This document shows, piece by piece, positions 1 to 64,000 of a stretch of DNA of 64,000 nucleotides (positions are counted from its first letter, which is position 1; every line of letters starts with the position of its first letter). The translations under genes and the position numbers were made by a program. Below the pieces are notes generated by a model, which did not search any database, was not told the DNA's origin, and saw only the letters and a program-made list of their open reading frames with translations. The DNA is taken from contig NZ_JABJVV010000013.1 of the NCBI RefSeq assembly GCF_013155545.1, positions 62,001 to 126,000 of the forward strand, read 5' to 3'. The DNA comes from Caenimonas soli (GTDB lineage Bacteria; Pseudomonadota; Gammaproteobacteria; Burkholderiales; Burkholderiaceae_C).

Positions 1-2
1 CT

Positions 3-1754
3 GTTGCCGGCGTCAACACCATATCTTTCGGCATCGTGGCCTCCGCCGCAGCGAGGAAGGGGCTTCTAGGGTTCGCCGTGGAGCGGGTTGATCCCAAGAG
101 CGGGGAGAAGTACTTCGTCTATGGCATGAAGGTCTTTCCCTCGGTTATTCCCAACCCCGACGAATCGACGCGCGTTTCGACTTTCGATCATCCGATTCAG
201 AGCTTTGTTTGGGATGATTTCACCGCCAAGGACGGTCGGGACTACGTCTATAACTTCTATCCGGTCAGGGGCAAGCCCAAGAATCTCGACCACTCGGCCG
301 AGCCGGTGACGATCGATGTGAAGACCGAGAAGCTGTTCACGAAGGGCAAGCACGACATCTTCTTCAACCGCGGCGTGGCGAGCAGCCAAGCGTACGTGCG
401 CGAGTTCCACAACCGCAAGCCCGACCAGATCGCGAATCCGAAGGAGCGCGCCCGCGCCCTTGAGTGGCTCAGTCGCAGCCTCGACGAGGCGCTGCTCGCC
501 TTCATCGAGCAGGCCCGGCCCGGCGACGAGCTGTTTGGCTGTTTCTACGAATTCCGTTATGAGCCGGCTGCCCAAGCACTAGCCAAGGCCGCAAAAAACG
601 GGGTAAAGGTGCGCCTGATCGTCGACGCCAAGGACAACTCGTACACGGACAAGAAGGGCACCTTTCACGAGGCGTTTCCTCGCAAGGAAAACCTCGCGAT
701 GCTCAAGACCATCAAGCTGCCCAAGAAGCACTATGTCCTGCGCGAGATGCGGGCGAACGACATCCAGCACAACAAGTTCATGGTGTTGCGCAGGAAAGGC
801 GAGGCACTGGCCGCGGAGGTTTGGACCGGGTCGACCAACCTGTCCACCGGGGGTGTCCACGGCCAAACCAACGTAGGTCACTGGGTGCGCGACAAGGACG
901 TCGCCGAGGCCTTCTGCGCCTATTGGACGATCCTGCAGGCCGATCCCGGTGCGGAAGACGGACAGACGTCCGACGGTCGAGCGGCCAACAAAGCGTTCAC
1001 CAAGGCGGTCGAGGAGCTGAGTCCCACGCTCGCTGATGACGATGAAATTGCCGAAGGCATCACGCCGATTTTCAGCCCGCGAGCTGGCATCAAGATGCTG
1101 GACCGCTACGTCGGGATGTTGTCCGACGCAGATTCTCACGCCTGCATCACTTTGGCCTTTGGTGTCGGAGCGCAGTTCCGTGAATCGCTCCTGAAAAATG
1201 ACAACAAGAGTGCCCTGACATTCCTGCTTCTCGAGAAGGAAGACAAGCCCAATCCAAACAGTAAAAAGAAAGACGAATGGCTGCCGATCAACTCGAAGAA
1301 CAACGTCTATAAGGCTTTCGGCGCCTATCTGCAGGACGCGGCTTACCAGTTCGCGCGCGAAACGAATGCCCGAATGCTCGAATTCAACAGCCATGTGGCC
1401 TACATCCACTCAAAATTTATGCTGGTGGATCCTTTGGGCACTGACCCCGTGGTGGTGACGGGATCGGCCAACTTCTCAGAGCCGTCCACCCGTAGCAATG
1501 ACGAAAACATGATCATTGTTCGGGGCGACCGACGCGTGGCCGACATTTACTTCACCGAGTTCAACCGGCTGTTTTTTCATTACTACTATCGATCGGTCGT
1601 GGAACTCACCTCCCGGATGCGCGATGACAAGCCAAGCACGCCGAAAGATGCACCGCAGTTCCTCAAAGAGGAACCAAAAGAGTGGCTGGCTAGTTACGCG
1701 CCGGGGAAATTCAAGGACAAGCGTGTCGTGATGTACGCCGGGATGACACTCTAG
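3..1754 (+). CDS. Phospholipase D-like protein with two HxK motifs (5' end missing)
   Basis: The frame is open to the left edge, so the true start lies outside the window; a GTG at 36 is only the first possible internal start. Counting from that GTG, the two PLD-superfamily half-sites are HNKFMVL (H245, K247) followed by TGSTNLS, and HSKFMLVD (H458, K460) followed by TGSANFS. Paired HxK motifs form one catalytic centre in phospholipases D and in PLD-type nucleases. No signal peptide is visible in the part present. It lies upstream of two unrecognised plus-strand genes that face a SIR2-HerA operon, so a nuclease or membrane-attacking defence role is possible; that role is inference. The PLD assignment itself is secure. 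Confidence 0.85.
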   Translation, partial: VAGVNTISFGIVASAAARKGLLGFAVERVDPKSGEKYFVYGMKVFPSVIPNPDESTRVSTFDHPIQSFVWDDFTAKDGRDYVYNFYPVRGKPKNLDHSAEPVTIDVKTEKLFTKGKHDIFFNRGVASSQAYVREFHNRKPDQIANPKERARALEWLSRSLDEALLAFIEQARPGDELFGCFYEFRYEPAAQALAKAAKNGVKVRLIVDAKDNSYTDKKGTFHEAFPRKENLAMLKTIKLPKKHYVLREMRANDIQHNKFMVLRRKGEALAAEVWTGSTNLSTGGVHGQTNVGHWVRDKDVAEAFCAYWTILQADPGAEDGQTSDGRAANKAFTKAVEELSPTLADDDEIAEGITPIFSPRAGIKMLDRYVGMLSDADSHACITLAFGVGAQFRESLLKNDNKSALTFLLLEKEDKPNPNSKKKDEWLPINSKNNVYKAFGAYLQDAAYQFARETNARMLEFNSHVAYIHSKFMLVDPLGTDPVVVTGSANFSEPSTRSNDENMIIVRGDRRVADIYFTEFNRLFFHYYYRSVVELTSRMRDDKPSTPKDAPQFLKEEPKEWLASYAPGKFKDKRVVMYAGMTL

Positions 1755-1860
1755 GCCGTTCCTCGAAGGTGAAAGGCATAGCCATTTGAGAATTTTCAAG
1801 AGACGGCTCACAAGCGGGTGGACGGACCCAGTTTTCCAATAGCACGTTGAGCTAGCATCG

Positions 1861-1898
1861 CGCCATTGGCGGCGGGGATGGGCCCTCCGCCAATGGCG
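1861..1898. repeat. Inverted repeat, 12-bp perfect arms
   Basis: CGCCATTGGCGG (1861-1872) and its exact complement (1887-1898) are separated by 14 nt in the 185-bp gap between the PLD-like gene and the next plus-strand gene. No T-run follows on either strand, so it is not a typical intrinsic terminator. It could be a transcribed hairpin or an operator. Confidence 0.55.
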
Positions 1899-1939
1899 AT
1901 GACTTCTTGTCGACCTAGAGGGACTTCGCGGACGGCGCC

Positions 1940-4252
1940 ATGAGGAAAAAGACGAGACACAAACAGCAGCGAGATCGCAAAGGGCAAGCCTCGCAACGAG
2001 GGCCTTTTCTCGCCCGTCACCCCCTCAACGACGTGCCGTTTGCGCAGCGCCGCGAGTACACACAGGAAGTTGCGTCGAACGCCCGGAAGACGTTCGACGT
2101 TGTGTTGCCTCGGGTCTTGTCGCTCGTGAAGAAGGTTGATCCACTTCACGCACTTGCCCTGATCGCTACGCATGGACTGATGGCGTCCTTCGACACGAGA
2201 GCCGAGGACAAGGCGAAAGGATGGAAGCCGCGAATTCAGCAAAGCCACGTCGAATACCTTCAGAGCTTGTTTCTGAGGGGTCCTTGGCTTCGGGGCATGA
2301 CGTTCCCGGAGCCGGGCGAGATTCAAAACCTACTGGATTGGCTTCCCGACTTGTTCAACGCCTCGCAGCAAATGCGTCACATCGTTCAGGAGGTCGCTGC
2401 GAATCAAGAGGCCGAGGGCGCGTCGAAGATCGCGGGAGTGCAGGAGCTTCTGCGCTCGCACACGTCGGCTGTCCGGAACTGGGGATACTTTGGGACGGTC
2501 ACACGTATTTCGAAAGAGCTGTTCAAGCGCGTCAATGAACCGTTCAAACAGATTTACGGAATCTCGCTGACGAGCCTGATCACCGTGTTCGAGGGTCTGG
2601 TTCGGCGCCACGAAGAGAAGGTCAACGAGCACCGGAAACGATTGTTCGACATCTCGCGTGAGCCGACAGTGGACAGCATGGTCACGAGATTCTTCGCTGA
2701 GTTTGAACCCAAGGGCGAACTCGCAGACTTCCGGCGCGAGCTGACGGCGCCCGGTGTTGGGCGCCGAGAGGCAGCCATGAGGATCTGGATGGTGGCTGAC
2801 CGGTTTCTAGCCAGCGGGCTCATCGTGAACATTGAGCAGCTTGCGTTGGAAACTGAGACGGAGGCCACGGCCCTGTGGATCATCTTCAATCAATTGAGTG
2901 TGGGGTTCGGTGATCTTTCCGATCTTAATCCCGAAGGGCTACTGCTAGAAAATCCGGTCTGGCTGAGGCCGATGATCTATCTGGATCGATCACAGTACTT
3001 CTGCCCCTTGCCGCAGACACTGCTGAGCTTCATCTTCCCGATCGTGGACGAACTGGTCGCCCCGCACTCCAAGCTCCAGCAAAAGTTGAGCCAGGCACGG
3101 GCAAACTTCCTGGAAGACGAGGTCAGCGAATTGTTCGCCAAGGCGCTGCCGGGCGCGACGATGCATCGGGGGTTCAAGTGGCGTGAGGTGGATCGTCAGT
3201 ACGAGAACGATCTGGCCGTCCGATTCGATACGACTTTGCTGTTGATCGAGTGCAAGTCAGGCCGCGTTTCCTGGCCCGCGCTACGTGGCGCGCCGGTCCG
3301 GCTGGTGGAGCACGTGAAGACGCTGATCGTGGAACCGTCGGATCAGTCCGGTCGCCTCGCGGAGCGCCTGAAAGCCGACGTTGCACTGGTGGATGGGGGT
3401 CAGGTGCCCACGCTGGGGTTCCCGCTGGCGCTGGAAGGCATCACCTGTGTCCTAAGGCTGTCGGTGACGCTCCACGACTTTGCAACGCTGCAAAGCGTCC
3501 CGGTGTTGCTGGAGGGTGCCGGCGCGTTGCAGAACAAGTACCCGCTGGCGCCGTGCTTGTCGCTTGCGGATTTGGAGGTCATGCTCGACCTGTTGGATAC
3601 CGCGTGCTTGCGGGTGCACTACTTGCGGCGCCGCGCTGAGATGCTGATGCGGTTGAACGCCATCGGCGATGAACTGGACATGCTCGGGCTGTACTTGGAC
3701 ACCTCGTTGAACCTGGGTTTCATCGACTTAGAGTCCAGCCAGCTTCTCACGGTGGGCTATTCAAAGAAGATCGATCGCTACTACACGGCACGGGACGAAG
3801 GGCTGATCATTCCCAAGCCCAGGCCGGCGGCTTCCGAGTGGATTCTCCGACTCTGCCGGCAGCTTCAAGAGCGTGGAAAGGAGGGATGGAGCGAGATCGC
3901 TTGTGGCCTCTTGTCCGTTCAACCCAAAGACCAGACGAACATGGAGCGCCAGCTGCGGGCGCTGGCCAAGAGGTTGCAGGAGGACAAGCCACTCAAAGGA
4001 GGTTTAGACTCCATCGCATTGATCCCCCCTGAGTGGATGAATCAGGCGGTTGCTTTCCAAGTCAAGAGGCGGGACCAGGCAGGATCCTATGGCCGCGATT
4101 CCGTGAATGTCGCGCAACAGGCCATGCAAATGGATCACGTCACTCGCTGTGTCGTCTTCGTCGTGGACGCCCTCGACCCGGAATTGAAGTACCTGAGCGC
4201 AGGCCTTCTCTATGCGCAGGAGCGACAGCCCGGGAAAGCCGTATTCTACTGA
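1940..4252 (+). CDS. Large unrecognised protein with PD-(D/E)XK nuclease-like motif
   Basis: This is a 770-residue protein starting at ATG 1940 with a very basic N-terminus (MRKKTRHKQQRDRKGQ). Its middle carries END(L)AVRFDTTLLLIECKSG, giving D424, E437 and K439. That D-x12-ExK spacing on predicted beta strands fits a restriction-endonuclease-like fold (NERD/Mrr/VRR-type). The N-terminal ~400 residues look helical and the C-terminal ~300 residues are unrecognised; no ATPase motif was found. A 90-bp gap separates it from the next gene on the same strand, so co-expression is plausible. In this neighbourhood a DNA-targeting defence component is a reasonable inference. No family name can be given. 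Confidence 0.75.
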   Translation: MRKKTRHKQQRDRKGQASQRGPFLARHPLNDVPFAQRREYTQEVASNARKTFDVVLPRVLSLVKKVDPLHALALIATHGLMASFDTRAEDKAKGWKPRIQQSHVEYLQSLFLRGPWLRGMTFPEPGEIQNLLDWLPDLFNASQQMRHIVQEVAANQEAEGASKIAGVQELLRSHTSAVRNWGYFGTVTRISKELFKRVNEPFKQIYGISLTSLITVFEGLVRRHEEKVNEHRKRLFDISREPTVDSMVTRFFAEFEPKGELADFRRELTAPGVGRREAAMRIWMVADRFLASGLIVNIEQLALETETEATALWIIFNQLSVGFGDLSDLNPEGLLLENPVWLRPMIYLDRSQYFCPLPQTLLSFIFPIVDELVAPHSKLQQKLSQARANFLEDEVSELFAKALPGATMHRGFKWREVDRQYENDLAVRFDTTLLLIECKSGRVSWPALRGAPVRLVEHVKTLIVEPSDQSGRLAERLKADVALVDGGQVPTLGFPLALEGITCVLRLSVTLHDFATLQSVPVLLEGAGALQNKYPLAPCLSLADLEVMLDLLDTACLRVHYLRRRAEMLMRLNAIGDELDMLGLYLDTSLNLGFIDLESSQLLTVGYSKKIDRYYTARDEGLIIPKPRPAASEWILRLCRQLQERGKEGWSEIACGLLSVQPKDQTNMERQLRALAKRLQEDKPLKGGLDSIALIPPEWMNQAVAFQVKRRDQAGSYGRDSVNVAQQAMQMDHVTRCVVFVVDALDPELKYLSAGLLYAQERQPGKAVFY

Positions 4253-4342
4253 CCACGATGGTACCGATCCAGACGAGGCTGATCGGCACCGGTACGCTGG
4301 CAAACGCCAAGCCGTACCCGGTGCATCGACCGGATTCATGCG

Positions 4343-5437
4343 ATGGCCTCCCAGCAGTTTGACGTTGTCCTGACCCTCGAAGCTAGAAGCAACGTCTTCC
4401 TGGAGGTTGTGACCGACCACTTCGGGCTTGACGACGAGCAGGTGTTTGGGGTCATCCAGTCGTCGGTACGCGAGCTCAGGGCATTGCTTCGGACAAAAGG
4501 CGTCGAGTACCTCGATCTCAAGCCGGCGCTCGTTCCCAGTACGGATCGCCATGAGCGGGCGTTCCTGTTCGACTGGAAGGGCTTTCAAGACTCCTGGTAC
4601 GGCGGCGTTGTCATCCATCAGCTCCTGACCGTGCTGGATACGCGCTCCAGCCGCAGCGTGCTCGTTGGCGACTGGACCAGCAACATCCATCCAAGGGCAA
4701 TCTTGCGCGAATCCGATCTGCCGCTTATGCCACCGGCTGGCGGCATGCGCGGAGATGGGGTGCCGGCCACGCTCTATGTGGTCTACCTCAACAACCTCAC
4801 GCCCTCGATGGTCGCGGCAATTGACGCCGCCTTCAGCCGCCTGCCGGCGTATGCGGGTTCAGTGGACATGACCTACACCTCGCTGTTCAAGGCCTTGCTT
4901 TCGACCATGCTGGTTCGGGACTTCATTCAGCACAGAAAAGTTGTCGTGACCTCAAATGCCGATGGTGACGACGATGCTGAAGATCAGCCGCTTGCGATGT
5001 ACGACTTTGCGGGGCACGGGTTCCTCGCGCGAAGCATGCCGTCGACGATGTACGGAATGCTACTGTCGTACAAGATCGAGCGGCCGGTGCTCGAATTCGA
5101 CGAACGTGATTCCAGATTCTCGTTAACCGCGATGACGACGACACCGCATGCGCTATCAAATTTCCGCGTGGTGCTGGAAGAGTCGAAACTCGGCTATCTG
5201 CGTAGGGACAAGTCCGGCTCGCTCAAGCGAGCCGACATGGTTCACTTGGACGCCGCACAGATCGCCGATCGCCTGCAGCAGAAACTGTCGGCGAACTACA
5301 TCTACAACCTGGCTCGCTCAGCGCAAGGCACGTTGAAGTTCAATATGATTCTCGAAAGCGGCCGGTCAGCCCGCCATCTCCTGGCGTTGGAATACCAACT
5401 TGAGAGGCGTGAGCTGCGCGTGATTACGTTTTACTGA
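4343..5437 (+). CDS. Hypothetical protein, likely partner of the upstream nuclease-like gene
   Basis: This 364-residue protein starts at ATG 4343. I do not recognise a family. The sequence looks globular with mixed alpha/beta character, an acidic patch (DGDDDAED, about residues 208-215) and no membrane segment or signal peptide. It follows the 770-residue gene on the same strand, and its last 14 bp overlap the 3' end of the convergent restriction-endonuclease-like gene. The tail-to-tail overlap suggests the two gene sets have been inherited together. Confidence 0.7.
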   Translation: MASQQFDVVLTLEARSNVFLEVVTDHFGLDDEQVFGVIQSSVRELRALLRTKGVEYLDLKPALVPSTDRHERAFLFDWKGFQDSWYGGVVIHQLLTVLDTRSSRSVLVGDWTSNIHPRAILRESDLPLMPPAGGMRGDGVPATLYVVYLNNLTPSMVAAIDAAFSRLPAYAGSVDMTYTSLFKALLSTMLVRDFIQHRKVVVTSNADGDDDAEDQPLAMYDFAGHGFLARSMPSTMYGMLLSYKIERPVLEFDERDSRFSLTAMTTTPHALSNFRVVLEESKLGYLRRDKSGSLKRADMVHLDAAQIADRLQQKLSANYIYNLARSAQGTLKFNMILESGRSARHLLALEYQLERRELRVITFY

Positions 5438-6503
5438 CACCTGGTGTCACCAGATCGCGAAGTGAAAGCTCGACATCGGCCGTTCTGCCAGGAAACGGCA
5501 CCGGGGTCTTGTCCTTCAGTTCGTCAAAGGCGAAAAAACCCTTCAAGTAGATCTTCAGCACCGAGCCGTTGCGGACTGGTCCTTCGGGTGTAGGCTCCTG
5601 CGTGGCCACTTCTGCCAGTTGGACCTTCGATTCGTCGTGTCTCTTTGATGCGGTCGAGAGGACGTTTCTCACGCAGTCCTCCACAATCAAGGCGAACTCA
5701 TAGGACTCGAAGCGATCGACCCTGAACGGCTTCTGGTCAATGCGAATGCCCAGGTCGTAAGTGAGCTCGTGAATGAGCAAGGCGCCGGCTGGCTGCGGCA
5801 GCATGATGGGCACTTGCGGCTTGATCACGACAGGTGCCAGCGCATAGGTCGTGCATTCCACCCCGCCATTGATCGTGAAGCCCTCCTTCGTGGCAGCGTT
5901 TAGCGATCGCGCGGCCGTTAGTTCGATGAGCTGCTCGAGCGAGAGGCCTGGTTGCCGGGTTGTGGTGTCGAACGTCGGTGTGACGCTCTGCTGCGGACCG
6001 CCCCCCAGGTTCAGGTTGAGTTGGGCTGAGGCGGCCCCGAGTCGTGACGCCTTGATCACTTTCAAGTTTCCGATGGATGCCTGGTAGAACTGCAGGTAGA
6101 ACTCGACGACCTGCCCCGGCGCACCCCAATCCGCATCGGTGAGATCCCGGACCTTGAACAGTTCGATGTGCTCCTGCGCTGCGGCCTTGACAGCCCCTTC
6201 CTGGAATCCGGACGCCGAAAAGATCACGCCGCGAGAGGCGCCAAGGTCGCGAACCGCGGTCGCCAGGGCATCGACGTGGAGCCGTGAAACGTTCTCCTTC
6301 CAATACTTGCACTCGACAATGATCAGGTGCTGGTACAGCCCCTCCGTGTGCCGTACCACGACATCAATTTGCCGCGGGGTGCCGGAATTTCCGGTGAGCG
6401 TGACGTTGTGTTCGACGGTGACTGCACCTGTGTCATGAAGCCTGGCCACGAGCCGTTCGAAGCCGCCCCAGTCGGTTACGAGTTGCGAAAGCAGTTGTGG
6501 CAC
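5424..6503 (-). CDS. Restriction endonuclease-like (Mrr/PD-(D/E)XK) protein
   Basis: This 359-residue protein starts at a GTG at 6503; no ATG is available nearby. The N-terminal ~130 residues are a restriction-endonuclease-like domain: GTPRQIDVVV (D47) then IIVECKYW (E64, K66), followed by a helix and strand (RGVIFSASGFQEGAVKAA) typical of Mrr_cat/NERD-type nucleases. Residues ~150-359 are unrecognised. It is the last gene of a three-gene operon, 15 bp after the HerA stop. HerA-family translocases commonly work with a nuclease partner, so this protein probably cuts DNA for the SIR2-HerA system. That pairing is inferred from gene order. Confidence 0.85.
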   Translation of the reverse strand: MPQLLSQLVTDWGGFERLVARLHDTGAVTVEHNVTLTGNSGTPRQIDVVVRHTEGLYQHLIIVECKYWKENVSRLHVDALATAVRDLGASRGVIFSASGFQEGAVKAAAQEHIELFKVRDLTDADWGAPGQVVEFYLQFYQASIGNLKVIKASRLGAASAQLNLNLGGGPQQSVTPTFDTTTRQPGLSLEQLIELTAARSLNAATKEGFTINGGVECTTYALAPVVIKPQVPIMLPQPAGALLIHELTYDLGIRIDQKPFRVDRFESYEFALIVEDCVRNVLSTASKRHDESKVQLAEVATQEPTPEGPVRNGSVLKIYLKGFFAFDELKDKTPVPFPGRTADVELSLRDLVTPGVSKT

Positions 6504-6518
6504 GGTGATACGGCAGCT

Positions 6519-8225
6519 TTAAAGCTTGCCCCAGTGCTGTTCGTAGTCAGGGCCGCGAGATACGGGCTCGTGCAGTGGCCGGCGCACCAGCACGGGAAGC
6601 GGCATGGGCGACTCGACGCCGATCAGGATGGCTTCTCCCTGGCCCAAGGTCGGCAGAAAGGAAGCTGCGGAGGCGTCGAGGTTGCCGCAAGCCTTTTCGA
6701 CAACGGCCCGATCCCGTTCGTTGATGAGCCGATGCACGATGAACATCCCCATCTGGCTCAGGACGTCTTCGGGAATGTCGCGCGGGCGCTGGGTCGCGAG
6801 CACGCACGTCAGGCCGTACTTGCGCCCCTCCTTGGCGATGAGACCAAAGGAGTCCAGCGACGCGCGGTTGTTCTCGTCGCCGATGGTCTTGTCCAAGAAC
6901 TGATGAGCTTCATCCAACAGGACAACCAGAGGCATCTTCTTGAATCGACCGAGCCGCGCGCGTCCCAGCAGGTACCGGCCCACCGCGTTCGAGACCAGCT
7001 CGCGGGTGTTGTGCTCGAATGGCAGGTGTTCAAGGCTCACGCGGAGCAGATGGGAGTCATCGTTCAAGAAAAACTCATCACAGATTTCCGGCAGGGTGCG
7101 CAGCGTTCCCGGCTGAAAGACACAGGCCATGGACTCCGAATTGATTTCCGCCTCAATGCGCGAGATGAGGGAGGTGCAGTACGCTTGGTCGCCGGGGTGG
7201 GCACCGCCCCAATGGGTCGCGGCGCGCGCGTCGAATCCCGTCGGATAGACGCACTCCTCCCAGATTTGCTGCGGCAGCCGGGCAATGTCATACCTTGTGC
7301 CGAACCTCAGGAGAGCGGCCTCGTGCAACCTCATCGCCGCTTCGAAGTTCTGGCGTGCCGCCCCGGCCTTCTTCACCGCGCCCGCGGTGGCGATCGTGGG
7401 CGCCAAGGCGGCGAGTTTGAGACTGCGCAGCGCTTCCTTGAGCTTCGGCGCCTGTGCGCCCATGCTGGGACGGAACAGTACGAACAGGTCGGTTTCGGTG
7501 AGGTAGTAATAGGGGAACGAGATGAACTCGCGGACGTCGTCGGGGCCGGTGGCCTTGCCGCCCAGGTGCACGTGCTTGACCGGCCCGGTCTGCGAATGGA
7601 ATTCCCCCGTCGCATCCAGAAGGATGGCCTTTCCTTCGAGCCGGATGATTTCCTCCATCAGCTTGGCCAGCGTCCAGCTCTTGCCACCCCCCGTGGCACC
7701 CAGCACGGCGCAGTGGCGGCCGAAGACACTGCTTGGACTCAACGACACCGACGTGTTTTGTGCATGTGGGAAGACGGCAAGCTGAATTTTCAGCGCCTCC
7801 GCACCGCCACCGGCTTCGACAGCCTGTTTGACCACCAAGGGATGCGCGGAATAGACGTGCTGGCCGATGCGAGGGTGCGCGGGCACCCCGTTCAAGGCCC
7901 GCCCGGTGGTCAGATCAATCGCCGTCAAAATCTGAACAACGCCTATGGGACTGGGCTCCCCGTCCGAGGCCGAAGTGGGCTCGACGGTCAAGCGGTCGCG
8001 CTCTGGCAGGCGGACTTCCATCAGCCGGCCCAGGACGGCGTGGTCCTCGCCCTCCACCACGACAAACTCGCCGACCTGGCCCGCTGGGACCGAGTAGCCG
8101 GCATAGTGACCACCCCCGGTTGCAGCGGCTTTGGGAAGGTTGACCTCCAGCGTCGTGGGCCGGACATGGCAGACGGACCCGATGTATCTGCTGAAGTCGA
8201 AGGGCGCGACCGCCATCCCGCTCAT
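6519..8225 (-). CDS. herA: HerA-like hexameric ATPase/translocase
   Basis: This 568-residue protein belongs to the HerA/FtsK group of P-loop ATPases (DUF87 type). Residues ~10-110 resemble the N-terminal HAS-barrel. Walker A is GATGGGKS (176-183) and Walker B is VVLLDEAH (about 434-441), followed by a sensor-like CVLATQRPRDIP. The start ATG overlaps the SIR2 stop codon (ATGA), implying translational coupling. HerA forms a hexameric ring that moves on DNA. In SIR2-HerA anti-phage systems it assembles with SIR2 subunits into a large complex that depletes NAD+ on infection. Here a third gene, a nuclease, is added. Confidence 0.92.
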   Translation of the reverse strand: MSGMAVAPFDFSRYIGSVCHVRPTTLEVNLPKAAATGGGHYAGYSVPAGQVGEFVVVEGEDHAVLGRLMEVRLPERDRLTVEPTSASDGEPSPIGVVQILTAIDLTTGRALNGVPAHPRIGQHVYSAHPLVVKQAVEAGGGAEALKIQLAVFPHAQNTSVSLSPSSVFGRHCAVLGATGGGKSWTLAKLMEEIIRLEGKAILLDATGEFHSQTGPVKHVHLGGKATGPDDVREFISFPYYYLTETDLFVLFRPSMGAQAPKLKEALRSLKLAALAPTIATAGAVKKAGAARQNFEAAMRLHEAALLRFGTRYDIARLPQQIWEECVYPTGFDARAATHWGGAHPGDQAYCTSLISRIEAEINSESMACVFQPGTLRTLPEICDEFFLNDDSHLLRVSLEHLPFEHNTRELVSNAVGRYLLGRARLGRFKKMPLVVLLDEAHQFLDKTIGDENNRASLDSFGLIAKEGRKYGLTCVLATQRPRDIPEDVLSQMGMFIVHRLINERDRAVVEKACGNLDASAASFLPTLGQGEAILIGVESPMPLPVLVRRPLHEPVSRGPDYEQHWGKL

Positions 8226-9415
8226 GACTTCTCCAGGTTGCGAACGCGTTCCAGATGCTTTTCCAGATCGGATTCGGCGACGATGTCGGGCATCAGCGCG
8301 ACCGCATCCTCGAAAGTGCCATTGAGCAGGGAAAGCCTGGCGTCGCCCGCCGATATCAATGACTTGATGGTCACGAGGTGCGTGTTGGTGCTGGCCTCGC
8401 CGGCATAGTCCGTGCCGTCATCGCGCTTGCCTGGCGCCAGCAGCGGGCTGACGATGCACGCCTTCAGGGCGAGGTTCGTGCGGATGGCCGACAGGATGGG
8501 GCCGGCCAGGTGGTTGTCATTGAATCCGAAGCCGACTACGAGCAGCCCCGTGTTCGGGTCCCGCAACGCGGCCTGAAGCGCCGACATCATCTCGAGATAG
8601 GGTTGCGCGAACGCCAGTTCGTACTTGGTGCTGCGCGGATAGATCAGCAACGGGTTCACCGGTTTTGCGACTTTCCTGATCTCCGCGGACGATGCGTCCT
8701 GCTCCCAGTCAATGGAGCCGTGTAGCTTGTACAGGTGGAAGACACTCTGGATGAAGTCGCTCGAGTCGGTTTCACGGTCGCGCCTGACGATGTCGTAGCT
8801 GAAGTAAACGGCATCGAAGGTGGGAGGCTGGGTCTGGGAAAATCCATCGACGATCACGTATCGCCCCTGCCGGCCCGCTTCCTCGAAGCACCTGTCGTAG
8901 TTGGTCGTGAACAGCTTTGTCCGCGAGCGGCGGTTGGAGCGTCTGGCCGCGCGGCGCAGAAATTCCAAGTGAGCGGGAACCGTTTGGCCGGGCTTGATGA
9001 AATCCACGGCGGCATAGATCAAGGTCTCGGCTGATTGGACAAAGCCCGTCACCAGATCCTTGTCCGCCCCATCCAGGAAGTCCTGGGCGATCTTGCAACG
9101 CGAAAGCAGTGCTTCAAGGTTCGTGTCGTTGTCTGGCTGCCGTACCAGACCCAGCAAGCGGACAAAAGTGCCGGCCCCGACGTAAGGCGCGCTGACACGC
9201 TGCCAGAGTTCCCACATCGTCGGGGCTAGGGTCTTTCCCGCGGCATCCTTGAGGCAGAGCGAGGTGCCGAGTCCTGCTAGGACTACCAGGTTGTTGCAGC
9301 GAAAAACGTCAGACAGCACGTGGCGTGCTTCCGCATCCGCCGGGTCGGGTTTATCGCCAGCCGGTGGCGCGGCCTTGAGCCATTTGGTGCCCGTCGCGGA
9401 CGTCAGTATCTGCAT
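8222..9415 (-). CDS. SIR2-like NADase domain protein (defence effector)
   Basis: I place the start at ATG 9415 because AAGGAGG sits 6 nt upstream; two ATGs just before it (9433, 9436) lack a good site. The 397-residue protein shows SIR2-fold motifs: VVLAGLGTS (about 44-52, nucleotide loop), FTTNYD (169-174), LHGSIDW with the catalytic-type His (231-237) and VVGFGFNDNHL (293-303). SIR2 proteins of defence systems hydrolyse NAD+ and cause growth arrest of infected cells. It is the first gene of the SIR2-HerA-endonuclease operon and overlaps herA by 4 bp. No membrane or DNA-binding segment was seen. Confidence 0.9.
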   Translation of the reverse strand: MQILTSATGTKWLKAAPPAGDKPDPADAEARHVLSDVFRCNNLVVLAGLGTSLCLKDAAGKTLAPTMWELWQRVSAPYVGAGTFVRLLGLVRQPDNDTNLEALLSRCKIAQDFLDGADKDLVTGFVQSAETLIYAAVDFIKPGQTVPAHLEFLRRAARRSNRRSRTKLFTTNYDRCFEEAGRQGRYVIVDGFSQTQPPTFDAVYFSYDIVRRDRETDSSDFIQSVFHLYKLHGSIDWEQDASSAEIRKVAKPVNPLLIYPRSTKYELAFAQPYLEMMSALQAALRDPNTGLLVVGFGFNDNHLAGPILSAIRTNLALKACIVSPLLAPGKRDDGTDYAGEASTNTHLVTIKSLISAGDARLSLLNGTFEDAVALMPDIVAESDLEKHLERVRNLEKS

Positions 9416-9589
9416 AGCCCCCTCCTTGCTCATCATTGTGCATCCGGCGGCGCCCGGGGCATTTCAACTCGTCAGGTTCGTCGCGAACCCGCCCACACCT
9501 GGGTGCCGGTGTAGGTGTACAAAACCACAGGTGACGTAGGATGTGCGGCATTCACTTCAAACGTTGCATCGCGCCGCACGCACGTCTCC

Positions 9590-11329
9590 ATGTCCAATAC
9601 GTACTTGGTAGTTCCATACTCCGAGAAAGACCGGGTGAAAGCCCTGGGCGCGCGTTGGGACACCGGCGCCCGGCAGTGGTATGTACCAGCCGGCCTCGAA
9701 ATCTCGATCTTTAGGGATTGGCTGCCCGCAGCCGATGATCGCGCGCAAAACTCGATGGATCTGACTCCCGCATATGGCAGCCAGGCGATCGGCCAACCGC
9801 GAGGCGTCAGCCTGTCGCAGCTGCTGGCGGGCGTTTCGAAAGCTGTCGCGGATTCGTTTGACCAAGGCGTGTGGACTCGCGCAGAAGTTCTTCGAGTGCA
9901 GGCCAGGGACGGCAATGTATACCTCGAGTTGAGCGAACGGGATTCGGAAGGCCGGGTGCTCGCGAAAGCGCCTGCCGCGATATGGGCCCGCACGGCGGGC
10001 AGAATCCTTCCTGACTTCGAGCGCGCGACCGGCGCTCACTTGGCGGCCGGAATCAAGCTGCTCGTCCTAGCCAAGCCGGTCTTCCGTGCCCAGTTCGGTT
10101 TCTCGTTGGAAGTGACGGGAGTTGACCCTTCATACACCGTCGGCGATCTCGAAGCCCAAAAGCGCAGGATCAGGGAACGGTTGCAAGGCGAGGGGCTGTT
10201 CGATCGAAACAAGCGCCTCCCGGCTCCATGGGACTTTACTTCTGTCCTCGTGGTGTCGCCCGAAGCCGCAGCAGGCCTCGGCGACTTCGCGAAAGAGGCG
10301 GGCCGGCTGCAAGAGGCGGGTGTTTGCGCGTTTACCTACGTCCACAGCCGCTTTCAGGGTCCAGGCGCGGTGAGCGAGATTTTGGCTGCCCTGAGGGAGG
10401 CAACGGACGCGGCGGGGGCCGAAGCCTTCGATGCCGTGATCATCATTCGCGGCGGTGGGCCCGTGAACGACCTTGCCTGGCTGAACGACTATGCACTCGC
10501 GAAGTTCGTGTGTGCCTGCCGCGTGCCGGTGCTAACCGGCATCGGGCACGAGCGTGACAGCACGCTGCTCGACGAGGTCGCGCACAAGAGCTTCGACACG
10601 CCCAGCAAGGTGATCGCTGGCATTGAGGCGCACATTGCGGGACGGGTTCGACAGGCCGGGGAAGCATTTGACCGGGTGCTGGCGGAATCGTTGCGCGTGA
10701 TTGAGAAAGTTCGGATGCGCACCGGTAAGCTGGATTCGGAAGTCCGCGAGTCAGCACGGAACACCGTCGATGTGGCTCGGCGAACGTCGGAACGGGACGT
10801 CGGAGACCTGCGCGTGGAAGCCATGCGGCAGCTCCACGAGGCTTCCATGGCGAATCGGGAACTGATTCGTGAGGTGCAGGTGTCGGCACGTCAGCATGTC
10901 CGGCAGGCGAGGCAGCAGACACCGGCTGCCATGAGCAGCGTTCGTGAGCTCGCGATGGCGCGCGTCCGTGCTGTCCGGTCCCTGGTGGAATCTGGCTTCC
11001 CGGCGCTGCTGGCCCAAGTGAACGGAGCAGTCCATCGCGGCAGTCAAGAGTTCCGTCACGTGACGCGGGTGTTGATGGAGCGCGCCGAGCAAGCCATTGC
11101 AAGGGCGCAAGCAGGTACAAGGTCGTTGATGCGTGAGATTGCCTCTCAAGGACCGGAAAAAACCTTGTCGCGCGGCTTCGCGATCGTATCGACTTTGGAC
11201 GGCAAGACGGTGACCAGCGCAGGAGCGACTGGGCGGACTGGCGACGTCAAGGTGCGGTTCGGCGATGGAACGGTGCCGATGACCGTGAAACAGAGTAATC
11301 CAAGGGAGAAAATCAATGGCGGAGAATAA
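9590..11329 (+). CDS. Exonuclease VII large-subunit-like protein with N-terminal DUF5710-like domain
   Basis: The start is put at ATG 9590 (MSNTYLVVPYSEKD), where homology begins; the frame extends further upstream. Residues 2-48 resemble the DUF5710 module (KALGARWDTGARQWYVP) found at the front of DNA-processing proteins. An OB-fold-like region follows. The XseA catalytic domain has RGGG (287-290) and GIGHERD (317-323), then a long coiled-coil region and a C-terminal GPEKTLSRGFAIV segment typical of XseA. ExoVII degrades single-stranded DNA into oligonucleotides. The stop overlaps the start of an XseB-like gene by 14 bp. As it lies in a defence island with a fused extra domain, it is probably an accessory ExoVII rather than the housekeeping copy. 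Confidence 0.9.
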   Translation: MSNTYLVVPYSEKDRVKALGARWDTGARQWYVPAGLEISIFRDWLPAADDRAQNSMDLTPAYGSQAIGQPRGVSLSQLLAGVSKAVADSFDQGVWTRAEVLRVQARDGNVYLELSERDSEGRVLAKAPAAIWARTAGRILPDFERATGAHLAAGIKLLVLAKPVFRAQFGFSLEVTGVDPSYTVGDLEAQKRRIRERLQGEGLFDRNKRLPAPWDFTSVLVVSPEAAAGLGDFAKEAGRLQEAGVCAFTYVHSRFQGPGAVSEILAALREATDAAGAEAFDAVIIIRGGGPVNDLAWLNDYALAKFVCACRVPVLTGIGHERDSTLLDEVAHKSFDTPSKVIAGIEAHIAGRVRQAGEAFDRVLAESLRVIEKVRMRTGKLDSEVRESARNTVDVARRTSERDVGDLRVEAMRQLHEASMANRELIREVQVSARQHVRQARQQTPAAMSSVRELAMARVRAVRSLVESGFPALLAQVNGAVHRGSQEFRHVTRVLMERAEQAIARAQAGTRSLMREIASQGPEKTLSRGFAIVSTLDGKTVTSAGATGRTGDVKVRFGDGTVPMTVKQSNPREKINGGE

Positions 11330-11663
11330 GTCGTTTCGCGAGGCATTCGCCGTGCTGCAGGGGCATGCCGAAACCTTGCGCCAGCAAACTGAACCCAATA
11401 TCGATGATCTACTGGAGATCGTGGTCGAGTCCGTTGAAGCGTACAAGGTGTGCAAGACGCGTATCGATGCGGTCGAAAAAGCGCTTCAACAGGCGCTGAC
11501 GGACGTCGGCGTGGAGGGAGGCGCTCGTCAAGCGGAGGAGCCGCAGGAGCGAAACCCCGCCGCGACGGGGAGCTCCGCCCCGGAGCGTTCTGCGCGGAGC
11601 GCGCCGGCGCAGAGGCCCCCAAAGACCGGGTTCGACGACATGGATGACGACATACCGTTCTAA
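11316..11663 (+). CDS. Exonuclease VII small-subunit-like protein with SSB-type C-terminal tail
   Basis: This 115-residue protein overlaps the large-subunit gene by 14 bp and has a good ribosome site (aaGGGAGaaa). Residues ~6-60 match the helical XseB fold (SFREAFAVLQGHAETLRQ... IDDLLEIVVESVEAYKVC). Residues ~65-105 are a low-complexity, Pro/Ala/Arg-rich linker. The chain ends FDDMDDDIPF, which is essentially the conserved C-terminal tip of bacterial single-stranded DNA-binding protein (E. coli SSB ends MDFDDDIPF). That tip recruits repair and replication proteins in SSB; XseB proteins normally lack it. The tail suggests that this ExoVII binds SSB-partner proteins. Sequence facts are certain; the role is inference. 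Confidence 0.9.
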   Translation: MAENKSFREAFAVLQGHAETLRQQTEPNIDDLLEIVVESVEAYKVCKTRIDAVEKALQQALTDVGVEGGARQAEEPQERNPAATGSSAPERSARSAPAQRPPKTGFDDMDDDIPF

Positions 11664-11787
11664 TACACTCCGGTGCCGGTTCACGGTTCGGGTAAGACTA
11701 CGGATACATCCCCCGATACGGTCAAGACTCGAGAGAGTAGGGGCCGCGAGTCCCGCATTGCGTCGACGATGGCTTGTGAATTAGCCC

Positions 11788-12672
11788 CTAAAAGTCGGCT
11801 GGAATATGCAGACGCCAGTTGGCGTCGTAGCGCGTGTCACCCATGTTGTGCGCGATGTAGAAGTCGTACTCCCGCGGCAACATGCGGATCGAGTCCAGCA
11901 GTGAGCTCTCGATTTCTGCGCGTTGCAGGTAGAGACCGATGGCCTGGTGGTAGGGATAGGCAAAGCCCAATCGGTCCAGCGTCGTGAGCAGCTTGTCGAT
12001 CGACAGGCGATCCTTCGCAAGTTCGTAGGCCCGGGCGACCTTCAGCGGACCGCCGGCATATTCAGGCTTGACGGTGATGTCGATGAGCGTGCGCTCCAGG
12101 TTTGTCGCGCGCACCTGTGCTTCCGGCCCGCTCGCACCGGGGATCGTTGTAGTCTCGACACCCAGGTGTCCGGTAGCCGCGCCGTTGAGCAGGTAGACCT
12201 GCAGGCCTTCATGGGCGACCCAGTTGTTGGAGGTTCGGGCGGGCTTGCGAAATGCACCGTCAATGGCCTCCTGAGTGAAGGGCCCGGCTGTCATGGAGCC
12301 CGTAATGCGTTCTTCCGTGAGGTAGATGGCCTCTGGCCGGCTGCCAGCCAGGCCGTGGAGCTGCATCGCCGTGTGATGGCTGAAATGGAGATCTTTTTTC
12401 AGGCCCATCAGCACGGCTAGTAGCGGCACATCACCCCAGCCGTAGCACCAAGCCGTTCGCTGGGGAAAGGGGAAGTCGTAGACCCTGAGTTTTGAATGCT
12501 TAGCCAGAAATTCAACGAACTGATCAATCGCTGTGTTTTTGGCGAGGCGCCAGGAGCCGCGTTGCTCCGTAAGGATGTCCTGGATATCCTTCGTGCTGAA
12601 GACGTGACGTGGCAGCGCGTCGAAGTGGCGGACGATGTCTGCCTTGGCGATGTGCAACCGGGAGCGATTCAT
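11788..12672 (-). CDS. AbiEi-family antitoxin-like transcriptional regulator (orphan)
   Basis: The start is placed at ATG 12672 (MNRSRLHIAKADIV), giving 294 residues; an ATG at 12762 lies inside a palindrome and would add an unlikely leader. Residues ~10-70 are a winged-helix-like region. The rest matches type IV AbiEi antitoxins: FSHHTAMQLHGL followed by AIYLTEE, then RATNLERTLIDITVKPEYAGG and a helical C-terminus. AbiEi proteins repress their own promoter through inverted repeats and counter the nucleotidyltransferase toxin AbiEii. No AbiEii-like gene lies beside it. The palindromes upstream are candidate operators. Confidence 0.8.
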   Translation of the reverse strand: MNRSRLHIAKADIVRHFDALPRHVFSTKDIQDILTEQRGSWRLAKNTAIDQFVEFLAKHSKLRVYDFPFPQRTAWCYGWGDVPLLAVLMGLKKDLHFSHHTAMQLHGLAGSRPEAIYLTEERITGSMTAGPFTQEAIDGAFRKPARTSNNWVAHEGLQVYLLNGAATGHLGVETTTIPGASGPEAQVRATNLERTLIDITVKPEYAGGPLKVARAYELAKDRLSIDKLLTTLDRLGFAYPYHQAIGLYLQRAEIESSLLDSIRMLPREYDFYIAHNMGDTRYDANWRLHIPADF

Positions 12673-12733
12673 TTCACGCTTGGCTTGACTCTGCAGTTGT
12701 GCGTACTGGCCGAGTCGGCGGCCGCAACTATTG

Positions 12734-12761
12734 TGGTACGCGGCACATGTGCCGCGTACCA
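12734..12761. repeat. Perfect 28-bp palindrome upstream of the AbiEi-like gene
   Basis: The left arm TGGTACGCGGCACA is followed without spacer by its exact reverse complement. The centre lies about 75 bp upstream of the regulator start codon, a sensible place for an autoregulatory operator. No T-run follows, so it is not an obvious terminator. Confidence 0.8.
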
Positions 12762-12821
12762 TAGCACATCGAACTGACGCTCAGGCGCAACAAAAAGGTC
12801 AATCTTTAGTTGTAATTTAGG

Positions 12822-12871
12822 TCCTTGCCTGCTAAGCTGAAGCATATATGCTTCAGCTTAGCAGGCAAGGA
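12822..12871. repeat. Perfect 50-bp palindrome
   Basis: Twenty-five bases reading from 12822 (TCCTTGCCTGCTAAGC at the outer end, ATAT at the centre) are followed directly by their exact reverse complement. A perfect spacer-less palindrome of this size can extrude as a cruciform. It is not followed by a T-run. It may be a binding site, a transcribed hairpin or the relic of a small element. Confidence 0.85.
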
Positions 12872-12904
12872 GCCGACTTTGCGACAGTTAAGGCAATCTA
12901 TTAG

Positions 12905-12930
12905 ACTGCGAAGCGCATGCGCTTCGCAGT
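12905..12930. repeat. Perfect 26-bp palindrome
   Basis: The left arm ACTGCGAAGCGCA is followed directly by its reverse complement. This is the third perfect palindrome within 200 bp. It ends about 50 bp before the -35 element of the small-RNA promoter, so it could serve either that promoter or the divergent regulator. Confidence 0.8.
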
Positions 12931-12980
12931 GATTTTATTTTGACCTCGAGGGCCTCTCGTGAGAACGCCAATCCTGGTAT

Positions 12981-13009
12981 TTGCGCCATGGCTGGTTTGG
13001 CGCTAAAAT
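12981..13009 (+). promoter_or_regulatory. Sigma70-type promoter for a small RNA
   Basis: TTGCGC (12981-12986) and TAAAAT (13004-13009) are separated by exactly 17 nt. Transcription would start near 13015-13017, at the first base-paired arm of the candidate small RNA. No open frame of useful length follows, which favours a non-coding transcript. Confidence 0.6.
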
Positions 13010-13011
13010 GA

Positions 13012-13146
13012 CCGCAAGACGAATCCGATAGCGAGTGAAACACGGACGTGCTGCCCTAACGGGTCTTGCGGACAGCAAGGGTAACAGAGGCTCGCGAGGT
13101 TGCTGTGAGGCAACCGAGAAAAGGCGCTAAGGCGCCTTTTTCTTTT
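13012..13146 (+). ncRNA. Candidate structured small RNA, about 130 nt
   Basis: The segment lies between a good promoter and an intrinsic terminator. CCGCAAGAC (13012-13020) is complementary to GTCTTGCGG (13064-13072), enclosing about 43 nt. Downstream, GGTTGC (13098-13103) can pair with GCAACC (13110-13115); alternatively ACAGCAA (13073-13079) pairs with TTGCTGT (13100-13106), so two exclusive folds exist. The RNA ends in the hairpin at 13119-13140 plus T-rich tail. I do not recognise a family. It converges on the adjacent minus-strand hypothetical gene, with which it shares the terminator. Confidence 0.5.
13119..13145. terminator. Intrinsic terminator, probably bidirectional
   Basis: AAAAGGCGC (13119-13127), loop TAAG, GCGCCTTTT (13132-13140), then TCTTTT. 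The stem overlaps the stop codon of the minus-strand gene at 13127-13129, so it can end both that gene and the plus-strand small RNA. Confidence 0.8.
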
Positions 13147-13681
13147 GGGGCTTTGGTTTCTTTTGCTTTGGCGCGAACAGGCCGGTGATCTGGCCGGCCA
13201 GCGACCCAAAGCGCCAGGATTGGGAATTCGTCCCCACCACCAGAGGCGTCAAGTACGCGCTCTGCACAAACATCCGCAGCGCGGGTGCTTCCGGCGTACC
13301 GTCCCGCTTCAGGTCAAAGAACACCGAATACGGCTCGTGTTGCTCGGCGACCGCGATGTGGGCGACGTAGGTGTAGTTGTTGTTCTTGGCACGGTAGATC
13401 TTCCCCTTTAGCAGAGCGGCCATCACAGCCGGCAATTGCAGGCTGCATTGGAATCGGGTGACATCGAACGCCCGAAGCTCGCCCGCGTGGGTGTAGCGGT
13501 GGTGGTCCAGGTGCTTCGCGTCGTCAAAGGCCTCTGTGAAGCAATGGCTGCTGTAGCTGCCATGTAGGGGAACCGTCACGGTGCCGGCCGCGTTCAGGCT
13601 GGCCAGCAATGAAAAGGGCGCCAGGTGGCCGAAGGTGTAGACGACGCCTTCAAAATGTTTTTGCGCAAAACTCACACGCAA
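13127..13681 (-). CDS. Hypothetical protein, about 184 residues
   Basis: An in-frame TGA lies immediately upstream of the first possible start (TTG 13681; GTG at 13675 is an alternative), and neither has a clear ribosome site. The product has mixed beta/alpha character with many aromatic and His residues (VVYTFGHLAPF, LHGSYSSHCF) and a very basic tail (PKQKKPKPQKKKAP), suggesting nucleic-acid contact. No known motif was recognised. It converges on the small RNA and shares its terminator. Coding status is likely because the frame is long and the tail ends at the terminator. Confidence 0.6.
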   Translation of the reverse strand: MRVSFAQKHFEGVVYTFGHLAPFSLLASLNAAGTVTVPLHGSYSSHCFTEAFDDAKHLDHHRYTHAGELRAFDVTRFQCSLQLPAVMAALLKGKIYRAKNNNYTYVAHIAVAEQHEPYSVFFDLKRDGTPEAPALRMFVQSAYLTPLVVGTNSQSWRFGSLAGQITGLFAPKQKKPKPQKKKAP

Positions 13682-13856
13682 TCATCGCAGACCGTGTGAA
13701 GGTTCCGCGGCCGCCTCAGTCATCCATGTCCCTTGATGGCCTGAAGCTGGCTGGTCGCGATGCCCGGGGCAGCCGAATGCCGTAGCACTCAAACTACGAT
13801 TGGCAAAAGGGCGCACCGGGCCATCACGCGACGGCAGGAAGGTATGCTTGCACCGC

Positions 13857-15056
13857 ATGGAGCACGAAGATCAACAGGTAAGAGTTCATCTCGTTCACGG
13901 AACATGGGCCACCGGACTGCTCAAGCCCCGGAATGCTTGGTTTGAGCAGGGCTCGGAAACCTACGAACGCCTTCGACGTCAACTACCGCAAAGCGCTCAG
14001 ATCGAGTCGTTCTTGTGGTCTGGCCGAAACACAGTTGCTTCTCGGGCTGAGGCAGGGCAGGCATTTAGCAGACATTTGCAGCAGTCAGTGGCACGACATC
14101 CTGATAGCACGCACGTTGTCGTGGCCCATAGCCATGGCGGCACTGTCGCCGTTGAGGCTCTTTCGAATCTCGATGACCAACAGTGGCCGCGCACCAACGT
14201 GAAGGCGCTTGTCTGTCTCGCCACTCCCTTTGTCTACTTGACTAGACCCTCGCTGACCCAACATCAAACCGCCTTCCTGGCGATGACTTCATTGCTGTAC
14301 GCGGTCTATTGGTCCGCATTGCTAGCAGCTTTTCCATTTATCCCTGCGGCTCTCTCACCGGCTGGCTTTGCCGCAGTATTGGCCATCAAAGGATTGATCG
14401 CATACATGGCTGTGGTTGTATTGGCTCTCGCTGTCAGCATGAGAAGTGCCTCTCAGGTTATGCAGATGCCGCCGACCAGCGTTCCCATCTACTTGTTGCG
14501 CGCGACGCGAGACGAAGCATCTTTGTCGCTTGGCCTCATGCAGGCTTTCGGTTGGCTCTCGGCCGCGTTTGCCCGTTACAACGATGTGTCACAAGGCACC
14601 GTGCGCAGGCCACTAACGTGGGTCGCATACGCTCTTGTCTACTCGGCATGTCTTGCCGTCGGTCTGTGGTTTTCTCAACTTGTCGGCGTTCGGATGCATG
14701 CGAATTGGCCGGGCGATGTCTTGGCTGTTTTGGGCTTATTCATCTATGCTCCGGCGGCAGCTGGCCTCGTGTACTTCGCCGGATACGGGCTGCTCGCATT
14801 GGCTGTCGGCCACACGAGAATTCACACGTGGTTGACGACCGCTATGGAGGTTGACGCGGCTCCACCCAACGTGTTTTGTCAAATGAAGATTTATGCGGCA
14901 TTCAATGTCTCACCAAAGGGAGGTCTTCGCCACGGCCTCTATGAACGCGAAGATGTAGTCGAAGACATTGGGAAGATTGTGTTGAGTGTCGCGGGCTCGC
15001 ACGGAACTTCGCCTGAGCCGCTCACTGCTACTTCGCATCCAGCGCCCCGCGTCTGA
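13857..15056 (+). CDS. Membrane-anchored alpha/beta hydrolase (lipase-like)
   Basis: The start is put at ATG 13857 (MEHEDQQVRVHLVHGTW), where the fold begins, giving 399 residues. VHLVHGTW (about 9-16) is the oxyanion-type HG loop and AHSHGG (90-95) the nucleophile elbow with S92. After residue ~140 the core is interrupted by several hydrophobic segments (about 150-205, 265-290 and 297-335), so the enzyme is probably membrane-embedded. It resembles predicted lipases or esterases acting at the inner membrane. It stands alone between defence genes, so a membrane-damaging effector is possible; this is inference. Catalytic Asp and His were not pinned down. Confidence 0.7.
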   Translation: MEHEDQQVRVHLVHGTWATGLLKPRNAWFEQGSETYERLRRQLPQSAQIESFLWSGRNTVASRAEAGQAFSRHLQQSVARHPDSTHVVVAHSHGGTVAVEALSNLDDQQWPRTNVKALVCLATPFVYLTRPSLTQHQTAFLAMTSLLYAVYWSALLAAFPFIPAALSPAGFAAVLAIKGLIAYMAVVVLALAVSMRSASQVMQMPPTSVPIYLLRATRDEASLSLGLMQAFGWLSAAFARYNDVSQGTVRRPLTWVAYALVYSACLAVGLWFSQLVGVRMHANWPGDVLAVLGLFIYAPAAAGLVYFAGYGLLALAVGHTRIHTWLTTAMEVDAAPPNVFCQMKIYAAFNVSPKGGLRHGLYEREDVVEDIGKIVLSVAGSHGTSPEPLTATSHPAPRV

Positions 15057-15210
15057 TTGTCTTGATTGGCGCGTGACAGCCGTACACCTAACGCATCGCC
15101 CCGTCTTGCCACAACCTGGAGCTCGTTGAACCTAGCGTAAATTCGCGGACATCGCGTTGGCACGAATACTTGACGTTCTGCTGCAGGTTGCGTGCCACGG
15201 GTAGGGACGC

Positions 15211-16974
15211 TTAACGCTCGGTCACTTTTTGAGGGCAGATTAGGACTGCGTACTCTGTGACTGCTTTTGCCTTGTGGCGGCCCTGCGCCTTGTAGACATG
15301 ATCCATAGCGAATAGCTCGACGCCAGGCGCCGGGGATTGAAGACGCCCGATCACTTGGCTAATGCTAGCTACGCCTGTGTTTGAGTAGCTCCAAAGGCAT
15401 GACCATCCCAGGCTGAGGCATTGGTCAATCACGCGAGCGAGCAGAGATTCCACTTGATCAACGCTCCTCGTGCAAAAAGGCGACATGAATCGCCCAGCGT
15501 CACCCGGCTTGGGAATCGACGCTTTGCCGGACACCAGAGGATACTGATAGCGTACGAGTGTCTCCAACACGTGGTAGTAACGGCTGTATTCGTCTCGTGT
15601 ATACGGCGGGTCAAAATACACGCAAACTGGCCTGCCGAGAAGGCGAATCGCCGCTTCTTGGAGCGCAATTTCCCAAGGCCCTTCGATCGCCTCGATCGCA
15701 TTTGCGGCCTTTGAACTCTCTGCTCCAAGATTAGTCAATCGAACGAAAAATTCATGGGACACCGAGAGCCCCCGCTGGACCAGCATCTCGTTGGCGTGCT
15801 CGCCCAACTTACTCGGGTTTTTTGGATCGAGCTTGGGCTGAGCGAAATGACCTCCATAGGTAAACGCACAGCTACTAACGGCGCAGATCAAAGCGCCGAG
15901 CGCCCACGCTCGGTCAGTTTCGTTTTCCAGCTGATCGATCGAATATCGGAGGCTATCGATCTCGGCTGCCTGCCGAACGCCAATGAACAGGTTGCCGTAG
16001 TAGGCCGTGAACAGCAAATACGGCGCGAGACTCGGCGACTCCCTCCTGAAGGTTAGAAGACTGTCGAAAGGATTGCCGCTAACGGCCCCATCACCGGCGC
16101 GAGGGTATCCCGCAATCCAGGTAGAAAGGCTCTGCAAAGTGTCCGGAGTCAATTCGGCCGCGAGGAATCCTTGCTCCTTCTTAATCTCGGTGTGGACAAA
16201 ATCCGGAAGCGACTCATAGTGCGACCTGGCCCGCACTAGTACCTCTTGCGCCGTTTCCCGGGCCCGTTCGTGCGTCATCCCACCGCCTTGTACTACCGCA
16301 AGCCGCTGCGAAAAGCTTTGGGCGTCGGACGCGACGGTTGACCAATATCTGCTGAACGCCCCCGCTGCGGCCCCAGACCCGCACATCAAATCGACCACAG
16401 CACTTTCAGGGGGCAAGTACGCATGCAAAATTTCATTCAAGAACGGCGCGAGAGACACCTTGGAGCCCATGTAATGTGCGGAGCGTGAGAACTGGCTCAC
16501 ATGCGACCCTGCCAGATTTTCCACACGCGTCTGCGCCGTGCGTATCTGATCAAGCAAAGCTGGCGACGAGCCAACGAGATCCAGATTTCCTAGCGACATG
16601 TAGTCGGATGGTTCTGCTTTCGAGTGCCCTGGTCCTCGCGACAGGGTTTCGGACCATTTAGGCAAGAGCTGTGCAAAAACGCTCGTGGCAGCCTCTTCCT
16701 CGATTGGGCTCCTCGGGCTTGAACTAACGGTCGTGACATCGTCAAGCGCAACTATGGTTTCCGGAGCAAACAGGCTCGTAGGATGGCTGAATTGACTGAC
16801 AGGCGGCAGCGCCTTCGAAAGTAGTTGGAGACGCGCGTGTTGTCGCGCAGACACGTACAAGTCGTCGCCATCCGCAAGTGTGCAAAGCAACCCTAACGCC
16901 AACCACTTCGGCAGGTCCTCGTCATCCAGTTCGCTTATGCGGCGAATGGGTGGGCGCCCTTCATTCGCGGTCAA
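15211..16974 (-). CDS. D12-class DNA N6-adenine methyltransferase (long form)
   Basis: This 587-residue protein carries D12-class motifs: YMGSK (168-172), VVDLMCGSGAAAGAF just after (SAM-binding motif I) and FDPPYTRDEYSRYYH with catalytic DPPY at 455-458. Residues 1-150 form an N-terminal extension without recognised motifs and the C-terminus is a target-recognition-like region. D12 enzymes methylate adenine N6 in specific DNA sequences. It is the last gene of a six-gene minus-strand operon and overlaps the preceding methyltransferase gene by 4 bp. A second D12 enzyme sits near the front of the same operon with the same SRYYH signature. Confidence 0.88.
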   Translation of the reverse strand: MTANEGRPPIRRISELDDEDLPKWLALGLLCTLADGDDLYVSARQHARLQLLSKALPPVSQFSHPTSLFAPETIVALDDVTTVSSSPRSPIEEEAATSVFAQLLPKWSETLSRGPGHSKAEPSDYMSLGNLDLVGSSPALLDQIRTAQTRVENLAGSHVSQFSRSAHYMGSKVSLAPFLNEILHAYLPPESAVVDLMCGSGAAAGAFSRYWSTVASDAQSFSQRLAVVQGGGMTHERARETAQEVLVRARSHYESLPDFVHTEIKKEQGFLAAELTPDTLQSLSTWIAGYPRAGDGAVSGNPFDSLLTFRRESPSLAPYLLFTAYYGNLFIGVRQAAEIDSLRYSIDQLENETDRAWALGALICAVSSCAFTYGGHFAQPKLDPKNPSKLGEHANEMLVQRGLSVSHEFFVRLTNLGAESSKAANAIEAIEGPWEIALQEAAIRLLGRPVCVYFDPPYTRDEYSRYYHVLETLVRYQYPLVSGKASIPKPGDAGRFMSPFCTRSVDQVESLLARVIDQCLSLGWSCLWSYSNTGVASISQVIGRLQSPAPGVELFAMDHVYKAQGRHKAKAVTEYAVLICPQKVTER

Positions 16975-17726
16975 GCCAGTCTCCTAGCGAATACCAACTG
17001 GCCGTAAGGTGACGGGGCCCAGTCCAGTTGCCAATGACAGGCGCACTTGAGAAGCGAGCCTTTGAACCAATCCATCCCCCAATCCTTGTGAAAGTTGCCG
17101 GCCCAAATGCCACCCTTCTTTAGGACACGGCCGAGAGTCGCAATGTCGCTTGGAGATAGCGTCTCATAGTGCAAGACGAATGCACTGAGGATCGCGTCGA
17201 AAGAATCGTTCGGCAAGGCTTCGAGTTGCTCGGGCGTCAGAACTCCCAGCCCACGCTCTGACGCGAGAGCCCTATTGGACGACGCGAAGTCAAACCCCTT
17301 GAGATGTTGCACGAGGCGAGGAACCTCGCTTGAAAGGACTGTGCCGGGCCCACAACCGAAATCCAGAACATGCCTGGGCAAGTGCCCGGTCATGCGCGAG
17401 ATACCCTGCAGGAGAGTGTCGTAGCATGTCGCATTGACAGACTTATTGATTTCACCGTCGTAGAAATTTGAGAGCCCTGCGAACAGGGTTCGGACGTACG
17501 TTCTACGTGCAACCACATCTTCCACGACAGGCAGATAGCAAGCCTCGAACATCCGCTCAAGCTTGTGGGCATGCAGCCAAGCATCGACTTCGGCAAAGTC
17601 GGTTTCAGCTATGTCCCCTTTGTAGAGACGCGCATCCTGTTCGACCGCAAGACAGTCAAAGTTTTCCGCCTGGCTCCATCCGACGAGCACGCGAGCATCG
17701 CTTCCGACCACAATGTAGATTCGCAT
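16971..17726 (-). CDS. Class I SAM-dependent methyltransferase
   Basis: This 251-residue protein has motif I VLDFGCGPG (120-128) and a typical downstream acidic and strand pattern (FDAILSAFVLHYETLSPSDIATLGRVLKKGG) as in small-molecule or protein methyltransferases. No DPPY-type base-flipping motif is present, so it is not an obvious DNA adenine methylase. The N-terminal ~110 residues are unassigned. Its ATG shares one base with the upstream stop (TGATG) and its stop overlaps the next start, indicating tight coupling in the GGDEF-TS operon. The substrate is unknown. Confidence 0.82.
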   Translation of the reverse strand: MRIYIVVGSDARVLVGWSQAENFDCLAVEQDARLYKGDIAETDFAEVDAWLHAHKLERMFEACYLPVVEDVVARRTYVRTLFAGLSNFYDGEINKSVNATCYDTLLQGISRMTGHLPRHVLDFGCGPGTVLSSEVPRLVQHLKGFDFASSNRALASERGLGVLTPEQLEALPNDSFDAILSAFVLHYETLSPSDIATLGRVLKKGGIWAGNFHKDWGMDWFKGSLLKCACHWQLDWAPSPYGQLVFARRLA

Positions 17727-20266
17727 CAGTCGCTGGCCAAATCTACGATCCGCTTGGCAACGCGCGAATGAAAGTGATCATCTCCCAAATGAAGACTCAT
17801 GGCCATGTAGGTCAGCTCGCCGACTTGCGGCGGACGCGACTGCCCATGCGTGACTTGCGCAGCTACCAGTGAAACTAGTTCCGCGGCAAGTTGAATCGAA
17901 CCGTAGAGACTATACGGCAACCCAATGAAGGCCTCGACGGTTCGCCACACAAAGGCGAAATCGATCATGCAGCGCCCATCGTCGAGGAATCTTGGCGTGG
18001 CCCAAACTGACAACAGTCCGAGCGGCCGTGGCTCGCCACTCTCAGTGAACTCGTTCGGCACCACTAGGCACGCGCGTCGAGTCGATCTGCGAGCCGGACC
18101 AACATAGGACGCAAGATGGTTGACAAACCCTTTGAGCTGACCTTGGGCCTCTATCTTGCTTCGAATCAGGCCTGAACTGGTCTGCAAGACGGTCTGGACG
18201 TATGCGTCGAGATCGGACTTCTGGGCGTACAGATATGCGGGAATGGTATCCAACAGGGGCGTTGTTAGCTTCAACTTGAAGCCGAGCAACTCTCGCAGTT
18301 CTTGATCTGCGTCGTCCCTTGATCTTCTGACGTGATCTGATTTTCGAAGCGTATCTATGATGATTGGATATGCAAGTGCCGCCGTTTCACAGACTACGGC
18401 CTCCTCTTGACCGATCGGCTTCGAACTCGCCATTGGCCGGCGCAGCTGTACCTTGGTCACGGGGTCCATGGAGAAGGTTTTCGGGGCCGATGCTCCACGT
18501 CCGACGAAAGCCAGATGTATCTCCTTCAGTAGATCGCCATCGCTCTCAGCGACGATCACTCGCTCGGAGAGGCCTTCACCAAGCGCTTGCACGGCTTGAA
18601 TTGGCAGTCCAGCTAGCGCGGCGATTTCTTCGCGAGGCCAGGTGTCCGGCTTGCTCAGTCGCTTAAATGTCTCTGTGTTTCTTGGGTCAACACCCCAAAA
18701 AATCACCCTCGTCGTGTTTGAGCTTCGTCCAAGGGCGGCCACGATCTGCGCGACGGCGACCTGCCAAAAATCGGGTAGACCACCACCCGTTCGGGGCCTA
18801 TTGTCCACCAGCACATGCGTCTCAAAGAAATTGAGGGGCAACGGAAACCCACCTGAGGTCTTTGCAGCGTTGCTAAAGCCAACCTGGACACCTACGGCGG
18901 CTCCGAAAGTTTGCGTTTGTCCGTCACCTTTCTGAAGCGGGCCGAGTTCGATATGCGTGTCGGACGAATTGCCCGAGCCTCCCCAAATCCGTTGAGCCTT
19001 ATGAATGACAGTCACCTCGCCAGTTTGCCCGTCCCACACTATTCGGGCCGGGCTCGACGCAGTTTCGTTCTTGACACCTGGCAATGAAGCCTCGCCGTCC
19101 CTACTTGACACCGCCAAGTGGTGCGCCACCGCGAGAGCAATTGCACACCGAGGCAATTTTCCCCCTTGACCCGGCGCCTCCAGTAGGCAATGCTCGTCAA
19201 GTGCATCAGTGATTTCGATGCCGAGCCAGTCCAGACCGAGTATTTGATCTGCGAAGGGCGTGGAGACACCTTCGCCGATCGCTTGCCGTGTTCGGCTGCC
19301 AATGAAATTTAGTCGCTCATCACCGAACACATCCTGCAGCTGGCAGCGGCTGTAAGACAGACAAGCCCCCAGCTGCAAGTAGCCCTCGACGCTCGATGCT
19401 GGCTGCGGGCTTGTTGGACCGGTTAACCACTTCTCGAAGGTGACGGTTCCTCGCCGCTTTTCCCCGTGATCCCCTTTTGTGAGGGCCTCCGCGGCGTTTT
19501 TTACGGCTTGTGTGTTGTCGCATACTTCGTCCACCGATCTCCACACAACGCCTGCGGTGTACGAGACAGCAATTTCCTTCGGAGTGAAAGTCTGGCTGCC
19601 AATTGCGCTGCGCAGTTCCCATAGCGCAAAGAGAATATCGAGCCTACTCTCCGTGGGAATCACAATGACAAATTCATCTCCTCCGTCGAAAAAGGCTAGC
19701 CCCCGCGATCGCCGCGACATCTCATGCAAGCACAGGTATACGTGCCTCAAGGCTTGGTCACCATAGCCATGGTTGCCGTCATCGTTGACGTCCTTGAACT
19801 TGTCCAGGTCCAGGTAGATGAAGGCCAGATTTTCTGACCCGCCTTGGGCCGTAAGTCGCCTGACCGAGTGCGAAAAGGTGGCAAGGACTTCGTTGTGCTT
19901 CAGGAAAAGGCCGCCGTGCGAGTTGCGCCTTGAGTGACGCCATACGGCCGTCATCATCTCCAGAAGCTCAAGTCTCAGCTTTTGATGCTGCGGACTGGAA
20001 GCGGCTGCCGTGGACGCCTTGCACAACAGGAACAACGTCACGCCCCCTGCAGCGTCGATTGGATGCGACAAGACCGCATCGGCATCGTCGCCCCACAACT
20101 GCTCAACGTCGCGAATCTTGACTTTGGCGCCGAGCGCTTCCAGTTCGTTCAGTCGGGCAATTTCGCGAAGGCGCTGATCAACCTCCCACGGCGACAAAAC
20201 AAAGTCCGTTGCGTCAGTCTTGAGGCTCGAAATTGCCTCTGACGATGCTTGTTGCGTTTTCTGCAT
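17726..20266 (-). CDS. GGDEF nucleotide-cyclase domain fused to a thymidylate-synthase-like domain
   Basis: The start is put at ATG 20266 behind a purine-rich GGGGGGACAGG; a GTG at 20299 is an alternative. The 846-residue protein has a GGDEF-type palm domain: YLDLDKFKDVND with metal ligands D153/D155, HGYGDQAL, and an intact FDGGDEF (GGDEF 195-199). The RxxD inhibitory site is not conserved. A central ~300 residues are unrecognised. The C-terminus (about 640-846) resembles thymidylate synthase: FVWRTVEAFIGLPYS (to about 786), then GELTYMAMSLHLGDDHFH (to 833), matching the TS RSxDxxLGLPFN and GDxHxYxNH blocks. By hand alignment the TS nucleophilic Cys is Ser and the specificity Asn is Ser, so normal dUMP methylation is unlikely. 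Confidence 0.85.
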   Translation of the reverse strand: MQKTQQASSEAISSLKTDATDFVLSPWEVDQRLREIARLNELEALGAKVKIRDVEQLWGDDADAVLSHPIDAAGGVTLFLLCKASTAAASSPQHQKLRLELLEMMTAVWRHSRRNSHGGLFLKHNEVLATFSHSVRRLTAQGGSENLAFIYLDLDKFKDVNDDGNHGYGDQALRHVYLCLHEMSRRSRGLAFFDGGDEFVIVIPTESRLDILFALWELRSAIGSQTFTPKEIAVSYTAGVVWRSVDEVCDNTQAVKNAAEALTKGDHGEKRRGTVTFEKWLTGPTSPQPASSVEGYLQLGACLSYSRCQLQDVFGDERLNFIGSRTRQAIGEGVSTPFADQILGLDWLGIEITDALDEHCLLEAPGQGGKLPRCAIALAVAHHLAVSSRDGEASLPGVKNETASSPARIVWDGQTGEVTVIHKAQRIWGGSGNSSDTHIELGPLQKGDGQTQTFGAAVGVQVGFSNAAKTSGGFPLPLNFFETHVLVDNRPRTGGGLPDFWQVAVAQIVAALGRSSNTTRVIFWGVDPRNTETFKRLSKPDTWPREEIAALAGLPIQAVQALGEGLSERVIVAESDGDLLKEIHLAFVGRGASAPKTFSMDPVTKVQLRRPMASSKPIGQEEAVVCETAALAYPIIIDTLRKSDHVRRSRDDADQELRELLGFKLKLTTPLLDTIPAYLYAQKSDLDAYVQTVLQTSSGLIRSKIEAQGQLKGFVNHLASYVGPARRSTRRACLVVPNEFTESGEPRPLGLLSVWATPRFLDDGRCMIDFAFVWRTVEAFIGLPYSLYGSIQLAAELVSLVAAQVTHGQSRPPQVGELTYMAMSLHLGDDHFHSRVAKRIVDLASD

Positions 20267-21203
20267 TTCGCCTGTCCCCCCGGAATAGCCTTCTTGCACG
20301 TCTCACGATTTCCAGCACGTCAATTGCCGCTTCGCCTGCGCCGTGACTGGAAATGAATTTGCTTGCTCGTTGCGCTGCCGGCGATGCCCGATCAACGCAA
20401 ACGCTTATCCCTGCCCACCGCAGCAGTTCAACATCATTGTCGTTGTCCCCCATCGCGAGGACCTGGTGAGCCTGGATTCCCATGTGATCAGTCAGATACC
20501 GGAGGCCTACGGCCTTGGATGATCCAGAAGGCCGAATTTCGATGTACCTGCCACCGCTGCTTGTCGCTGAGATTCCCGGGATTTGCATGAGGAACCCCAA
20601 GGCCGACTCTCTGAGGGCAGGATCGGTGACTTCGAACAAAATCGCCACTACCTTCGCGGTATCGAGATTCAGTTGAGACAACGGCAAGACCGCCATTCCA
20701 TTGAAATCCGTCGCCGGCGCCTGATCCTTGCCCGAGAAGTGGACAGCCTCTGTCTGGGCGGCTCCGCCAATCAGCGAAGCATCGGTGTCGATTGTGTAAA
20801 CGAATAGGGCCCCATCAGCGCACGATGCTCCAATACTAAGCGTCTGCTCCACCGACGCTCGTGAAATTGCGCTGTGGGCAATCAGCGCCTGATGATCGGG
20901 GCGCATGACAACGCTGCCGTTGTAGAGAACCAGCGGTACTCGATTGAGTTCTGCCATCTGACCGAGAATTGCCCGAACCCCGGTGAGCGTGCGACCGGTG
21001 GCTAGTGTCACAGCCACTTGGCTACGAGAGACAGTGGAAAACAGGTCGGCAAGTCGCGCACCCAGAATCGGCGACTGGTGCCCGATGAGAGTTCCATCGA
21101 GATCGAATGCGATCAGCCTTACGTTGGCAAAGGTGCGCAACTCCTCTGGGTCATCCATCGCATTGGGTAATGGCCTGGGTTCACCGGTCAACGATGAAGA
21201 CAT
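20214..21203 (-). CDS. HAD-superfamily Cof-type phosphatase
   Basis: I take ATG 21203 as the start; ATG 21158 is also possible and would avoid overlap with the preceding gene. The HAD motifs are complete: FDLDGTLIG (motif I, DxD nucleophile), ATGRTL (motif II region), a conserved Lys before GLRYL, and MGDNDNDVELL (motif IV). A C2-type cap lies between motifs II and III, as in Cof/sugar- or nucleotide-phosphate phosphatases. It lies between the D12 methylase and the GGDEF-TS gene and overlaps the latter by about 53 bp. It may hydrolyse a nucleotide made or bound by its neighbours; that is inference. Confidence 0.85.
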   Translation of the reverse strand: MSSSLTGEPRPLPNAMDDPEELRTFANVRLIAFDLDGTLIGHQSPILGARLADLFSTVSRSQVAVTLATGRTLTGVRAILGQMAELNRVPLVLYNGSVVMRPDHQALIAHSAISRASVEQTLSIGASCADGALFVYTIDTDASLIGGAAQTEAVHFSGKDQAPATDFNGMAVLPLSQLNLDTAKVVAILFEVTDPALRESALGFLMQIPGISATSSGGRYIEIRPSGSSKAVGLRYLTDHMGIQAHQVLAMGDNDNDVELLRWAGISVCVDRASPAAQRASKFISSHGAGEAAIDVLEIVRRARRLFRGDRRNAENATSIVRGNFEPQD

Positions 21204-22185
21204 GATGTGTGTGGGCACGCGCACCGCTGGTGGTTCGATAGCCAAGTGCAGGAATTTTGTGTTCGGTCAGTGAGCCAAAAGCCTTCAAGGCCGGGCGTAG
21301 ACGCGCCAAGGCGATGTGGGCTCCATCGGCGTACTGTACGACAAGCCGACTCCACCGGACAGAGGCAGTCAGTTCCTCAAGGTACGGCAGTCCCATCGCT
21401 TTCCGAATGAACGGGCCTTGAACGGACTTTCGCAGAGGCTGACCACACTTGCTACTGGGGTCGATTCGGACAGCTTTCAGGCCAGCCAGGGTCTCAGGCA
21501 AGTGATAGTAGCGAGAGTAGTCCCTATTGTTGTACGGAGGGTCGAGGTACAGCAGGTCGAATTGCTTGTCTCGAAGGCAAGTCAAAGCGTCTCCTTGGAA
21601 GGCGCGACCACGATTTCCGGCAACCTCAATAGGAAGCCATTGAAATTGAAAGGGCTTGAGCGCCTTGCGATGCCAATTCTTCAGGTACGCGTAGTACGTT
21701 CCAGCCGTGTTCGCGCACTTGTCAGCGCTGTTCAGCAGAGATGCTACAGCGTACTTCCTTTCTCGCTCCGACAACCAGCCCATGCGATGCCATCTTGAGA
21801 TCGCTCCCCATGCCCCTGCGATGCGGCGCGCGTTGCTTTGAGTGAAGAACTGGCGAGTCTCGGAGTACTCGCGGACGAACCAACCTGACTGAACAGTTGC
21901 CTCACTCAGGACGTTTTCTAGCTCCAGACTTGTCGAAACGCCCAACGCCGATTTCACAGCATTGAAGCTCGGCGTGCGACTGCACTCAATTCGTGACGAC
22001 TGAAATGCGTTGGGGAAACCTAGCAAGTCGCAAGTGGACACCTCGACCCCGCGAGCGCGGAATTCCACGCCGATATTGCCCAATCCGCCGAACGCATCTG
22101 CCGCTGTACGGACCTGAACGCCTTCCAAGGCAATGCCTGCGACAAACGATGCCGTAGACGACTTGGACCCAAAGTATCTGAACAT
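21181..22185 (-). CDS. D12-class DNA N6-adenine methyltransferase
   Basis: This 334-residue protein shows RYFGSKS (3-9), the SAM-binding loop DAFGGLGNIG (30-39) and LDPPYNNRDYSRYYH with catalytic DPPY at 215-218. The length is typical of Dam/DpnM-type enzymes, unlike the 587-residue paralogue at the end of the operon. TAGGAGG lies just before the ATG. It starts 8 bp after the XRE regulator stop, so the two are co-transcribed. A solitary role or a modification role within the GGDEF-TS operon is likely; no cognate restriction enzyme is encoded next to it. Confidence 0.88.
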   Translation of the reverse strand: MFRYFGSKSSTASFVAGIALEGVQVRTAADAFGGLGNIGVEFRARGVEVSTCDLLGFPNAFQSSRIECSRTPSFNAVKSALGVSTSLELENVLSEATVQSGWFVREYSETRQFFTQSNARRIAGAWGAISRWHRMGWLSERERKYAVASLLNSADKCANTAGTYYAYLKNWHRKALKPFQFQWLPIEVAGNRGRAFQGDALTCLRDKQFDLLYLDPPYNNRDYSRYYHLPETLAGLKAVRIDPSSKCGQPLRKSVQGPFIRKAMGLPYLEELTASVRWSRLVVQYADGAHIALARLRPALKAFGSLTEHKIPALGYRTTSGARAHTHHVFIVDR

Positions 22186-22193
22186 GGAACCTC

Positions 22194-22562
22194 CTATGCA
22201 CCGTCAATCGAAGCGGCGCTCACTGCACCGCACGCGCGTATCACCGCAGCGAGCGCCCTCGCTTGCTCGTCTGAGCCGTTCCATATCGACCGAAAAGCAT
22301 TCATTACTTCGCGTTCCGCTTGCGCGTCGCGCTTCCGAAGGGGGGGCGCGCCAGGCTGGTCAGGTGGTGCGACGCCAAAATATGTACATAATTTCTGGAC
22401 ATTCGGAGATAGCTGCGTGAACTGCCCGGCAAGTATTCGAGACAGTTGTCCTTGACTCATCTCCATCGCAATTGCCACATCCTCCTGGGTTTCTTGGCGC
22501 GCCTCAGCTCGGCTTCGGAGCGCCGAGGCTAGTGTCGCCCTTTGTGCGCGGGTGAGTTTCAT
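22194..22562 (-). CDS. XRE-type helix-turn-helix regulator
   Basis: This 122-residue protein has a HTH at about residues 24-46 (ETQEDVAIAMEMSQGQLSRI) preceded by MKLTRAQRATLASALRSRAEAR. The C-terminal half is helical and probably dimerises. It is the first gene of the six-gene modification operon, 8 bp before the D12 methylase. It likely represses its own promoter and so sets expression of the operon; the dyad just upstream (22582-22593) is a candidate site. Confidence 0.82.
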   Translation of the reverse strand: MKLTRAQRATLASALRSRAEARQETQEDVAIAMEMSQGQLSRILAGQFTQLSPNVQKLCTYFGVAPPDQPGAPPLRKRDAQAEREVMNAFRSIWNGSDEQARALAAVIRACGAVSAASIDGA

Positions 22563-22581
22563 AGGTGTGAGTTTAAACTAT

Positions 22582-22593
22582 TTATGTGCATAA
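22582..22593. promoter_or_regulatory. Candidate operator upstream of the XRE gene
   Basis: TTATG-TG-CATAA is a 5-bp dyad with a 2-nt centre, about 20 bp upstream of the XRE start codon. A GTTTAAAC palindrome lies next to it at 22571-22578. The position suits an autoregulatory operator; this rests on pattern only. Confidence 0.35.
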
Positions 22594-22704
22594 GTTCAAT
22601 TGACGCCTTTCTCAATGTGTCTGGCTCCCGGGGAAGACCGTGGGACCTCCATGGGCGGCATTGGCGCCGTCCCCCTGGACAATCAGGAGGGGGTGACTAG
22701 AATG

Positions 22705-22780
22705 TCCCCACCACTTTGCCGGGTCATTCATTGGCTCCGGCTTGGGACGAAAAGACCGCCCTCAGGCGGTTTTTTCTTGT
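22705..22780 (+). ncRNA. Candidate small structured RNA ending in an intrinsic terminator
   Basis: Nested stems are visible: GTCCC pairs with GGGAC, and inside it GCCGG pairs with CCGGC. They are followed by the terminator GACCGCC-CTCA-GGCGGTT plus T-run around 22758-22778. A TAGAAT lies at about 22698 with a weak CTGGAC 17 nt upstream. The segment sits between the divergent XRE gene and an istB remnant, so an insertion-sequence end is an alternative explanation. Confidence 0.35.
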
Positions 22781-22861
22781 CCGGACGGAGTTCAGGGAAG
22801 GCGCGCTGTGACCAAAGAAACCAAGAAAACAGCTGTTTACATAGACGGCTACAAGTCGAAG

Positions 22862-23160
22862 CGATCAAGCTTGCCACTCTTGGGCCAGGCGCAGGTTGCG
22901 CCGTGCGGTCTGCAGGCGTTGCACGAGCTCTGAGCAGCGCATGAACAGTACGCGCCGACCGACGTCGCAGCGCATGCCCGAGCCCGCTGATCAGGTGCGT
23001 CTTGCCCACCCCGGGCGGCCCGAACAGCAGCACGTTGGCTCCGCGCTCGAGCCACTCATGAGCCGTGTGGTCAGCGCCATCACCTGCGCCTTGGATACGC
23101 GCTCAGAGCCTGAGCACAAACTTTGGCCCCCGGCGCATAGGCAGCGGCGTTCATGGAAAG
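22862..23160 (-). pseudogene. istB: IS21-family istB remnant
   Basis: The minus strand reads SKAQVMAL, then in another frame EWLERGANVLLFGPPGVGKTHL and GLGHALRR, then in a third frame fragments such as ARRNLRLAQEW. This is the Walker A region of the IstB transposition helper with at least two frameshifts. No istA reading frame is nearby. The rest of the 22563-23192 gap holds only the candidate RNA described at 22705. Confidence 0.75.
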
Positions 23161-23192
23161 TGGTGCGCCCGTCTTGCCAGTAGACTGCCTGC

Positions 23193-24317
23193 ATGCCTAA
23201 GCTAGTCTTCGCGTTGCACGAGAGCGGCCGCGTGCTGCACATCGCGGATGTCGCCAGCGGCCTTGCGTGTCAGTGCACCTGCCTAGACTGTAGGGAACCC
23301 TTGGTCGCTCGCAAGGGCGAGGTGAGGGAGCATCACTTTGGGCACACCTCCGGTCAGGAGCACGACTGGGCATGGGAGACGCACCTGCACGCCTACGCCA
23401 AACAGCTGATCATGGACGCGGGCGGCTTGGCCGTGCCGCTGCATGCGACCGTCGCGGAGCACCTGGGGCTGGCTGCAGAGACAAAAGACGCGCGCCTCCA
23501 GGCCGGCGGCACGCCGATTCAGCAGGAGATCTCCCGCGGCGCGGTTCGCCCGGATCTCGTCTTGCATCTGGCCGAGCGCGATGTCGAGATCGCGCTGGAG
23601 GTGCGGGTAACGCATGGCTGCGATCAGGCTAAGCGCAACGAGTTCAAGCGCCAGCGGCTGGCGGCGCTTGAGATCGATTTGAGGCGTTTTCCACCGGAGC
23701 GATTCGACCCCAAGAAGCTGGCGGACGCGGTGCTGCTCAGGACAGAGAACAAGACCTGGTTGTGGCCACTGCCGCCGCCGCCTGCTCGCGATTGGGTGTA
23801 CCAACTCGTAGACGAACTGCCCCCTGAGGAGGCCGGGCAGCCTCTTGCGAAGCCGCAGCTGCCCAGAAAGCCGCTGCCTCCTCCTGTCAGCCTGCAGTTC
23901 CGTGTGCGTGCCTGGCGCGCGGCCGTTACCGTTTCAGTGCTGCAGGAAGGCGAAGAACACATTTGCGTCCGGGTGATGGAGATGGCGATCGGCCGCATGG
24001 CGACAACCAATGCGGAGCAGGCCGCCCCGCGCATCGCAGAACTGGTGGAATTCGTAGTTACCGGTCACAGCTCGTATGCCGAGAACCCGCGAGCAGGCAC
24101 GTGGCTCGTGCCCAGCTGGGAGGCTACAGCCGTGGCCAATGCGCTCCAAGAGGCCGCCTCGCGCTACCTCATTCACGAAAACGAGCAGCGCCAGGCACAG
24201 GGTGCGACGCTAGAAGCGGATCTGCGATACCGGCGCCAGGCTTGGCCAGGACAGCGGCCGGAGCCTTCAACGCCTGAACGCCCGCGCGACAATCCGTACT
24301 CGCGTCGGCGAGGCTGA
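23193..24317 (+). CDS. CoiA-like competence/nuclease family protein
   Basis: This 374-residue protein has an N-terminal zinc-binding module, ACQCTCLDCREPLVARKGEVREHHFGH (Cys 26/28/30/33, His 47/48/51 region), typical of CoiA-like proteins. A nuclease-type segment follows, RPDLVLHLAERDVEIALEVR, with D121 and E136 and an Arg where ExK would have Lys. A Pro-rich linker (about 195-225) leads to a C-terminal domain of unknown role. CoiA-family proteins act on single-stranded DNA during uptake and recombination; in mobile islands their role is unclear. It is a single gene just before a divergent secreted thermonuclease. Confidence 0.78.
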   Translation: MPKLVFALHESGRVLHIADVASGLACQCTCLDCREPLVARKGEVREHHFGHTSGQEHDWAWETHLHAYAKQLIMDAGGLAVPLHATVAEHLGLAAETKDARLQAGGTPIQQEISRGAVRPDLVLHLAERDVEIALEVRVTHGCDQAKRNEFKRQRLAALEIDLRRFPPERFDPKKLADAVLLRTENKTWLWPLPPPPARDWVYQLVDELPPEEAGQPLAKPQLPRKPLPPPVSLQFRVRAWRAAVTVSVLQEGEEHICVRVMEMAIGRMATTNAEQAAPRIAELVEFVVTGHSSYAENPRAGTWLVPSWEATAVANALQEAASRYLIHENEQRQAQGATLEADLRYRRQAWPGQRPEPSTPERPRDNPYSRRRG

Positions 24318-24340
24318 AACACGACGCAGGGCGGCTTCCG

Positions 24341-24811
24341 TCAGCGGTGCCGCCATTCCCAAGGTGCTACCGGATCTTTGTCGGCCCACAACCCCGTTCG
24401 AGCAGTGCGCGCCTCAGCTTGCACCTGGTGCAGCGGGCTCGCCCGCGGCGCGTACCGGTCATAGACCCACGCCATCCCGCGGCGTACCTGCTCTGCGTTT
24501 GCGTCATGTCCGCGACATTCGACGCGCGCCACGGTGCGCCCGTAGCGGTCCTGGGCCTCGGTGTAGATGCTGGCCCACGCACCGAAGCACAGTGTCGATA
24601 GCGACATTTTGGCCCGCTGACCGAACGGTTGCGCCTTCTCAGGCGCGTCGATTTGCGCGAGACGAACCTTCAACTGGCGGAAGCTGCTCGGCTCGCCACA
24701 GCGCACGGTCAAGGTATCCCCGTCAGACACCCCCACGACCAGACAGGACTCGGAAGCTAACCCGGAGCACGCGGCAAAGGCAAGTAGGAGAACGAAGGGA
24801 AGTCTGAGCAT
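24341..24811 (-). CDS. Secreted thermonuclease (SNase-like)
   Basis: The ATG at 24811 begins a hydrophobic signal sequence (MLRLPFVLLLAFAACSGLASES), with a lipobox-like AACSG possible. The SNase fold is complete: DGDTLTVRC, VRLAQIDAPE with the catalytic Arg/Asp/Glu set, and DRYGRTVARV with the second Arg. The 156-residue length suits a periplasmic or surface nuclease that degrades DNA and RNA. A paralogue with the same motif set lies at 29324-29746 in the next element. Confidence 0.9.
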   Translation of the reverse strand: MLRLPFVLLLAFAACSGLASESCLVVGVSDGDTLTVRCGEPSSFRQLKVRLAQIDAPEKAQPFGQRAKMSLSTLCFGAWASIYTEAQDRYGRTVARVECRGHDANAEQVRRGMAWVYDRYAPRASPLHQVQAEARTARTGLWADKDPVAPWEWRHR

Positions 24812-25244
24812 CACATCTGCACTGTAACGCGGCAGTGAGGCGGATTTGCTGGCGCGTGCCCTCCCAACTTGCTGCGACTTAGCCCCGACGCACAGGTCGG
24901 GCTCGGGAGAGCTCGGCGGGTCCGGCGTGTTCGGAGACTTACTGGAGTAGCTGCGAATTCCAGCAGCCTAGCGTCGTCCGCAAGGAAAAGGAAAAATCGC
25001 CCTTCGCGACCTTGCCACCCGCCGCAGTCTGCAAGGAAGACAAGGAAGTAGCCTAGCAAAGTTGCGGCGGCCAAGGCGATCTTCGACGCGGTTAGGAAGC
25101 GCGGCTGCAGACCCGCCAATCGTCGCTCGGGTAAGCTATGACAAGGTGGCGGATTCGAGCCATTCATATCTTTTTTGGCGCCGAGGACGGGCGTGTGTCA
25201 GCGAAAGCAGCTTGCCTTGAGGCTTCGCCTGATCCGAAGGCAAA
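24812..25244. other. Gene-poor stretch before the element end
   Basis: No supportable gene was found. A minus-strand frame of 118 codons covers much of it with one hydrophobic stretch, but it has no ribosome site and no recognised family and overlaps the thermonuclease start, so it was not called. Confidence 0.4.
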
Positions 25245-25356
25245 TTGCGCGACTTTTGCGCGACTTGCCCAAGCGCATAGGGGCACTTTCCTGCAATCTA
25301 GATTGGGTGGACGCCCGTAAGTCGTTGATTTCACAGACCCCTATTTACCTTTCGCA
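25245..25356. repeat. Element-end arm, shared with 60221-60333
   Basis: It begins with TTGCGCGACTTTTGCGCGAC, which holds a direct repeat of TGCGCGACT, and ends with CTTTCGCA directly before the att core. Blocks such as TAAGTCGTTGATTTCA and AGACCCCT are shared in order with the arm at 60221-60333. Conserved arms next to an att core usually carry integrase or excisionase sites. Confidence 0.7.
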
Positions 25357-25403
25357 GGCTACGAACCAAGGGGTCGTGGGTTCGAATCCTGCCAGCCGCA
25401 CCA
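25357..25403 (+). repeat. att core A: 3' end of a tRNA-Arg(ACG)-like gene
   Basis: This 47-bp segment holds the anticodon-loop end (CTACGAA), the T arm (GGGTTCGAATCC) and the CCA-bearing acceptor 3' strand of a tRNA. The upstream bases do not supply the matching anticodon-stem, D-arm or acceptor 5' strand, so it is not a whole tRNA. Identical sequence recurs at 44403-44449, and with one mismatch at 60334-60380, all in the same orientation. Confidence 0.85.
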
Positions 25404-25447
25404 ATAAAATCAAGGACTTAGCTTGTTCACTCAGGGGCGCCCACGAG

Positions 25448-25575
25448 CCCCGGGTAACGCCGGGGAAACCGGACGCTCAGCAAAGCGTCTTCAGGGAGCC
25501 TCGGGCTGCAATCGAAATGCAGAGCTTCCCGTCCTTCAAGTGAGACAGCGAAACCCGGGCCATGTGTCCGGGTTT
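25448..25575 (+). ncRNA. Multi-hairpin leader or small RNA with terminator
   Basis: Successive stems are visible: CCCCGG/CCGGGG (25448-25465), GACGCT/AGCGTC (25472-25489), AGCC/GGCT (25497-25507), CTGCA/TGCAG (25506-25522) and a terminator AAACCCGG/CCGGGTTT with T-run (25551-25577). It lies between att core A and the first plus-strand gene. It could be a small RNA or an attenuating leader for the HTH gene at 25608. No family was recognised. Confidence 0.4.
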
Positions 25576-25607
25576 TTGCCTTCTGGTCCTCGCACGGGGA
25601 GGCTAAA

Positions 25608-26123
25608 TTGAAGCCCCTTACGTCTCCGCTTCCTCCGCTCATGACGCCAAATGAAGTCTCCGCCTACATCGGCGTGCCGACCACTACCCTTTCTGTGTGG
25701 CGCAGCACAGGTCGTGTGCATCTGCCGTTCGTGAAGGCGGGTCGAGCTGTTCGCTACCGGCGCGAAGAAGTTGAGGCGCTTCTTGCCGGGCGCTCAAGCC
25801 AAGAGGCAAGCCCGACAAGGCGTTCGTCTAAAGCGCCGGTGAGGGCGGCAGTCCGCAGGCTTGAGGAGTTCATGGCCAACCACGACGCCCTAAAGTGCGA
25901 GCGCTGCAATCACCAGGTGGAAGAGGCAGAGGTCCGCATCGTGTCGCACCTTGAACTGCCTTCATTGGAGGGGCCGCGTGACCCTCACGACTGGCATTGC
26001 TTCTGCGCTGCCTGCCATCAGGAGCTCGCACGAGAGCCTGCCGCTTTATGGGCTCCGAAACTCCCGGCCAGCCATCCGGCATCGAAGCATCTCAGCCAGG
26101 TCGAACGGCAACGGGCAATTTAG
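25608..26123 (+). CDS. Excisionase-like HTH protein with zinc ribbon
   Basis: The TTG at 25608 is supported by GGGGAGG 5 nt upstream; ATG 25641 is the alternative. Residues ~12-62 are an AlpA/excisionase-type HTH (LMTPNEVSAYIGVPTTTLSVWR... VRYRREEVEALL). A second part carries CERC (97-100) and CAAC (133-136), a likely zinc ribbon, with an HNH-like DPHDWHCF stretch before the second pair. It is the first gene inside the left att site, where excisionase or element regulators are expected. Directionality control is a fair inference. Confidence 0.7.
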   Translation: MKPLTSPLPPLMTPNEVSAYIGVPTTTLSVWRSTGRVHLPFVKAGRAVRYRREEVEALLAGRSSQEASPTRRSSKAPVRAAVRRLEEFMANHDALKCERCNHQVEEAEVRIVSHLELPSLEGPRDPHDWHCFCAACHQELAREPAALWAPKLPASHPASKHLSQVERQRAI

Positions 26124-26206
26124 CTCCTTCGGCGGAGAGGTACGCAATTTAGGGGTTGCGCTCCGGCTGAGCTTGCCCGACAGTGCTCCAAAACACAGGA
26201 GCCGCC

Positions 26207-27115
26207 GTGACCGCTGCCGCAAAAACATCACCATCCCCGACATCCACGCGTCTTTCGATACTCGGGGCAGGACTCATCGCTCTTGCCTTTATAGCCCCCT
26301 ACGTCGGTGCGGCGATTGGGATTGGTGAAGCGAGTGCCTTCCAAGCGGGCCAGGATATCGCCCGCACCCTAGGCTCTCTTTTGTTCTTGGCCTTCATTGC
26401 TTGGGCAGTCACGAGAGGCCGCAGTGATTCAACCAAGGCAGCGGCCCGGGTGGTGGTGGGCGTGCTTCTCTGCGCCGTCGTAGCGTCCAACATCGCCAGC
26501 GCAGCGAGCGATGCAGCGGCGGTTAAGGCCTACGTTGTGGAAACCGTTCAATTCAGGGACGCCCAGGCTGCGAAGTTCTCGAAGCTGGGGGAACGCTTCG
26601 ACAGCATTGACCTTACAAAAGTGCTGACGCCACAGTCCGTAGCCACTCCCCCAGGCCAAGCTATAGCCAGAGCTTTGCTTGCGAACTATCGTGCCCTTCT
26701 CGCCGAGCGCCGAGCGCTACTGCAAACTTACCTGCTGGAGTTTGAACGGTTCGTCAACGAGAGAGCGCCTTCGGGTAATGCACGCGCCGCAGCCATGGCG
26801 GCCATGAAAGAAAAGAAGGACCAGACCGTGACTCTCTACGCTGCGCTGGACGAGGCACAGGGCGGGCTAGCCGACAGCATGGAGCGTGTTCTGGACTGGG
26901 GCGCGGCCCAGGGCGGCCGGCTCGGGGTGCAGAACGGTCAACTGTTATTCACTGACGTTCGTCAGCAAGGTGAGCTCAGCGCGCTTGCAGCCCAAGTGAC
27001 TGAGGCAGAAAAGAAGTTCAACGCAACGCTGCTGACCACCCAGGCCGCGCACAGCCAGGCGCAAGCCGACATGGTGGACCAGAACAGACGCGTCCAGGAG
27101 TTCCTCAAGAAGTGA
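26207..27115 (+). CDS. Membrane protein with coiled-coil domain
   Basis: I choose GTG 26207 because AGGAG lies just upstream; a GTG at 26183 has no such site. The 302-residue product has three hydrophobic segments near the N-terminus (LGAGLIALAFIAPYVGAAIGI, TLGSLLFLAFIAWAV, VVVGVLLCAVVASNIA) and then a long helical, Ala/Gln-rich region likely to form a coiled coil. No catalytic motif was seen. It precedes a nuclease-fold protein, so the pair could be cargo of the element. Confidence 0.65.
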   Translation: MTAAAKTSPSPTSTRLSILGAGLIALAFIAPYVGAAIGIGEASAFQAGQDIARTLGSLLFLAFIAWAVTRGRSDSTKAAARVVVGVLLCAVVASNIASAASDAAAVKAYVVETVQFRDAQAAKFSKLGERFDSIDLTKVLTPQSVATPPGQAIARALLANYRALLAERRALLQTYLLEFERFVNERAPSGNARAAAMAAMKEKKDQTVTLYAALDEAQGGLADSMERVLDWGAAQGGRLGVQNGQLLFTDVRQQGELSALAAQVTEAEKKFNATLLTTQAAHSQAQADMVDQNRRVQEFLKK

Positions 27116-27131
27116 CAAGGAAATCTCGACG

Positions 27132-28403
27132 ATGCTCTATGAAGAACAAGCGGCCGAGTTGCTCCGACGCTGCGAAGCAGTCGCAGATAGACGGCTTAAT
27201 CAAGTCCGAGGCAATCTCCGGAAAGCATCTACAAGAGCCGAGGCTGTTTGGGAGCTTCTTGTACTTGAGGCAGCATCCCACTTGGGCAAGGTCGAGTGCG
27301 AGCCACCCGGTGGAGGTCCAGATGTCCGCCTTCAGATGCCTTCGGGCCGGTGGCTATCCCTGGAGGTCACCTACCTGCACCCTCGATTCGAAGACGAGGA
27401 GCGACGTTGCCGCTTGGTTAGTGACTGGATGGCAGAGGAGGAGAAGAAATTGGGTCCTCCGCGCGTCGCCATCGAATGCCGTTTTGACGGAGGCAGAGTT
27501 GAGGCGTCTGGAACTCGCCTGACCCTGCCTTTGGAGCACGAACGGAACCGCTTCCTAGCCTCCGCCGAAGTCGCAAACTTTCTCGCAGCAGTACGGCTAA
27601 GCCCGAAGGAACGCCATCGAGCAAAGCTGACGGACTACAGCATCACGCTCTTGTCACGCCCAAGGAGCTCGGACGCGGACACATTCATCTCTTCGTCCGG
27701 ACCTGTGCTCGAGTCGCCCCAAACGGTCGCTGAGCATGCGGCATTTCGTGCGCTGCGCGCGAAAATCGAGCAACATAAAGTTGATGAGCCCTATATCGTC
27801 TGCATAGGGAGCGACGTAAGTAGGGTCTTGACCGATGGCCTGTCCGGCTTCTATGTCCGACTGCAGCAGGCGCTGGGCGCCGCAGTCAGACCATCGGGGC
27901 GGTTGTCGGCAGTCCTGGTCGTCTCGATAAAAACGCAATCCTTTCTCCCTGACACTTCCCGTCATGCGCAAGGCACGCTCTATCCAGTCGCTGGATGTCG
28001 GCACCCCTTGTTGTCCGAGGAAATCCAAGCGCTTGAAACGATGAACCTGAACAGGTGGAAGTACACCTTCCCGCTGGCGCGCCGAGAGTCACCCCCCAAG
28101 CACCGCCGTACGAAGGTTGGCGGACCGCTCACAACCACATACACCAGGAGCCACGCAGTGAAAAAACTGACCATCCCCGCATCCGTGCTTGTTGATATCC
28201 TCGCGGGTCGGACGAGCCTATCAGGCGTGTACGGAAGTGGCGACCAAGACGTTATAAATTCTCTTCGCCAGGGTTGGACCGTGGTCGGCTGCAAGTTCAA
28301 GAACGGCAACATTGAGCAAGCTCAAAGCGGGACGGTGGAGCTTGAACTATCGCCGCCGCATGAAGCGGTCTTTTGGGGTAAAGACGCAACTGGCACCAGT
28401 TGA
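27132..28403 (+). CDS. Hypothetical protein with PD-(D/E)XK-like N-terminus
   Basis: This is a 423-residue protein. Residues ~35-80 read AVWELLVLEAASHLGKVECEPPGGGPDVRLQMPSGRWLSLEVTY, compatible with a restriction-endonuclease-like core (Glu on the first helix, PD, then LEVT in place of ExK). The rest is unrecognised. It starts 16 bp after the membrane-protein gene and is followed closely by another hypothetical gene on the same strand. A defence role is possible but unproven. Confidence 0.6.
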   Translation: MLYEEQAAELLRRCEAVADRRLNQVRGNLRKASTRAEAVWELLVLEAASHLGKVECEPPGGGPDVRLQMPSGRWLSLEVTYLHPRFEDEERRCRLVSDWMAEEEKKLGPPRVAIECRFDGGRVEASGTRLTLPLEHERNRFLASAEVANFLAAVRLSPKERHRAKLTDYSITLLSRPRSSDADTFISSSGPVLESPQTVAEHAAFRALRAKIEQHKVDEPYIVCIGSDVSRVLTDGLSGFYVRLQQALGAAVRPSGRLSAVLVVSIKTQSFLPDTSRHAQGTLYPVAGCRHPLLSEEIQALETMNLNRWKYTFPLARRESPPKHRRTKVGGPLTTTYTRSHAVKKLTIPASVLVDILAGRTSLSGVYGSGDQDVINSLRQGWTVVGCKFKNGNIEQAQSGTVELELSPPHEAVFWGKDATGTS

Positions 28404-28459
28404 TTGGTTCGATGAAGGCGAGGGGTGCTGAATTCAGCGTTTCCAGAAGGAGGGAAGCC

Positions 28460-29320
28460 ATGGGATATGGAGACAAGAAGGTCGTCATCGAGATGACCGA
28501 GCTAGAGGACGGTGCCATTGAGCACACCGGCCCCGACGGGCTGAAGCGGACTTACTACCCCGGCCGGCAAATCTGGCTCGACTTGCAAGACCTCCAGGTC
28601 TGGCAGCATCTGAGGCAGCATCAGAAAGAGTCCGAAGAAGGAGTCCCTAACCTCGTCACGCAGGTTAGAGGTGAAGCACGGCTCGAAGACTACGACTTGT
28701 CCATCATTGGAGAGTTAACAAACAAGACACGAAGCGTGAGGGTTGCCATCGAGGTAGGGGACGTCAGCCCTGCCTTGAAAGAAGTGGACAGCGTGCTCGG
28801 CGGCCTCTTGTTCAATAAGCCGATGGGCGTCGCGCAGTTAGGCTTCTCCCGAGCCGATTGGGAGATTGGGAACTCAGATGAGTGGTGGCTTTCCTGCTAC
28901 GTGACGGAAGCCACTCTGCGAGCTCTGAGCGACGCGGTCGCCACAGGCGCTCTTCAGAGCCTGAAGCTGGGCCTGCGACTAAAAGACCTTTACACGACAG
29001 AGCATCCGATGGCTCCAATCTCTGGAAAGGCGAACCTTTTCTTGCGCCCCAATCGGAGCGACAACACCATTGAGTGCCCGGAGTGCGCCACGGGCTACAT
29101 CATGCATCTGAGTATGAGTCTCGCACGCGTGGACATGCGACCGACGGAGGTTAAGGAGGATGACGAAGACCAGGAACACATGGAACTGCGAGAAGTGCCA
29201 CTGGACCCGGTAGCAGTCGCAGTCGCAGGCCTTACCGCGTCCGTCGGCGCTCTTCGTCACACCATCAAGTGGGTGGGAGGCATAGCAGCTGTCTGCCTCG
29301 TTATCCTGGCTCTCAAGTGA
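28460..29320 (+). CDS. Hypothetical tail-anchored protein
   Basis: The start is ATG 28460, with AAGGAGGG upstream; a TTG at 28400 has no ribosome site. The 286-residue product has no recognised catalytic motif. It contains a CPEC pair (IECPECATGY), an acidic stretch (VKEDDEDQEHMEL) and a C-terminal hydrophobic helix (WVGGIAAVCLVILALK) that would anchor it in the membrane with the bulk in the cytoplasm. It follows the nuclease-like gene by 56 bp and is convergent with the thermonuclease gene. Confidence 0.6.
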   Translation: MGYGDKKVVIEMTELEDGAIEHTGPDGLKRTYYPGRQIWLDLQDLQVWQHLRQHQKESEEGVPNLVTQVRGEARLEDYDLSIIGELTNKTRSVRVAIEVGDVSPALKEVDSVLGGLLFNKPMGVAQLGFSRADWEIGNSDEWWLSCYVTEATLRALSDAVATGALQSLKLGLRLKDLYTTEHPMAPISGKANLFLRPNRSDNTIECPECATGYIMHLSMSLARVDMRPTEVKEDDEDQEHMELREVPLDPVAVAVAGLTASVGALRHTIKWVGGIAAVCLVILALK

Positions 29321-29323
29321 GCC

Positions 29324-29746
29324 TCATTGCCCCTTGCGCCAGAGCCAAGGCTCAATCGGAGCCGCATCGCTCCATAGGCCCACACCGGCAGCGCGGGCCG
29401 CGACCTCAAGCCGCTTGATTTCGGGGTCCGTGAGGTACTTAGTGAACGCCCATGCCATGCCTGCGCGCACTTGCTCGGCACTGGCATCCGCACCCTGGCA
29501 CTCCACGCGCGCAACGGTGCGGCCATAGCGGTCCCGTGCCGTCTCCCTGATGGCGGCCCACTGCTGGAAGCATAGGCTAGATAGGGCCTGCTTGCTGCGG
29601 CTGCCAAAGGCCTGCTTCTTCTCAGGTGCGTCGATTTCAGCCAGGCGAACCTTCACTTGGTCATAGTGGCCCGGCTCGCCGCATCGGGCCGTGAGGGTAT
29701 CCCCATCAGTGATGCCGACGACCAGGCAAAGCAGCACACCAATCAT
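29324..29746 (-). CDS. Thermonuclease (SNase-like), second copy
   Basis: The ATG at 29746 gives 140 residues. The core matches the copy at 24341-24811 motif by motif: DGDTLTARCGEP, VRLAEIDAPEK and DRYGRTVARVEC, with the catalytic Arg, Asp and Glu residues kept. The N-terminus is short and hydrophobic (MIGVLLCLVVGI), so export is possible but the signal looks shortened. It ends 3 bp from the stop of the convergent tail-anchored protein gene. Confidence 0.8.
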   Translation of the reverse strand: MIGVLLCLVVGITDGDTLTARCGEPGHYDQVKVRLAEIDAPEKKQAFGSRSKQALSSLCFQQWAAIRETARDRYGRTVARVECQGADASAEQVRAGMAWAFTKYLTDPEIKRLEVAARAAGVGLWSDAAPIEPWLWRKGQ

Positions 29747-29787
29747 TACCGCATCCCAATAGCTAAACGCCCGGCTGTCATTGCCGG

Positions 29788-30489
29788 TCAGCTCGTTGGG
29801 TTTATCAGCAGGCGTCCTTCCGAGACTTCCACGCTGTATGTGGCCACAATCTGCTCTCCCAAAGCGTTGATGCAGCGCACCAGCAGAGTGCCCGGGGCAG
29901 ACGTGTCGCGGGCGGGGTCTTTCATCCTGAACGCCATTCCCATGGCCCCCTGCGGCCCTAGGTGAGGGGTGCCAACGTTGCCATGAAGCTCTAGCTCGTT
30001 GGTGTGTGTGAGGTCCACCAGCACTTGCTGGCAATCGCGGCCGTAGTTCTTGAGCTCGTAGGCCCAATATGTCGCCCCTTCTATATCATTTCGGCTACTC
30101 GCGCCTCCTTCAAAGCTGAATCGTGGATTGTTGGCTTGCTTTAGCGCTGCATGGTCGGCCTTTAGCTTTTCCCGCTCAAGGTCAAGCTGCTGGAAGGCCG
30201 CTTGGACGAGCTCCTTCTGCTGCGCCACTGAGTTTTTGAGTTCTTCCGCTTGCAGGTGCAACGCCTGGCTGTTTTGCTTCAGCTCTTGGCCCTGCTGAAT
30301 GTAGCCAAGAATCAACCAGAAGAGAGTCAGGGGGCCAAAGACACCCGCGAGAAAGTCGCCTGTCTCATTCAAGGAAAGCGACTCATAGTCCCCGAGCTTC
30401 TGCCCGAGCAACACCCACACGGCGACACCGTATGCAATCGTGACCAAGGCCCCGAACGAAATCAGCTTGTTTTCAGTAAACCACTTCAC
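29788..30489 (-). CDS. Membrane protein with coiled coil
   Basis: The start is GTG 30489, which overlaps the upstream stop codon (GTGA). The 233-residue product has two N-terminal hydrophobic segments (LISFGALVTIAYGVAVWVLL and FLAGVFGPLTLFWLILGYI) followed by an Glu/Gln/Lys-rich coiled coil (about 70-115) and a C-terminal beta-rich domain. Such layouts occur in proteins that sense or scaffold at the membrane. It is the last of three overlapping minus-strand genes for membrane proteins. Confidence 0.65.
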   Translation of the reverse strand: MKWFTENKLISFGALVTIAYGVAVWVLLGQKLGDYESLSLNETGDFLAGVFGPLTLFWLILGYIQQGQELKQNSQALHLQAEELKNSVAQQKELVQAAFQQLDLEREKLKADHAALKQANNPRFSFEGGASSRNDIEGATYWAYELKNYGRDCQQVLVDLTHTNELELHGNVGTPHLGPQGAMGMAFRMKDPARDTSAPGTLLVRCINALGEQIVATYSVEVSEGRLLINPTS

Positions 30490-31361
30490 GATGCAATCTC
30501 TGCGGGCTCTGCCCTTATGGACTCCGAAAACCTGCCCGCTGAGCGGCAGCGAAGGGTCTCTGCCATGTCGAAGGCCACTGACGGGACATTTACGCCGTCT
30601 TGGACCATTTGCCGCAGACGCTCCAGCGCACCAGCCCCCGTTACGCCCACCCAATCGTTCAATTGGAAGCGCGTCCAGTGACCATAGGCCAGCTCGAAGC
30701 CGTCCTTCTTCTTTGCCCCAATACCGGCCGTGCTCAAGATTGCCAGCACACCGAACCCCACTAGATAGAAGGCCAAAGCTGCGCCGCCGACATCCTGTCG
30801 GACAGAAGCCACCAGACCAGCGGCCAGGGCAACCGGCATGGCCAGCATTAGAGCGGCCTTGAACAAGGCTCCAATCCATCCCCAGGCCGGGGCAAACGTG
30901 CTCTCGGGCCTGTACATGCAGAGCGCATTGGCCTGCTGGTGCTTGATGACCGCCCTTAGCGCCAACCTCAAGAAGACGGGGTCTTGCCAGTCTCGGACGA
31001 GGAGCAGTGCGTCAGCGCCGTGCATGACTTCGTCGGTGTGAGCTTCGTGGGGGATAGGTGACCCCTTCTCCGGGTCCTTGGCCGTGGCGAGAGGCAATGT
31101 TGCAGCCAGGCATAGCTTGAAGCGGCCGACAGCTTGTTCCAGCCGGTCAGCGTCATGCTGCGGAAGGCTTGTTGCTGGGCTGTCCAGGTCGCGCCGCTCT
31201 CCACTTAGCGAGTAGAAGCCGCTGTCCACAAGTGCAGTTCGGGTCTCCTCGGCCAGCATTCTCCACCGGCCGCGAATGACACTCTGACCCTCGATTTTCG
31301 CCGCGACGTAGCGGGCGGCACTGTCTTCGTCTTCCAGCCATTCCTCGAATCGCGCGTCCAT
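30486..31361 (-). CDS. Hypothetical protein with two membrane segments
   Basis: ATG 31361 shares a base with the upstream stop (TGATG). The 291-residue product has a soluble, acidic N-terminal ~150 residues, two central hydrophobic helices (about ALFKAALMLAMPVALAAGLV and AALAFYLVGFGVLAILSTAG) and a cytoplasmic tail. No motif was recognised. Coupling to the genes on each side suggests a three-subunit membrane complex. Confidence 0.6.
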   Translation of the reverse strand: MDARFEEWLEDEDSAARYVAAKIEGQSVIRGRWRMLAEETRTALVDSGFYSLSGERRDLDSPATSLPQHDADRLEQAVGRFKLCLAATLPLATAKDPEKGSPIPHEAHTDEVMHGADALLLVRDWQDPVFLRLALRAVIKHQQANALCMYRPESTFAPAWGWIGALFKAALMLAMPVALAAGLVASVRQDVGGAALAFYLVGFGVLAILSTAGIGAKKKDGFELAYGHWTRFQLNDWVGVTGAGALERLRQMVQDGVNVPSVAFDMAETLRCRSAGRFSESIRAEPAEIAS

Positions 31362-31837
31362 CAGGCCTCCCATGCGTTGGGGAGGGACTCGGCCGGCGGT
31401 TCGTGCAGCTTGGCGCAGTTCTCTTTGCCCTTCGCAACGAGTTCGTCAATCGCGCCGCCGATGACGAACAGCGACAGCCACAAGGGCGAAGAAGCCCACC
31501 AGGGGAGGACGGTGAACATCCAGGCAATGAGGAAGACGCCCGCCGAATACAGCAGCCACTGCCCGAATGTGAGCTTGGGAAAGGGAATCTTAATTTCCTC
31601 GCCTCTCATCATCCAGGACAGCCCGCACCAGATAACAACCCACCACACCCAGTTCGGCACGTCATCGCCGAACCAGGACTTAGCAGCTCCGGCGCCCAGC
31701 ACGCCAGCAGCACCCGCGACCATGAAGAACACGCTCAGGAAGACCCAGACGTAAAACTGAGTTTTGGTGATGTCCCATGCCTCGCGCAGGGTCACGTACG
31801 CGATGTATGACAGGTAAGACGGCTCTTCTGCTTTCAT
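31361..31837 (-). CDS. Small polytopic membrane protein
   Basis: This 158-residue protein has about four hydrophobic helices (VWVFLSVFFMVAGAAGVLGAG, WVWWVVIWCGLSW, LLYSAGVFLIAWMFTVLPWW, LWLSLFVIGG). There is no signal peptide and no known family. It is the first gene of the three-gene membrane cluster; a candidate promoter region with repeats lies just upstream. Confidence 0.6.
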   Translation of the reverse strand: MKAEEPSYLSYIAYVTLREAWDITKTQFYVWVFLSVFFMVAGAAGVLGAGAAKSWFGDDVPNWVWWVVIWCGLSWMMRGEEIKIPFPKLTFGQWLLYSAGVFLIAWMFTVLPWWASSPLWLSLFVIGGAIDELVAKGKENCAKLHEPPAESLPNAWEA

Positions 31838-31923
31838 GCTCTGGCCCCTCCGCCGCTTTGTTACGGCTGAGCCATCTTATACGCGGCAGCGTCAGCGTCA
31901 AACCCGTGGCACCTCATTGACTC

Positions 31924-31994
31924 AACGCCAAGTGATTGCCAGCCGCCATAGCCTGTTTCTGAGGCTATTGATGCCTGAACGCCAAGTGACTGCC
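31924..31994. repeat. Direct repeat and hairpin upstream of the membrane-protein genes
   Basis: AACGCCAAGTGA(T/C)TGCC occurs at 31924-31940 and 31978-31994 in the same direction. Between them ATAGCC and GGCTAT form a short stem. The stretch lies between the start at 31837 and the stop at 32021 and probably holds regulatory sites. Confidence 0.5.
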
Positions 31995-32020
31995 GCTCCT
32001 GTTATTTCGCTGTTCTCAGG

Positions 32021-32227
32021 CTAAGCCTCCAGCGTCTCACGCTGCTCTTTGAGCGCCCCCGACAGCTCTCGGAGCATCTTCCGAGTCCCACCCTTCCAGC
32101 CATTACGGCTAACCCTGCCTTTGCCTGCTGTGCTCTTCGGCCCGGTGGACTGCTCCCACGGCTTCCAGCTTTGAATGGCCTCCCGTTGCCGTTGCCGCTG
32201 CTCCTGTGTCCAAGACCGTGCCGCCAT
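32021..32227 (-). CDS. Small conserved protein of proteobacterial mobile elements
   Basis: This 68-residue basic protein (MAARSWTQEQRQRQREAI... STGPKSTAGKGRVSRNGWKGG) matches a pattern I recognise from phage and island genes of unknown function. No catalytic residues are known. Its first 119 bp overlap the 3' end of the upstream gene in another frame, which is unusual. Confidence 0.65.
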   Translation of the reverse strand: MAARSWTQEQRQRQREAIQSWKPWEQSTGPKSTAGKGRVSRNGWKGGTRKMLRELSGALKEQRETLEA

Positions 32228-32867
32228 GCTGTATCCCTTCTAAAAGTTTGGTTTGCTCGTTTCCTGTTTCTCCGTGTGCGTGTGCGTGTGCGTGTGCGTG
32301 CGTACTGGTCGCGGAATCGGTTTTAGGGCCTGACATAACCCCGTTGTTCACCTGCTGCGGGCCGTTCGAGATGTTGGCTTGCTTAGCGAACACCACCGGG
32401 GGGTTCTTAATGGCCGCCAGGGTCTCCAGGGTGGCGCGGCACTGTCCTTGGGCCTTCAGCGCCAGACGCATGTAGCGCTCCGTCGCGTCCATGTACTCGC
32501 CCATGTTCACGGCTGCACGTCGGGCCAGTTCGGCAAAGATGGAGTTCAGGGACACGGCCTGGGCGCTGAGCATCTGCTCCGCTGCCTTGAGGTCGCCGCC
32601 GTTCACTGCGTTTCCAGTCTCCCGGAGGCTGGTCACCATGTCGTTCAGAGAAAGCTCGCCGTGTTCGGCCTGTGAGAACTTCACCACCAAACCGGCATTT
32701 GCAGCAAGCCCGGCGGCGGCCATGTCAGTGACTGCCTTGTCCATAGTGACACCGGGCGCGGTCACCACCTCAAGGCGTCTGCTCTTGGGCGTTTCCGGCT
32801 TCACGACGGCAGCAGTGGTGCCGGCTTTGGCCTTAGCCTTGGTTTGATTTCCTTTGATTGTTTTCAT
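32109..32867 (-). CDS. Hypothetical protein with His-Ala repeat
   Basis: ATG 32867 has AGGAG 7 nt upstream, giving 252 residues. The first ~170 residues are mostly helical and Ala/Lys-rich. A HAHAHAHAH run (about residues 194-203) is coded by a hexanucleotide repeat, and the tail after it overlaps the 68-residue gene by 119 bp. The tail may be a recent read-through produced by repeat change. No family was recognised. Confidence 0.6.
   Translation of the reverse strand: MKTIKGNQTKAKAKAGTTAAVVKPETPKSRRLEVVTAPGVTMDKAVTDMAAAGLAANAGLVVKFSQAEHGELSLNDMVTSLRETGNAVNGGDLKAAEQMLSAQAVSLNSIFAELARRAAVNMGEYMDATERYMRLALKAQGQCRATLETLAAIKNPPVVFAKQANISNGPQQVNNGVMSGPKTDSATSTHAHAHAHAHGETGNEQTKLLEGIQHGGTVLDTGAAATATGGHSKLEAVGAVHRAEEHSRQRQG
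32276..32310. repeat. Hexanucleotide simple-sequence repeat (GTGTGC)
   Basis: About five GTGTGC/GTGC units sit inside the gene at 32109-32867. On the coding strand they specify alternating His and Ala. Such repeats are prone to slippage. Confidence 0.8.
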
Positions 32868-32883
32868 GTCGGCTCCTGGGCCA

Positions 32884-33141
32884 TCAGCCAATGAAGACCC
32901 AAATTGCGTTCGCGGCATCGCGCCTGTAGAGGCCCTCACCGCTTCCAGGATTCCAACCCACGCCGTTGGCATAAACGACCATGCCCGGCCTGAAACGAGC
33001 AGGCGGCACCGTAAGGACCTGGAGCTCCAGAAAGGACTTTGCGTCCAACATGCCTCTCTCAATTTCGAGGAGTTCACTCCGCAAAAAGGGCGGCAACTGT
33101 TCTGGCCTGTCGGGAACCATGCTGGTGGACTGATAAGTCAT
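32884..33141 (-). CDS. Small phage-tail-like protein
   Basis: This 85-residue protein ends FRPGMVVYANGVGWNPGSGEGLYRRDAANAIWV, the pattern of short tail or receptor-binding-protein segments that mix Gly, Trp and Asn turns. It is 16 bp upstream of the His-Ala protein gene. The assignment rests on the pattern only. Confidence 0.55.
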   Translation of the reverse strand: MTYQSTSMVPDRPEQLPPFLRSELLEIERGMLDAKSFLELQVLTVPPARFRPGMVVYANGVGWNPGSGEGLYRRDAANAIWVFIG

Positions 33142-33194
33142 TTGTTTGTCCTTAAAGATGTTTGGTGGTGGGGAGGGTGGGAGCGGTCGATTGC

Positions 33195-33446
33195 TTAGGA
33201 AACGGTTCCGCTGGAATCAACCCAGACCGTCGGATTGACGTTCGACACGAACACCGGCTTTCCCAGCGTTGCGTCGTAGTACCTGCGGCCAATCCAGAGC
33301 GCTTTGGCGGGTCGGTTTGCTGTCGCTCCGGACTGCCGCCCAGCGTTGACAAAAGCATTGACGCGACTGAACCACTCAAGCCACCAACCGGTGACCTTCT
33401 CGCTACCAGCAATGGGTGAGCTATCGGGAGTGAAGAGAGGATTCAT
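33195..33446 (-). CDS. Small phage-structural-like protein
   Basis: This 83-residue protein contains RPAKALWIGRRYYDATLGKPVFVSNVNPTVWVDSSGTV, a motif common at the ends of phage tail-fibre or assembly genes. With the 85-residue neighbour it may be a remnant of a structural module. Function is not established. Confidence 0.55.
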   Translation of the reverse strand: MNPLFTPDSSPIAGSEKVTGWWLEWFSRVNAFVNAGRQSGATANRPAKALWIGRRYYDATLGKPVFVSNVNPTVWVDSSGTVS

Positions 33447-33500
33447 GTTTATTCCACAGGTGGTTGGTTAGAAAACGAATTGGGGGCCTGGAATTGACCG

Positions 33501-33587
33501 ACCGAAACCTCCCGGCCCCCTATAGGGGGACCGGTGAAGTTCGGTTACCGCAAATGACCGAAACCGGCTATTTCGGTTGATTTCGGT
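33501..33587. repeat. Iteron-like repeats and a palindrome after the primase-helicase gene
   Basis: ACCGAAA occurs at 33501 and 33557, and its complement at 33540 (TTCGGT), 33571 and 33581 (TTTCGGT). CCCCCTATAGGGGG (33516-33529) is a perfect 14-bp palindrome among them. The block directly follows the stop of a primase-helicase gene, a plausible site for an element replication origin or a RepA-type operator. Confidence 0.5.
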
Positions 33588-33589
33588 TA

Positions 33590-35560
33590 TCAGCATTGCC
33601 ATAGCCATCCCTCATGACAGCCAAGAACTCCACGGCTCACAAGACCAGTAATGGCCTCTCTGGCGCGAGTGTTCCTGCGGTGCGTTTCGCAGGTGAGGTG
33701 CACGGCGGCCTTGGCGATGGCAGCCTCAAGCTCGATGCACGGGCGTAGCGGTGGCGCTCCAGACTTGCCGGTCTGGCCGTCCTTGAACATCGGCCGGAGT
33801 GCATCAAGCACCAGGCGTTGGTTGCCGCCCGTGGGCAACTTCGCCCGCTGCACCTCTTCAGCCGCTTTGTCTGGGACCACCACGCAGGAAGTGATGGCGT
33901 CGCCGTAGTCGTCGGTGCCCAAAGTCTCAACCTGAAGACGGAAGGCCTTCACGTCGCCGTCAGCTCCATCCTTGGACTTGGCCACTCGCCACTCCCTCCG
34001 GTCTCCTTCTCGGGACACCTCCACGGCGGCATCCATTGCGGCGAACAGGGAGCTATGCCCGCGCAACCCGCGTGTGCTGTCTTTGCCCGTGTGGTGCACG
34101 AGCACGACCAGCCCGACCGTGAGCGCCTGTAGGTGCTTGGCAGCCTCGAGGATTTCGCCCATGTCCTTGGAACTGTTCTCGTCGGAGGTCGGGGCGGCTC
34201 GGTTCAGCGTGTCCAGGAACACCACTGCACCCGCTGGAATGACCGCCGCCAGGTCATGCACGTCCCTTGGCTCGGTCAGCTTGAAGGGTTGCAGCACCAT
34301 GTGCAGGGTCTTTGGCAGACTCCTTCCCCTGTGTGCCTCCCAAGCCGCCACACGCACCCTGAACCCGGACTCTCCCTCCAACGCGGCGTAGACCACGGGA
34401 GCGCCTTCCGTGCGGCAGTCAAACCACCGTGCGCCTTCAGCGATGGCGGCGGCCATGTCTAGTGCAAGGAACGACTTGCCCGAAGCACTCGGCCCATACA
34501 GGCCGGCCAATCCCGCAGCAGGCAGAACACCACGAACACGCCAGGCCAGCGGGGGGAGGGCCGCGAGGTCGGATGCGCTCAGGAGCTTGTAGCGCTGCTC
34601 GGGTGCCTTGGGGCTGGAGAGAAGCGCCTCCACCGTGTCCAAGCCATCCCGTTGCGCCAGGTCGTTGATGTCCGCGTTGTGCGGCCAGTCGTCAGGCATC
34701 CGGATGAACTGCACTTGCAGCTCTCGGGCAACGGCGTCCGCGTCCTGCTCCTTGCCCACGTCCGGCACGATGACCAGGCGCGCGGACGGGTCCGCCTCGC
34801 GCAGTTCCATCGCTACGGCGCGGACTCGCCCCCATCCAAAGCAGACCACTGCCGGGCGCCCAGTAGCCTTCCAAGCTGCCCATGCCTGCCCGATGCCCTC
34901 GCACAGGTAAACAGTCGAACCCTGCGACTGCTCGCCGACCATGAACCAGCCTTGCATGGTGCAGCCCGGGAGGTTCAGCTTTCCCGGTCGTCCCTCGGCC
35001 TTCAGTCGTGCTGCTGTCTCCGGCGGTGCGATGAGCTGCAAGCTGGAAACGGAGCCGTCCGGCCGCCGCACCGGGATGACCAAGGCGCCCACCATGCTCT
35101 CGCCCGCGACCTTCAGCGCGTCTCCAGACGGGATGACGCGCAAACCATCCGTAAGCCCCTGCTTCTGCTGGATGTAGGGGTGCTCCGCCGTAGCGGGCAG
35201 GCAGCGCTCCCAGACTTCGGCGGGGTCTACCCCTTGCCCGGTCGGTTTCGCACGCTCCTGCGGCTTCCTGGGGCTTGGGACGGGACTATTCGTCGCCGAC
35301 CGACCATCCGGACGCCAGCCGTTCTGCGCGGCAGTCTTGAACAGGGTTCCGGCACCCACCCCTTTGCCGGGCTTAAAGCTGCGCCAGGTGTCCCGCGCGT
35401 CCCGCTCGCTGTAGTTGCTCGCCTGGACGCTCCAGTCATTGAACGCGTCGAAATCCAGACCGGCGGCGTGGGCAGCCATTCCAACTCGGACCCACTCATC
35501 GCGGGGGATGTCGGCCGGGATGGCGTTGAGGGCGTCCCGAGCTCGCTCGTTGTTAGCCAT
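33590..35560 (-). CDS. Primase-helicase (PriCT, Toprim and RepA-like AAA domains)
   Basis: The start is ATG 35560, giving 656 residues; a TTG at 35569 is less likely. Residues ~1-80 resemble PriCT_2 (RDEWVRVGMAAHAAG... DTWRSFKPGKGVGAGTLF). About 130-310 is a Toprim-like region (YLCEGIGQAWAAWKA, RLVIVPDVGKEQDADA). The C-terminal ATPase has Walker A GPSASGKS (356-363), Walker B VVFLDTL and a HHTGKD sensor, as in RepA/DnaB-like helicases of plasmids and satellites. It probably drives autonomous replication of the excised element. It overlaps the upstream gene by 8 bp. Confidence 0.88.
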   Translation of the reverse strand: MANNERARDALNAIPADIPRDEWVRVGMAAHAAGLDFDAFNDWSVQASNYSERDARDTWRSFKPGKGVGAGTLFKTAAQNGWRPDGRSATNSPVPSPRKPQERAKPTGQGVDPAEVWERCLPATAEHPYIQQKQGLTDGLRVIPSGDALKVAGESMVGALVIPVRRPDGSVSSLQLIAPPETAARLKAEGRPGKLNLPGCTMQGWFMVGEQSQGSTVYLCEGIGQAWAAWKATGRPAVVCFGWGRVRAVAMELREADPSARLVIVPDVGKEQDADAVARELQVQFIRMPDDWPHNADINDLAQRDGLDTVEALLSSPKAPEQRYKLLSASDLAALPPLAWRVRGVLPAAGLAGLYGPSASGKSFLALDMAAAIAEGARWFDCRTEGAPVVYAALEGESGFRVRVAAWEAHRGRSLPKTLHMVLQPFKLTEPRDVHDLAAVIPAGAVVFLDTLNRAAPTSDENSSKDMGEILEAAKHLQALTVGLVVLVHHTGKDSTRGLRGHSSLFAAMDAAVEVSREGDRREWRVAKSKDGADGDVKAFRLQVETLGTDDYGDAITSCVVVPDKAAEEVQRAKLPTGGNQRLVLDALRPMFKDGQTGKSGAPPLRPCIELEAAIAKAAVHLTCETHRRNTRAREAITGLVSRGVLGCHEGWLWQC

Positions 35561-35903
35561 TGTTAGCAAGGGCCCTCCCGCTCATCGCCAGAGCCTGCGC
35601 CGTGAACTTCCCATCCAACCGATACAGGGCAATCGTTCGGTCTGGGCAGTCGTCGGTGGGGCTCGGAATCTCGATGGTCTCGATGGGCCAGCCCAGGGTG
35701 CGCAAGGTGAACACCACGGCCCCGAGCCGCCAGCTCTGGGTGCGGCCCTCAAAGTCTGGATGGTCGAACACCTGTCCGTCCATGAACATGCCGAGCGCTT
35801 TGTCTGCCAAGGTGCCGCGCGTCGGCCATTGAGGCGCGAACGGCGGCGGCTCCAAGAAGGACAGTTGTTCGGGGTGCTGAACGCTCGCAGGGAGCTTTCT
35901 CAT
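35553..35903 (-). CDS. Hypothetical protein upstream of the primase-helicase
   Basis: This 116-residue protein has a predicted winged-helix-like stretch (SWRLGAVVFTLRTLGWPIETIEI... TIALYRL). It overlaps the preceding gene (ATGA) and the following primase-helicase gene, so it belongs to the replication operon. It may be a small DNA-binding replication accessory; the role is inferred from position. Confidence 0.65.
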   Translation of the reverse strand: MRKLPASVQHPEQLSFLEPPPFAPQWPTRGTLADKALGMFMDGQVFDHPDFEGRTQSWRLGAVVFTLRTLGWPIETIEIPSPTDDCPDRTIALYRLDGKFTAQALAMSGRALANNG

Positions 35904-36259
35904 GCAACCTCCGCAGCGGTGGACATTGCCTTCAGCGCCCGCTGGCGGCCCGTGGAGGTTAGGCGGTAGCGACCGGGCTTGCAGGTTTTGCCGTCACGGT
36001 CGGTGGCGTCGGACTTCAGCATCTCAATGCCGTCATGACCGGTCACCTTGCGGCGCAGCTCCAGAATGATTTGCGGGCCGTTGGATGCTCCGGCGATGCG
36101 GTCAACAGACTCGCGGGAAATCCAGCCGTCCGTCTGGAGCAGGGCGTCCATTACGCGCGACTGACGCGGCGTAAAAGCTACCGTCTTGTTTGCTTCTGCC
36201 GTAGAATTCGCGCTGTTCGGGGCGCTCGGTTCTGCTTTGGTGGGGCCGGGCGTTTTCAT
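35900..36259 (-). CDS. Winged-helix-like hypothetical protein
   Basis: This 119-residue protein has a Ser/Ala/Pro-rich first 30 residues and then a likely winged helix (RQSRVMDALLQTDGWISRESVDRIAGASNGPQIILELRRK... GRYRLTSTGRQRAL). It starts directly after the AlpA-like stop and overlaps the next gene by 4 bp. A regulatory or replication-initiation role is likely. Confidence 0.65.
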   Translation of the reverse strand: MKTPGPTKAEPSAPNSANSTAEANKTVAFTPRQSRVMDALLQTDGWISRESVDRIAGASNGPQIILELRRKVTGHDGIEMLKSDATDRDGKTCKPGRYRLTSTGRQRALKAMSTAAEVA

Positions 36260-36481
36260 TTACGCGGCCTCCGGAGCGTTTCGCAGGTGGCGCTCTATGA
36301 ACCGCTCAAGGTCTGAGCGCCGATAGCGGACATGATGTCCCAGCTTGAAGAACGGCAGGACCACACGGTTCGTACTGCGCCAGACGGCCAAAGTGGCCTC
36401 CGGTACGTTCAGCAGGGCAGCAGTCTGCCTGGGCGTGAGGTTGTCGCCGGTGATGCGCTGGATTGCGGTTTGCGTTTCCAT
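36260..36481 (-). CDS. AlpA-type HTH protein
   Basis: This 73-residue protein is a MerR/excisionase-like HTH (NLTPRQTAALLNVPEATLAVWR... HHVRYRRSDLERFIERH). AlpA proteins of P4-like elements switch on integrase or excision. It is the first gene of the block running into the primase-helicase. Confidence 0.78.
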   Translation of the reverse strand: METQTAIQRITGDNLTPRQTAALLNVPEATLAVWRSTNRVVLPFFKLGHHVRYRRSDLERFIERHLRNAPEAA

Positions 36482-36613
36482 GACTCAGAACCTTTCGGTT
36501 GTTTGCATGGAACGCATTGCATTTCGGCACCTTCGTTTTCCAGAGAGGAACGGGCGCCACCCGCCGCGAACGGGCGCAAGCGGGCACGAGCGGGCAAGGA
36601 GAGGGGCCGCGCC

Positions 36614-38998
36614 CTACCGGCCTCGCGCGTCCGGATTCATGCGCTTGCGGAGGGCATTCTTGGTGAAGAACTTCACCCCGTCGATGGTGTCGGTTCTGTA
36701 CTTCACTCCCTCTTCCTCAGCATACCCAAGCAGCGGCGCTGGGCGGCCAGACGACTGTGCCAGTTCCACGAGGGCTGCCCACACACTCTGATAGTCGTTC
36801 GAATTCGCGGCGAACTCCTTGGCCTTTTCGATGACGGCGGCCAACGGGTCGGCACGATTTTTCACCTTGTGTTCAAGGACGGACGGAGCGGGAGCCGCTC
36901 CCTCGCTGGCGGGCTGCGCCTCCGGACTCGCAGCCCGAACCTGAGCCACTGCGTCAGCGAGCGCATGAACGTCGTAGCCCGTCACTCTGCAATCCGCGAG
37001 CGTTGTCTCGAAGTCCGGCTCGCCGTGCGCCAGTTCCCAGCGCTCGTACCGGTGCGGCAGGCCACCAATGTCCGTCTGGGACTCGAACGTCCTCCAGTTC
37101 GCCCGACCGACGTTTGCAAGGGCCTTGCACGCGTCAAGCGGCAGGGTCGGTATGGAATCCTTCGGCACGGGCTTGCCGCCGTTCAGAGGTTCATCTTCGG
37201 GAGAGCATGGCTGTGTCTGCGCCGTGCGATGGACCACCGCGCGCAGCACAATCTGTCCGCGCGCGGCGGCCCGAAGAAAATCTCCGGAAGTGACTTCTTG
37301 CGCCGCTTGACGACTTGCGAAGCGGGCGGCCTCTTCAAGCGTCACCGTGTCTGTGTCAGCCAGCAAGCCTGCCTTCCAAGTCGATTGCGGCACAAGACGC
37401 GGGTACATGACTATGGTGCGCTGGTAAACCTTGCGGCCGCCAGTTTGGTCGCCCAACACTGCGGCATTGAGCTCCGCGAGTCGCGCCTTCAAGGTGAGGA
37501 CCCTTTCCTCCTTCGCCTGCAGCTCCATCACTGACCCCGCGTGGGCTTTCTCCCATGTGTTCAGTTCGGCCTTAACGCGGTCGATTTCCTCCCACGTTTC
37601 CCACCCTTTGGCGTACTCCGCTTCGTACTCAGGAGAGCGGGAGTCACCGGCCTGGGCCAGAGTTGGCGGCTCGTCCGGGTACGGGTACTCAAGCCGGAGC
37701 TCATTTCCGATGGCCTCGGCTGCCAGCCAGGCGTTCACGTCCTCTTGGAACAGGTCTCGATGCCAGAGATGCTGCTGCGGGATGAATCGGGGCTCCACTC
37801 TGATGTTGTTCAGACGATAGGTGAGCTTGCCCGCGTGGATTGCCGCGTCCATCTGTTCGGACATCAGCTTGGCGTCCAGGTCGGCCCGACGGTCCGCGAT
37901 GACATGCGCTGCTTCGATGAGGGTGTACCGGCCTCTCCGCCACCGTGCAAGCCGCTCCTCGACCTCTGCGCAGAAGTCGGGGAAGGTCTGAGAGACCGTG
38001 CTCACATGCTTGGCGAAGGTGACGGAAACTTGCCGCTGCTCGCCAGATACGGGATGTGCCTCCTCCCAGCGGCGCGCTTCCGCACGCGGCATGGCTGCAA
38101 GAACTGCTTCTTCGTTCTCCTTGAGATACCTGCCGTACCCGGCCAGAAAGAAACCCCGGTGCACGGTGAAGCCTCTCTCCATAGCCCACTGAAACCACTC
38201 CTCTGGCGAGAGGCGGCCGATGCCTTCAGTCTCTGCAAGTCGCTCCATCCGCTTGGCTTCGTTGCACGGCTTCGTGGCGTCGTACTTCGGCAGGGGGCGC
38301 GAGCTGAGGTCTTCGTATAGGTCGGGGTCCAAGCCCTGCATCAGCCGGCCCGCCTCTGCGGGGCTCAGCGTCTTCATGTTCTCGACCCAGTAACGCCAGT
38401 CGATGGGCCTCCCGTTCTGGAGAAACTCAACCAGTCCCGCGTGTGAGTCGTCCGATACGTGAGTCGCCAGAGGCTGCCTGCGCTCGAACCCTTCGAGCGT
38501 CATGTTCAGTGTTTGGTCTTCCAAGAAGGGCGAGAAATTTAGCTCTCGGTCGCCTTCGCGCTCCCCCATGATGGACAACCGTTCCGGGCCATAGTCCCGT
38601 TCGAAGTCCGCAGCGAATTCATCGAGCCAGACGAACACGCCTGCCGGCAGCTTGGCGACCGATTGCGACACCCAGGCCGCATAGCCACGGTCGTCATTCG
38701 CGAACTTCTCCCGTAGTTCGGCTTCCAACCCCTGCAATGCGGCGACGTACCTGTCCCACTCTTTGGGCAGCAGCTTAACCGGCGCGCCGCCAACTAAGTG
38801 ATACGTGTCGGTGTGCTCCAGCTTTTCAAATGGTGCCGCCTCGTCGCGAGCGAAGTTTTTCGCAACCACGTCCGGCGAGATGGTCCACCCGGTGACGTAG
38901 GGGATGGCGCGCACGGGCAGGGCATCGCGGTCGCCAACCTTGATGACCAATGACGCGTACTGTCGCTCGGCTTCTGCCCGTTTTTCTGACCTGTCCAT
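36614..38998 (-). CDS. Large hypothetical element protein
   Basis: ATG 38998 follows an AAGGGG-containing leader; a GTG at 39004 is an alternative. The 794-residue product is soluble, rich in Glu/Arg and largely helical, with a coiled-coil-like stretch at about 470-540 (WEEIDRVKAELNTWEKAHAG... VLTLKARLAELNA). No nucleotide-binding, nuclease or membrane motif was recognised. It is the longest gene of the element after integration and replication functions are accounted for, so it may be its main cargo. Confidence 0.7.
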   Translation of the reverse strand: MDRSEKRAEAERQYASLVIKVGDRDALPVRAIPYVTGWTISPDVVAKNFARDEAAPFEKLEHTDTYHLVGGAPVKLLPKEWDRYVAALQGLEAELREKFANDDRGYAAWVSQSVAKLPAGVFVWLDEFAADFERDYGPERLSIMGEREGDRELNFSPFLEDQTLNMTLEGFERRQPLATHVSDDSHAGLVEFLQNGRPIDWRYWVENMKTLSPAEAGRLMQGLDPDLYEDLSSRPLPKYDATKPCNEAKRMERLAETEGIGRLSPEEWFQWAMERGFTVHRGFFLAGYGRYLKENEEAVLAAMPRAEARRWEEAHPVSGEQRQVSVTFAKHVSTVSQTFPDFCAEVEERLARWRRGRYTLIEAAHVIADRRADLDAKLMSEQMDAAIHAGKLTYRLNNIRVEPRFIPQQHLWHRDLFQEDVNAWLAAEAIGNELRLEYPYPDEPPTLAQAGDSRSPEYEAEYAKGWETWEEIDRVKAELNTWEKAHAGSVMELQAKEERVLTLKARLAELNAAVLGDQTGGRKVYQRTIVMYPRLVPQSTWKAGLLADTDTVTLEEAARFASRQAAQEVTSGDFLRAAARGQIVLRAVVHRTAQTQPCSPEDEPLNGGKPVPKDSIPTLPLDACKALANVGRANWRTFESQTDIGGLPHRYERWELAHGEPDFETTLADCRVTGYDVHALADAVAQVRAASPEAQPASEGAAPAPSVLEHKVKNRADPLAAVIEKAKEFAANSNDYQSVWAALVELAQSSGRPAPLLGYAEEEGVKYRTDTIDGVKFFTKNALRKRMNPDARGR

Positions 38999-39101
38999 TT
39001 GCACCCCTTCGTGGTGCCCTTCAAAGGAAGCCCCAGCAGGCGGGTGAAGGTGTCCCGCTTTTCAGCCGCTAAGCCTATCTGGGGCCAATCTGCAATTCTC
39101 G

Positions 39102-39713
39102 TCAGCTTGCTCTGTTCCCCTCGCCGGCCTTGGCCACGAGGGTCTCTATAGCGGTTAGCTCCATCTCAAGGCCATGCTGGAACAAGTCTTTGAGAAGGTG
39201 CTCAGAGTTCTGCAACATGACCTCCTCAAAATCCGGCTCCGTCTGCACTCGCCTCCAGAATGCATTGAAGCACCAGATGCTGATGGTCTTGATGTGCCCG
39301 ACATCGAGCAGGAGATAGTCTGAGTATCCCTTGCTATCGAGCACCGCACGAACGGCCTCCGAGGTCTCTGGCCACGCGAAATAGAAAATGGGGCGTGCGG
39401 CTCCTGATTCCGTATTCCTCCCAAGAGGTGAGAAGGAATGGAGAAGCGTGGAGCGGGCAGCCCACAAGTCTTCTACGGTGACTGCGCCGCTTGTGTGTCC
39501 GTAACGATTCACGTAAGACTTGAACCGCGTGCCATTGTTGACGGTGGGCTGCTCACACGCGAGTGAGGCGCAGATATCAATAAACGAGTAAAGAAGCAGC
39601 AGCGCTGGATACCTGTGCTTGCGCTCCAAGGCCTCATAGGCTGCATGCCGTAGGTCATTCAAGACCGATAGGGCGGTGAGTGTCCGGGCCTTCATCGCGC
39701 TGCATTCTTCCAT
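39102..39713 (-). CDS. HEPN-like hypothetical protein
   Basis: This 203-residue helical protein carries LLYSFIDICASLA and, at about residues 86-93, ARSTLLHS, an R-x4-H motif in the setting used by HEPN ribonucleases. ATG 39713 is used; ATG 39695 is possible. HEPN proteins act as RNases in toxin-antitoxin and abortive-infection systems. No partner nucleotidyltransferase was found. The HEPN call is tentative. Confidence 0.55.
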   Translation of the reverse strand: MEECSAMKARTLTALSVLNDLRHAAYEALERKHRYPALLLLYSFIDICASLACEQPTVNNGTRFKSYVNRYGHTSGAVTVEDLWAARSTLLHSFSPLGRNTESGAARPIFYFAWPETSEAVRAVLDSKGYSDYLLLDVGHIKTISIWCFNAFWRRVQTEPDFEEVMLQNSEHLLKDLFQHGLEMELTAIETLVAKAGEGNRAS

Positions 39714-39757
39714 CGGGTTTCGGGTACTTGGCTCACGGGCTGGTGGGCGTGCATAGT

Positions 39758-40291
39758 CTAGTTGGCCCGACCCGCACGCGTGACGAACTCAATGGCGGTG
39801 CTGTCGCTCTTTGTCAGGTTGCAGGGAACGCAGGCAGCAACGAGATTCAGCGTGTCATCTCCGCCGCCGAGTGCACGCGGTAGCTGGTGCTCTACGTGCC
39901 ATTTACCCGTTAGGTCCAGGGGCGTTCCGCAGTAGTGGCAGTGTCCGTGGGAATGCTCGTATATGGCGCGCCGTCTCCTGGAGATGTAGGGTGCTGGCGC
40001 AGGCGTTGCGGTGAGCAGGGGCTGGTCGGGCCAAAGCTCGGCCTGTTCCGCGGCTATAGGCTCGCCTTGGTGCTTGTCGTTTGCAGCGTGCAGACGCAGG
40101 CGGGCGAGCGCGAGGGCCTGCACCTTGTCTTCCGAGACACTCAGGACAACGCCTGCTTGTGGCTGAACCACCATGTATCGCGTGGCATATAGCCCCCGGG
40201 AGACGCAGGGCATGCTCGCCAGCGCATACCGGCCGTCTTCGCCAAATACGCCGCCGTAAATAGGGCGGTGAAGCAGGCGCTCTTCCGACAT
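39758..40291 (-). CDS. HNH endonuclease
   Basis: This 177-residue protein has a C-terminal HNH module: CHYCGTPLDLTGKWHVEHQLPRALGGGDDTLNLVAACVPCN, with both zinc-binding CxxC pairs, the HVEH metal site and the central Asn. The N-terminal ~100 residues are unrecognised. HNH enzymes cut or nick DNA and are common in phage satellites for packaging or exclusion. Confidence 0.85.
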   Translation of the reverse strand: MSEERLLHRPIYGGVFGEDGRYALASMPCVSRGLYATRYMVVQPQAGVVLSVSEDKVQALALARLRLHAANDKHQGEPIAAEQAELWPDQPLLTATPAPAPYISRRRRAIYEHSHGHCHYCGTPLDLTGKWHVEHQLPRALGGGDDTLNLVAACVPCNLTKSDSTAIEFVTRAGRAN

Positions 40292-40300
40292 CGCTTGGCC

Positions 40301-41671
40301 TTACTGCCCGTCCGGGGCTGAGTGCACCAGACGCAGGTGCTTGGTGCTGTGCAGCAGGGATTGCAAGCCCTTGTCGTTTTGGGCAGCGGTAAGCTTCAGG
40401 CGCTTGTGCACCTCGGCCTCTAGCTTCTTGTCGTGCGTCACGTCGGCAGTTTGCACTGCCTCACGGATAGTCTGGAACGCTTCAGCAAGTTCGTCGGACA
40501 GCTCCGAGTCTTCGGGGATGTCGAAGCGTAGTACACCGTCCGCCTTAGCAAAAACCCGCCGCAGTTCACCTATCCAAACTTCGGTAGCCCATGCGCAATT
40601 TTCGCGGAACTTCTCGACGCTCATCTCCGTCCCGTTGGCGAGTTGCCGCAGCTTCCGGCGTTCGTCCGCGATTGCTCGCTCCTTCTGCTGGTTCTCGTCG
40701 TCGCGGGATTTCCTAAGTGAACGACGGCGCTGCTCCTCCTCTTGGCTAACGGGCACCTCGACACTGTACTGCCCGCCCTTGCCGCGTTTGCAAATAGTGG
40801 CGCCCCATTCCTGCCCATTGGAGGTGGTTGCTGGGGTCCAGTCCTTGCGATAGGACGCTTGCACCTTGTTCCGCCCGGGCTGGCCAGGGAAGAGGTCGAA
40901 GTCTGGCACGAGCCCCGCCGCAATCAGCGCGTTAGCCGTTCCATAGTAAAGGTCCGAGCTGAGCCACCCAGCAGCTGTCGAGACCTCGCGCATCACGCCG
41001 GGAGCATGGGCGACGTACTGCTTTGGCTCTTTGCACCGGGGCAGGTAGAAGCTCTGCGCGATGTAGATGCCGGCAGCCGTCTTGGCGCGGTCGCAAGAGG
41101 AGCGGAAGACCCGGACGGCGAACCCGAGCGGGCACTTGCATTGCAGTTCTTCGGGCGCGCCTGGCTCGCCGGGAAACTTGAGGCCCACACCGATGCCATG
41201 CGCCTGCAATTGCGCCTTGGTCCCCTCCCACGTCTCAGCGTAGCCGCCGAAGTCATGGCGCAGGGCCCAGTTCCGGTATTTGTGTCCCTCCTCCGCAACT
41301 TCCTTGTTGATGCGGTCCTGTTCGGCCTCGTGCTCGGCTGCCGCTGCCTGCTTGCGCCGCCAGGCCTGCACTTCCTTGGAGACGGTCACCTCTAGGCGGT
41401 ACGTCCCATCATCAAGCAGCCGAATGGCCCTGTAGCCCGGCTCCCGCCAAGCGCGGCGAGAAGGCGGGCAGGGCTCACCGCCAGCGAGGAAAGCCGTGCA
41501 TCCGTCTGGTCGGCCCTTCTGGGGCTTCAGTTCGCCTGGGGTGATTAGGCCGGCTGCAACCAGGGCATCGGCGGTGCCGGTGAATACGTCGCGCGCCCGG
41601 CTGGATGTCTTGGTCACGTTCGGATGACCTTCTGAAGGTGAAGCCGGCTGGAGGTGTTGTGCTCTTCCCAT
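40301..41671 (-). CDS. Hypothetical protein with internal duplication
   Basis: ATG 41671 begins 2 bp after the upstream stop, giving 456 residues. Two copies of a similar block are visible: DVFTGTADALVAAGLITPGELKPQKGRPDG near residues 28-60 and DLYYGTANALIAAGLVPDFDLFPGQPGR near 245-275, each followed by a strand-rich part and a charged coiled-coil region. No catalytic motif was seen. Overlapping transcription with the upstream small gene suggests one unit. Confidence 0.65.
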   Translation of the reverse strand: MGRAQHLQPASPSEGHPNVTKTSSRARDVFTGTADALVAAGLITPGELKPQKGRPDGCTAFLAGGEPCPPSRRAWREPGYRAIRLLDDGTYRLEVTVSKEVQAWRRKQAAAAEHEAEQDRINKEVAEEGHKYRNWALRHDFGGYAETWEGTKAQLQAHGIGVGLKFPGEPGAPEELQCKCPLGFAVRVFRSSCDRAKTAAGIYIAQSFYLPRCKEPKQYVAHAPGVMREVSTAAGWLSSDLYYGTANALIAAGLVPDFDLFPGQPGRNKVQASYRKDWTPATTSNGQEWGATICKRGKGGQYSVEVPVSQEEEQRRRSLRKSRDDENQQKERAIADERRKLRQLANGTEMSVEKFRENCAWATEVWIGELRRVFAKADGVLRFDIPEDSELSDELAEAFQTIREAVQTADVTHDKKLEAEVHKRLKLTAAQNDKGLQSLLHSTKHLRLVHSAPDGQ

Positions 41672-41673
41672 GC

Positions 41674-41970
41674 TCACTCTCCCCTGGCAAACAATGCCAG
41701 CGCATCGACTTCTAAGTTGTGTCGGGCCGCGAGGCGCCGGAGCGAGTACATCGGGGCGCGTGCGCCAATGACGATTGCGGTCGGACCGCCGTCTTCGGGG
41801 GTAAAGGTGCCGCACGCCTCGCTGTCACCCGCGTGCTGGAGCATTCGAGCGGGGATGCAGGGGCGGTATCCCCTGGTGCGGGCATGTCTTAGAACCCGGC
41901 GGGCTCCTGACGCGAGAGCGGCAAGCTTCGCGAGGACGGAACTCTTCTCGGCGAGAATCACGGTAGCCAT
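41674..41970 (-). CDS. Small hypothetical protein
   Basis: ATG 41970 has GGAGGT 5 nt upstream, giving 98 residues. The sequence (MATVILAEKSSVLAKLAALASGARRVLRHAR...) is basic at the N-terminus and contains TPEDGGPTAIVIGARAPMYSLRRLA. No family was recognised. It is followed immediately by the 456-residue gene. Confidence 0.6.
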   Translation of the reverse strand: MATVILAEKSSVLAKLAALASGARRVLRHARTRGYRPCIPARMLQHAGDSEACGTFTPEDGGPTAIVIGARAPMYSLRRLAARHNLEVDALALFARGE

Positions 41971-42071
41971 GTTGACCTCCAATACAGGTTGGCTGGTTAG
42001 GGCTGCATCGGTGTTCCACCACCTTTGCGGCCCGCCTTATCTGGTGTGCGCCCCAGCGGCGATAACGGACC

Positions 42072-42266
42072 TTAGTCCACGTAGATGATTGCGTTCGACT
42101 CACCCACCCGCCGCTGCAAGACCTTCAGGGCGGTTCTCGCGTGGTCATGCCGATACAGCCACGGGGAGCCCTTCTCCTTGCCCCCTTCGAGGTACAGGAC
42201 GCGATAACGCGGGGCTGCAATGGGGGCTTGCAAGGCGTGTCGCAGTTGGTCGGCTCTCGTGTGCAT
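42072..42266 (-). CDS. Small hypothetical protein
   Basis: This 64-residue protein (MHTRADQLRHALQAPIAAPRYRVLYLEGG... RTALKVLQRRVGESNAIIYVD) looks like a compact ferredoxin-like or KTSC-type fold, but no motif is diagnostic. It lies in the leftward element operon after the HTH gene. Confidence 0.5.
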   Translation of the reverse strand: MHTRADQLRHALQAPIAAPRYRVLYLEGGKEKGSPWLYRHDHARTALKVLQRRVGESNAIIYVD

Positions 42267-42322
42267 CTCTCAACTCCTTGGTTGGTAGTCTCGCTCCGGA
42301 TGGGCGCGCCGGGTGCTTCGCG

Positions 42323-42532
42323 TTATTCCTTCGGTGGCTCCAGGTACTGCGCGTGCAGCCGTTTAATCTCCAGCAAGAGGGCTAAGTGCTTGGGCACCCA
42401 CTCAGGGATTTCCACTCCTTCCTCGTTGCGCCAGCGGCTCGGTGTGTTCCTGTGAAGGCCGGTCGCCCGGCAGAAGTCGCTCACCTTCCAGCCCAGTTCT
42501 GCCAGCGCCCCATCGAATTCATCAATCGTCAT
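42323..42532 (-). CDS. Small HTH DNA-binding protein (Cro/CI-like)
   Basis: This 69-residue protein has a HTH (FDGALAELGWKVSDFCRATGLHRNTPSRWRNEE) followed by PEWVPKHLALLLEIKRLHA. Such small proteins act as early regulators of integrative elements. The repeated dyads upstream (42573-42674) are good candidate binding sites. Confidence 0.72.
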   Translation of the reverse strand: MTIDEFDGALAELGWKVSDFCRATGLHRNTPSRWRNEEGVEIPEWVPKHLALLLEIKRLHAQYLEPPKE

Positions 42533-42572
42533 CCAGCCCCCAGCATGTGTGCAGTGTAGAGAGATTCCCGAA

Positions 42573-42674
42573 ATTGTGCAATGCTACGTATAAGTGACGC
42601 ACAGTATTAGACATAACGCCCGTTGTGTGAAATGTGCCTGTGGATAGGCGATATGCACAATTCTGGGATTGTGC
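42573..42674. promoter_or_regulatory. Candidate operators for the HTH regulator
   Basis: ATTG-TG-CAAT lies at 42573-42582. A second site has GCACAAT (42655-42661) and its exact complement ATTGTGC (42668-42674), followed by another AAT. The same GCACAAT half-site thus recurs in the gap between the HTH gene and integrase, suggesting control of both. Confidence 0.5.
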
Positions 42675-42784
42675 AATGGTGACAGCCACTTAGCGCTTGA
42701 GCCGCTGGTGCTCAAAAACTGTGCAAATCAAATGGCCCGAGGTTGTCCACAGGCGCCGTGGCATGAGTCGGCAGCCTGGGCGGC

Positions 42785-44269
42785 CTACTTCTTCCCGGCT
42801 TTCGCAGGCGCCTTCGATGAGGCTGTCGCGGTGTTGCGAGCTTTCTTGTTGACGGGCAGGGGAATAACCTTGGCCGGCTCCTTCAGGCCCGCCGCTTCGA
42901 ACATTGCCGCCGTGGCTTGCTCCACGGATGCGCGAACCGGCTCAATGTCCAAGCGTGCATAAATGGCTGTAGACGCTGGGTGCTTGTGGTTCAGGCTCTT
43001 GCCAATCAGCAGCAGTGTGGCGCCTTGTCGTGCCTGCCAGCTACCAAGAGTGCGCCGAAGGTCATGCTGGCGAAGGTTGCTCAACCCGCTGCGGACCATG
43101 ACTCTGTGCCACGCCTTCTTCAGGTTGCCGATGTGTCCGTTCTTGCTGTCCGAACGGTCAGCGGGAAAGACCCAAACGTCAGAGGTGCGCGTTTCGTATC
43201 GCTGCTTGAGGAGGGCGATGGCCTCCGGGACGAGGGGGACGTACTGAGGTGTGCCGTTCTTCGTTGTCGGGATGTGCCACACCTGCTCGCCGAAATCCAC
43301 CTGGTCCCATCGCATCGCATGCACGTTGCCGCGTCTACCTCCGGTGAGGAGCTTCATCATCATGCAGTCACGGGCGGTGACGTTCGGTTCGTCGGCCAGA
43401 GCCTGAAAGAAGGAACTCGCCTCGCCAGGGCGCAGGAACCGTTCACGTTCAACCTTCGGATACTTGGTGTGTCCAGTGGCAGGGTTCGTGGCGGTGAAGT
43501 ACGAGCGCACCGGCTTGGCGCCCCAATTGAACATGGCCCGTAGCGCCTCCAGGGCGCGATTGGCCGCGATTCTTCCGGTGACCACCACGGTGGAGGTGCT
43601 CACCTGCTGCTCCTGTTCCAGCCTCGGCTTCGGAACAGGCCCGTGCTTCCTGCCTTTTATGGCGTGACGCGCCTCAATTTCCCGACGGCGCTGGGCCGCC
43701 CGCGCTGCGCGTTCTGCGGCCTGCTCCTGACGCAGTTTTAGAACGATGCTGGGCAGCTTTTGGTGCCACTCTCCGACCTTCTCCGCTTCGATGTCGGACA
43801 GCCGAAGCTTGCCGAAATAGGGCTGTATGTGCCTCTCGTAGAGCTCCTCGAAGGCCTGCACGCCCCTCGCCTTCCGCTTCTGCATGTCAGCGACGTACTT
43901 CTCCTTGAGGGTGTCCAAGGTCATCTCACCCCGCCGGTCGCGGGCCGCCTTGGTGACGCTCGTTCCTTTCGCCTGCTCGCCGGCCAGCTTCCAAGCCTCC
44001 TGGCGAGCCTGTTCCGGTTTGACGATGGGGAAGCGGCCGATGGTGAAGCGCTCCGCTTTCCGCGCGCCTTTAGCCCGCCCGAAGAAGGAGAACGTCCTTA
44101 CGCCGTTCTTGGTGACCCGCAGGTAGAGCCCAGGGGCTTCCGTGTCGAGGTACTCCACGCGTCCGCTCTTGCTATCGGCTGGAGCTGGCGGCAAGGCTTC
44201 GATGGTGCGGATAGTGAAGTTTAGGCGGGGAGTAGGGGTGCGCGTCTTGTCTTCCAAAGCAGGCTCCAA
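42785..44269 (-). CDS. int: Tyrosine recombinase (integrase)
   Basis: This 494-residue integrase has an N-terminal DUF4102-like arm-binding region, an inserted charged segment (about 185-230) and a catalytic domain with TGGRRGN (Arg I), TKNGTP (Lys), HDLRRT (H-x-x-R) and LNHKHPASTAIYARL (His and Tyr nucleophile). The only upstream start is a TTG at 44269, so the true start is unsure. A basic C-terminal tail (KKARNTATASSKAPAKAGKK) is extra. It lies 133 bp from att core B, the usual place for an integrase acting on that site. Confidence 0.93.
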   Translation of the reverse strand: MEPALEDKTRTPTPRLNFTIRTIEALPPAPADSKSGRVEYLDTEAPGLYLRVTKNGVRTFSFFGRAKGARKAERFTIGRFPIVKPEQARQEAWKLAGEQAKGTSVTKAARDRRGEMTLDTLKEKYVADMQKRKARGVQAFEELYERHIQPYFGKLRLSDIEAEKVGEWHQKLPSIVLKLRQEQAAERAARAAQRRREIEARHAIKGRKHGPVPKPRLEQEQQVSTSTVVVTGRIAANRALEALRAMFNWGAKPVRSYFTATNPATGHTKYPKVERERFLRPGEASSFFQALADEPNVTARDCMMMKLLTGGRRGNVHAMRWDQVDFGEQVWHIPTTKNGTPQYVPLVPEAIALLKQRYETRTSDVWVFPADRSDSKNGHIGNLKKAWHRVMVRSGLSNLRQHDLRRTLGSWQARQGATLLLIGKSLNHKHPASTAIYARLDIEPVRASVEQATAAMFEAAGLKEPAKVIPLPVNKKARNTATASSKAPAKAGKK

Positions 44270-44402
44270 GGCTTGGGGTAACGTCAGGGTAACACGATGC
44301 CGGAAATCAGCGGAATGTCCCGCAAAGCCTAAGTGCCTGTCGCTAGAGGGAAAAAGAGTGAGCCGGAATCTCCCGAAATGCCCCGAATGGTGCTGACTCC
44401 GT

Positions 44403-44449
44403 GGCTACGAACCAAGGGGTCGTGGGTTCGAATCCTGCCAGCCGCACCA
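44403..44449 (+). repeat. att core B: 3' end of a tRNA-Arg(ACG)-like gene
   Basis: The sequence is identical to core A over 47 bp. The 100 bp to its left are integrase-proximal and do not contain a tRNA body. The terminator at 44455-44484 follows. Confidence 0.85.
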
Positions 44450-44454
44450 AAATC

Positions 44455-44484
44455 AAGCACTTGGATCGCAAGATCCAAGTGCTT
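44455..44484 (+). terminator. tRNA-type terminator hairpin
   Basis: AAGCACTTGGATC (44455-44467), a GCAA loop and the exact complement (44472-44484) form a perfect 13-bp stem just after the CCA end of core B. A TGTGTTT tail follows. Confidence 0.75.
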
Positions 44485-44856
44485 TGTGTTTCCGTGAGAC
44501 CGCTGTGGGACCGCTTGTCCACAAGTCTTGCTAGGAAGACGTCATGATCCAGCAAAGGATCGCCCCGCCATACCCAGTGTGGCGAACGCGGGCGTAGAGC
44601 TGGAGGTCGTGGCACCAGATGGGCTGTTGCTGCCACCGAACTCGCTCGGCGGTAAAAACCGGCCAGCCACCACCCGCAGCACCGTGCGCGTTTCCGCACG
44701 GTTGAGTACAAGGTTCGCCTCTTTCAGTAGCCGCCCCAGACAGCCGAAGGGTGGAGATCCAAGCTGGCGCGGGCGGTCAGCCAAGCCGGCGTTGGTGCTC
44801 CGCCTGGTGGGTCGCTGCCACTTGGCAGGCCCGTCGGTGTCTCTTCGTGTCTTGTA
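44485..44856. other. No supportable gene
   Basis: Short frames on both strands are open here, but none has a ribosome site or a recognised family. No integrase remnant was recognised, although this is the left end of the catabolic block. Confidence 0.4.
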
Positions 44857-45156
44857 TCAGCCCAGGCTGATGACCTCTGCTTGATAGATCGCCATCTCCA
44901 GCTTTCCATCGGAAAGCTGGGCCATGGACTTGGCAAACTGCTGCGATGCCTCGACGCGAAAATGGGCTTGCAGCGCGGCCATGTCCTGCCAGCGCTCAAC
45001 GAAGACGAATCGTTCCGGCTGCTGCACGTCGCGGCTCACTTCATGCGAAACGCATCCCGGCTCGGCGCGAGACCGCAGCACGTGTTCAACGGCAAGCTTC
45101 TGCATCGCCTCGCCGGCGCCTTCGCGCGCAATCGCATGGCCTGTCACGATGATCAT
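44857..45156 (-). CDS. ABM-domain (quinol/antibiotic biosynthesis) monooxygenase
   Basis: This 99-residue protein fits the small dimeric ferredoxin-like ABM fold: MIIVTGHAIAREGAGEAMQKL, EPGCVSHEVSRDVQQPERFVFVERWQDMAALQAHF. Family members oxidise quinols or act as heme or small-molecule monooxygenases without a cofactor. It is the last gene of the leftward catabolic operon, 45 bp after an SDR. The substrate is unknown. Confidence 0.8.
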   Translation of the reverse strand: MIIVTGHAIAREGAGEAMQKLAVEHVLRSRAEPGCVSHEVSRDVQQPERFVFVERWQDMAALQAHFRVEASQQFAKSMAQLSDGKLEMAIYQAEVISLG

Positions 45157-45201
45157 CGTACGTACTCCGTATGGTGGTTGGGCAAAGAAAGCAGTCGGAA
45201 G

Positions 45202-45993
45202 TCAGCGGGCGCTGGCGCCCCCGTCGATGGGGATGACGGCACCCGTCATGTAGCTCGACGCCGGTGACGCCAGCAGAAGCGCGAGCCCTTGGATCTCCTG
45301 CGGTTGCGCGATGCGCCCCAACGGGATGTAGCTGCGCATGCGCTCCGCGCTTTCCGGCAGGCGCAGGCGCCCGCCGTTGATGCCGGTGGCGAAGGGACCG
45401 GGCGCAATCGCATTGACCAGCACGTTGAAGGGCGCCAGTTCCACGGCAGCCTGGCGCACGAGGTTGTTGACTGCCGCCTTCGAGGCGACGTACGCATAGC
45501 CGGAAAGCGCTTCGGCGCGCAAGCCGGCGATCGACGAGGTCACGACGATCCGGCCCCGCCCGCGCGGCTTCATGTGGCGGCTGGCCGCACGCATAGTCGC
45601 CAGGACACCATCGAGATTCACCCGAAGGACTCTGTCCCATGCGGCCATTTCGACGTTCTCCAGGCGGCCTGCATCCACCATGAAACCGCGGCCGGCGCTC
45701 ATGCCCGCATTGGCAAACACGCAGTCGATGCCGCCAGACTGCGCCGCCAGCGCATCCACCAAGCCATCCACCGCAGCGGTATCGCTGACATCCAGGGGCG
45801 TACCTTTGACCTTCGGGTAGTGGGTCTGCAATCGGTTCAGCTCGACTCCGAGCAGTTCGGCGTCCGAGTCGGACATGACGACCTCGGCGCCGGCTTCGAG
45901 CATGGCCTCGGAAATCGCCAGCCCGATGCCGCTCGCAGCTCCGGTGACGAGGATCCGTTGGGCACTCAGATCGAATAGCGAAGGCAAGCTCAT
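45202..45993 (-). CDS. Short-chain dehydrogenase/reductase
   Basis: This 263-residue protein has TGAASGIG (17-24), NAG in VFANAGMSAG, catalytic Ser in VVTSSIAG and Y-x3-K in YVASK. An Asp after the second strand (MSDSDAE) suggests NAD(H). It is one of three SDRs in this operon and likely oxidises a hydroxyl made by the hydratase or a ring alcohol; the substrate is unknown. Confidence 0.87.
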   Translation of the reverse strand: MSLPSLFDLSAQRILVTGAASGIGLAISEAMLEAGAEVVMSDSDAELLGVELNRLQTHYPKVKGTPLDVSDTAAVDGLVDALAAQSGGIDCVFANAGMSAGRGFMVDAGRLENVEMAAWDRVLRVNLDGVLATMRAASRHMKPRGRGRIVVTSSIAGLRAEALSGYAYVASKAAVNNLVRQAAVELAPFNVLVNAIAPGPFATGINGGRLRLPESAERMRSYIPLGRIAQPQEIQGLALLLASPASSYMTGAVIPIDGGASAR

Positions 45994-46005
45994 GGGTGCT
46001 CCGGT

Positions 46006-46503
46006 TCAGTTCTTCTTGAGGGGGATGAGATCGTCCCAGCGCTCGGCCGCTTCGATCATGTAGTGCACGCTGAGCACCACGCGCTGGAACATCCACTGGC
46101 CGTCGATGCGGATGTACTCGTCGTCGAATCGGCCCACCACGTAGTAGCTCTTGCCGTCGCGCACGGGACGACCATCTAGGTAGCTGAATCCGGTGCCATG
46201 ATTTCCCTCTACGTCCACAACGTGGTTGTGAATGAACTGCCGCGCCGACTGAACGGGGAAAGAGGCAAAAAAAGCCCGGATGTTCTCGCGTCCCCGAACC
46301 TCGGGGCGGCCTCCGTAGACGATCGCCGCATCCGGTGCGAAGAGTTCGTACAGCCGTGGGCCGGCGTCCTCGTTGACCAGCTCGTGGTAACGCGCTCGCA
46401 GCGAGCGGATGGCTTCGATGCTGTCGAACCGTTCGACCTGAGCCTTCAGGGCGTGGACCTGCTGCTGGAGTGCCGCGAATGCCGCGGCGTCGGGTGCTGT
46501 CAT
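46006..46503 (-). CDS. SnoaL/NTF2-like polyketide-cyclase family protein
   Basis: The start is ATG 46503, overlapping the upstream SDR stop (ATGA), giving 165 residues. The pattern SIEAIRSLRARYHELVNEDAG... LYELFAPDAAIVYGG... YVVGRFDDEYIRIDGQWMFQRVVL is the cone-shaped NTF2-like fold. Such enzymes include dehydratases, isomerases and hydroxylating-dioxygenase subunits. With three SDRs it could dehydrate or isomerise a ring intermediate. Confidence 0.82.
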   Translation of the reverse strand: MTAPDAAAFAALQQQVHALKAQVERFDSIEAIRSLRARYHELVNEDAGPRLYELFAPDAAIVYGGRPEVRGRENIRAFFASFPVQSARQFIHNHVVDVEGNHGTGFSYLDGRPVRDGKSYYVVGRFDDEYIRIDGQWMFQRVVLSVHYMIEAAERWDDLIPLKKN

Positions 46504-47333
46504 TGCGTACTTTCTTGATGGATGGCGCGGAAGTCGCCGAGGATCTGTTGCATGCGGCGCTCGACCGAAGCGCCGGTCTGCGCATGTGGAATGACGTAAA
46601 AGCGGCGCGCGTGAATGGCTTCCAGTGTCATTCGCGCGACGTCGCTGGCGTCGACAGGGGATGCCGCCATGCCAGCGCGCACCCGGTCTTCGTAGGCCGC
46701 GGCGGTCGGACCCGAGGCCGCCAGAGAAACCGGCCGGTTGCGCTGCGACCGAAGGATGCCTGTGGGCAGCAGCGAGGGGCACAGCACCGAAACGCCGATG
46801 GGGGCGCCAGTCTGTTCCAGGTCCTTCGCCAAACACTCGGAGAACGCCACCACGGCGTGTTTGGTAGCGCTGTAGACGGCGGAGCCGGGTAGCGTCGCAA
46901 GCCCCGCGGCCGAAGACGTATTGACGACGTGTGCCGGCGTGCCGCGCTCAAGCATGCGAGGGACGAAAGCGCGGACGCCGTTCGCCACGCCCATCACATT
47001 CACGCCAAGTACCCATTGCCAGTCCGCCTCGGTGGCGCTCCAGGCCGGTCCGAGGACGGCGACGCCGGCGTTGTTGAAGAGCCAATCCACCCCGCCCCAT
47101 GCGCGCCAACTTGCTTGCGCGAGCCGCTCGACGTCGGCCGCATTCGACACGTCGCAGACTTGTACGAAGCAGGGAGCCCCGAGTGCTTCGACCAAGGCCT
47201 GCGTATGCGCGAGCGGGCCGGCTTCGATATCGGAAATCACCAGTGCCATCTGTTCGCGCGCACACGCCAGTGCAAGTTCCCTTCCGATGCCGCTGCCCGC
47301 GCCCGTGACAACGGCAACCCGCGGCGCCGTCAT
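46500..47333 (-). CDS. Short-chain dehydrogenase/reductase
   Basis: This 277-residue SDR has TGAGSGIG (10-17), NNAGVAVL, NTSSAAG and YSATK. An Asp in ISDIEAG indicates NAD(H). It overlaps the Bug-receptor stop upstream by 4 bp and the NTF2-like start downstream by 4 bp, so translation is coupled. It belongs to the catabolic operon; the substrate is unknown. Confidence 0.87.
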   Translation of the reverse strand: MTAPRVAVVTGAGSGIGRELALACAREQMALVISDIEAGPLAHTQALVEALGAPCFVQVCDVSNAADVERLAQASWRAWGGVDWLFNNAGVAVLGPAWSATEADWQWVLGVNVMGVANGVRAFVPRMLERGTPAHVVNTSSAAGLATLPGSAVYSATKHAVVAFSECLAKDLEQTGAPIGVSVLCPSLLPTGILRSQRNRPVSLAASGPTAAAYEDRVRAGMAASPVDASDVARMTLEAIHARRFYVIPHAQTGASVERRMQQILGDFRAIHQESTQ

Positions 47334-48301
47334 TCGAGACTGGCTCCGGACTTGCGGATCACTTCAGTCCACTTCCCCGCCTCGCTGGCGACATAGGCCT
47401 GGAACGCCTCGTGCGGCATACCGATTGTGAAGCTGGCGGCCGAATCGAGCGCGGCCTTGACGACCGGCGAGATCATGACCTGATTCATTTCGTCCGAGAG
47501 CCGCTTCACGATGGCGGCCGGGGTGTTGGCCGGCGCGAACAGGCCACCCCAGCTGAGCGCTTCCACACCGGCGAAGCCCGCTTCGGCCATAGTGGGTACG
47601 TTCGGCAGGACCGCGATGCGGCTCGCGCTGGTGACCGCAAGGGCATTGATCTTGCCGGTGCGGATATGCGGTGCAGACGTCTGGACGAAATCGAACATCA
47701 CATCCACATTGCCGGCCATCAAATCGACCAGTGCCGCGGAACTGGCCTTGTACGGAATGTGGGTGAAGCGCGCTCCCGTGCGGGTTTGCAGCAACTCCAG
47801 ACACAGATGGCCCGAGGTACCGTTGCCTCCCGATCCAAAGTTGAGCTTGCCCGGTTGCTTCTTGCCGAACTCGACCACTTCGGCGACGTTGGTGAATTTT
47901 CGTGCGGGGTTCGCCACGAGCACGTTGGCGTTGCCCGTGAGACCGTGGATGGCAACGAAATCCTTGACCGGGTCATAGCGTATCGTCTTGTACAGCGCGC
48001 TGTTGGTGCCTTGCGTGCCCTGGGTGCCGATCAGCAGTGTGTACCCGTCGGGCGCGGCCCGCGCCACGTATTCCGCCCCAATGGAGCCGCTCACACCGAC
48101 CCGGTTGTCGATGACGATGGGCTGGCCGAGGCGATCGCTGAGCACGCGCGCGATCACACGGGCTTGCGCATCGACGACGCTTCCCGCGGAAAACGGCACG
48201 ACCAAGGTTATGGGTCGCTGTGGATAGACGCCCTGTGCGAACGAGGGCGGCGATAGCGGCAGCGCGCTAATGGAAAGCGCGAAGATGCGACGATTGATCA
48301 T
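47330..48301 (-). CDS. Bug-family (TctC) periplasmic substrate-binding protein
   Basis: This 323-residue protein has a signal peptide (MINRRIFALSISALPLSPPSFAQG) and Bug motifs YPQRPITLVVPFSAGSVVDAQARVI, VIDNRVGVSGSIG, APDGYTLL and YDPVKDF. Bug receptors bind carboxylates for tripartite tricarboxylate transporters. No TctA/TctB membrane genes are near, as is common for Burkholderiales orphan receptors. It probably captures the compound degraded by the operon. Confidence 0.92.
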   Translation of the reverse strand: MINRRIFALSISALPLSPPSFAQGVYPQRPITLVVPFSAGSVVDAQARVIARVLSDRLGQPIVIDNRVGVSGSIGAEYVARAAPDGYTLLIGTQGTQGTNSALYKTIRYDPVKDFVAIHGLTGNANVLVANPARKFTNVAEVVEFGKKQPGKLNFGSGGNGTSGHLCLELLQTRTGARFTHIPYKASSAALVDLMAGNVDVMFDFVQTSAPHIRTGKINALAVTSASRIAVLPNVPTMAEAGFAGVEALSWGGLFAPANTPAAIVKRLSDEMNQVMISPVVKAALDSAASFTIGMPHEAFQAYVASEAGKWTEVIRKSGASLE

Positions 48302-48325
48302 GGGTGTGTCTTCCTGTTTGTCAAT

Positions 48326-49141
48326 TCAAATCATGGTGAAGCCGCCTGAGGCACCAATCGTCTGTCCCGTGATGAACAGCGCTCGGTCCGAGGCAAGGAA
48401 GGCCACCAATCCAGACACATCGGTCGGGCGCGAGAGCCGGCCGACTCCCTTGGAGATCGGGTAGGCGCCGAGCATCTTGCCCAGCAGTTCGTTGTTCTCC
48501 ACCGTAGCGTTGACGTTCAGGGGGCCGTCCTTGATGCCTTCGTGCGATACCGCGCCCAGTGCCACCGAATTGACCGTGATCGCATGGCGTCCGTGCTCGC
48601 GCGCCAGTGCTTTGGCGAAGCCGGCGATGGCTGCCTTCGCGCCCGAATACACCGCCATATTGGCTTCGCCGATGCGTCCGGCTTCGGAGATGATATTGAC
48701 GATGCGGCCGCTCTTGCGTTCGACCATGCCGGGCAACACGGCACGACAGCAATGCATGGTGCCGTAGACATTGAGATCCACGATCTTGGTCCAGTCAGCG
48801 ACCGGCATATCAATGAACGGCGGCGTGCGGCCGCCTTTTTCGCGGCGCTCGGGGATGATGCCGGCGTTGTTGACCAGCACGGTGACCGGTGTCCCGAAAT
48901 GGCTGGCAGCGCGAGCCACCATGGCCTCGACCTCGTCCTGCTTCGTGATGTCCGCGGGCGCGGCCCAGGCGCGGCCGCCGGCCGCCGTGATCTCGGTCGC
49001 AACGGCCTCGGCACGCTCGGCGAACAGGTCGTTGACGACGACCTGGGCCCCTTCGGCCGCGAGCTCGATGCAGATTTGCCGGCCGACGCCTTGGCCTCCG
49101 CCGGTGACGAGTGCCACTTGTCCATTCAATCCGAGTTGCAT
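48326..49141 (-). CDS. Short-chain dehydrogenase/reductase
   Basis: This 271-residue SDR has TGGGQGVG (13-20), VNNAGIIPE, IVNIISEAG and YSGAK. The Ser is followed by Glu-Ala in a slightly variant motif. It may act as the 3-hydroxyacyl-CoA or secondary-alcohol dehydrogenase of the pathway. It lies between the enoyl-CoA hydratase and Bug genes on the same strand. Confidence 0.87.
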   Translation of the reverse strand: MQLGLNGQVALVTGGGQGVGRQICIELAAEGAQVVVNDLFAERAEAVATEITAAGGRAWAAPADITKQDEVEAMVARAASHFGTPVTVLVNNAGIIPERREKGGRTPPFIDMPVADWTKIVDLNVYGTMHCCRAVLPGMVERKSGRIVNIISEAGRIGEANMAVYSGAKAAIAGFAKALAREHGRHAITVNSVALGAVSHEGIKDGPLNVNATVENNELLGKMLGAYPISKGVGRLSRPTDVSGLVAFLASDRALFITGQTIGASGGFTMI

Positions 49142-49172
49142 GTCATTTCCTTCTTGAGGTGTGGGTAGAGGA

Positions 49173-49982
49173 TCAGCGTCCCTTGAAGCGGGGCTCGCGC
49201 TTCTCGACGAATGCGCGCATGCCCTCGACGCGGTCCTCGCTGTCGACGATCATGGCGGCGGCGTAGCGTTCGTACTCGAGGCCTGAATCCAGGTCTGTTT
49301 GCATCCCGCGGTTGATCGCACGTTTGGCGAAACGCACCGCGAGCGGCGGGTGCCGCGCGATGCGCTGGGCCAGCTCCAGTGCGGCCGGCATCAGTTCGGC
49401 GGGCGGCAGCACGCGGCTCACGAGGCCGTAGCGATGTGCGGTTTCGGCGTCGATGAGGTCGGCCGTGAGGATCAGTTCCTTGGCGCGAGCCTCTCCGATG
49501 AGCCGCGGCAACCGTTGGGTGCCACCGGCAGCAGGGATCACACCGAGCTTGATCTCGGGCAGGCCGAAGCGCGCGCTGGACGCGGCCAGGCGGATGTCGC
49601 AGCACAGCGCAATCTCCAGGCCACCCCCCAGGGCGACGCCATTGATGGCCGCAACGACCGGCTTTTCGAATTCTTCGATGTTGCGAAACAGATCGTGCGT
49701 GGCCTTCTGGCGCACGAAGTACTCGGTGCCTCGTACCACGTCGGTGGCGCGTTCCTTGATGTCGGCGCCGGCGCAGAAGGCGCGGTCACCGCTGCCGGTG
49801 ATCAGCACCGCACGCACGCGCTCGTCTCCTCTCGCCAGCTCGAAGAACGCGCGCGCCAGGTCGGGCTTCATCGTGCCGCCCAGGGTGTTCATGCGGTCAG
49901 GGCGATTTAGCGTGATCACGGCGACCTGGTCGCGCACTTCGTAGAGCAGCGTGCCCAGGTCTTGAATGTCGGTGGAAGTCAT
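49173..49982 (-). CDS. Enoyl-CoA hydratase/isomerase (crotonase family)
   Basis: This 269-residue crotonase has the oxyanion-hole segment AFCAGADIKE, GVALGGGLEIALCCDIRLA with the first catalytic Glu, and LPEIKLGVIPAAGGTQRLPRL with the second Glu. Both Glu are kept, so hydration of a 2-enoyl-CoA is likely. It precedes the thiolase-like gene, supplying a 3-hydroxyacyl-CoA for retro-aldol or thiolytic cleavage. Confidence 0.92.
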   Translation of the reverse strand: MTSTDIQDLGTLLYEVRDQVAVITLNRPDRMNTLGGTMKPDLARAFFELARGDERVRAVLITGSGDRAFCAGADIKERATDVVRGTEYFVRQKATHDLFRNIEEFEKPVVAAINGVALGGGLEIALCCDIRLAASSARFGLPEIKLGVIPAAGGTQRLPRLIGEARAKELILTADLIDAETAHRYGLVSRVLPPAELMPAALELAQRIARHPPLAVRFAKRAINRGMQTDLDSGLEYERYAAAMIVDSEDRVEGMRAFVEKREPRFKGR

Positions 49983-50015
49983 GGAGGTGTTCCTATTGTT
50001 GAAACGCGTCGGCGC

Positions 50016-51170
50016 TCAGGTGGATGCGGAGAGCACATGCGCGATCGATACAGACCCCAAGCCGATCATGTGCGCCATGCCCCAACGGGCTTGCGGGTGT
50101 TGTCGGCCTTCCGCCTCGCCGCGCAGTTGGCGCGTCAGTTCCGCCAACTGACCGATGCCCGTGGGGCCCAGCGGATGACCCATACCGATCAAGCCGCCCG
50201 AGGCGTTGATGGCGCAGCGTCCGCCGATCTGCGAGTCGCCGCGTGCCAGAAACCGTGCCCCTTCGCCGGCTTCGCAGACGCCGATGGCCTCGCTGTACAG
50301 CAGTTCCTCCACCGAGAATGCGTCGTGCAGTTCGAGCAGGTCGAGCTCCGTTGGAGCGATGCCCGCCTGTTCGAAGGCGGCCCGGGCACTGGAGCGCACG
50401 AGTTCGATGGCGGCGTCGCCATAGCGGCTCTCGTCGCGCTCGCTGCCGGCCACCGAGGCGCGCACGCGCACACAGCGCCGTGCATCGAGGCCCATCCGCT
50501 GGATTGCCCGGCCGGACACGAGCAGCACCGCAGCCGCACCCTCGCCGCGGGGGCAGCACTGCTGCACGGTGAGGTCTCCCGCCACGCGTGGCGAGGCCAG
50601 CACCTGCGCGAGCGTGCGCGGCTTGCGGAACTGGGCGAAGGGATTGCGTGCCGCATTGCCGTGGTTCTTGACGGCGACCCCCGCCATTTCTTCCACGCTC
50701 GCTCCCCGCTCGCGCAAATAGGTGCGCGCCATCATTGCGAACTTGACGGCAGGGATGGTGGCCGTGTCGCTCAACCGCTCCAAACCGTCCTTGTTCGCGG
50801 CGCGGCGCCCGTCCCCGTGCTTGTCCACGCCCACGGCAAGGACCGCGTCGCTCGTGCCGGCCGCAATCTCCATGCAGGCCTGGCGGAATGCGAACGAGCC
50901 CGAGGCGGAAGCGTTCTCTACCTGCGTGACGCCCAGGCCGGTCGAGCCCAGGTGGCGCAGCATCACGCGCCCGGCGGCCATGCCGATCGAGGTCGTGCCG
51001 ACATAGGCGCTCTGGACCTGGTTCCAGCGCAGACCCGCGTCGGCCAGTGCTGCGCGTACCGCCGTCAGGCCCAACTGGGTGTAGGGCGTCTCGCTAGGGA
51101 ACTGATACGGGTGCAAGCCGATGCCGGCGATGTAGACGCCGCCGGTGGCGTCAATCCAGTTGGCACTCAT
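50016..51170 (-). CDS. Thiolase-fold protein, likely Ltp2-type aldolase (nucleophilic Cys replaced by Ser)
   Basis: This 384-residue protein has the SCP2/lipid-transfer thiolase fold, with ELHDAFSVEELLYSEAIG and a C-terminal GGLIGMGHPLGPTG. In true thiolases the N-terminal loop holds a nucleophilic Cys (NxCxSGS); here it reads VENASASGS, with S88 in that place. This loss is characteristic of Ltp1/Ltp2-type proteins, which pair with a DUF35 protein as retro-aldolases in sterol side-chain breakdown. The next upstream gene encodes exactly such a DUF35 protein and overlaps by 4 bp. Aldolase activity is inferred. Confidence 0.82.
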   Translation of the reverse strand: MSANWIDATGGVYIAGIGLHPYQFPSETPYTQLGLTAVRAALADAGLRWNQVQSAYVGTTSIGMAAGRVMLRHLGSTGLGVTQVENASASGSFAFRQACMEIAAGTSDAVLAVGVDKHGDGRRAANKDGLERLSDTATIPAVKFAMMARTYLRERGASVEEMAGVAVKNHGNAARNPFAQFRKPRTLAQVLASPRVAGDLTVQQCCPRGEGAAAVLLVSGRAIQRMGLDARRCVRVRASVAGSERDESRYGDAAIELVRSSARAAFEQAGIAPTELDLLELHDAFSVEELLYSEAIGVCEAGEGARFLARGDSQIGGRCAINASGGLIGMGHPLGPTGIGQLAELTRQLRGEAEGRQHPQARWGMAHMIGLGSVSIAHVLSAST

Positions 51171-51598
51171 GGCGTCACCTTGGGGTCGGCTGGCATGAAG
51201 CGGCAGGCATACACACCCTGGGCTTCCCGCACCTCGGCAACCGCTCGAACAATCATGCCTGGGCGCAGCACGGTCTCGTCACTGGCCGAGATCACGCCTT
51301 CCTCGACGATCCCGTCTGCAATGCGTACATCCCCTGCGATGCTGGGCGCGGCCATGCCCGGTGCCAGTGGAACGTGGAGCGTGACGTACTCCAGCAACTC
51401 ACCACCGCCTGGGCGGCTCAGCTTCTGCGCGTCGACCAGCGGATCACCGCAATGCGCGCAGCCCGGCACGTTGGCCGGAAAGCTCAAGCCGCTGCACGCA
51501 CGGCACTGCACGAAGAAGAAATCGAGTGAATGGCCATCCTCTGCCAACTGGTAGAGCGTGGGATGCAGCGGCTTCAAGGGAGTCTGTGGTTCGGTCAT
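51167..51598 (-). CDS. Zn-ribbon/OB-fold DUF35 protein, partner of the thiolase-like protein
   Basis: ATG 51598 (MTEPQTPL) is preferred over a TTG at 51619. The 143-residue protein has a rubredoxin-like Zn ribbon, CRAC (32-35) and CAHC (47-50), followed by an OB fold (GELLEYVTLHVPLAPG, VVLRPGMIVRA-like strand). DUF35 proteins bind acyl-CoA and form complexes with SCP2-type thiolases or Ltp aldolases. Its stop overlaps the thiolase-like start, which supports a complex. Confidence 0.85.
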   Translation of the reverse strand: MTEPQTPLKPLHPTLYQLAEDGHSLDFFFVQCRACSGLSFPANVPGCAHCGDPLVDAQKLSRPGGGELLEYVTLHVPLAPGMAAPSIAGDVRIADGIVEEGVISASDETVLRPGMIVRAVAEVREAQGVYACRFMPADPKVTP

Positions 51599-51659
51599 GG
51601 GGAATCGAAGGGATGACAAGGAAGTGGGTCGAGCGGCGGAGCGAACTCAGTCGCCGCCG

Positions 51660-51701
51660 GGCCGCCCCAAGGCGACTGAAGCCCCCTCGGGGGGCAGCGC
51701 A
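51660..51701. repeat. GC-rich hairpin repeat
   Basis: GCCGCCCC and GGGGGGCAGC form imperfect arms around CTGAAGCCCCCTC, in the gap between the DUF35 and Bug genes. The pattern resembles dispersed GC-rich repeats seen between genes in Comamonadaceae. It may also act as a partial terminator. Confidence 0.5.
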
Positions 51702-51734
51702 GTACACGCAGTGACAAGCGTGGGGGTCATGGTC

Positions 51735-52727
51735 TCAGTCGAGCTTGGCGCCGGACTGCAGCACGACCTCACGCCAGCGCGTCATCTCCGACTTCACGAA
51801 GGCACCGAGCTTCTCGTCGCGCAGGCCTGTGAGCGGGACGCTGCCGAATTTCTCGGTGCTCTGCATCATCTCGGGATGGACGATGGCTTTCGCGATTTCA
51901 TCGCCGAGGCGCTTCACGATCTCAGGGGGTGTCTTCGCCGGAACGAACACTGCGCCCCAGGCAGTCGATTCGGCGTTGGAAAAGCCAGATTCACTGAGCG
52001 CCGGAACGTCCGGGGCACTGGTAAGCCGCTTCTTGGCGGTGACCGCCAATGCCTTGAGCTTTTGTGCCTGGATGAAGGGCAGCATCACCGCCGGGTAGTC
52101 GAACATCACATCGATGTTCCCAGCCATCAAATCGGTCAAAGCAGGACTGCTTCCCTTGTAAGGAATGTGCGTCATCTTGATGCCTGCTGCGGTCTGGAAC
52201 AGCTCGGCCGTCAAGTGCGTCCCCGTTCCCGACCCGGCCGAACCGAAGGTCACTTTGCCGGGATTGGCTTTGGCAAACGCGATCAGTTCGGAAACGCTCT
52301 TGTAGGGCCGCGCGGGATGGGTCACCAGCATCAACGGCGTTTCCGACAGTGCGTGCACGGGCACGAAATCTTTCACAGGGTCGTAGCCCACGTTCTTGTA
52401 GAGCGCGAGATTGGCGCCATGCGTGCCCTGGGTACCGTAGATCAGCGTGTAACCGTCCGGTGCCTGGCGCGCGGCGGTTGCCACGCCGATCGATCCACCC
52501 GCACCAGGCCGGTTGTCCACGAGCACCGTCTGGCCCAGCTGGGCTCCGAGCAGTTTGGCCAGCAAGCGCGAGGTGCTGTCGGTGATGCCGCCTGGGGTGA
52601 AAGGCACGACGAAGGTGATGGGCTTGGTCGGCCATGCCTCGCCAGCGGCGTGGAGTGTCCCGAGGGCCAGGGACCCGACTAGAAGAACCACCAGTTTCTG
52701 TAGACCACTTCGCATGCTTGTCTCCAT
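51735..52727 (-). CDS. Bug-family (TctC) periplasmic substrate-binding protein
   Basis: This 330-residue protein has a signal peptide (KLVVLLVGSLALGTLHAAGEA) and Bug motifs WPTKPITFVVPFTPGGITDSTSRLL, VLVDNRPGAGGSIG, APDGYTLIYGTQG and YDPVKDF. It is the first gene of the leftward operon and divergent from IclR. A second Bug receptor sits later in the same operon, suggesting uptake of two related acids. ATG 52715 is an alternative start. Confidence 0.92.
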   Translation of the reverse strand: METSMRSGLQKLVVLLVGSLALGTLHAAGEAWPTKPITFVVPFTPGGITDSTSRLLAKLLGAQLGQTVLVDNRPGAGGSIGVATAARQAPDGYTLIYGTQGTHGANLALYKNVGYDPVKDFVPVHALSETPLMLVTHPARPYKSVSELIAFAKANPGKVTFGSAGSGTGTHLTAELFQTAAGIKMTHIPYKGSSPALTDLMAGNIDVMFDYPAVMLPFIQAQKLKALAVTAKKRLTSAPDVPALSESGFSNAESTAWGAVFVPAKTPPEIVKRLGDEIAKAIVHPEMMQSTEKFGSVPLTGLRDEKLGAFVKSEMTRWREVVLQSGAKLD

Positions 52728-52753
52728 TTATTGTTGCCAGTAATTCACGATTA

Positions 52754-52890
52754 CTCGTAGAATACTTCAATATCTCGTATAAACGCAAGTAGAAAAAATG
52801 GCCGGCCTATCAATTTGAATTGCAATCCACCCTCTGTTTTTGTCTGAGTTATTTAGATTTCCTTCGCTATCATTCGTACTTATCTACGAA
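52754..52890. promoter_or_regulatory. Divergent control region with candidate IclR sites
   Basis: CTCGTA occurs at 52754-52759 and 52774-52779, 20 bp apart, i.e. on one helix face. TTCGTA (52873-52878) and TACGAA (52885-52890) form a dyad just before the IclR start. The AT-rich stretch between them must hold both divergent promoters. Assignment to IclR is inferred from position. Confidence 0.45.
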
Positions 52891-52904
52891 ATACCGGAGG
52901 CCAT

Positions 52905-53714
52905 ATGCCAACCCTTGTTCCTGCTGCCGCCCGCACCATGTCTTTGCTCGAAGTCTTTGCCCGTGAGCGCCGCGAACTGTCCAACTCGGACCTCGCGCGC
53001 CTCATGGACCTGCCCGAGAGCAGTTGCTCCGATCTGCTGCACACGCTGCACGAGCTGGGCTACCTGATGCGCACGGCGCGCAGCCGGCGGTTCTATCCAA
53101 CGGCGCGGCTGCTGACGATTGCGAAAGAGATCTCGGCGGGCGATCCGCTCTATGCGGTCGCTTCGGAGGCCTGCGAACTGCTGCGCGACAAGACCGGCGA
53201 GACCGGTATGTGCGGTCGCCTGGAAGCCGGGGTGGTGAAGGTGCTGGCCTTTGCCGAAGGCACGCATCCGCTTCGCTACGTGGGGAACGTCGGCAACAAG
53301 ATCGCACTGCACGTGTCGGCGCTCGGCAAGGCCGAGTTATCTCTCGGCACGCCCGAGGAGGCTGCGCGCCAGCTGCGGCTCAAGCCCCTGAAGCAGATCG
53401 CCGCGGGCACCATCACCGACCTCGCGGTCCTGGAAGCGCAGGTCGAAAAGGCGCGCCAGCAAGGCTGGATGTGGGTCGAGAACGAAGGCTTCGATGGCCT
53501 GGCGGCACTCGCGGTGGCCGGCTACGTCGGAGATGAGCCGCTGGCCCTGTCCATTGCCGGACCTACTGACCGCATGCGCCAGCACCGCGACGCCTGTCTG
53601 CAGGCGCTGAAGGAGGTGCAGGCATTGGTCTTCCATCCCCGCAGCACGTCACTTCCGCCGCGCACCGCACCAACCCGGCGTGGTGCCGCATCCAAGGAAT
53701 TCGGCCCCGCGTAG
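52905..53714 (+). CDS. IclR-family transcriptional regulator
   Basis: This 269-residue protein has an N-terminal winged helix (MSLLEVFARERRELSNSDLARLMDLPESSCSDLLHTLHELGYL) and the effector-binding C-terminal domain (GNKIALHVSALGKAELSL, AGTITDLAVLEAQVEKARQQGW). IclR proteins sense aromatic or acyl metabolites and control adjacent catabolic genes. It is placed between the two divergent arms of the island and is followed 40 bp later by acyl-CoA dehydrogenase on the same strand. Confidence 0.92.
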   Translation: MPTLVPAAARTMSLLEVFARERRELSNSDLARLMDLPESSCSDLLHTLHELGYLMRTARSRRFYPTARLLTIAKEISAGDPLYAVASEACELLRDKTGETGMCGRLEAGVVKVLAFAEGTHPLRYVGNVGNKIALHVSALGKAELSLGTPEEAARQLRLKPLKQIAAGTITDLAVLEAQVEKARQQGWMWVENEGFDGLAALAVAGYVGDEPLALSIAGPTDRMRQHRDACLQALKEVQALVFHPRSTSLPPRTAPTRRGAASKEFGPA

Positions 53715-53754
53715 TCAGGGGGCTTTTTTACACCATCTCCAGGAGACAGATCCC

Positions 53755-54903
53755 ATGTATTTCGTACCCGATGCCGAACAGGAACTGCTGCGTGACAGCG
53801 TGCGCCGCTTCATGAAAAGTGAAGTGGCACCGGTGGTCGCCCGGCACGACAGGGAAAAGACCTTTCCCTTCGAGCTCCTCAAGGATCTGTCCCAGTTCGG
53901 CTACATCGGCGGCCGGTTGCCCGAGTCGCTGGGCGGCATGGACATGGACCAGATGACCTGGGCCCTGCTCATGGAGGAGGCCGGCTATACATGGTTGTCG
54001 TTGCGGACCATGGTGAACATCACCAACGCCGCCATCAACAAACTGGCCGCGGAAGCAACCGAGGCACAGAAGGAGCGCTTCCTGAAGCCCTTGCTGGCTT
54101 CCGAGCGACGCGTCTTCAATGCCATCAGCGAGCCGGGTTGCGGTTCGAACATCGCGCAGGTGCAGACACGGGCCGACCTGCAGGGCGATCACTACGTGCT
54201 CAACGGACGCAAGTTGTGGATCACCAACGGCGCATTCGCCGACTTCGGTATCGTTGTTGCGCGCACCTTCAGCCCGGATTGCCAGGGGCAACTCTCCACG
54301 TTCCTGGTCGAGCGCGAGGTGTCGCCGTATGAGATGCGCAGTGTCGACACTATGGTCCTGCGCAGTACCGGCACTGCCGAACTCGGCTTCGACAACGTGA
54401 AGGTTCCGCGCGAGAACCTGCTCGGTGAGGAAGGCAATGCGCTGAAGAAGATGCTGATCGGACTGGACAGCGCGCGCGTGAACATCGCCATGGGCGCGGT
54501 GGGCGCGGCCCAATCGGCGCTCGATCTGTCCATCGACTACGCCCGCACAAGGACGCAGTTCGGCAAACCCATCGGCAGCTTCCAACTGGTGCAGAAGCTC
54601 ATCGTCGACATGACGATACGGGTCGAGGCGGCCCGCGCCCTCGGCCTGCGCGCCGCGGCGGCGCTCGACGCGAACAAGGATGCGCGCACGGCCTGCTCGA
54701 TCGCCAAGCTCTACGCCACGGAGGCCGCGCACGAGGTGGCCAGCATGGCGCTGCAGGTGCACGGCGGCTTGGGCTATGCGACGGACTACCCGATCGAGCG
54801 CATCTTCCGCGACACGCGCGGCGGCACGATTCCCGAGGGCACGACGGAAGTGCAGACATTAATTGCCGGCCGCGAGATCCTGGGTATCTCGGCCATGGTC
54901 TGA
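53755..54903 (+). CDS. Acyl-CoA dehydrogenase
   Basis: ATG 53755 has AGGAGA upstream and gives 382 residues. The FAD-binding acyl-CoA dehydrogenase fold is clear: ISEPGCGSNIAQVQTRA, LWITNGAFADFGIVVA, RTRTQFGKPIGSFQLVQ and IERIFRDTRGGTIPEGTTEVQ with the catalytic-type Glu in the last block. It introduces the 2,3-double bond that the enoyl-CoA hydratase of the divergent operon can hydrate. Confidence 0.93.
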   Translation: MYFVPDAEQELLRDSVRRFMKSEVAPVVARHDREKTFPFELLKDLSQFGYIGGRLPESLGGMDMDQMTWALLMEEAGYTWLSLRTMVNITNAAINKLAAEATEAQKERFLKPLLASERRVFNAISEPGCGSNIAQVQTRADLQGDHYVLNGRKLWITNGAFADFGIVVARTFSPDCQGQLSTFLVEREVSPYEMRSVDTMVLRSTGTAELGFDNVKVPRENLLGEEGNALKKMLIGLDSARVNIAMGAVGAAQSALDLSIDYARTRTQFGKPIGSFQLVQKLIVDMTIRVEAARALGLRAAAALDANKDARTACSIAKLYATEAAHEVASMALQVHGGLGYATDYPIERIFRDTRGGTIPEGTTEVQTLIAGREILGISAMV

Positions 54904-54905
54904 CC

Positions 54906-57032
54906 ATGGAGACAAAGTTGACCGATCTATCCAGGCTTATCCGTCCGCGCTCCATCGCGCTGGTTGGCGCTTCGGACCGCATGCACAGCATCGGCGAGCG
55001 AACCCTGACCAATCTGCTGGACCACTCCGATTTCGACGGCGACGTCTACCTCGTCAATCCCAGCAAAGCCGAAATCCGCGGGCAACGCTGCTGGCCCAGC
55101 GTTGCCGCATTGCCCGCCACGCCAGATCTCGCGGTGATCGTCGTGCCGGCGGCCGGTGTGCTGGCGGTGGCTGAGGAATGCGCTGCCCGCGGTGTGCTCT
55201 TCGCCATCGTCCTGACGTCCGGTTTCGGCGAGGCCGGGGAGGAAGGCGAGCGCGCCCAGGTGCGCCTGAAGGAAATTGCCGACGCCGGCGGGATGCGCGT
55301 GTACGGCCCGAACTGCCCGGGGCTGACCAACGTCAACCAGCGTCTGGGCCTGACCTTCTCCCCCTCGTTCCCGCACGACCTGGTCAAAGGCCCCATCGGC
55401 CTGGCCACCCAAGGCGGCGGCCTGGGCCGCAACGTGATGCAGGCAATGGACCGCGGCATCGGCATTGGCCTGTGGGCTTCGACCGGCAATGAGGTCGACC
55501 TGCAGGTGGCCGACTTCATCCACTACATGGCCGATGCCCCCGACATCAAGGTGATCGTCACTTTGCTCGAAGGCATCAAGGACGGCGCCAAATTCGTCGC
55601 GGCAGTCCAGCGCGCAGCGGTCAACGGGAAGCCCGTCATCGCGCTGAAAGTGGGCAAGTCGGAGTATGGACAGCGGGCGGCGCAGTCGCACACCGCGTCC
55701 TTGACCGGTTCGGCAGAGGTCAACAGTGCGGTGTTCCGGCAGTTCGGCGTGATCGAGGTCGACGACATCGACGAGTTGGCGGACACGGCCTGGCTGTTCG
55801 CGCGTGCCCAACCCGACGCCAGCGAGGGCATCGCCATCTATACCTCTTCCGGCGGAACGGCCGCCCTGACGGCGGACGCCGTGGGCTCCTCAGGCCTGAC
55901 GCTGGCGCAGTTCGCCCCGCACACCCGCGAGCTGCTGCGCAACCGCCTGCCGGACTACGCCGCCATCGACAACCCGGTTGACACCACCGCGGCGGTGCTC
56001 AGCGACGCGGCCCTGATCGAGAAGACCCTCGGCGCGGTGGCCAGCGACCCCAACCTCGGCTGTGTGATCGTGCCCATCGCGCTGGACTACGGCGACACCA
56101 CCATCCAGATGGCTCGCACCATCATCGCGGCGCAGAAGGGGTGTGCGACGCCTATCGTGCCGATCTGGATGAGCGACCGCATGGGCGAGGGCTATCGCAT
56201 GCTGGTCGAGCATGGCTTTGCGCCGCCGCGCTCGGTCGGCAAGGGGGTCAAGGCGATCCGGCGCTGGGTGGAGTACGGGCGCTGGAAGCGCGCGCACCGC
56301 TTGGCGGACACCGCGACGCCGACCGCGGCGCTGCCTGTGGCGCTTTCCACGCGCTCCCTGTCCGAGGCGCAGGCCAAGCAGCAGCTTCTTGCCGCGGGCG
56401 TGCGGCTGCTGCCGAACGCGTTGGCCAGGACGCCGGAGGAAGCGACTTCGTTGGCCGACGGCATGGGCTACCCCGTCGTCGCCAAGATCGCGAGCGAGCA
56501 GATCGTGCACAAGTCCGACATCGGCGGCGTGCAGGTGGGCCTGCAAGATGCAGGACAGGTTCGCGAGGCGTGGCGGGACATCATGGCCTCGGTTGCGCAG
56601 CACCGGCCCGACGCCGCTATCGATGGGCTGCTCATCGAGAAAATGGCGCCGGGAGGCGGCCTGGAGTTGATGGTCGGCGTCACCCGCGACCCGGTGTTCG
56701 GACATGTCATGACGTTCGGCCTCGGAGGCATCTATGTGGAAATCCTGCGCGACGTGACGCGCCGGCTGCTGCCACTGGGCGCGGACGATGCCGCCGAAAT
56801 GATCCGCGAAATGCGCTGTTTTCCGCTGCTCGCCGGTGCGCGAGGTCGCCCGCCTTCGGATGTCGAAGCGCTCGAAGCGCTGCTGCTGCGCATCTCGGCA
56901 TTCGTGGTCCGGAACGCGGACAGGATCGAGGAAATGGACCTGAACCCGGTGTGGGTGGGTGCCGTCGGCGAAGGCGCACTGCCGCTGGATGCCGTCATCA
57001 TCGAACGCACTGTGCAAGAGGTGACGGCATGA
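54906..57032 (+). CDS. NDP-forming acyl-CoA synthetase
   Basis: This 708-residue protein fuses a CoA-binding domain (about 8-130), two succinyl-CoA-ligase-like domains with the phospho-histidine loop SHTASLTGS (H262) and a C-terminal ATP-grasp domain (about 480-700; VVAKIASEQIVHKSDIGGV and MTFGLGGIYVEIL). Such enzymes make acyl-CoA from acid, CoA and ATP with ADP and phosphate as products. It probably activates the imported carboxylate. It is 2 bp after acyl-CoA dehydrogenase and overlaps the CaiB-type gene. Confidence 0.92.
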   Translation: METKLTDLSRLIRPRSIALVGASDRMHSIGERTLTNLLDHSDFDGDVYLVNPSKAEIRGQRCWPSVAALPATPDLAVIVVPAAGVLAVAEECAARGVLFAIVLTSGFGEAGEEGERAQVRLKEIADAGGMRVYGPNCPGLTNVNQRLGLTFSPSFPHDLVKGPIGLATQGGGLGRNVMQAMDRGIGIGLWASTGNEVDLQVADFIHYMADAPDIKVIVTLLEGIKDGAKFVAAVQRAAVNGKPVIALKVGKSEYGQRAAQSHTASLTGSAEVNSAVFRQFGVIEVDDIDELADTAWLFARAQPDASEGIAIYTSSGGTAALTADAVGSSGLTLAQFAPHTRELLRNRLPDYAAIDNPVDTTAAVLSDAALIEKTLGAVASDPNLGCVIVPIALDYGDTTIQMARTIIAAQKGCATPIVPIWMSDRMGEGYRMLVEHGFAPPRSVGKGVKAIRRWVEYGRWKRAHRLADTATPTAALPVALSTRSLSEAQAKQQLLAAGVRLLPNALARTPEEATSLADGMGYPVVAKIASEQIVHKSDIGGVQVGLQDAGQVREAWRDIMASVAQHRPDAAIDGLLIEKMAPGGGLELMVGVTRDPVFGHVMTFGLGGIYVEILRDVTRRLLPLGADDAAEMIREMRCFPLLAGARGRPPSDVEALEALLLRISAFVVRNADRIEEMDLNPVWVGAVGEGALPLDAVIIERTVQEVTA

Positions 57033-58135
57033 CGGCGCCATCCGCGCGCCCGCCGCTGGATGGCATCACCGTTATCGACTTCAGCGAACTGCTGCCTGGT
57101 CCGTTCTTCACGCAAAGCCTGGCCGAACTGGGCGCTCGCGTCATCAAGATCGAGCGGCCGCCTCTTGGGGACAATGCGCGCAGCCTGGGGATGGGCGCGT
57201 TCGAGGCCGTGAACCGCGGCAAGCACAGCCTGCTGGTCGATCTGAAGGACGAGGCCCAGCGCGAGAAGGTGCGCGACCTTCTTGCGACGGCCGACGTTCT
57301 GGTCGAGTCCTACCGGCCCGGCGTGATGGCGCGCCTGGGCCTGGATGCCGCTTCGCTGCGCGAAACATGCCCCCGGCTGGTGTACGTGTCGCTCAGCGGC
57401 TATGGACAAACCGGCCCGTGGGCCGATCTGCCGGGACACGACATCAACTACCTGGCGGCGGCTGGTGTGCTGGCCGTGTCCGGTGCACCCGGCGGCGGAC
57501 CGGCGCAAAGCTTCGGGCTGCCGGTGGCGGATCTGTGTGGTGCCATGTATGCGCTGTCGTCTACCCTGGCCGCACTGTTTCAACGCCAGGGCACGGGCCG
57601 TGGCCAGCACCTGGATGTCTCCCTCGCCGACTGCGCACTCCACTGGATGAACCCGCGTCTCGGTGCCTATCGCGAAGCCGGGGCGAGCACGCTGGAGGCG
57701 CAGCGCGAGACCACGCTGGTCAAGGCGGGCTACGGTGCGTTCCGCTGTCGCGACGGGCGCTATCTGTCGGTCGCGGCACTGGAAGATCATTTCTGGAGGC
57801 GCCTTTGCGCCGCGCTCGATTTGGCGCCATTCGACGGTGAGGCCCATGGTTCGCACAAGGCGCGCAAGCCGGTCGCCGAGGCCATCAACCGCCGCATCGC
57901 CGAAGTGCTCGAAGGCATGGATGCGGACGATGCCTTCGAGCTGCTGCGCCGGAACGACGTGCCCGTCGCACCGGTGGTGGAGCCGGCTCAGCTCGCGGCG
58001 TTGCCCCAGTTCGCGCTGCGCGGCAAGTTCGAGCAAGGAACGGTGATGCCCGCGGTGCGCTATCCCGTTCCGATGACCGGCGTGGTGGCGGGCGGCTTGG
58101 GCGTAGCACCCGCGCTCGGCAGCGCCCTGGTTTGA
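57029..58135 (+). CDS. CaiB/BaiF-type CoA transferase (class III)
   Basis: ATG 57029 overlaps the synthetase stop (ATGA), giving 368 residues. The fold is clear: GITVIDFSELLPGPFFTQSLAELGARVIKIE, NRGKHSLLVDLKD, LSGYGQTGPWADLPGHD and the catalytic Asp in PVADLCGAMYA (D168). Class III transferases move CoA between acids, giving a second way to activate the substrate. Confidence 0.92.
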   Translation: MTAPSARPPLDGITVIDFSELLPGPFFTQSLAELGARVIKIERPPLGDNARSLGMGAFEAVNRGKHSLLVDLKDEAQREKVRDLLATADVLVESYRPGVMARLGLDAASLRETCPRLVYVSLSGYGQTGPWADLPGHDINYLAAAGVLAVSGAPGGGPAQSFGLPVADLCGAMYALSSTLAALFQRQGTGRGQHLDVSLADCALHWMNPRLGAYREAGASTLEAQRETTLVKAGYGAFRCRDGRYLSVAALEDHFWRRLCAALDLAPFDGEAHGSHKARKPVAEAINRRIAEVLEGMDADDAFELLRRNDVPVAPVVEPAQLAALPQFALRGKFEQGTVMPAVRYPVPMTGVVAGGLGVAPALGSALV

Positions 58136-58139
58136 ATCC

Positions 58140-59132
58140 GTGGCTCCACCGTTGCGCACGCGGATCACCCGGCTGCTGGGAATCGAGCATCCGATCCTGG
58201 GCGGGGGGCTTATGTGGCTGTCGGACGCACGCTATGTGGCCGCGCTGGTCAATGCGGGCTGCATGGGCTTCATCACGCCCCGCACCTTTCACAGCGACAA
58301 AGCTTTCGGTGACGAATTGGTGCTCTGCTCCGAGTTGACTGGGGGCAGGCCGTTCGGCGTCAACCTGACGCTGTCGAGCCGTCCCGAGGCCAACGCAGCT
58401 GTGCAATGCTGGCTGGACATGGCGTTGGCCCATGGCGTTCGGTTCTTCGAGACAGCCGGGCATGCCCCAGTCGAACTGATCGGCACACTCCACAAGGCCG
58501 GTGCCATCGTGGTCCACAAGGCCTCGAGCATCCGCCATGCGTTGTCGGCCGAGCGCGCAGGTGCCGATGCCATCGCCCTGGTGGGGATGGAAGAGGGCGG
58601 CCACCCAGGAACCAACGAGTTGCCCACCATGCTGATGGGAGCACTGGCTGTCGATCGGTTTCGCGTACCCGTCGTGCTCGGCGGCGGGATTGGCCGAGGA
58701 CGGCAACTCGCGGCGGTGCTCGCACAAGGGCTCGACGGCGTGCTGATCGGTAGCCGCTTCCTGGTGTGCGAAGAGATCGGCGCGCACCGCCGCTACAAGG
58801 AGCACCTGCTGAACTGCGATGAGCACTCGACCGTGCGCCTGCTGCAATCACTGGGCAACACCTGGCGCGTGCTGCGCAACGATACGGCCCGCCAGATCGA
58901 TGAGATCGAACGCGCGGGTGCGACCGACCATGCGGCGTTCGGCGAACTGATCAGCGGCCGGGCGGCGCGCGACTATTGTTACGCCAATGGCGACTGGCAG
59001 CGCGGGATGCTATCGCTCGGTCCGTCGATCGCGTTCGCGAAACGCATAGAACCACTGAAATCCATCGTCGCCGATTTGCTCGAGGAGGCGCGGGCGTCGA
59101 TCTCCGGCCTTTCTTCACGGGAACAAGAATGA
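58140..59132 (+). CDS. Nitronate monooxygenase-like flavoprotein
   Basis: This 330-residue FMN-dependent TIM barrel starts with a GTG at 58140, 4 bp after the CaiB stop. Motifs include IEHPILGGGLMWLSDARYVAALVNAGCMGFI, GADAIALVGMEEGGHPG with the catalytic-type His and PVVLGGGIGRGRQLAAVLAQGLDGVLIG. In catabolic clusters such proteins often act as enoyl-CoA or 2-enoate reductases rather than nitronate oxidases; the reaction is not settled. Confidence 0.85.
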   Translation: MAPPLRTRITRLLGIEHPILGGGLMWLSDARYVAALVNAGCMGFITPRTFHSDKAFGDELVLCSELTGGRPFGVNLTLSSRPEANAAVQCWLDMALAHGVRFFETAGHAPVELIGTLHKAGAIVVHKASSIRHALSAERAGADAIALVGMEEGGHPGTNELPTMLMGALAVDRFRVPVVLGGGIGRGRQLAAVLAQGLDGVLIGSRFLVCEEIGAHRRYKEHLLNCDEHSTVRLLQSLGNTWRVLRNDTARQIDEIERAGATDHAAFGELISGRAARDYCYANGDWQRGMLSLGPSIAFAKRIEPLKSIVADLLEEARASISGLSSREQE

Positions 59133-60067
59133 AACGACTACCTTTCATGGACCGCCTCGTGGTGCCCGTGATCGCGGCGCCGATGCTGCGCGTCTCTGGC
59201 ATTGAACTCGTATCGGCGGCTTGCGCGGCGGGCGTCATTGGCGCTTTCCCTACGGCGAACTGCGCGTCACTTGAAGAGTTCGAGGCTTGGCTCCAGCGGC
59301 TGAACCGGGAAACCGCTGGCGACCGCCGCAGCGCACCTTACTGCCCGAACCTCATCATGCGGCGGGACCCGGCACGGCTGAAGGCGGAGGTCGAATTGAT
59401 CGTTCGGCATCGAACTGAGTTGGTCATCACCAGCGTGGGTTCGCCTGCCTCGGTGATACCGACCCTGCACGATGGTGGTTGCCTGGTGTTCGCCGACGTG
59501 GCATCGGTACATCACGCGGAACGCGCGCTTGAGGCGGGGGCCGACGGGCTGGTGCTGCTCACGGCAGGCGCGGGCGGCCATACGGGCTGGGCCAACCCGT
59601 TCGCGTTCGTCCGTGCGGTGCGCGCCCTGTTCGACGGTCCCATCGTACTGGCGGGTGGACTGTCGGACGGGTTTGCGCTCAAAGCTGCCTCGGTGCTGGG
59701 CTGCGATCTGGGCTCCATGGGGACCCGCTTCATCGCGACCCGGGAAAGCCTGGGGTCGGTTCCCTACAAACAGATGCTCGAGCGAAGTTCGCTGGACGAT
59801 GTCATGGCCACGCGCGCCTTCACGGGCCTGCCGGCCAACTTTCTGAAGCCGTCCATCGTTCAAGTTGGATTGGATCCCGCCGCGCTTGATGAAACTGTGT
59901 CCGTGCAGGAAGCCCGAAACAGGTTTGGCGGAGGCTCTGAAAGTGCAGTGATCCAGCGATGGGCCGACCTTTGGAGCGCGGGGCATTCCGTATCAGGGGT
60001 CACATCGGTCCCGGCTGTCGCTGAACTGGTACGAACCCTGCGCCATGAATTCAACGGTTCGGCCTAA
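59129..60067 (+). CDS. Nitronate monooxygenase-like flavoprotein, second copy
   Basis: ATG 59129 overlaps the previous stop, giving 312 residues. The same TIM-barrel motifs recur: VIAAPMLRVSGIELVSAACAAGVIGAFP, GLVLLTAGAGGHTG with His, and PIVLAGGLSDG... MGTRFIAT. It differs clearly from its neighbour, so the pair may form a heteromer or act on different substrates. It is the last gene of the rightward operon. Confidence 0.87.
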   Translation: MKRLPFMDRLVVPVIAAPMLRVSGIELVSAACAAGVIGAFPTANCASLEEFEAWLQRLNRETAGDRRSAPYCPNLIMRRDPARLKAEVELIVRHRTELVITSVGSPASVIPTLHDGGCLVFADVASVHHAERALEAGADGLVLLTAGAGGHTGWANPFAFVRAVRALFDGPIVLAGGLSDGFALKAASVLGCDLGSMGTRFIATRESLGSVPYKQMLERSSLDDVMATRAFTGLPANFLKPSIVQVGLDPAALDETVSVQEARNRFGGGSESAVIQRWADLWSAGHSVSGVTSVPAVAELVRTLRHEFNGSA

Positions 60068-60220
60068 GCCCTCTGGCGCTCTTCGCGAAAACTTCTGCAC
60101 TCCCTACTAGTCATCTAAGGCCATCGCATGCAGGCCAGCGCGCGGCAGCGCAGCCTATCGCAGGGAGGATAATGACCTTCGCGGTCCGTCCAGGGGGTTC
60201 GCCCGGCGAGGCTGGGCCGA

Positions 60221-60333
60221 TTTGCGCGACTTTTGCGCGACTCTTCTCAGCGCCTATGGACACCGCGCGACATTTCAACGATGGGAGGACGCCCTAAGTC
60301 GTTGATTTCATAGACCCCTGTTCAACTTTCGCA
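60221..60333. repeat. Element-end arm, shared with 25245-25356
   Basis: It starts TTTGCGCGACTTTTGCGCGA, contains TAAGTCGTTGATTTCA and AGACCCCTGTT and ends CTTTCGCA before core C. The order matches the arm at 25245-25356 along its length. The preceding bases from 60068 hold no gene. Confidence 0.7.
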
Positions 60334-60380
60334 GGCTACGAACCAAGGGGTCGTGGGTTCGAATCCTGCCAGCTGCACCA
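60334..60380 (+). repeat. att core C: 3' end of a tRNA-Arg(ACG)-like gene
   Basis: It matches cores A and B over 47 bp with one difference near the acceptor end (AGCTGCACCA against AGCCGCACCA). No tRNA body lies upstream. A tRNA-like terminator follows, so this is probably the original right boundary of the array. Confidence 0.82.
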
Positions 60381-60388
60381 TATGAATC

Positions 60389-60420
60389 AAGGACTTAGGT
60401 CAGAAATGGCCTGAGTCCTT
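60389..60420 (+). terminator. tRNA-type terminator after core C
   Basis: AAGGACTTAGG (60389-60399) pairs with CCTGAGTCCTT (60410-60420) with one wobble, followed by TTTCTTT. The first part, AATCAAGGACTTAG, also follows core A. Confidence 0.75.
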
Positions 60421-60833
60421 TTTCTTTGCTGGGGACTTTCCATCGCGCCCTTCCTACTTAGCCATTTGCCACCCGCAATAGGATCGCGATGGAAGTCGAG
60501 CGGTTGGCGACTCCGCTCGTTCGCAAGCATGTCGGCTGCCGCGGTGTACATACCCTAACGTGTACCCCGGACTGTCAACGCGACAACACTCCAATCCGCA
60601 GGGCGGATGAAAACTGCAATTGCGTGGCCAGATCATCGGCCCGGGCTATTCCGCGCTGGACCTGAACGCATTGAGCAGCTGCAGGAAGTCGGCGTCGCGC
60701 GCGGACGGACGCGATCCTCATCAAACGGGGTCGAACTGAAAGACTGCGACAGGAAGGGCGCCACCTACTCCGATAGGGACATGTGCATTGCGTTGCGCAC
60801 GACGATAGTCCGTGCTGCGCACAGGAGTCCCTT
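60421..60833. other. No supportable gene
   Basis: Short frames are present on both strands but none has a convincing start or family. The last ~60 bp contain the ribosome site of the following lipoprotein gene (AGGAG before ATG 60834). Confidence 0.4.
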
Positions 60834-62417
60834 ATGAAACGCACTTGCTGGCGCCATTGCGGATCGCGCATGGCAGCCTTCCTGTCGGCCCTGGTTCTGA
60901 GCGCCTGTGGCTCATTGCCGCCCAAGCCTCCCCACTCGGGCGGCCGTGCCCCTCTTTCGGCTGGAGATACCCGACTGGGCAGCATCGCGCGGGACTCGCT
61001 GTCGCCGGCGCAATCGTCGGGATTCAGGCTGCTGCCACAGGCCGACCATGCGCTTGAGGCGCGTATGCAGCTCATTGCTCGCGCCGAGCGTACGCTGGAT
61101 GTGCAGTACTACTTGATCGCCGGCGATGCAACGGGAAGAGCCTTCCTCACGGCGCTGTCGCATGCCGCCGCGCGGGGCGTTCAGGTTCGCCTGCTGATTG
61201 ACGATCTGCACACCGCGCAGATAGACCCCATCCTGCGCGCTCTAGCACCACAAGGGAATGTCGAGGTTCGGCTTTTCAACCCCTTCTGCTGCGCGCGGTC
61301 CGGACTGGTGAGTAGGTTTTTATCCTCGCCGGGCGAAGTGCGCAGGCTGAACCACCGTATGCACAACAAGCTGATGGTCGCGGATCAAGCCATTGCCGTT
61401 GCGGGGGGGCGCAACATTGCCGACGAGTATTTCGCTAGCAGCCCGGAACAGGAGTTCGTTGACATGGATGCACTGATGGTGGGGGCGATCGTGGATCAGT
61501 TGACCTCCATCTTTGCCCGCTATTGGGACAGTGGTCCTGTTTGGCCGGCGCTGGCCGTTCTGGGCCAGGCCGGCACAGGTGTTCTTGAGCCTGAGCCATC
61601 CACAATTCCAACTCTTGGGTCTATCGGATCGGAGGAGGTGACCGAGGATGTGTTGGGCCAGGCGTCGCCGTCGGCCGAGTTCGCGCAAGGCCGGCTGACT
61701 CTTGTGGCGGGCTCGGCATACGCCTTCGCCGATTCGCCCTCCAAGGTGCTGCTGCACGACGAGGACTACCTTCTGGCATCAAGCGCGATCAGTCGCGTCA
61801 GTGAAGCAATGGCAGGAGCCCAACGTGAACTCACCGTGGCAACGCCATACCTGATACCGCGCGAGCGAGGCATGGCGCTGATTCGTCAACTTGCTGACAA
61901 TGGGGTGAGAGTCAATGTGCTCACCAACTCGATGGCGGCCAATGATTCGATCTTCGCGCACGCTGCCTATGCCCGGTATCGGCGGGGGATGCTAAGGGCA
62001 GGCGTGCAGCTCTACGAACTCAGTCCCGCTCGGGCGGGAGCCGCCAAGCGAGTCCGCAGTGGCATGCGGGCGGTCCGGTCGCTGGGACGACTTCACACCA
62101 AGGCCGTTGTGATCGACCGCACGTCGGTCTACATCGGCTCGGTGAATATGGATCCGCGCTCGGCTGACAAGAACACCGAGCTGGGCATGTGGATCGAAAG
62201 CCCCGAGCTCGCGCAGCAGATGTTGGAAGTGCTGGAGGCCACTCGCCGTTTGGGTGCGTACCGCGTTCAGCTGGCACCCGACACGGAAGCGCTTCGATGG
62301 ATCGCTTGGGATGAGCACGGGGCCGAATCCGCACTTTTCGCGGAACCTGAGTCGACGCCGTTGATGCGCCTGCAGAACCTGCTCGTCGCACCCCTGGTTC
62401 CCGAGAGCCTGTTGTGA
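60834..62417 (+). CDS. Lipoprotein phospholipase D/cardiolipin-synthase-like protein
   Basis: ATG 60834 has AGGAG 7 nt upstream and starts a lipoprotein signal with lipobox LSAC (MKRTCWRHCGSRMAAFLSALVLSACGS). The 527-residue protein has the two PLD motifs HNKLMVAD followed by GGRNIADEYF, and HTKAVVID followed by GSVNMDPRS. This layout is seen in the YmdC/ClsC-like group that makes or remodels cardiolipin. It lies just outside att core C and looks like normal chromosome. Confidence 0.87.
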   Translation: MKRTCWRHCGSRMAAFLSALVLSACGSLPPKPPHSGGRAPLSAGDTRLGSIARDSLSPAQSSGFRLLPQADHALEARMQLIARAERTLDVQYYLIAGDATGRAFLTALSHAAARGVQVRLLIDDLHTAQIDPILRALAPQGNVEVRLFNPFCCARSGLVSRFLSSPGEVRRLNHRMHNKLMVADQAIAVAGGRNIADEYFASSPEQEFVDMDALMVGAIVDQLTSIFARYWDSGPVWPALAVLGQAGTGVLEPEPSTIPTLGSIGSEEVTEDVLGQASPSAEFAQGRLTLVAGSAYAFADSPSKVLLHDEDYLLASSAISRVSEAMAGAQRELTVATPYLIPRERGMALIRQLADNGVRVNVLTNSMAANDSIFAHAAYARYRRGMLRAGVQLYELSPARAGAAKRVRSGMRAVRSLGRLHTKAVVIDRTSVYIGSVNMDPRSADKNTELGMWIESPELAQQMLEVLEATRRLGAYRVQLAPDTEALRWIAWDEHGAESALFAEPESTPLMRLQNLLVAPLVPESLL

Positions 62418-62562
62418 CTCGAATGACCCGCTCTCTCCCATTCGGAGGAGGTCGCGCAGGCCCATGCGGCGGTTTTGCGCGAACCGGGGCTAGACCAAGA
62501 TGGCTACGGCTCGCCGGAGTTCCGTCGGGCCACGGTCCATCAACATCGCAGGAAATTCCACT

Positions 62563-62916
62563 ATGAAACTGAGTACCCTTTCCCTTTCATTCGCCCTGGC
62601 GCAGCTGTTTGCAGTGAGCGCGTTCGCACAGCAGCCGCCGACCGCGGAATCCTATCCGCCTGGTTCTGCGGCGCCTGCGGTCCAGCCGAAGGCAACCAGC
62701 GTCGAAAAGGCGGAGGGCAAGGTTCTGCGCAAGCGCGCCGGCTCGGATGCGGCCAAGAAGTCGATGCCCGGCGAGGGCACGCCCATTCCCGAAGCCGCGG
62801 CAAGGGTGCCAAAGACCGAGCGGCAGGCCGCTCGATCCGCCCGAAAGGCAGAAAGCGCCCGGGCCAACAAGGCAGGCGAAATTACCTCACGCGGGGAAAT
62901 CGGCCTCGCGAAGTGA
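62563..62916 (+). CDS. Small secreted hypothetical protein
   Basis: ATG 62563 has AGGAA upstream and a signal peptide ending AFAQQ (MKLSTLSLSFALAQLFAVSAFAQQ). The mature ~93 residues are Pro/Ala/Lys/Arg-rich and look disordered (KVLRKRAGSDAAKKS... AARSARKAESARANKAG). Such proteins are common in Burkholderiales; the function is unknown. Confidence 0.7.
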   Translation: MKLSTLSLSFALAQLFAVSAFAQQPPTAESYPPGSAAPAVQPKATSVEKAEGKVLRKRAGSDAAKKSMPGEGTPIPEAAARVPKTERQAARSARKAESARANKAGEITSRGEIGLAK

Positions 62917-62974
62917 ACCCTACCGCTTGACCTACGAGGCTGCAATGCCCGGATTGTTCGCTGACTGAGTCTCT

Positions 62975-63245
62975 TTGCTCAGCGATGCCGGCAATATCCC
63001 GGCAGCCCGTTCGATGGCGCAAGCATTGACGGGGCAACGGATCACGCTCGACGCCGTGTTCATCAATGCCGGTGTTGCCAGGTTCGCGCCCATGGGGGAT
63101 GCCGACGAGGCACTGTGGGACGGACTTCGAGGTGAACGCAAGGGCCTAGTTCACCGTCGAAGCGCTGGCGCCATCGTCCTCAACGGCTCGATCAACGCAC
63201 GCATCGGGAATGCCGTCATCGAGCGTGTACGCCGCCAGCAAGGCA
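62975..63245 (+). pseudogene. Degraded short-chain dehydrogenase remnant
   Basis: The sequence reads LDAVFINAGVARFAPMGDADEALWD, then in another frame FEVNARA-stop-FTVEAL, then AIVLNGSINARIG, then SSVYAASKAG in yet another frame. These are the NAG, NVKG, NGS and YxxxK blocks of an SDR. At least two frameshifts and one stop codon show it is inactive. Confidence 0.8.
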
Positions 63246-63294
63246 GGAGTGCCTGCGTGGGCGCGCACGCCCACGCAGGCGGGCTGCCCTGACA

Positions 63295-64000
63295 CTAGCT
63301 TCTGACAAACGCGAGAAGGTCCGCGTTAAGCATCTCTTTGTGCGTCTCGTTCAAGCCATGCGGCGCCCCCGCATACACGATCAGCTTGCTGCCTCGAGCC
63401 AGGTTTGCCGCGGCGCGTGCCGAGGTATCGATGGGAACGATCTGATCGTCATCCCCGTGGATGATGAGCGTGGGGATATCGACCTTCTTGAGATCGGCTG
63501 TGAAGTCCGTCTCGGAAAACGCCTTGATGCAATCGTAGGTGTTCTTGTGGCCGGCTTGCATGCCGCGCGCCCAGAAGGCATCCACGGCACCCTGCGACGC
63601 TTTGGCGCCCGGTCGGTTGTATCCGAAAAATGGACCGCTCGCGATGTCCCGGTACAACTGTGAGCGGTCCGCGATAGAGGCACTGCGCAGGCCGTTGAAG
63701 TGTTCGATCGGAATGCCACCCGGGTTTGCCGCTGTCTTCAGCATCAGGGGCGGTACCGCCGCCACCAGCACCAGCTTGGCCAGCCGTTTGGTGCCATGAC
63801 GGCCGACATAGCGGGTCACCTCGCCGCCACCCATCGAAAAACCCACCAGGACTACATTCTTGAGCTCGAGCTTCGCCATGAGCGTCTCGAGATCATCCGC
63901 AAACGTGTCCATGTCGTTGCCGCCCCACGTCTGGGTAGACCGGCCGTGCCCACGACGATCATGGGCGATGCAGCGGTAGCCGCGCGATGCCAGGTGCAAC
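63295..64000 (-). CDS. Alpha/beta hydrolase (chloroperoxidase-like), 5' end missing
   Basis: The frame is open to the right edge, so the start lies beyond the window. The visible 234 residues hold HDRRGHGRS, the nucleophile elbow [24 protein letters not shown] with the acid residue, and [10 protein letters not shown] with the catalytic His. This is the pattern of cofactor-free haloperoxidases and esterases. It is convergent with the SDR pseudogene. Confidence 0.88.

Follow-up and report, generated by a model that had tools for sequence, protein, structure and literature searches.

Six open reading frames lie on the minus strand of the window, the whole 64,000-nucleotide stretch of Caenimonas soli DNA analysed here, and run from position 22562 down to 15211. 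The first encodes an XRE-type regulator of 122 aa (22194..22562; Pfam HTH_31, E 1.7e-6), followed by D12-A, a D12-class N6-adenine DNA methyltransferase of 334 aa with an intact DPPY motif (21181..22185; PF02086, E 3.9e-10), and a HAD-IIB (Cof-type) phosphatase of 343 aa from its first start (20214..21245; Hydrolase_3, E 2.9e-35), for which ATG 21158 or 21203 are also possible starts. The fourth gene (17726..20299) encodes a fusion of a GGDEF domain to a thymidylate synthase (TS)-like domain, hereafter GGDEF-TS, which is 857 aa long if translation starts at GTG 20299 and 846 aa long if it starts at ATG 20266. A class I SAM-dependent methyltransferase of 251 aa (MT; 16971..17726; Methyltransf_11, E 1.3e-8) and D12-B, a second D12-class DNA methyltransferase of 587 aa with DPPY intact (15211..16974; PF02086, E 5.6e-8), complete the operon. 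Pfam thereby confirms the identities assigned in an earlier sequence-only reading of this DNA, namely HTH_31, MethyltransfD12 (twice), Hydrolase_3, GGDEF and Methyltransf_11.

With the first possible starts, XRE and D12-A are separated by 8 nt, and overlaps of 65 nt (D12-A/HAD), 86 nt (HAD/GGDEF-TS), 1 nt (GGDEF-TS/MT) and 4 nt (MT/D12-B) follow, the sizes of the first two varying with the start codon chosen. The position and common strand given to the six genes in the sequence-only reading hold, but its description of every junction as a matter of a few bases does not, since HAD and GGDEF-TS still overlap by 53 nt when the 846-aa form is read from ATG 20266. No consensus promoter was found on the coding strand of 14900-23200, terminator-like sites around the operon were not above shuffled sequence in the same interval, and no RNA family reached its gathering score in 13000-25000. 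In PADLOC, the XRE protein gave weak matches to HTH_VI and MTase_II, and MT matched mad2 weakly (E 6.8e-4). The XRE protein also has a chance-level match to RNase_HII (E 0.14).

The last five genes, from D12-A to D12-B, recur in the same order on a phage or prophage contig, L085, and on a Bradyrhizobium plasmid, the latter carrying an inserted IS and a D12-B gene in two pieces, bringing the total to three copies, with 26-40% identity between copies for each protein. Further viral scans returned the same contig or none, and samples of the order, phylum, family and class yielded no second real copy. A same-family genome match (E 2.2e-4) was dropped as a candidate, its frame lying in an apparent cysteine/cobalamin gene cluster according to the reading of the ORFs. 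The in-order recurrence in two unrelated elements goes beyond chance, and the five-gene set is therefore a real, rare module, the neighbourhood being shared by 3/3 copies, so that the earlier reading withstands one of its two refuting conditions, a lack of recurrence in other genomes. The plasmid copy may be dead, because IS1380 interrupts its GGDEF gene and D12-B is split. An ORF upstream of the IS is a weak candidate for the N-terminal piece of the Bradyrhizobium fusion, with 2/500 shuffles as good against L085 and 375/500 against the window protein.

All three copies probably reside on mobile elements. Holin-, endolysin- and tail-like genes adjoin the L085 copy, a relaxase adjoins the plasmid copy, and the window contains an integrase at 42785-44269 together with SIR2-HerA and AbiEi-like genes near the operon. 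The nearby SIR2-HerA genes, the plasmid relaxase and the phage-like genes together point to a probable role in defence. That one gene set, in one order, is shared by three mobile elements only distantly related to each other suggests a system of defence or signalling not yet described. Neither PADLOC nor a full-text literature search produced a description of such a gene set, in agreement with the earlier remark that no described system is known to contain it.

The GGDEF domain occupies approximately residues 140-290 in the 857-aa numbering (19430..19882; Pfam GGDEF, E 2.8e-11, and alignment). Its metal and guanine ligands, with roles assigned by PleD numbering, are present in the window protein (D164, D166, E209, N172 and D181), with the signature at G206-F210, so that the fusion carries both sets of ligands expected of a diguanylate-cyclase domain. 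The residues D153/D155 and 195-199 singled out in the sequence-only reading correspond to D164/D166 and 206-210 here; these metal ligands and the signature are intact, and the reported lack of an RxxD inhibitory site also stands, none preceding the signature (RSRGLAFFD-GGDEF). Across the three copies the signature reads GGDEF, GGEEF and, in L085, SGDEF. A scan of genome contigs with the fusion gave 281 loci, the best 80 of which all matched within query residues 63-317; these matches surround the GGDEF domain and have no bearing on the TS part.

Several observations bear on what this domain might synthesize. GGDEF-related palm polymerases make varied products, as described for Panoptes (PMC12657218), and SAM-AMP is described as a signal of type III CRISPR (PMC12255297); the MT gene, which encodes a SAM-binding motif, is adjacent to the fusion gene in 3/3 copies. 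The operon could accordingly be read as a conflict system whose GGDEF domain makes, in place of c-di-GMP, another nucleotide, such as a hybrid dinucleotide or a SAM conjugate, with the methyltransferase-like protein taking part in the signal chemistry. We consider this unlikely, because the guanine ligands N172 and D181 are retained in 3/3 copies of the alignment, which favours GTP.

The C-terminal approximately 370 residues of the fusion are related by profile-profile comparison to a divergent two-domain lineage of thymidylate synthases. The TS-like domain itself (approximately residues 630-857; 17729..18412; profile match and alignments) has a truncated C-terminal end and matched a profile of 17 TS and divergent TS at P 6.6e-7, with 0/300 column shuffles as good, while unrelated alignments in the same comparison gave P 0.12 or worse (4/4). 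A collinear alignment with the divergent two-domain TS spans 302 columns over the last 370 residues (P 7.5e-5), and from approximately residue 518 the preceding segment (approximately residues 486-620; 18440..18844; profile alignment), which bears an invariant RPxxGGGLPDFW block, is homologous to the N-terminal domain of these proteins. The Bradyrhizobium protein alone had PF00303 as its best hit among 24,736 Pfam models, at an E of 0.027, below the curated cut-off. In the fusions of the window and of L085, Pfam recognised no TS domain. GGDEF is its sole hit in the window protein, and it was rejected as sole arbiter of the C-terminal domain. Searched as a profile against PDB sequences, the C-terminal alignment matched no TS chain at E <= 10, which counts against homology at that sensitivity. 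AlphaFold2 models built with two sequences, one full-length and one of the domain, were too poor to be informative (mean pLDDT 33.5 and 44.6), and Foldseek with the low-confidence second model (pLDDT 44.6) gave unrelated folds, with no TS among the best 50 of 1,022. On the strength of the profile match, the fusion of GGDEF to a TS-like domain proposed earlier is upheld, even though the window protein gives no TS match in Pfam.

The divergent two-domain TS proteins, of approximately 500 aa (TS plus PterinBD-DUF4346), resemble the operon further in having a HAD gene alongside, identified by Pfam in locus L130 and apparently present in L128. A dCTP deaminase gene beside them, in L130 (Pfam) and apparently in L128, sets them apart from the operon. 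They also differ from the window fusion in keeping the PC (Cys) motif (4/4 aligned), and from the fusions in carrying a C-terminal DUF4346 (2/2 scanned) and no GGDEF domain. No divergent TS was found in the viral contigs searched.

Within the TS-like domain, T740-R742, R786 and S835-x-H837 are retained in the window protein, and the TRR, WRTVE and SxH motifs are invariant in 3/3 copies. By TS residue numbering, the Asn177 position is Ser in all three copies, and the C-terminal approximately 50 residues of TS are missing. The catalytic Cys position is occupied by Leu in the window and Val in L085, while in Bradyrhizobium the residue is Cys or Ala according to where the gap is placed, with a Cys lying no more than one residue from the expected site. 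The loss of the nucleophilic Cys noted earlier applies to the window copy and to L085, and may not extend to the Bradyrhizobium relative. Measured against ThyA, the fusion has sequence homology to the TS core and lacks the catalytic Cys, Asn177 and a complete C-terminus. With the phosphate-binding arginines and histidine kept, and with Asn177, the C-terminal approximately 50 residues and the window Cys lost, the pocket is probably a nucleotide sensor.

These losses also weigh on the proposal, likewise advanced in the sequence-only reading, that the proteins make or sense a modified pyrimidine in DNA. According to this explanation, the TS-like protein would make or load the modified pyrimidine, HAD would dephosphorylate it, MT would decorate it and the D12 enzymes would add N6-methyladenine, shielding the element from restriction. 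5hmC in phages is described as the product of TS-superfamily enzymes (PMC7824862), the Fig. 3C legend of PMC13092281 includes TS, dNMP kinase and 5hmdU kinase among the domains of validated systems, and the probable location of all three copies on mobile elements would fit. However, conservation does not extend to the catalytic residues of TS, the operons showed no gene for a kinase, a glycosyltransferase or any other hypermodification enzyme, and the GGDEF fusion would have no obvious role, which leaves base modification decidedly unlikely.

The two D12 proteins resemble different methylases of plasmid restriction-modification (R-M) systems. PADLOC assigns both to MTase_II, as type II R-M methyltransferases. 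Among seven plasmid D12-type methylases compared, the best relative of D12-A in 3/3 copies is M2, the second methylase of a plasmid system annotated as LlaJI-family, and D12-B from the window, L085 and the larger Bradyrhizobium piece is nearest to BglII/BstYI-family methylases. The smaller Bradyrhizobium piece departs from this pairing, with LlaJI-family M2 best (E 7.4e-6) and M1 next (2.3e-5). D12-B has an N-terminal extension of approximately 150 aa, and in L085 DAPY replaces DPPY. The D12-B relatives adjoin BglII/BstYI- and LlaJI-family endonucleases, and HTH genes adjoin several of the systems that D12-A and D12-B resemble. In contrast to these type II systems, no endonuclease was found in the operon, where GGDEF-TS, HAD and MT take its place; no nuclease family, and hence no R-M endonuclease, scored above cut-off in the six proteins (Pfam, PADLOC and NCBIfam), in which fusion residues 1-140 and 300-480, the N-terminal 150 aa of D12-B and the N-terminal 100 aa of MT are stretches with no family match. 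The relationship of both methylases to R-M enzymes and the finding of no nuclease in the copies would suit a two-methylase modification or anti-restriction cassette. The D12 pair would then be the working part, while GGDEF-TS, HAD and MT tune host physiology, for example through c-di-GMP, for the benefit of the element; polyvalent proteins encoded by phages and conjugative elements are reported to carry GGDEF domains (PMC5512222). We regard this as possible but doubtful: a TS-like fusion is unnecessary for modification, and the persistence of five genes together at 26-40% identity, in hosts that are very remote from each other, suggests a single function and not loosely attached accessories.

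The HAD protein, whose nearest solved structure is YidA, retains the DxDGT, ATGR and GDNxND motifs in 3/3 copies. PADLOC gave no match for HAD or the fusion, the cyclase and effector of CBASS, Pycsar or Panoptes were not found, and no recognisable effector gene was seen in the operon. The operon resembles CBASS, Pycsar, Panoptes and type III CRISPR in that an enzyme of the kind that polymerises or cyclises nucleotides is encoded in a defence neighbourhood, and differs from them in having a GGDEF domain rather than a CD-NTase, Pycsar cyclase, mCpol or Cas10, in the lack of a recognisable effector and in its paired D12 methylases. DefensePredictor work describes a validated defence system with a TS domain, and reports that a HAD gene and a diadenylate cyclase also occur in defence systems (PMC13092281); the TS system shares the presence of a TS domain in an anti-phage setting, with no mention of a GGDEF domain or D12 pair in the passages that describe it.

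Our preferred, still tentative interpretation, drawn from sequence comparison, is that the operon may constitute a horizontally mobile, probably defensive module combining R-M-like self-marking with nucleotide signalling. In restriction systems with two methylases, each strand of a non-palindromic site is marked by one of the enzymes, and by analogy D12-A and D12-B would mark both strands of such a site as self. The Arg pair conserved in the TS-like unit is contributed in TS by the partner subunit of the dimer; if the TS-like unit behaves as a real TS does, it would dimerise and hold a pyrimidine nucleotide at the interface between the two subunits. Ligand binding would then activate or silence the paired GGDEF domains as infection alters the nucleotide pool, and the product would be a GTP-derived cyclic dinucleotide. 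HAD could remove the ligand or a breakdown product, and MT could modify the signal or its receptor. The earlier suggestion of a nucleotide signal read by the TS-like pocket and erased by HAD survives insofar as it fits the retained phosphate-binding residues; we prefer the pocket as a sensor gating the cyclase, not as a reader of its product. The bolder version of our interpretation, an R-M-like immune system that answers non-self by a nucleotide signal instead of DNA cleavage, with a pseudo-TS-gated GGDEF reading the pyrimidine pool, is rather unlikely as it stands.

If true, this interpretation would bring two arms of bacterial immunity, self-marking by epigenetic means and signalling by nucleotides, together in a single operon, and the residues named above that bear on each step are conserved. 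GGDEF domains would gain a place in defence and the thymidylate synthase fold, that of a core metabolic enzyme, would become a sensor, a TS-like sensor being a direct way to detect phages that rebuild the thymidine pool.

The operon, comprising genes for an XRE regulator, D12-A (the first of two D12-class DNA methyltransferases), a HAD phosphatase, a fusion of a GGDEF domain to a thymidylate synthase (TS)-like part, a SAM methyltransferase and D12-B (the second D12-class enzyme), runs in that order from 22562 to 15211 on the minus strand, with tight spacing along its whole length. In the 5.64-Mb source genome (51 contigs), the operon has a G+C content of 56.7%, lower than in the window as a whole (61.5%) or in the 44.5-64 kb portion (64.5%), which fits acquisition. 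About 6 kb away, a HerA and SIR2_2 gene pair of a known defence type was detected (6519-9436, minus strand; PADLOC E 2.5e-176 and 4.5e-80). Also nearby are an AbiEi-like protein for which no second gene was identified (11788-12762, minus strand) and a DrmC-like PLD-domain protein (36-1754, plus strand); a primase/AAA gene lies at 33590-35569. A phage-type integrase (42785-44269, minus strand), followed by metabolic genes (fatty-acid metabolism), probably marks an island border; the surroundings would thus represent an integrative island with defence genes.

The same region, probably a mobile island, encodes the large subunit of exonuclease VII, which carries DUF5710 at its N-terminus (9515-11663, plus strand); the small ORF that comes next overlaps it and may encode the small subunit. 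Two separate staphylococcal-nuclease-like genes (24341-24814 and 29324-30067, minus strand) also lie in this region. Directly upstream of the XRE gene, an ORF (22728-23033, minus strand) begins with what we take to be an IstB-like P-loop and is probably an IS remnant.

The gene set is rare but conserved. Full-length fusion queries (tblastn) matched 214 plasmid records; among the best 40 of these, one, Bradyrhizobium japonicum USDA 123 pUSDA123-1, matched the C-terminal half, and it was the sole match to a C-terminal query among 72,556 plasmid records. This copy, adjoining mobC and a relaxase, comprises a small, weakly HTH-like ORF, D12, HAD, a further small ORF and IS1380, GGDEF-TS, methyltransferase, and D12-B as two overlapping ORFs; the IS1380 transposase sits inside the GGDEF-TS gene (5127-6464 of the plasmid locus, L083). 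Also adjoining it are DUF2130, AAA ATPase and metallophosphoesterase genes (L083 11670-15444, minus strand), possibly another conflict system. Scanning IMG/VR with a two-sequence alignment yielded one further contig (L085), on which D12, HAD, an 862-aa GGDEF-TS, methyltransferase and D12-B keep the same order, flanked by holin-, endolysin- and tail-like genes. Identities to the window in the Bradyrhizobium and L085 copies, respectively, are 31% and 38% for D12-A, 27% and 34% for HAD, 27% and 26% for the aligned full fusion, and 29% and 27% for the methyltransferase; those of the C-terminal part of the fusion are 31 and 33%, and D12-B of L085 shares 36% overall and 40% across the catalytic part. 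Overlapping samples of 399 (order), 398 (phylum), 299 (family) and 369 (class) genomes gave a real match only in the window's own genome; one match from the family sample was judged spurious and was left out of the count. Among 50,697 phage records, three matched the GGDEF region and none matched the C-terminal part of the L085 fusion.

Homology of the C-terminal part of the fusion to divergent two-domain TS is well supported by profile comparison. Of 30 TS loci retrieved, 17 yielded an ORF passing a motif filter; against these alone, the three-sequence C-terminal alignment scored P 0.0025, and none of 300 column-shuffles was as good in either of two runs (closest in the second, 29.7 versus a true 30.4), while the reversed alignment gave P 0.34. 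The PF00303 search also returned proteins of ~500 aa combining a weak TS match with PterinBD-DUF4346. A profile of these divergent TS, for which 22 of 24 loci were read and identical sequences were then dropped, was collinear with the fusion across 302 columns (P 7.5e-5). With all TS combined in one profile, the match reached probability 92 (P 6.6e-7), with 0/300 shuffles as good in each case; four unrelated control alignments gave P 0.12 to 0.86. For the Bradyrhizobium sequence alone, PF00303 was the best Pfam match (E 0.027), below the curated cut-off; Pfam gave no TS match in the window or L085 copies, and no TS emerged when PDB sequences were searched with a profile.

The divergent TS (loci L128-L131 and L132-L151) occurs in 22 of 150 sampled phylum genomes (E below 1e-70) and is the sole PF00303 match in 8 of 60 genomes. 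Because its vicinity includes genes for HAD and dCTP deaminase (at L130 by Pfam, at L128 apparently), it may serve these organisms as their thymidylate synthase. Three matches (L142, L143 and L150) each contain one in-frame stop, which may reflect decay or a natural gene end; at L132 the gene apparently just ends at the stop.

TRR (740-742), WRTVE (785-789) and SxH (835-837; 857-aa numbering of the window protein) are invariant in all three copies when aligned with TS, and correspond to the phosphate-binding Arg126/Arg127 and Arg166, and to His207, of E. coli TS. The Asn177 position is Ser in all three. At the Cys position the window has Leu or Ser, L085 Val or Ser, and Bradyrhizobium Cys or Ala, two residues being possible because a nearby gap can be placed two ways. 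The proteins also stop ~50 residues short of the TS end. Given the kept motifs, altered positions and early end, a nucleotide-binding, non-TS function would be the natural reading. The GGDEF domain contains D164, D166, N172, D181 and E209, so that the usual GTP-recognition and metal-binding residues (PleD numbering) are in place; DLDKFKDVN is identical in all three copies, and the signature reads GGDEF (window), SGDEF (L085) or GGEEF (Bradyrhizobium). The RxxD inhibitory site is missing, as the sequence-only reading had claimed. Since TS forms homodimers in which the Arg pair is supplied by the partner subunit, and GGDEF enzymes work as dimers, a ligand bound by the TS-like part might set the GGDEF pair. 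The HAD phosphatase belongs to the Cof type and has its motifs complete, YidA being its closest solved structure. The SAM methyltransferase resembles small-molecule enzymes, family matches leaving ~100 aa at its N-terminus uncovered.

D12-B matched 12 plasmid records (tblastn). Six of these, besides the Bradyrhizobium record, were fetched as regions and their seven D12-type methylases compared; three carry an annotated restriction endonuclease (two BglII/BstYI family, one LlaJI family), the LlaJI-family region having two methylases (M1, M2). Outside the module, D12-A matches M2 best in all three copies (E 1.4e-17, 1.2e-23 and 9.6e-32). For D12-B, the window and L085 proteins and the larger Bradyrhizobium piece come closest to the BglII/BstYI-family methylases and match M1 significantly as well; for the smaller Bradyrhizobium piece, the matches to M2 and M1 are of about equal strength. 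As their nearest relatives differ, the module holds two different restriction-modification-type methylases, which suggests that they may mark both strands of a non-palindromic site. D12-B of L085 carries DAPY in place of the catalytic DPPY, making its activity uncertain. No nuclease family exceeded the cut-off in the operon's six proteins, and none was found in the other copies by annotation (Bradyrhizobium) or among ORFs aligned to the window's proteins.

Searches of open-access journal literature listed no paper that evidently describes this gene set or a fusion of GGDEF to TS. In the portions available of PMC5512222, PMC12657218, PMC7159879, PMC7824862 and PMC13092281, polyvalent and conflict proteins with GGDEF domains are described, as is TS in a validated defence system (PMC13092281); the GGDEF-TS/methylase combination was not found in those portions. 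The module, whose anatomy is well supported, is real, conserved, rare and mobile, a new combination of known parts. Its mechanism may, tentatively and at less than even chances, combine methylation-marked self with a pseudo-TS-gated GGDEF signal; the boldest reading, a restriction-modification-like system with a nucleotide signal as its output, would be unlikely.
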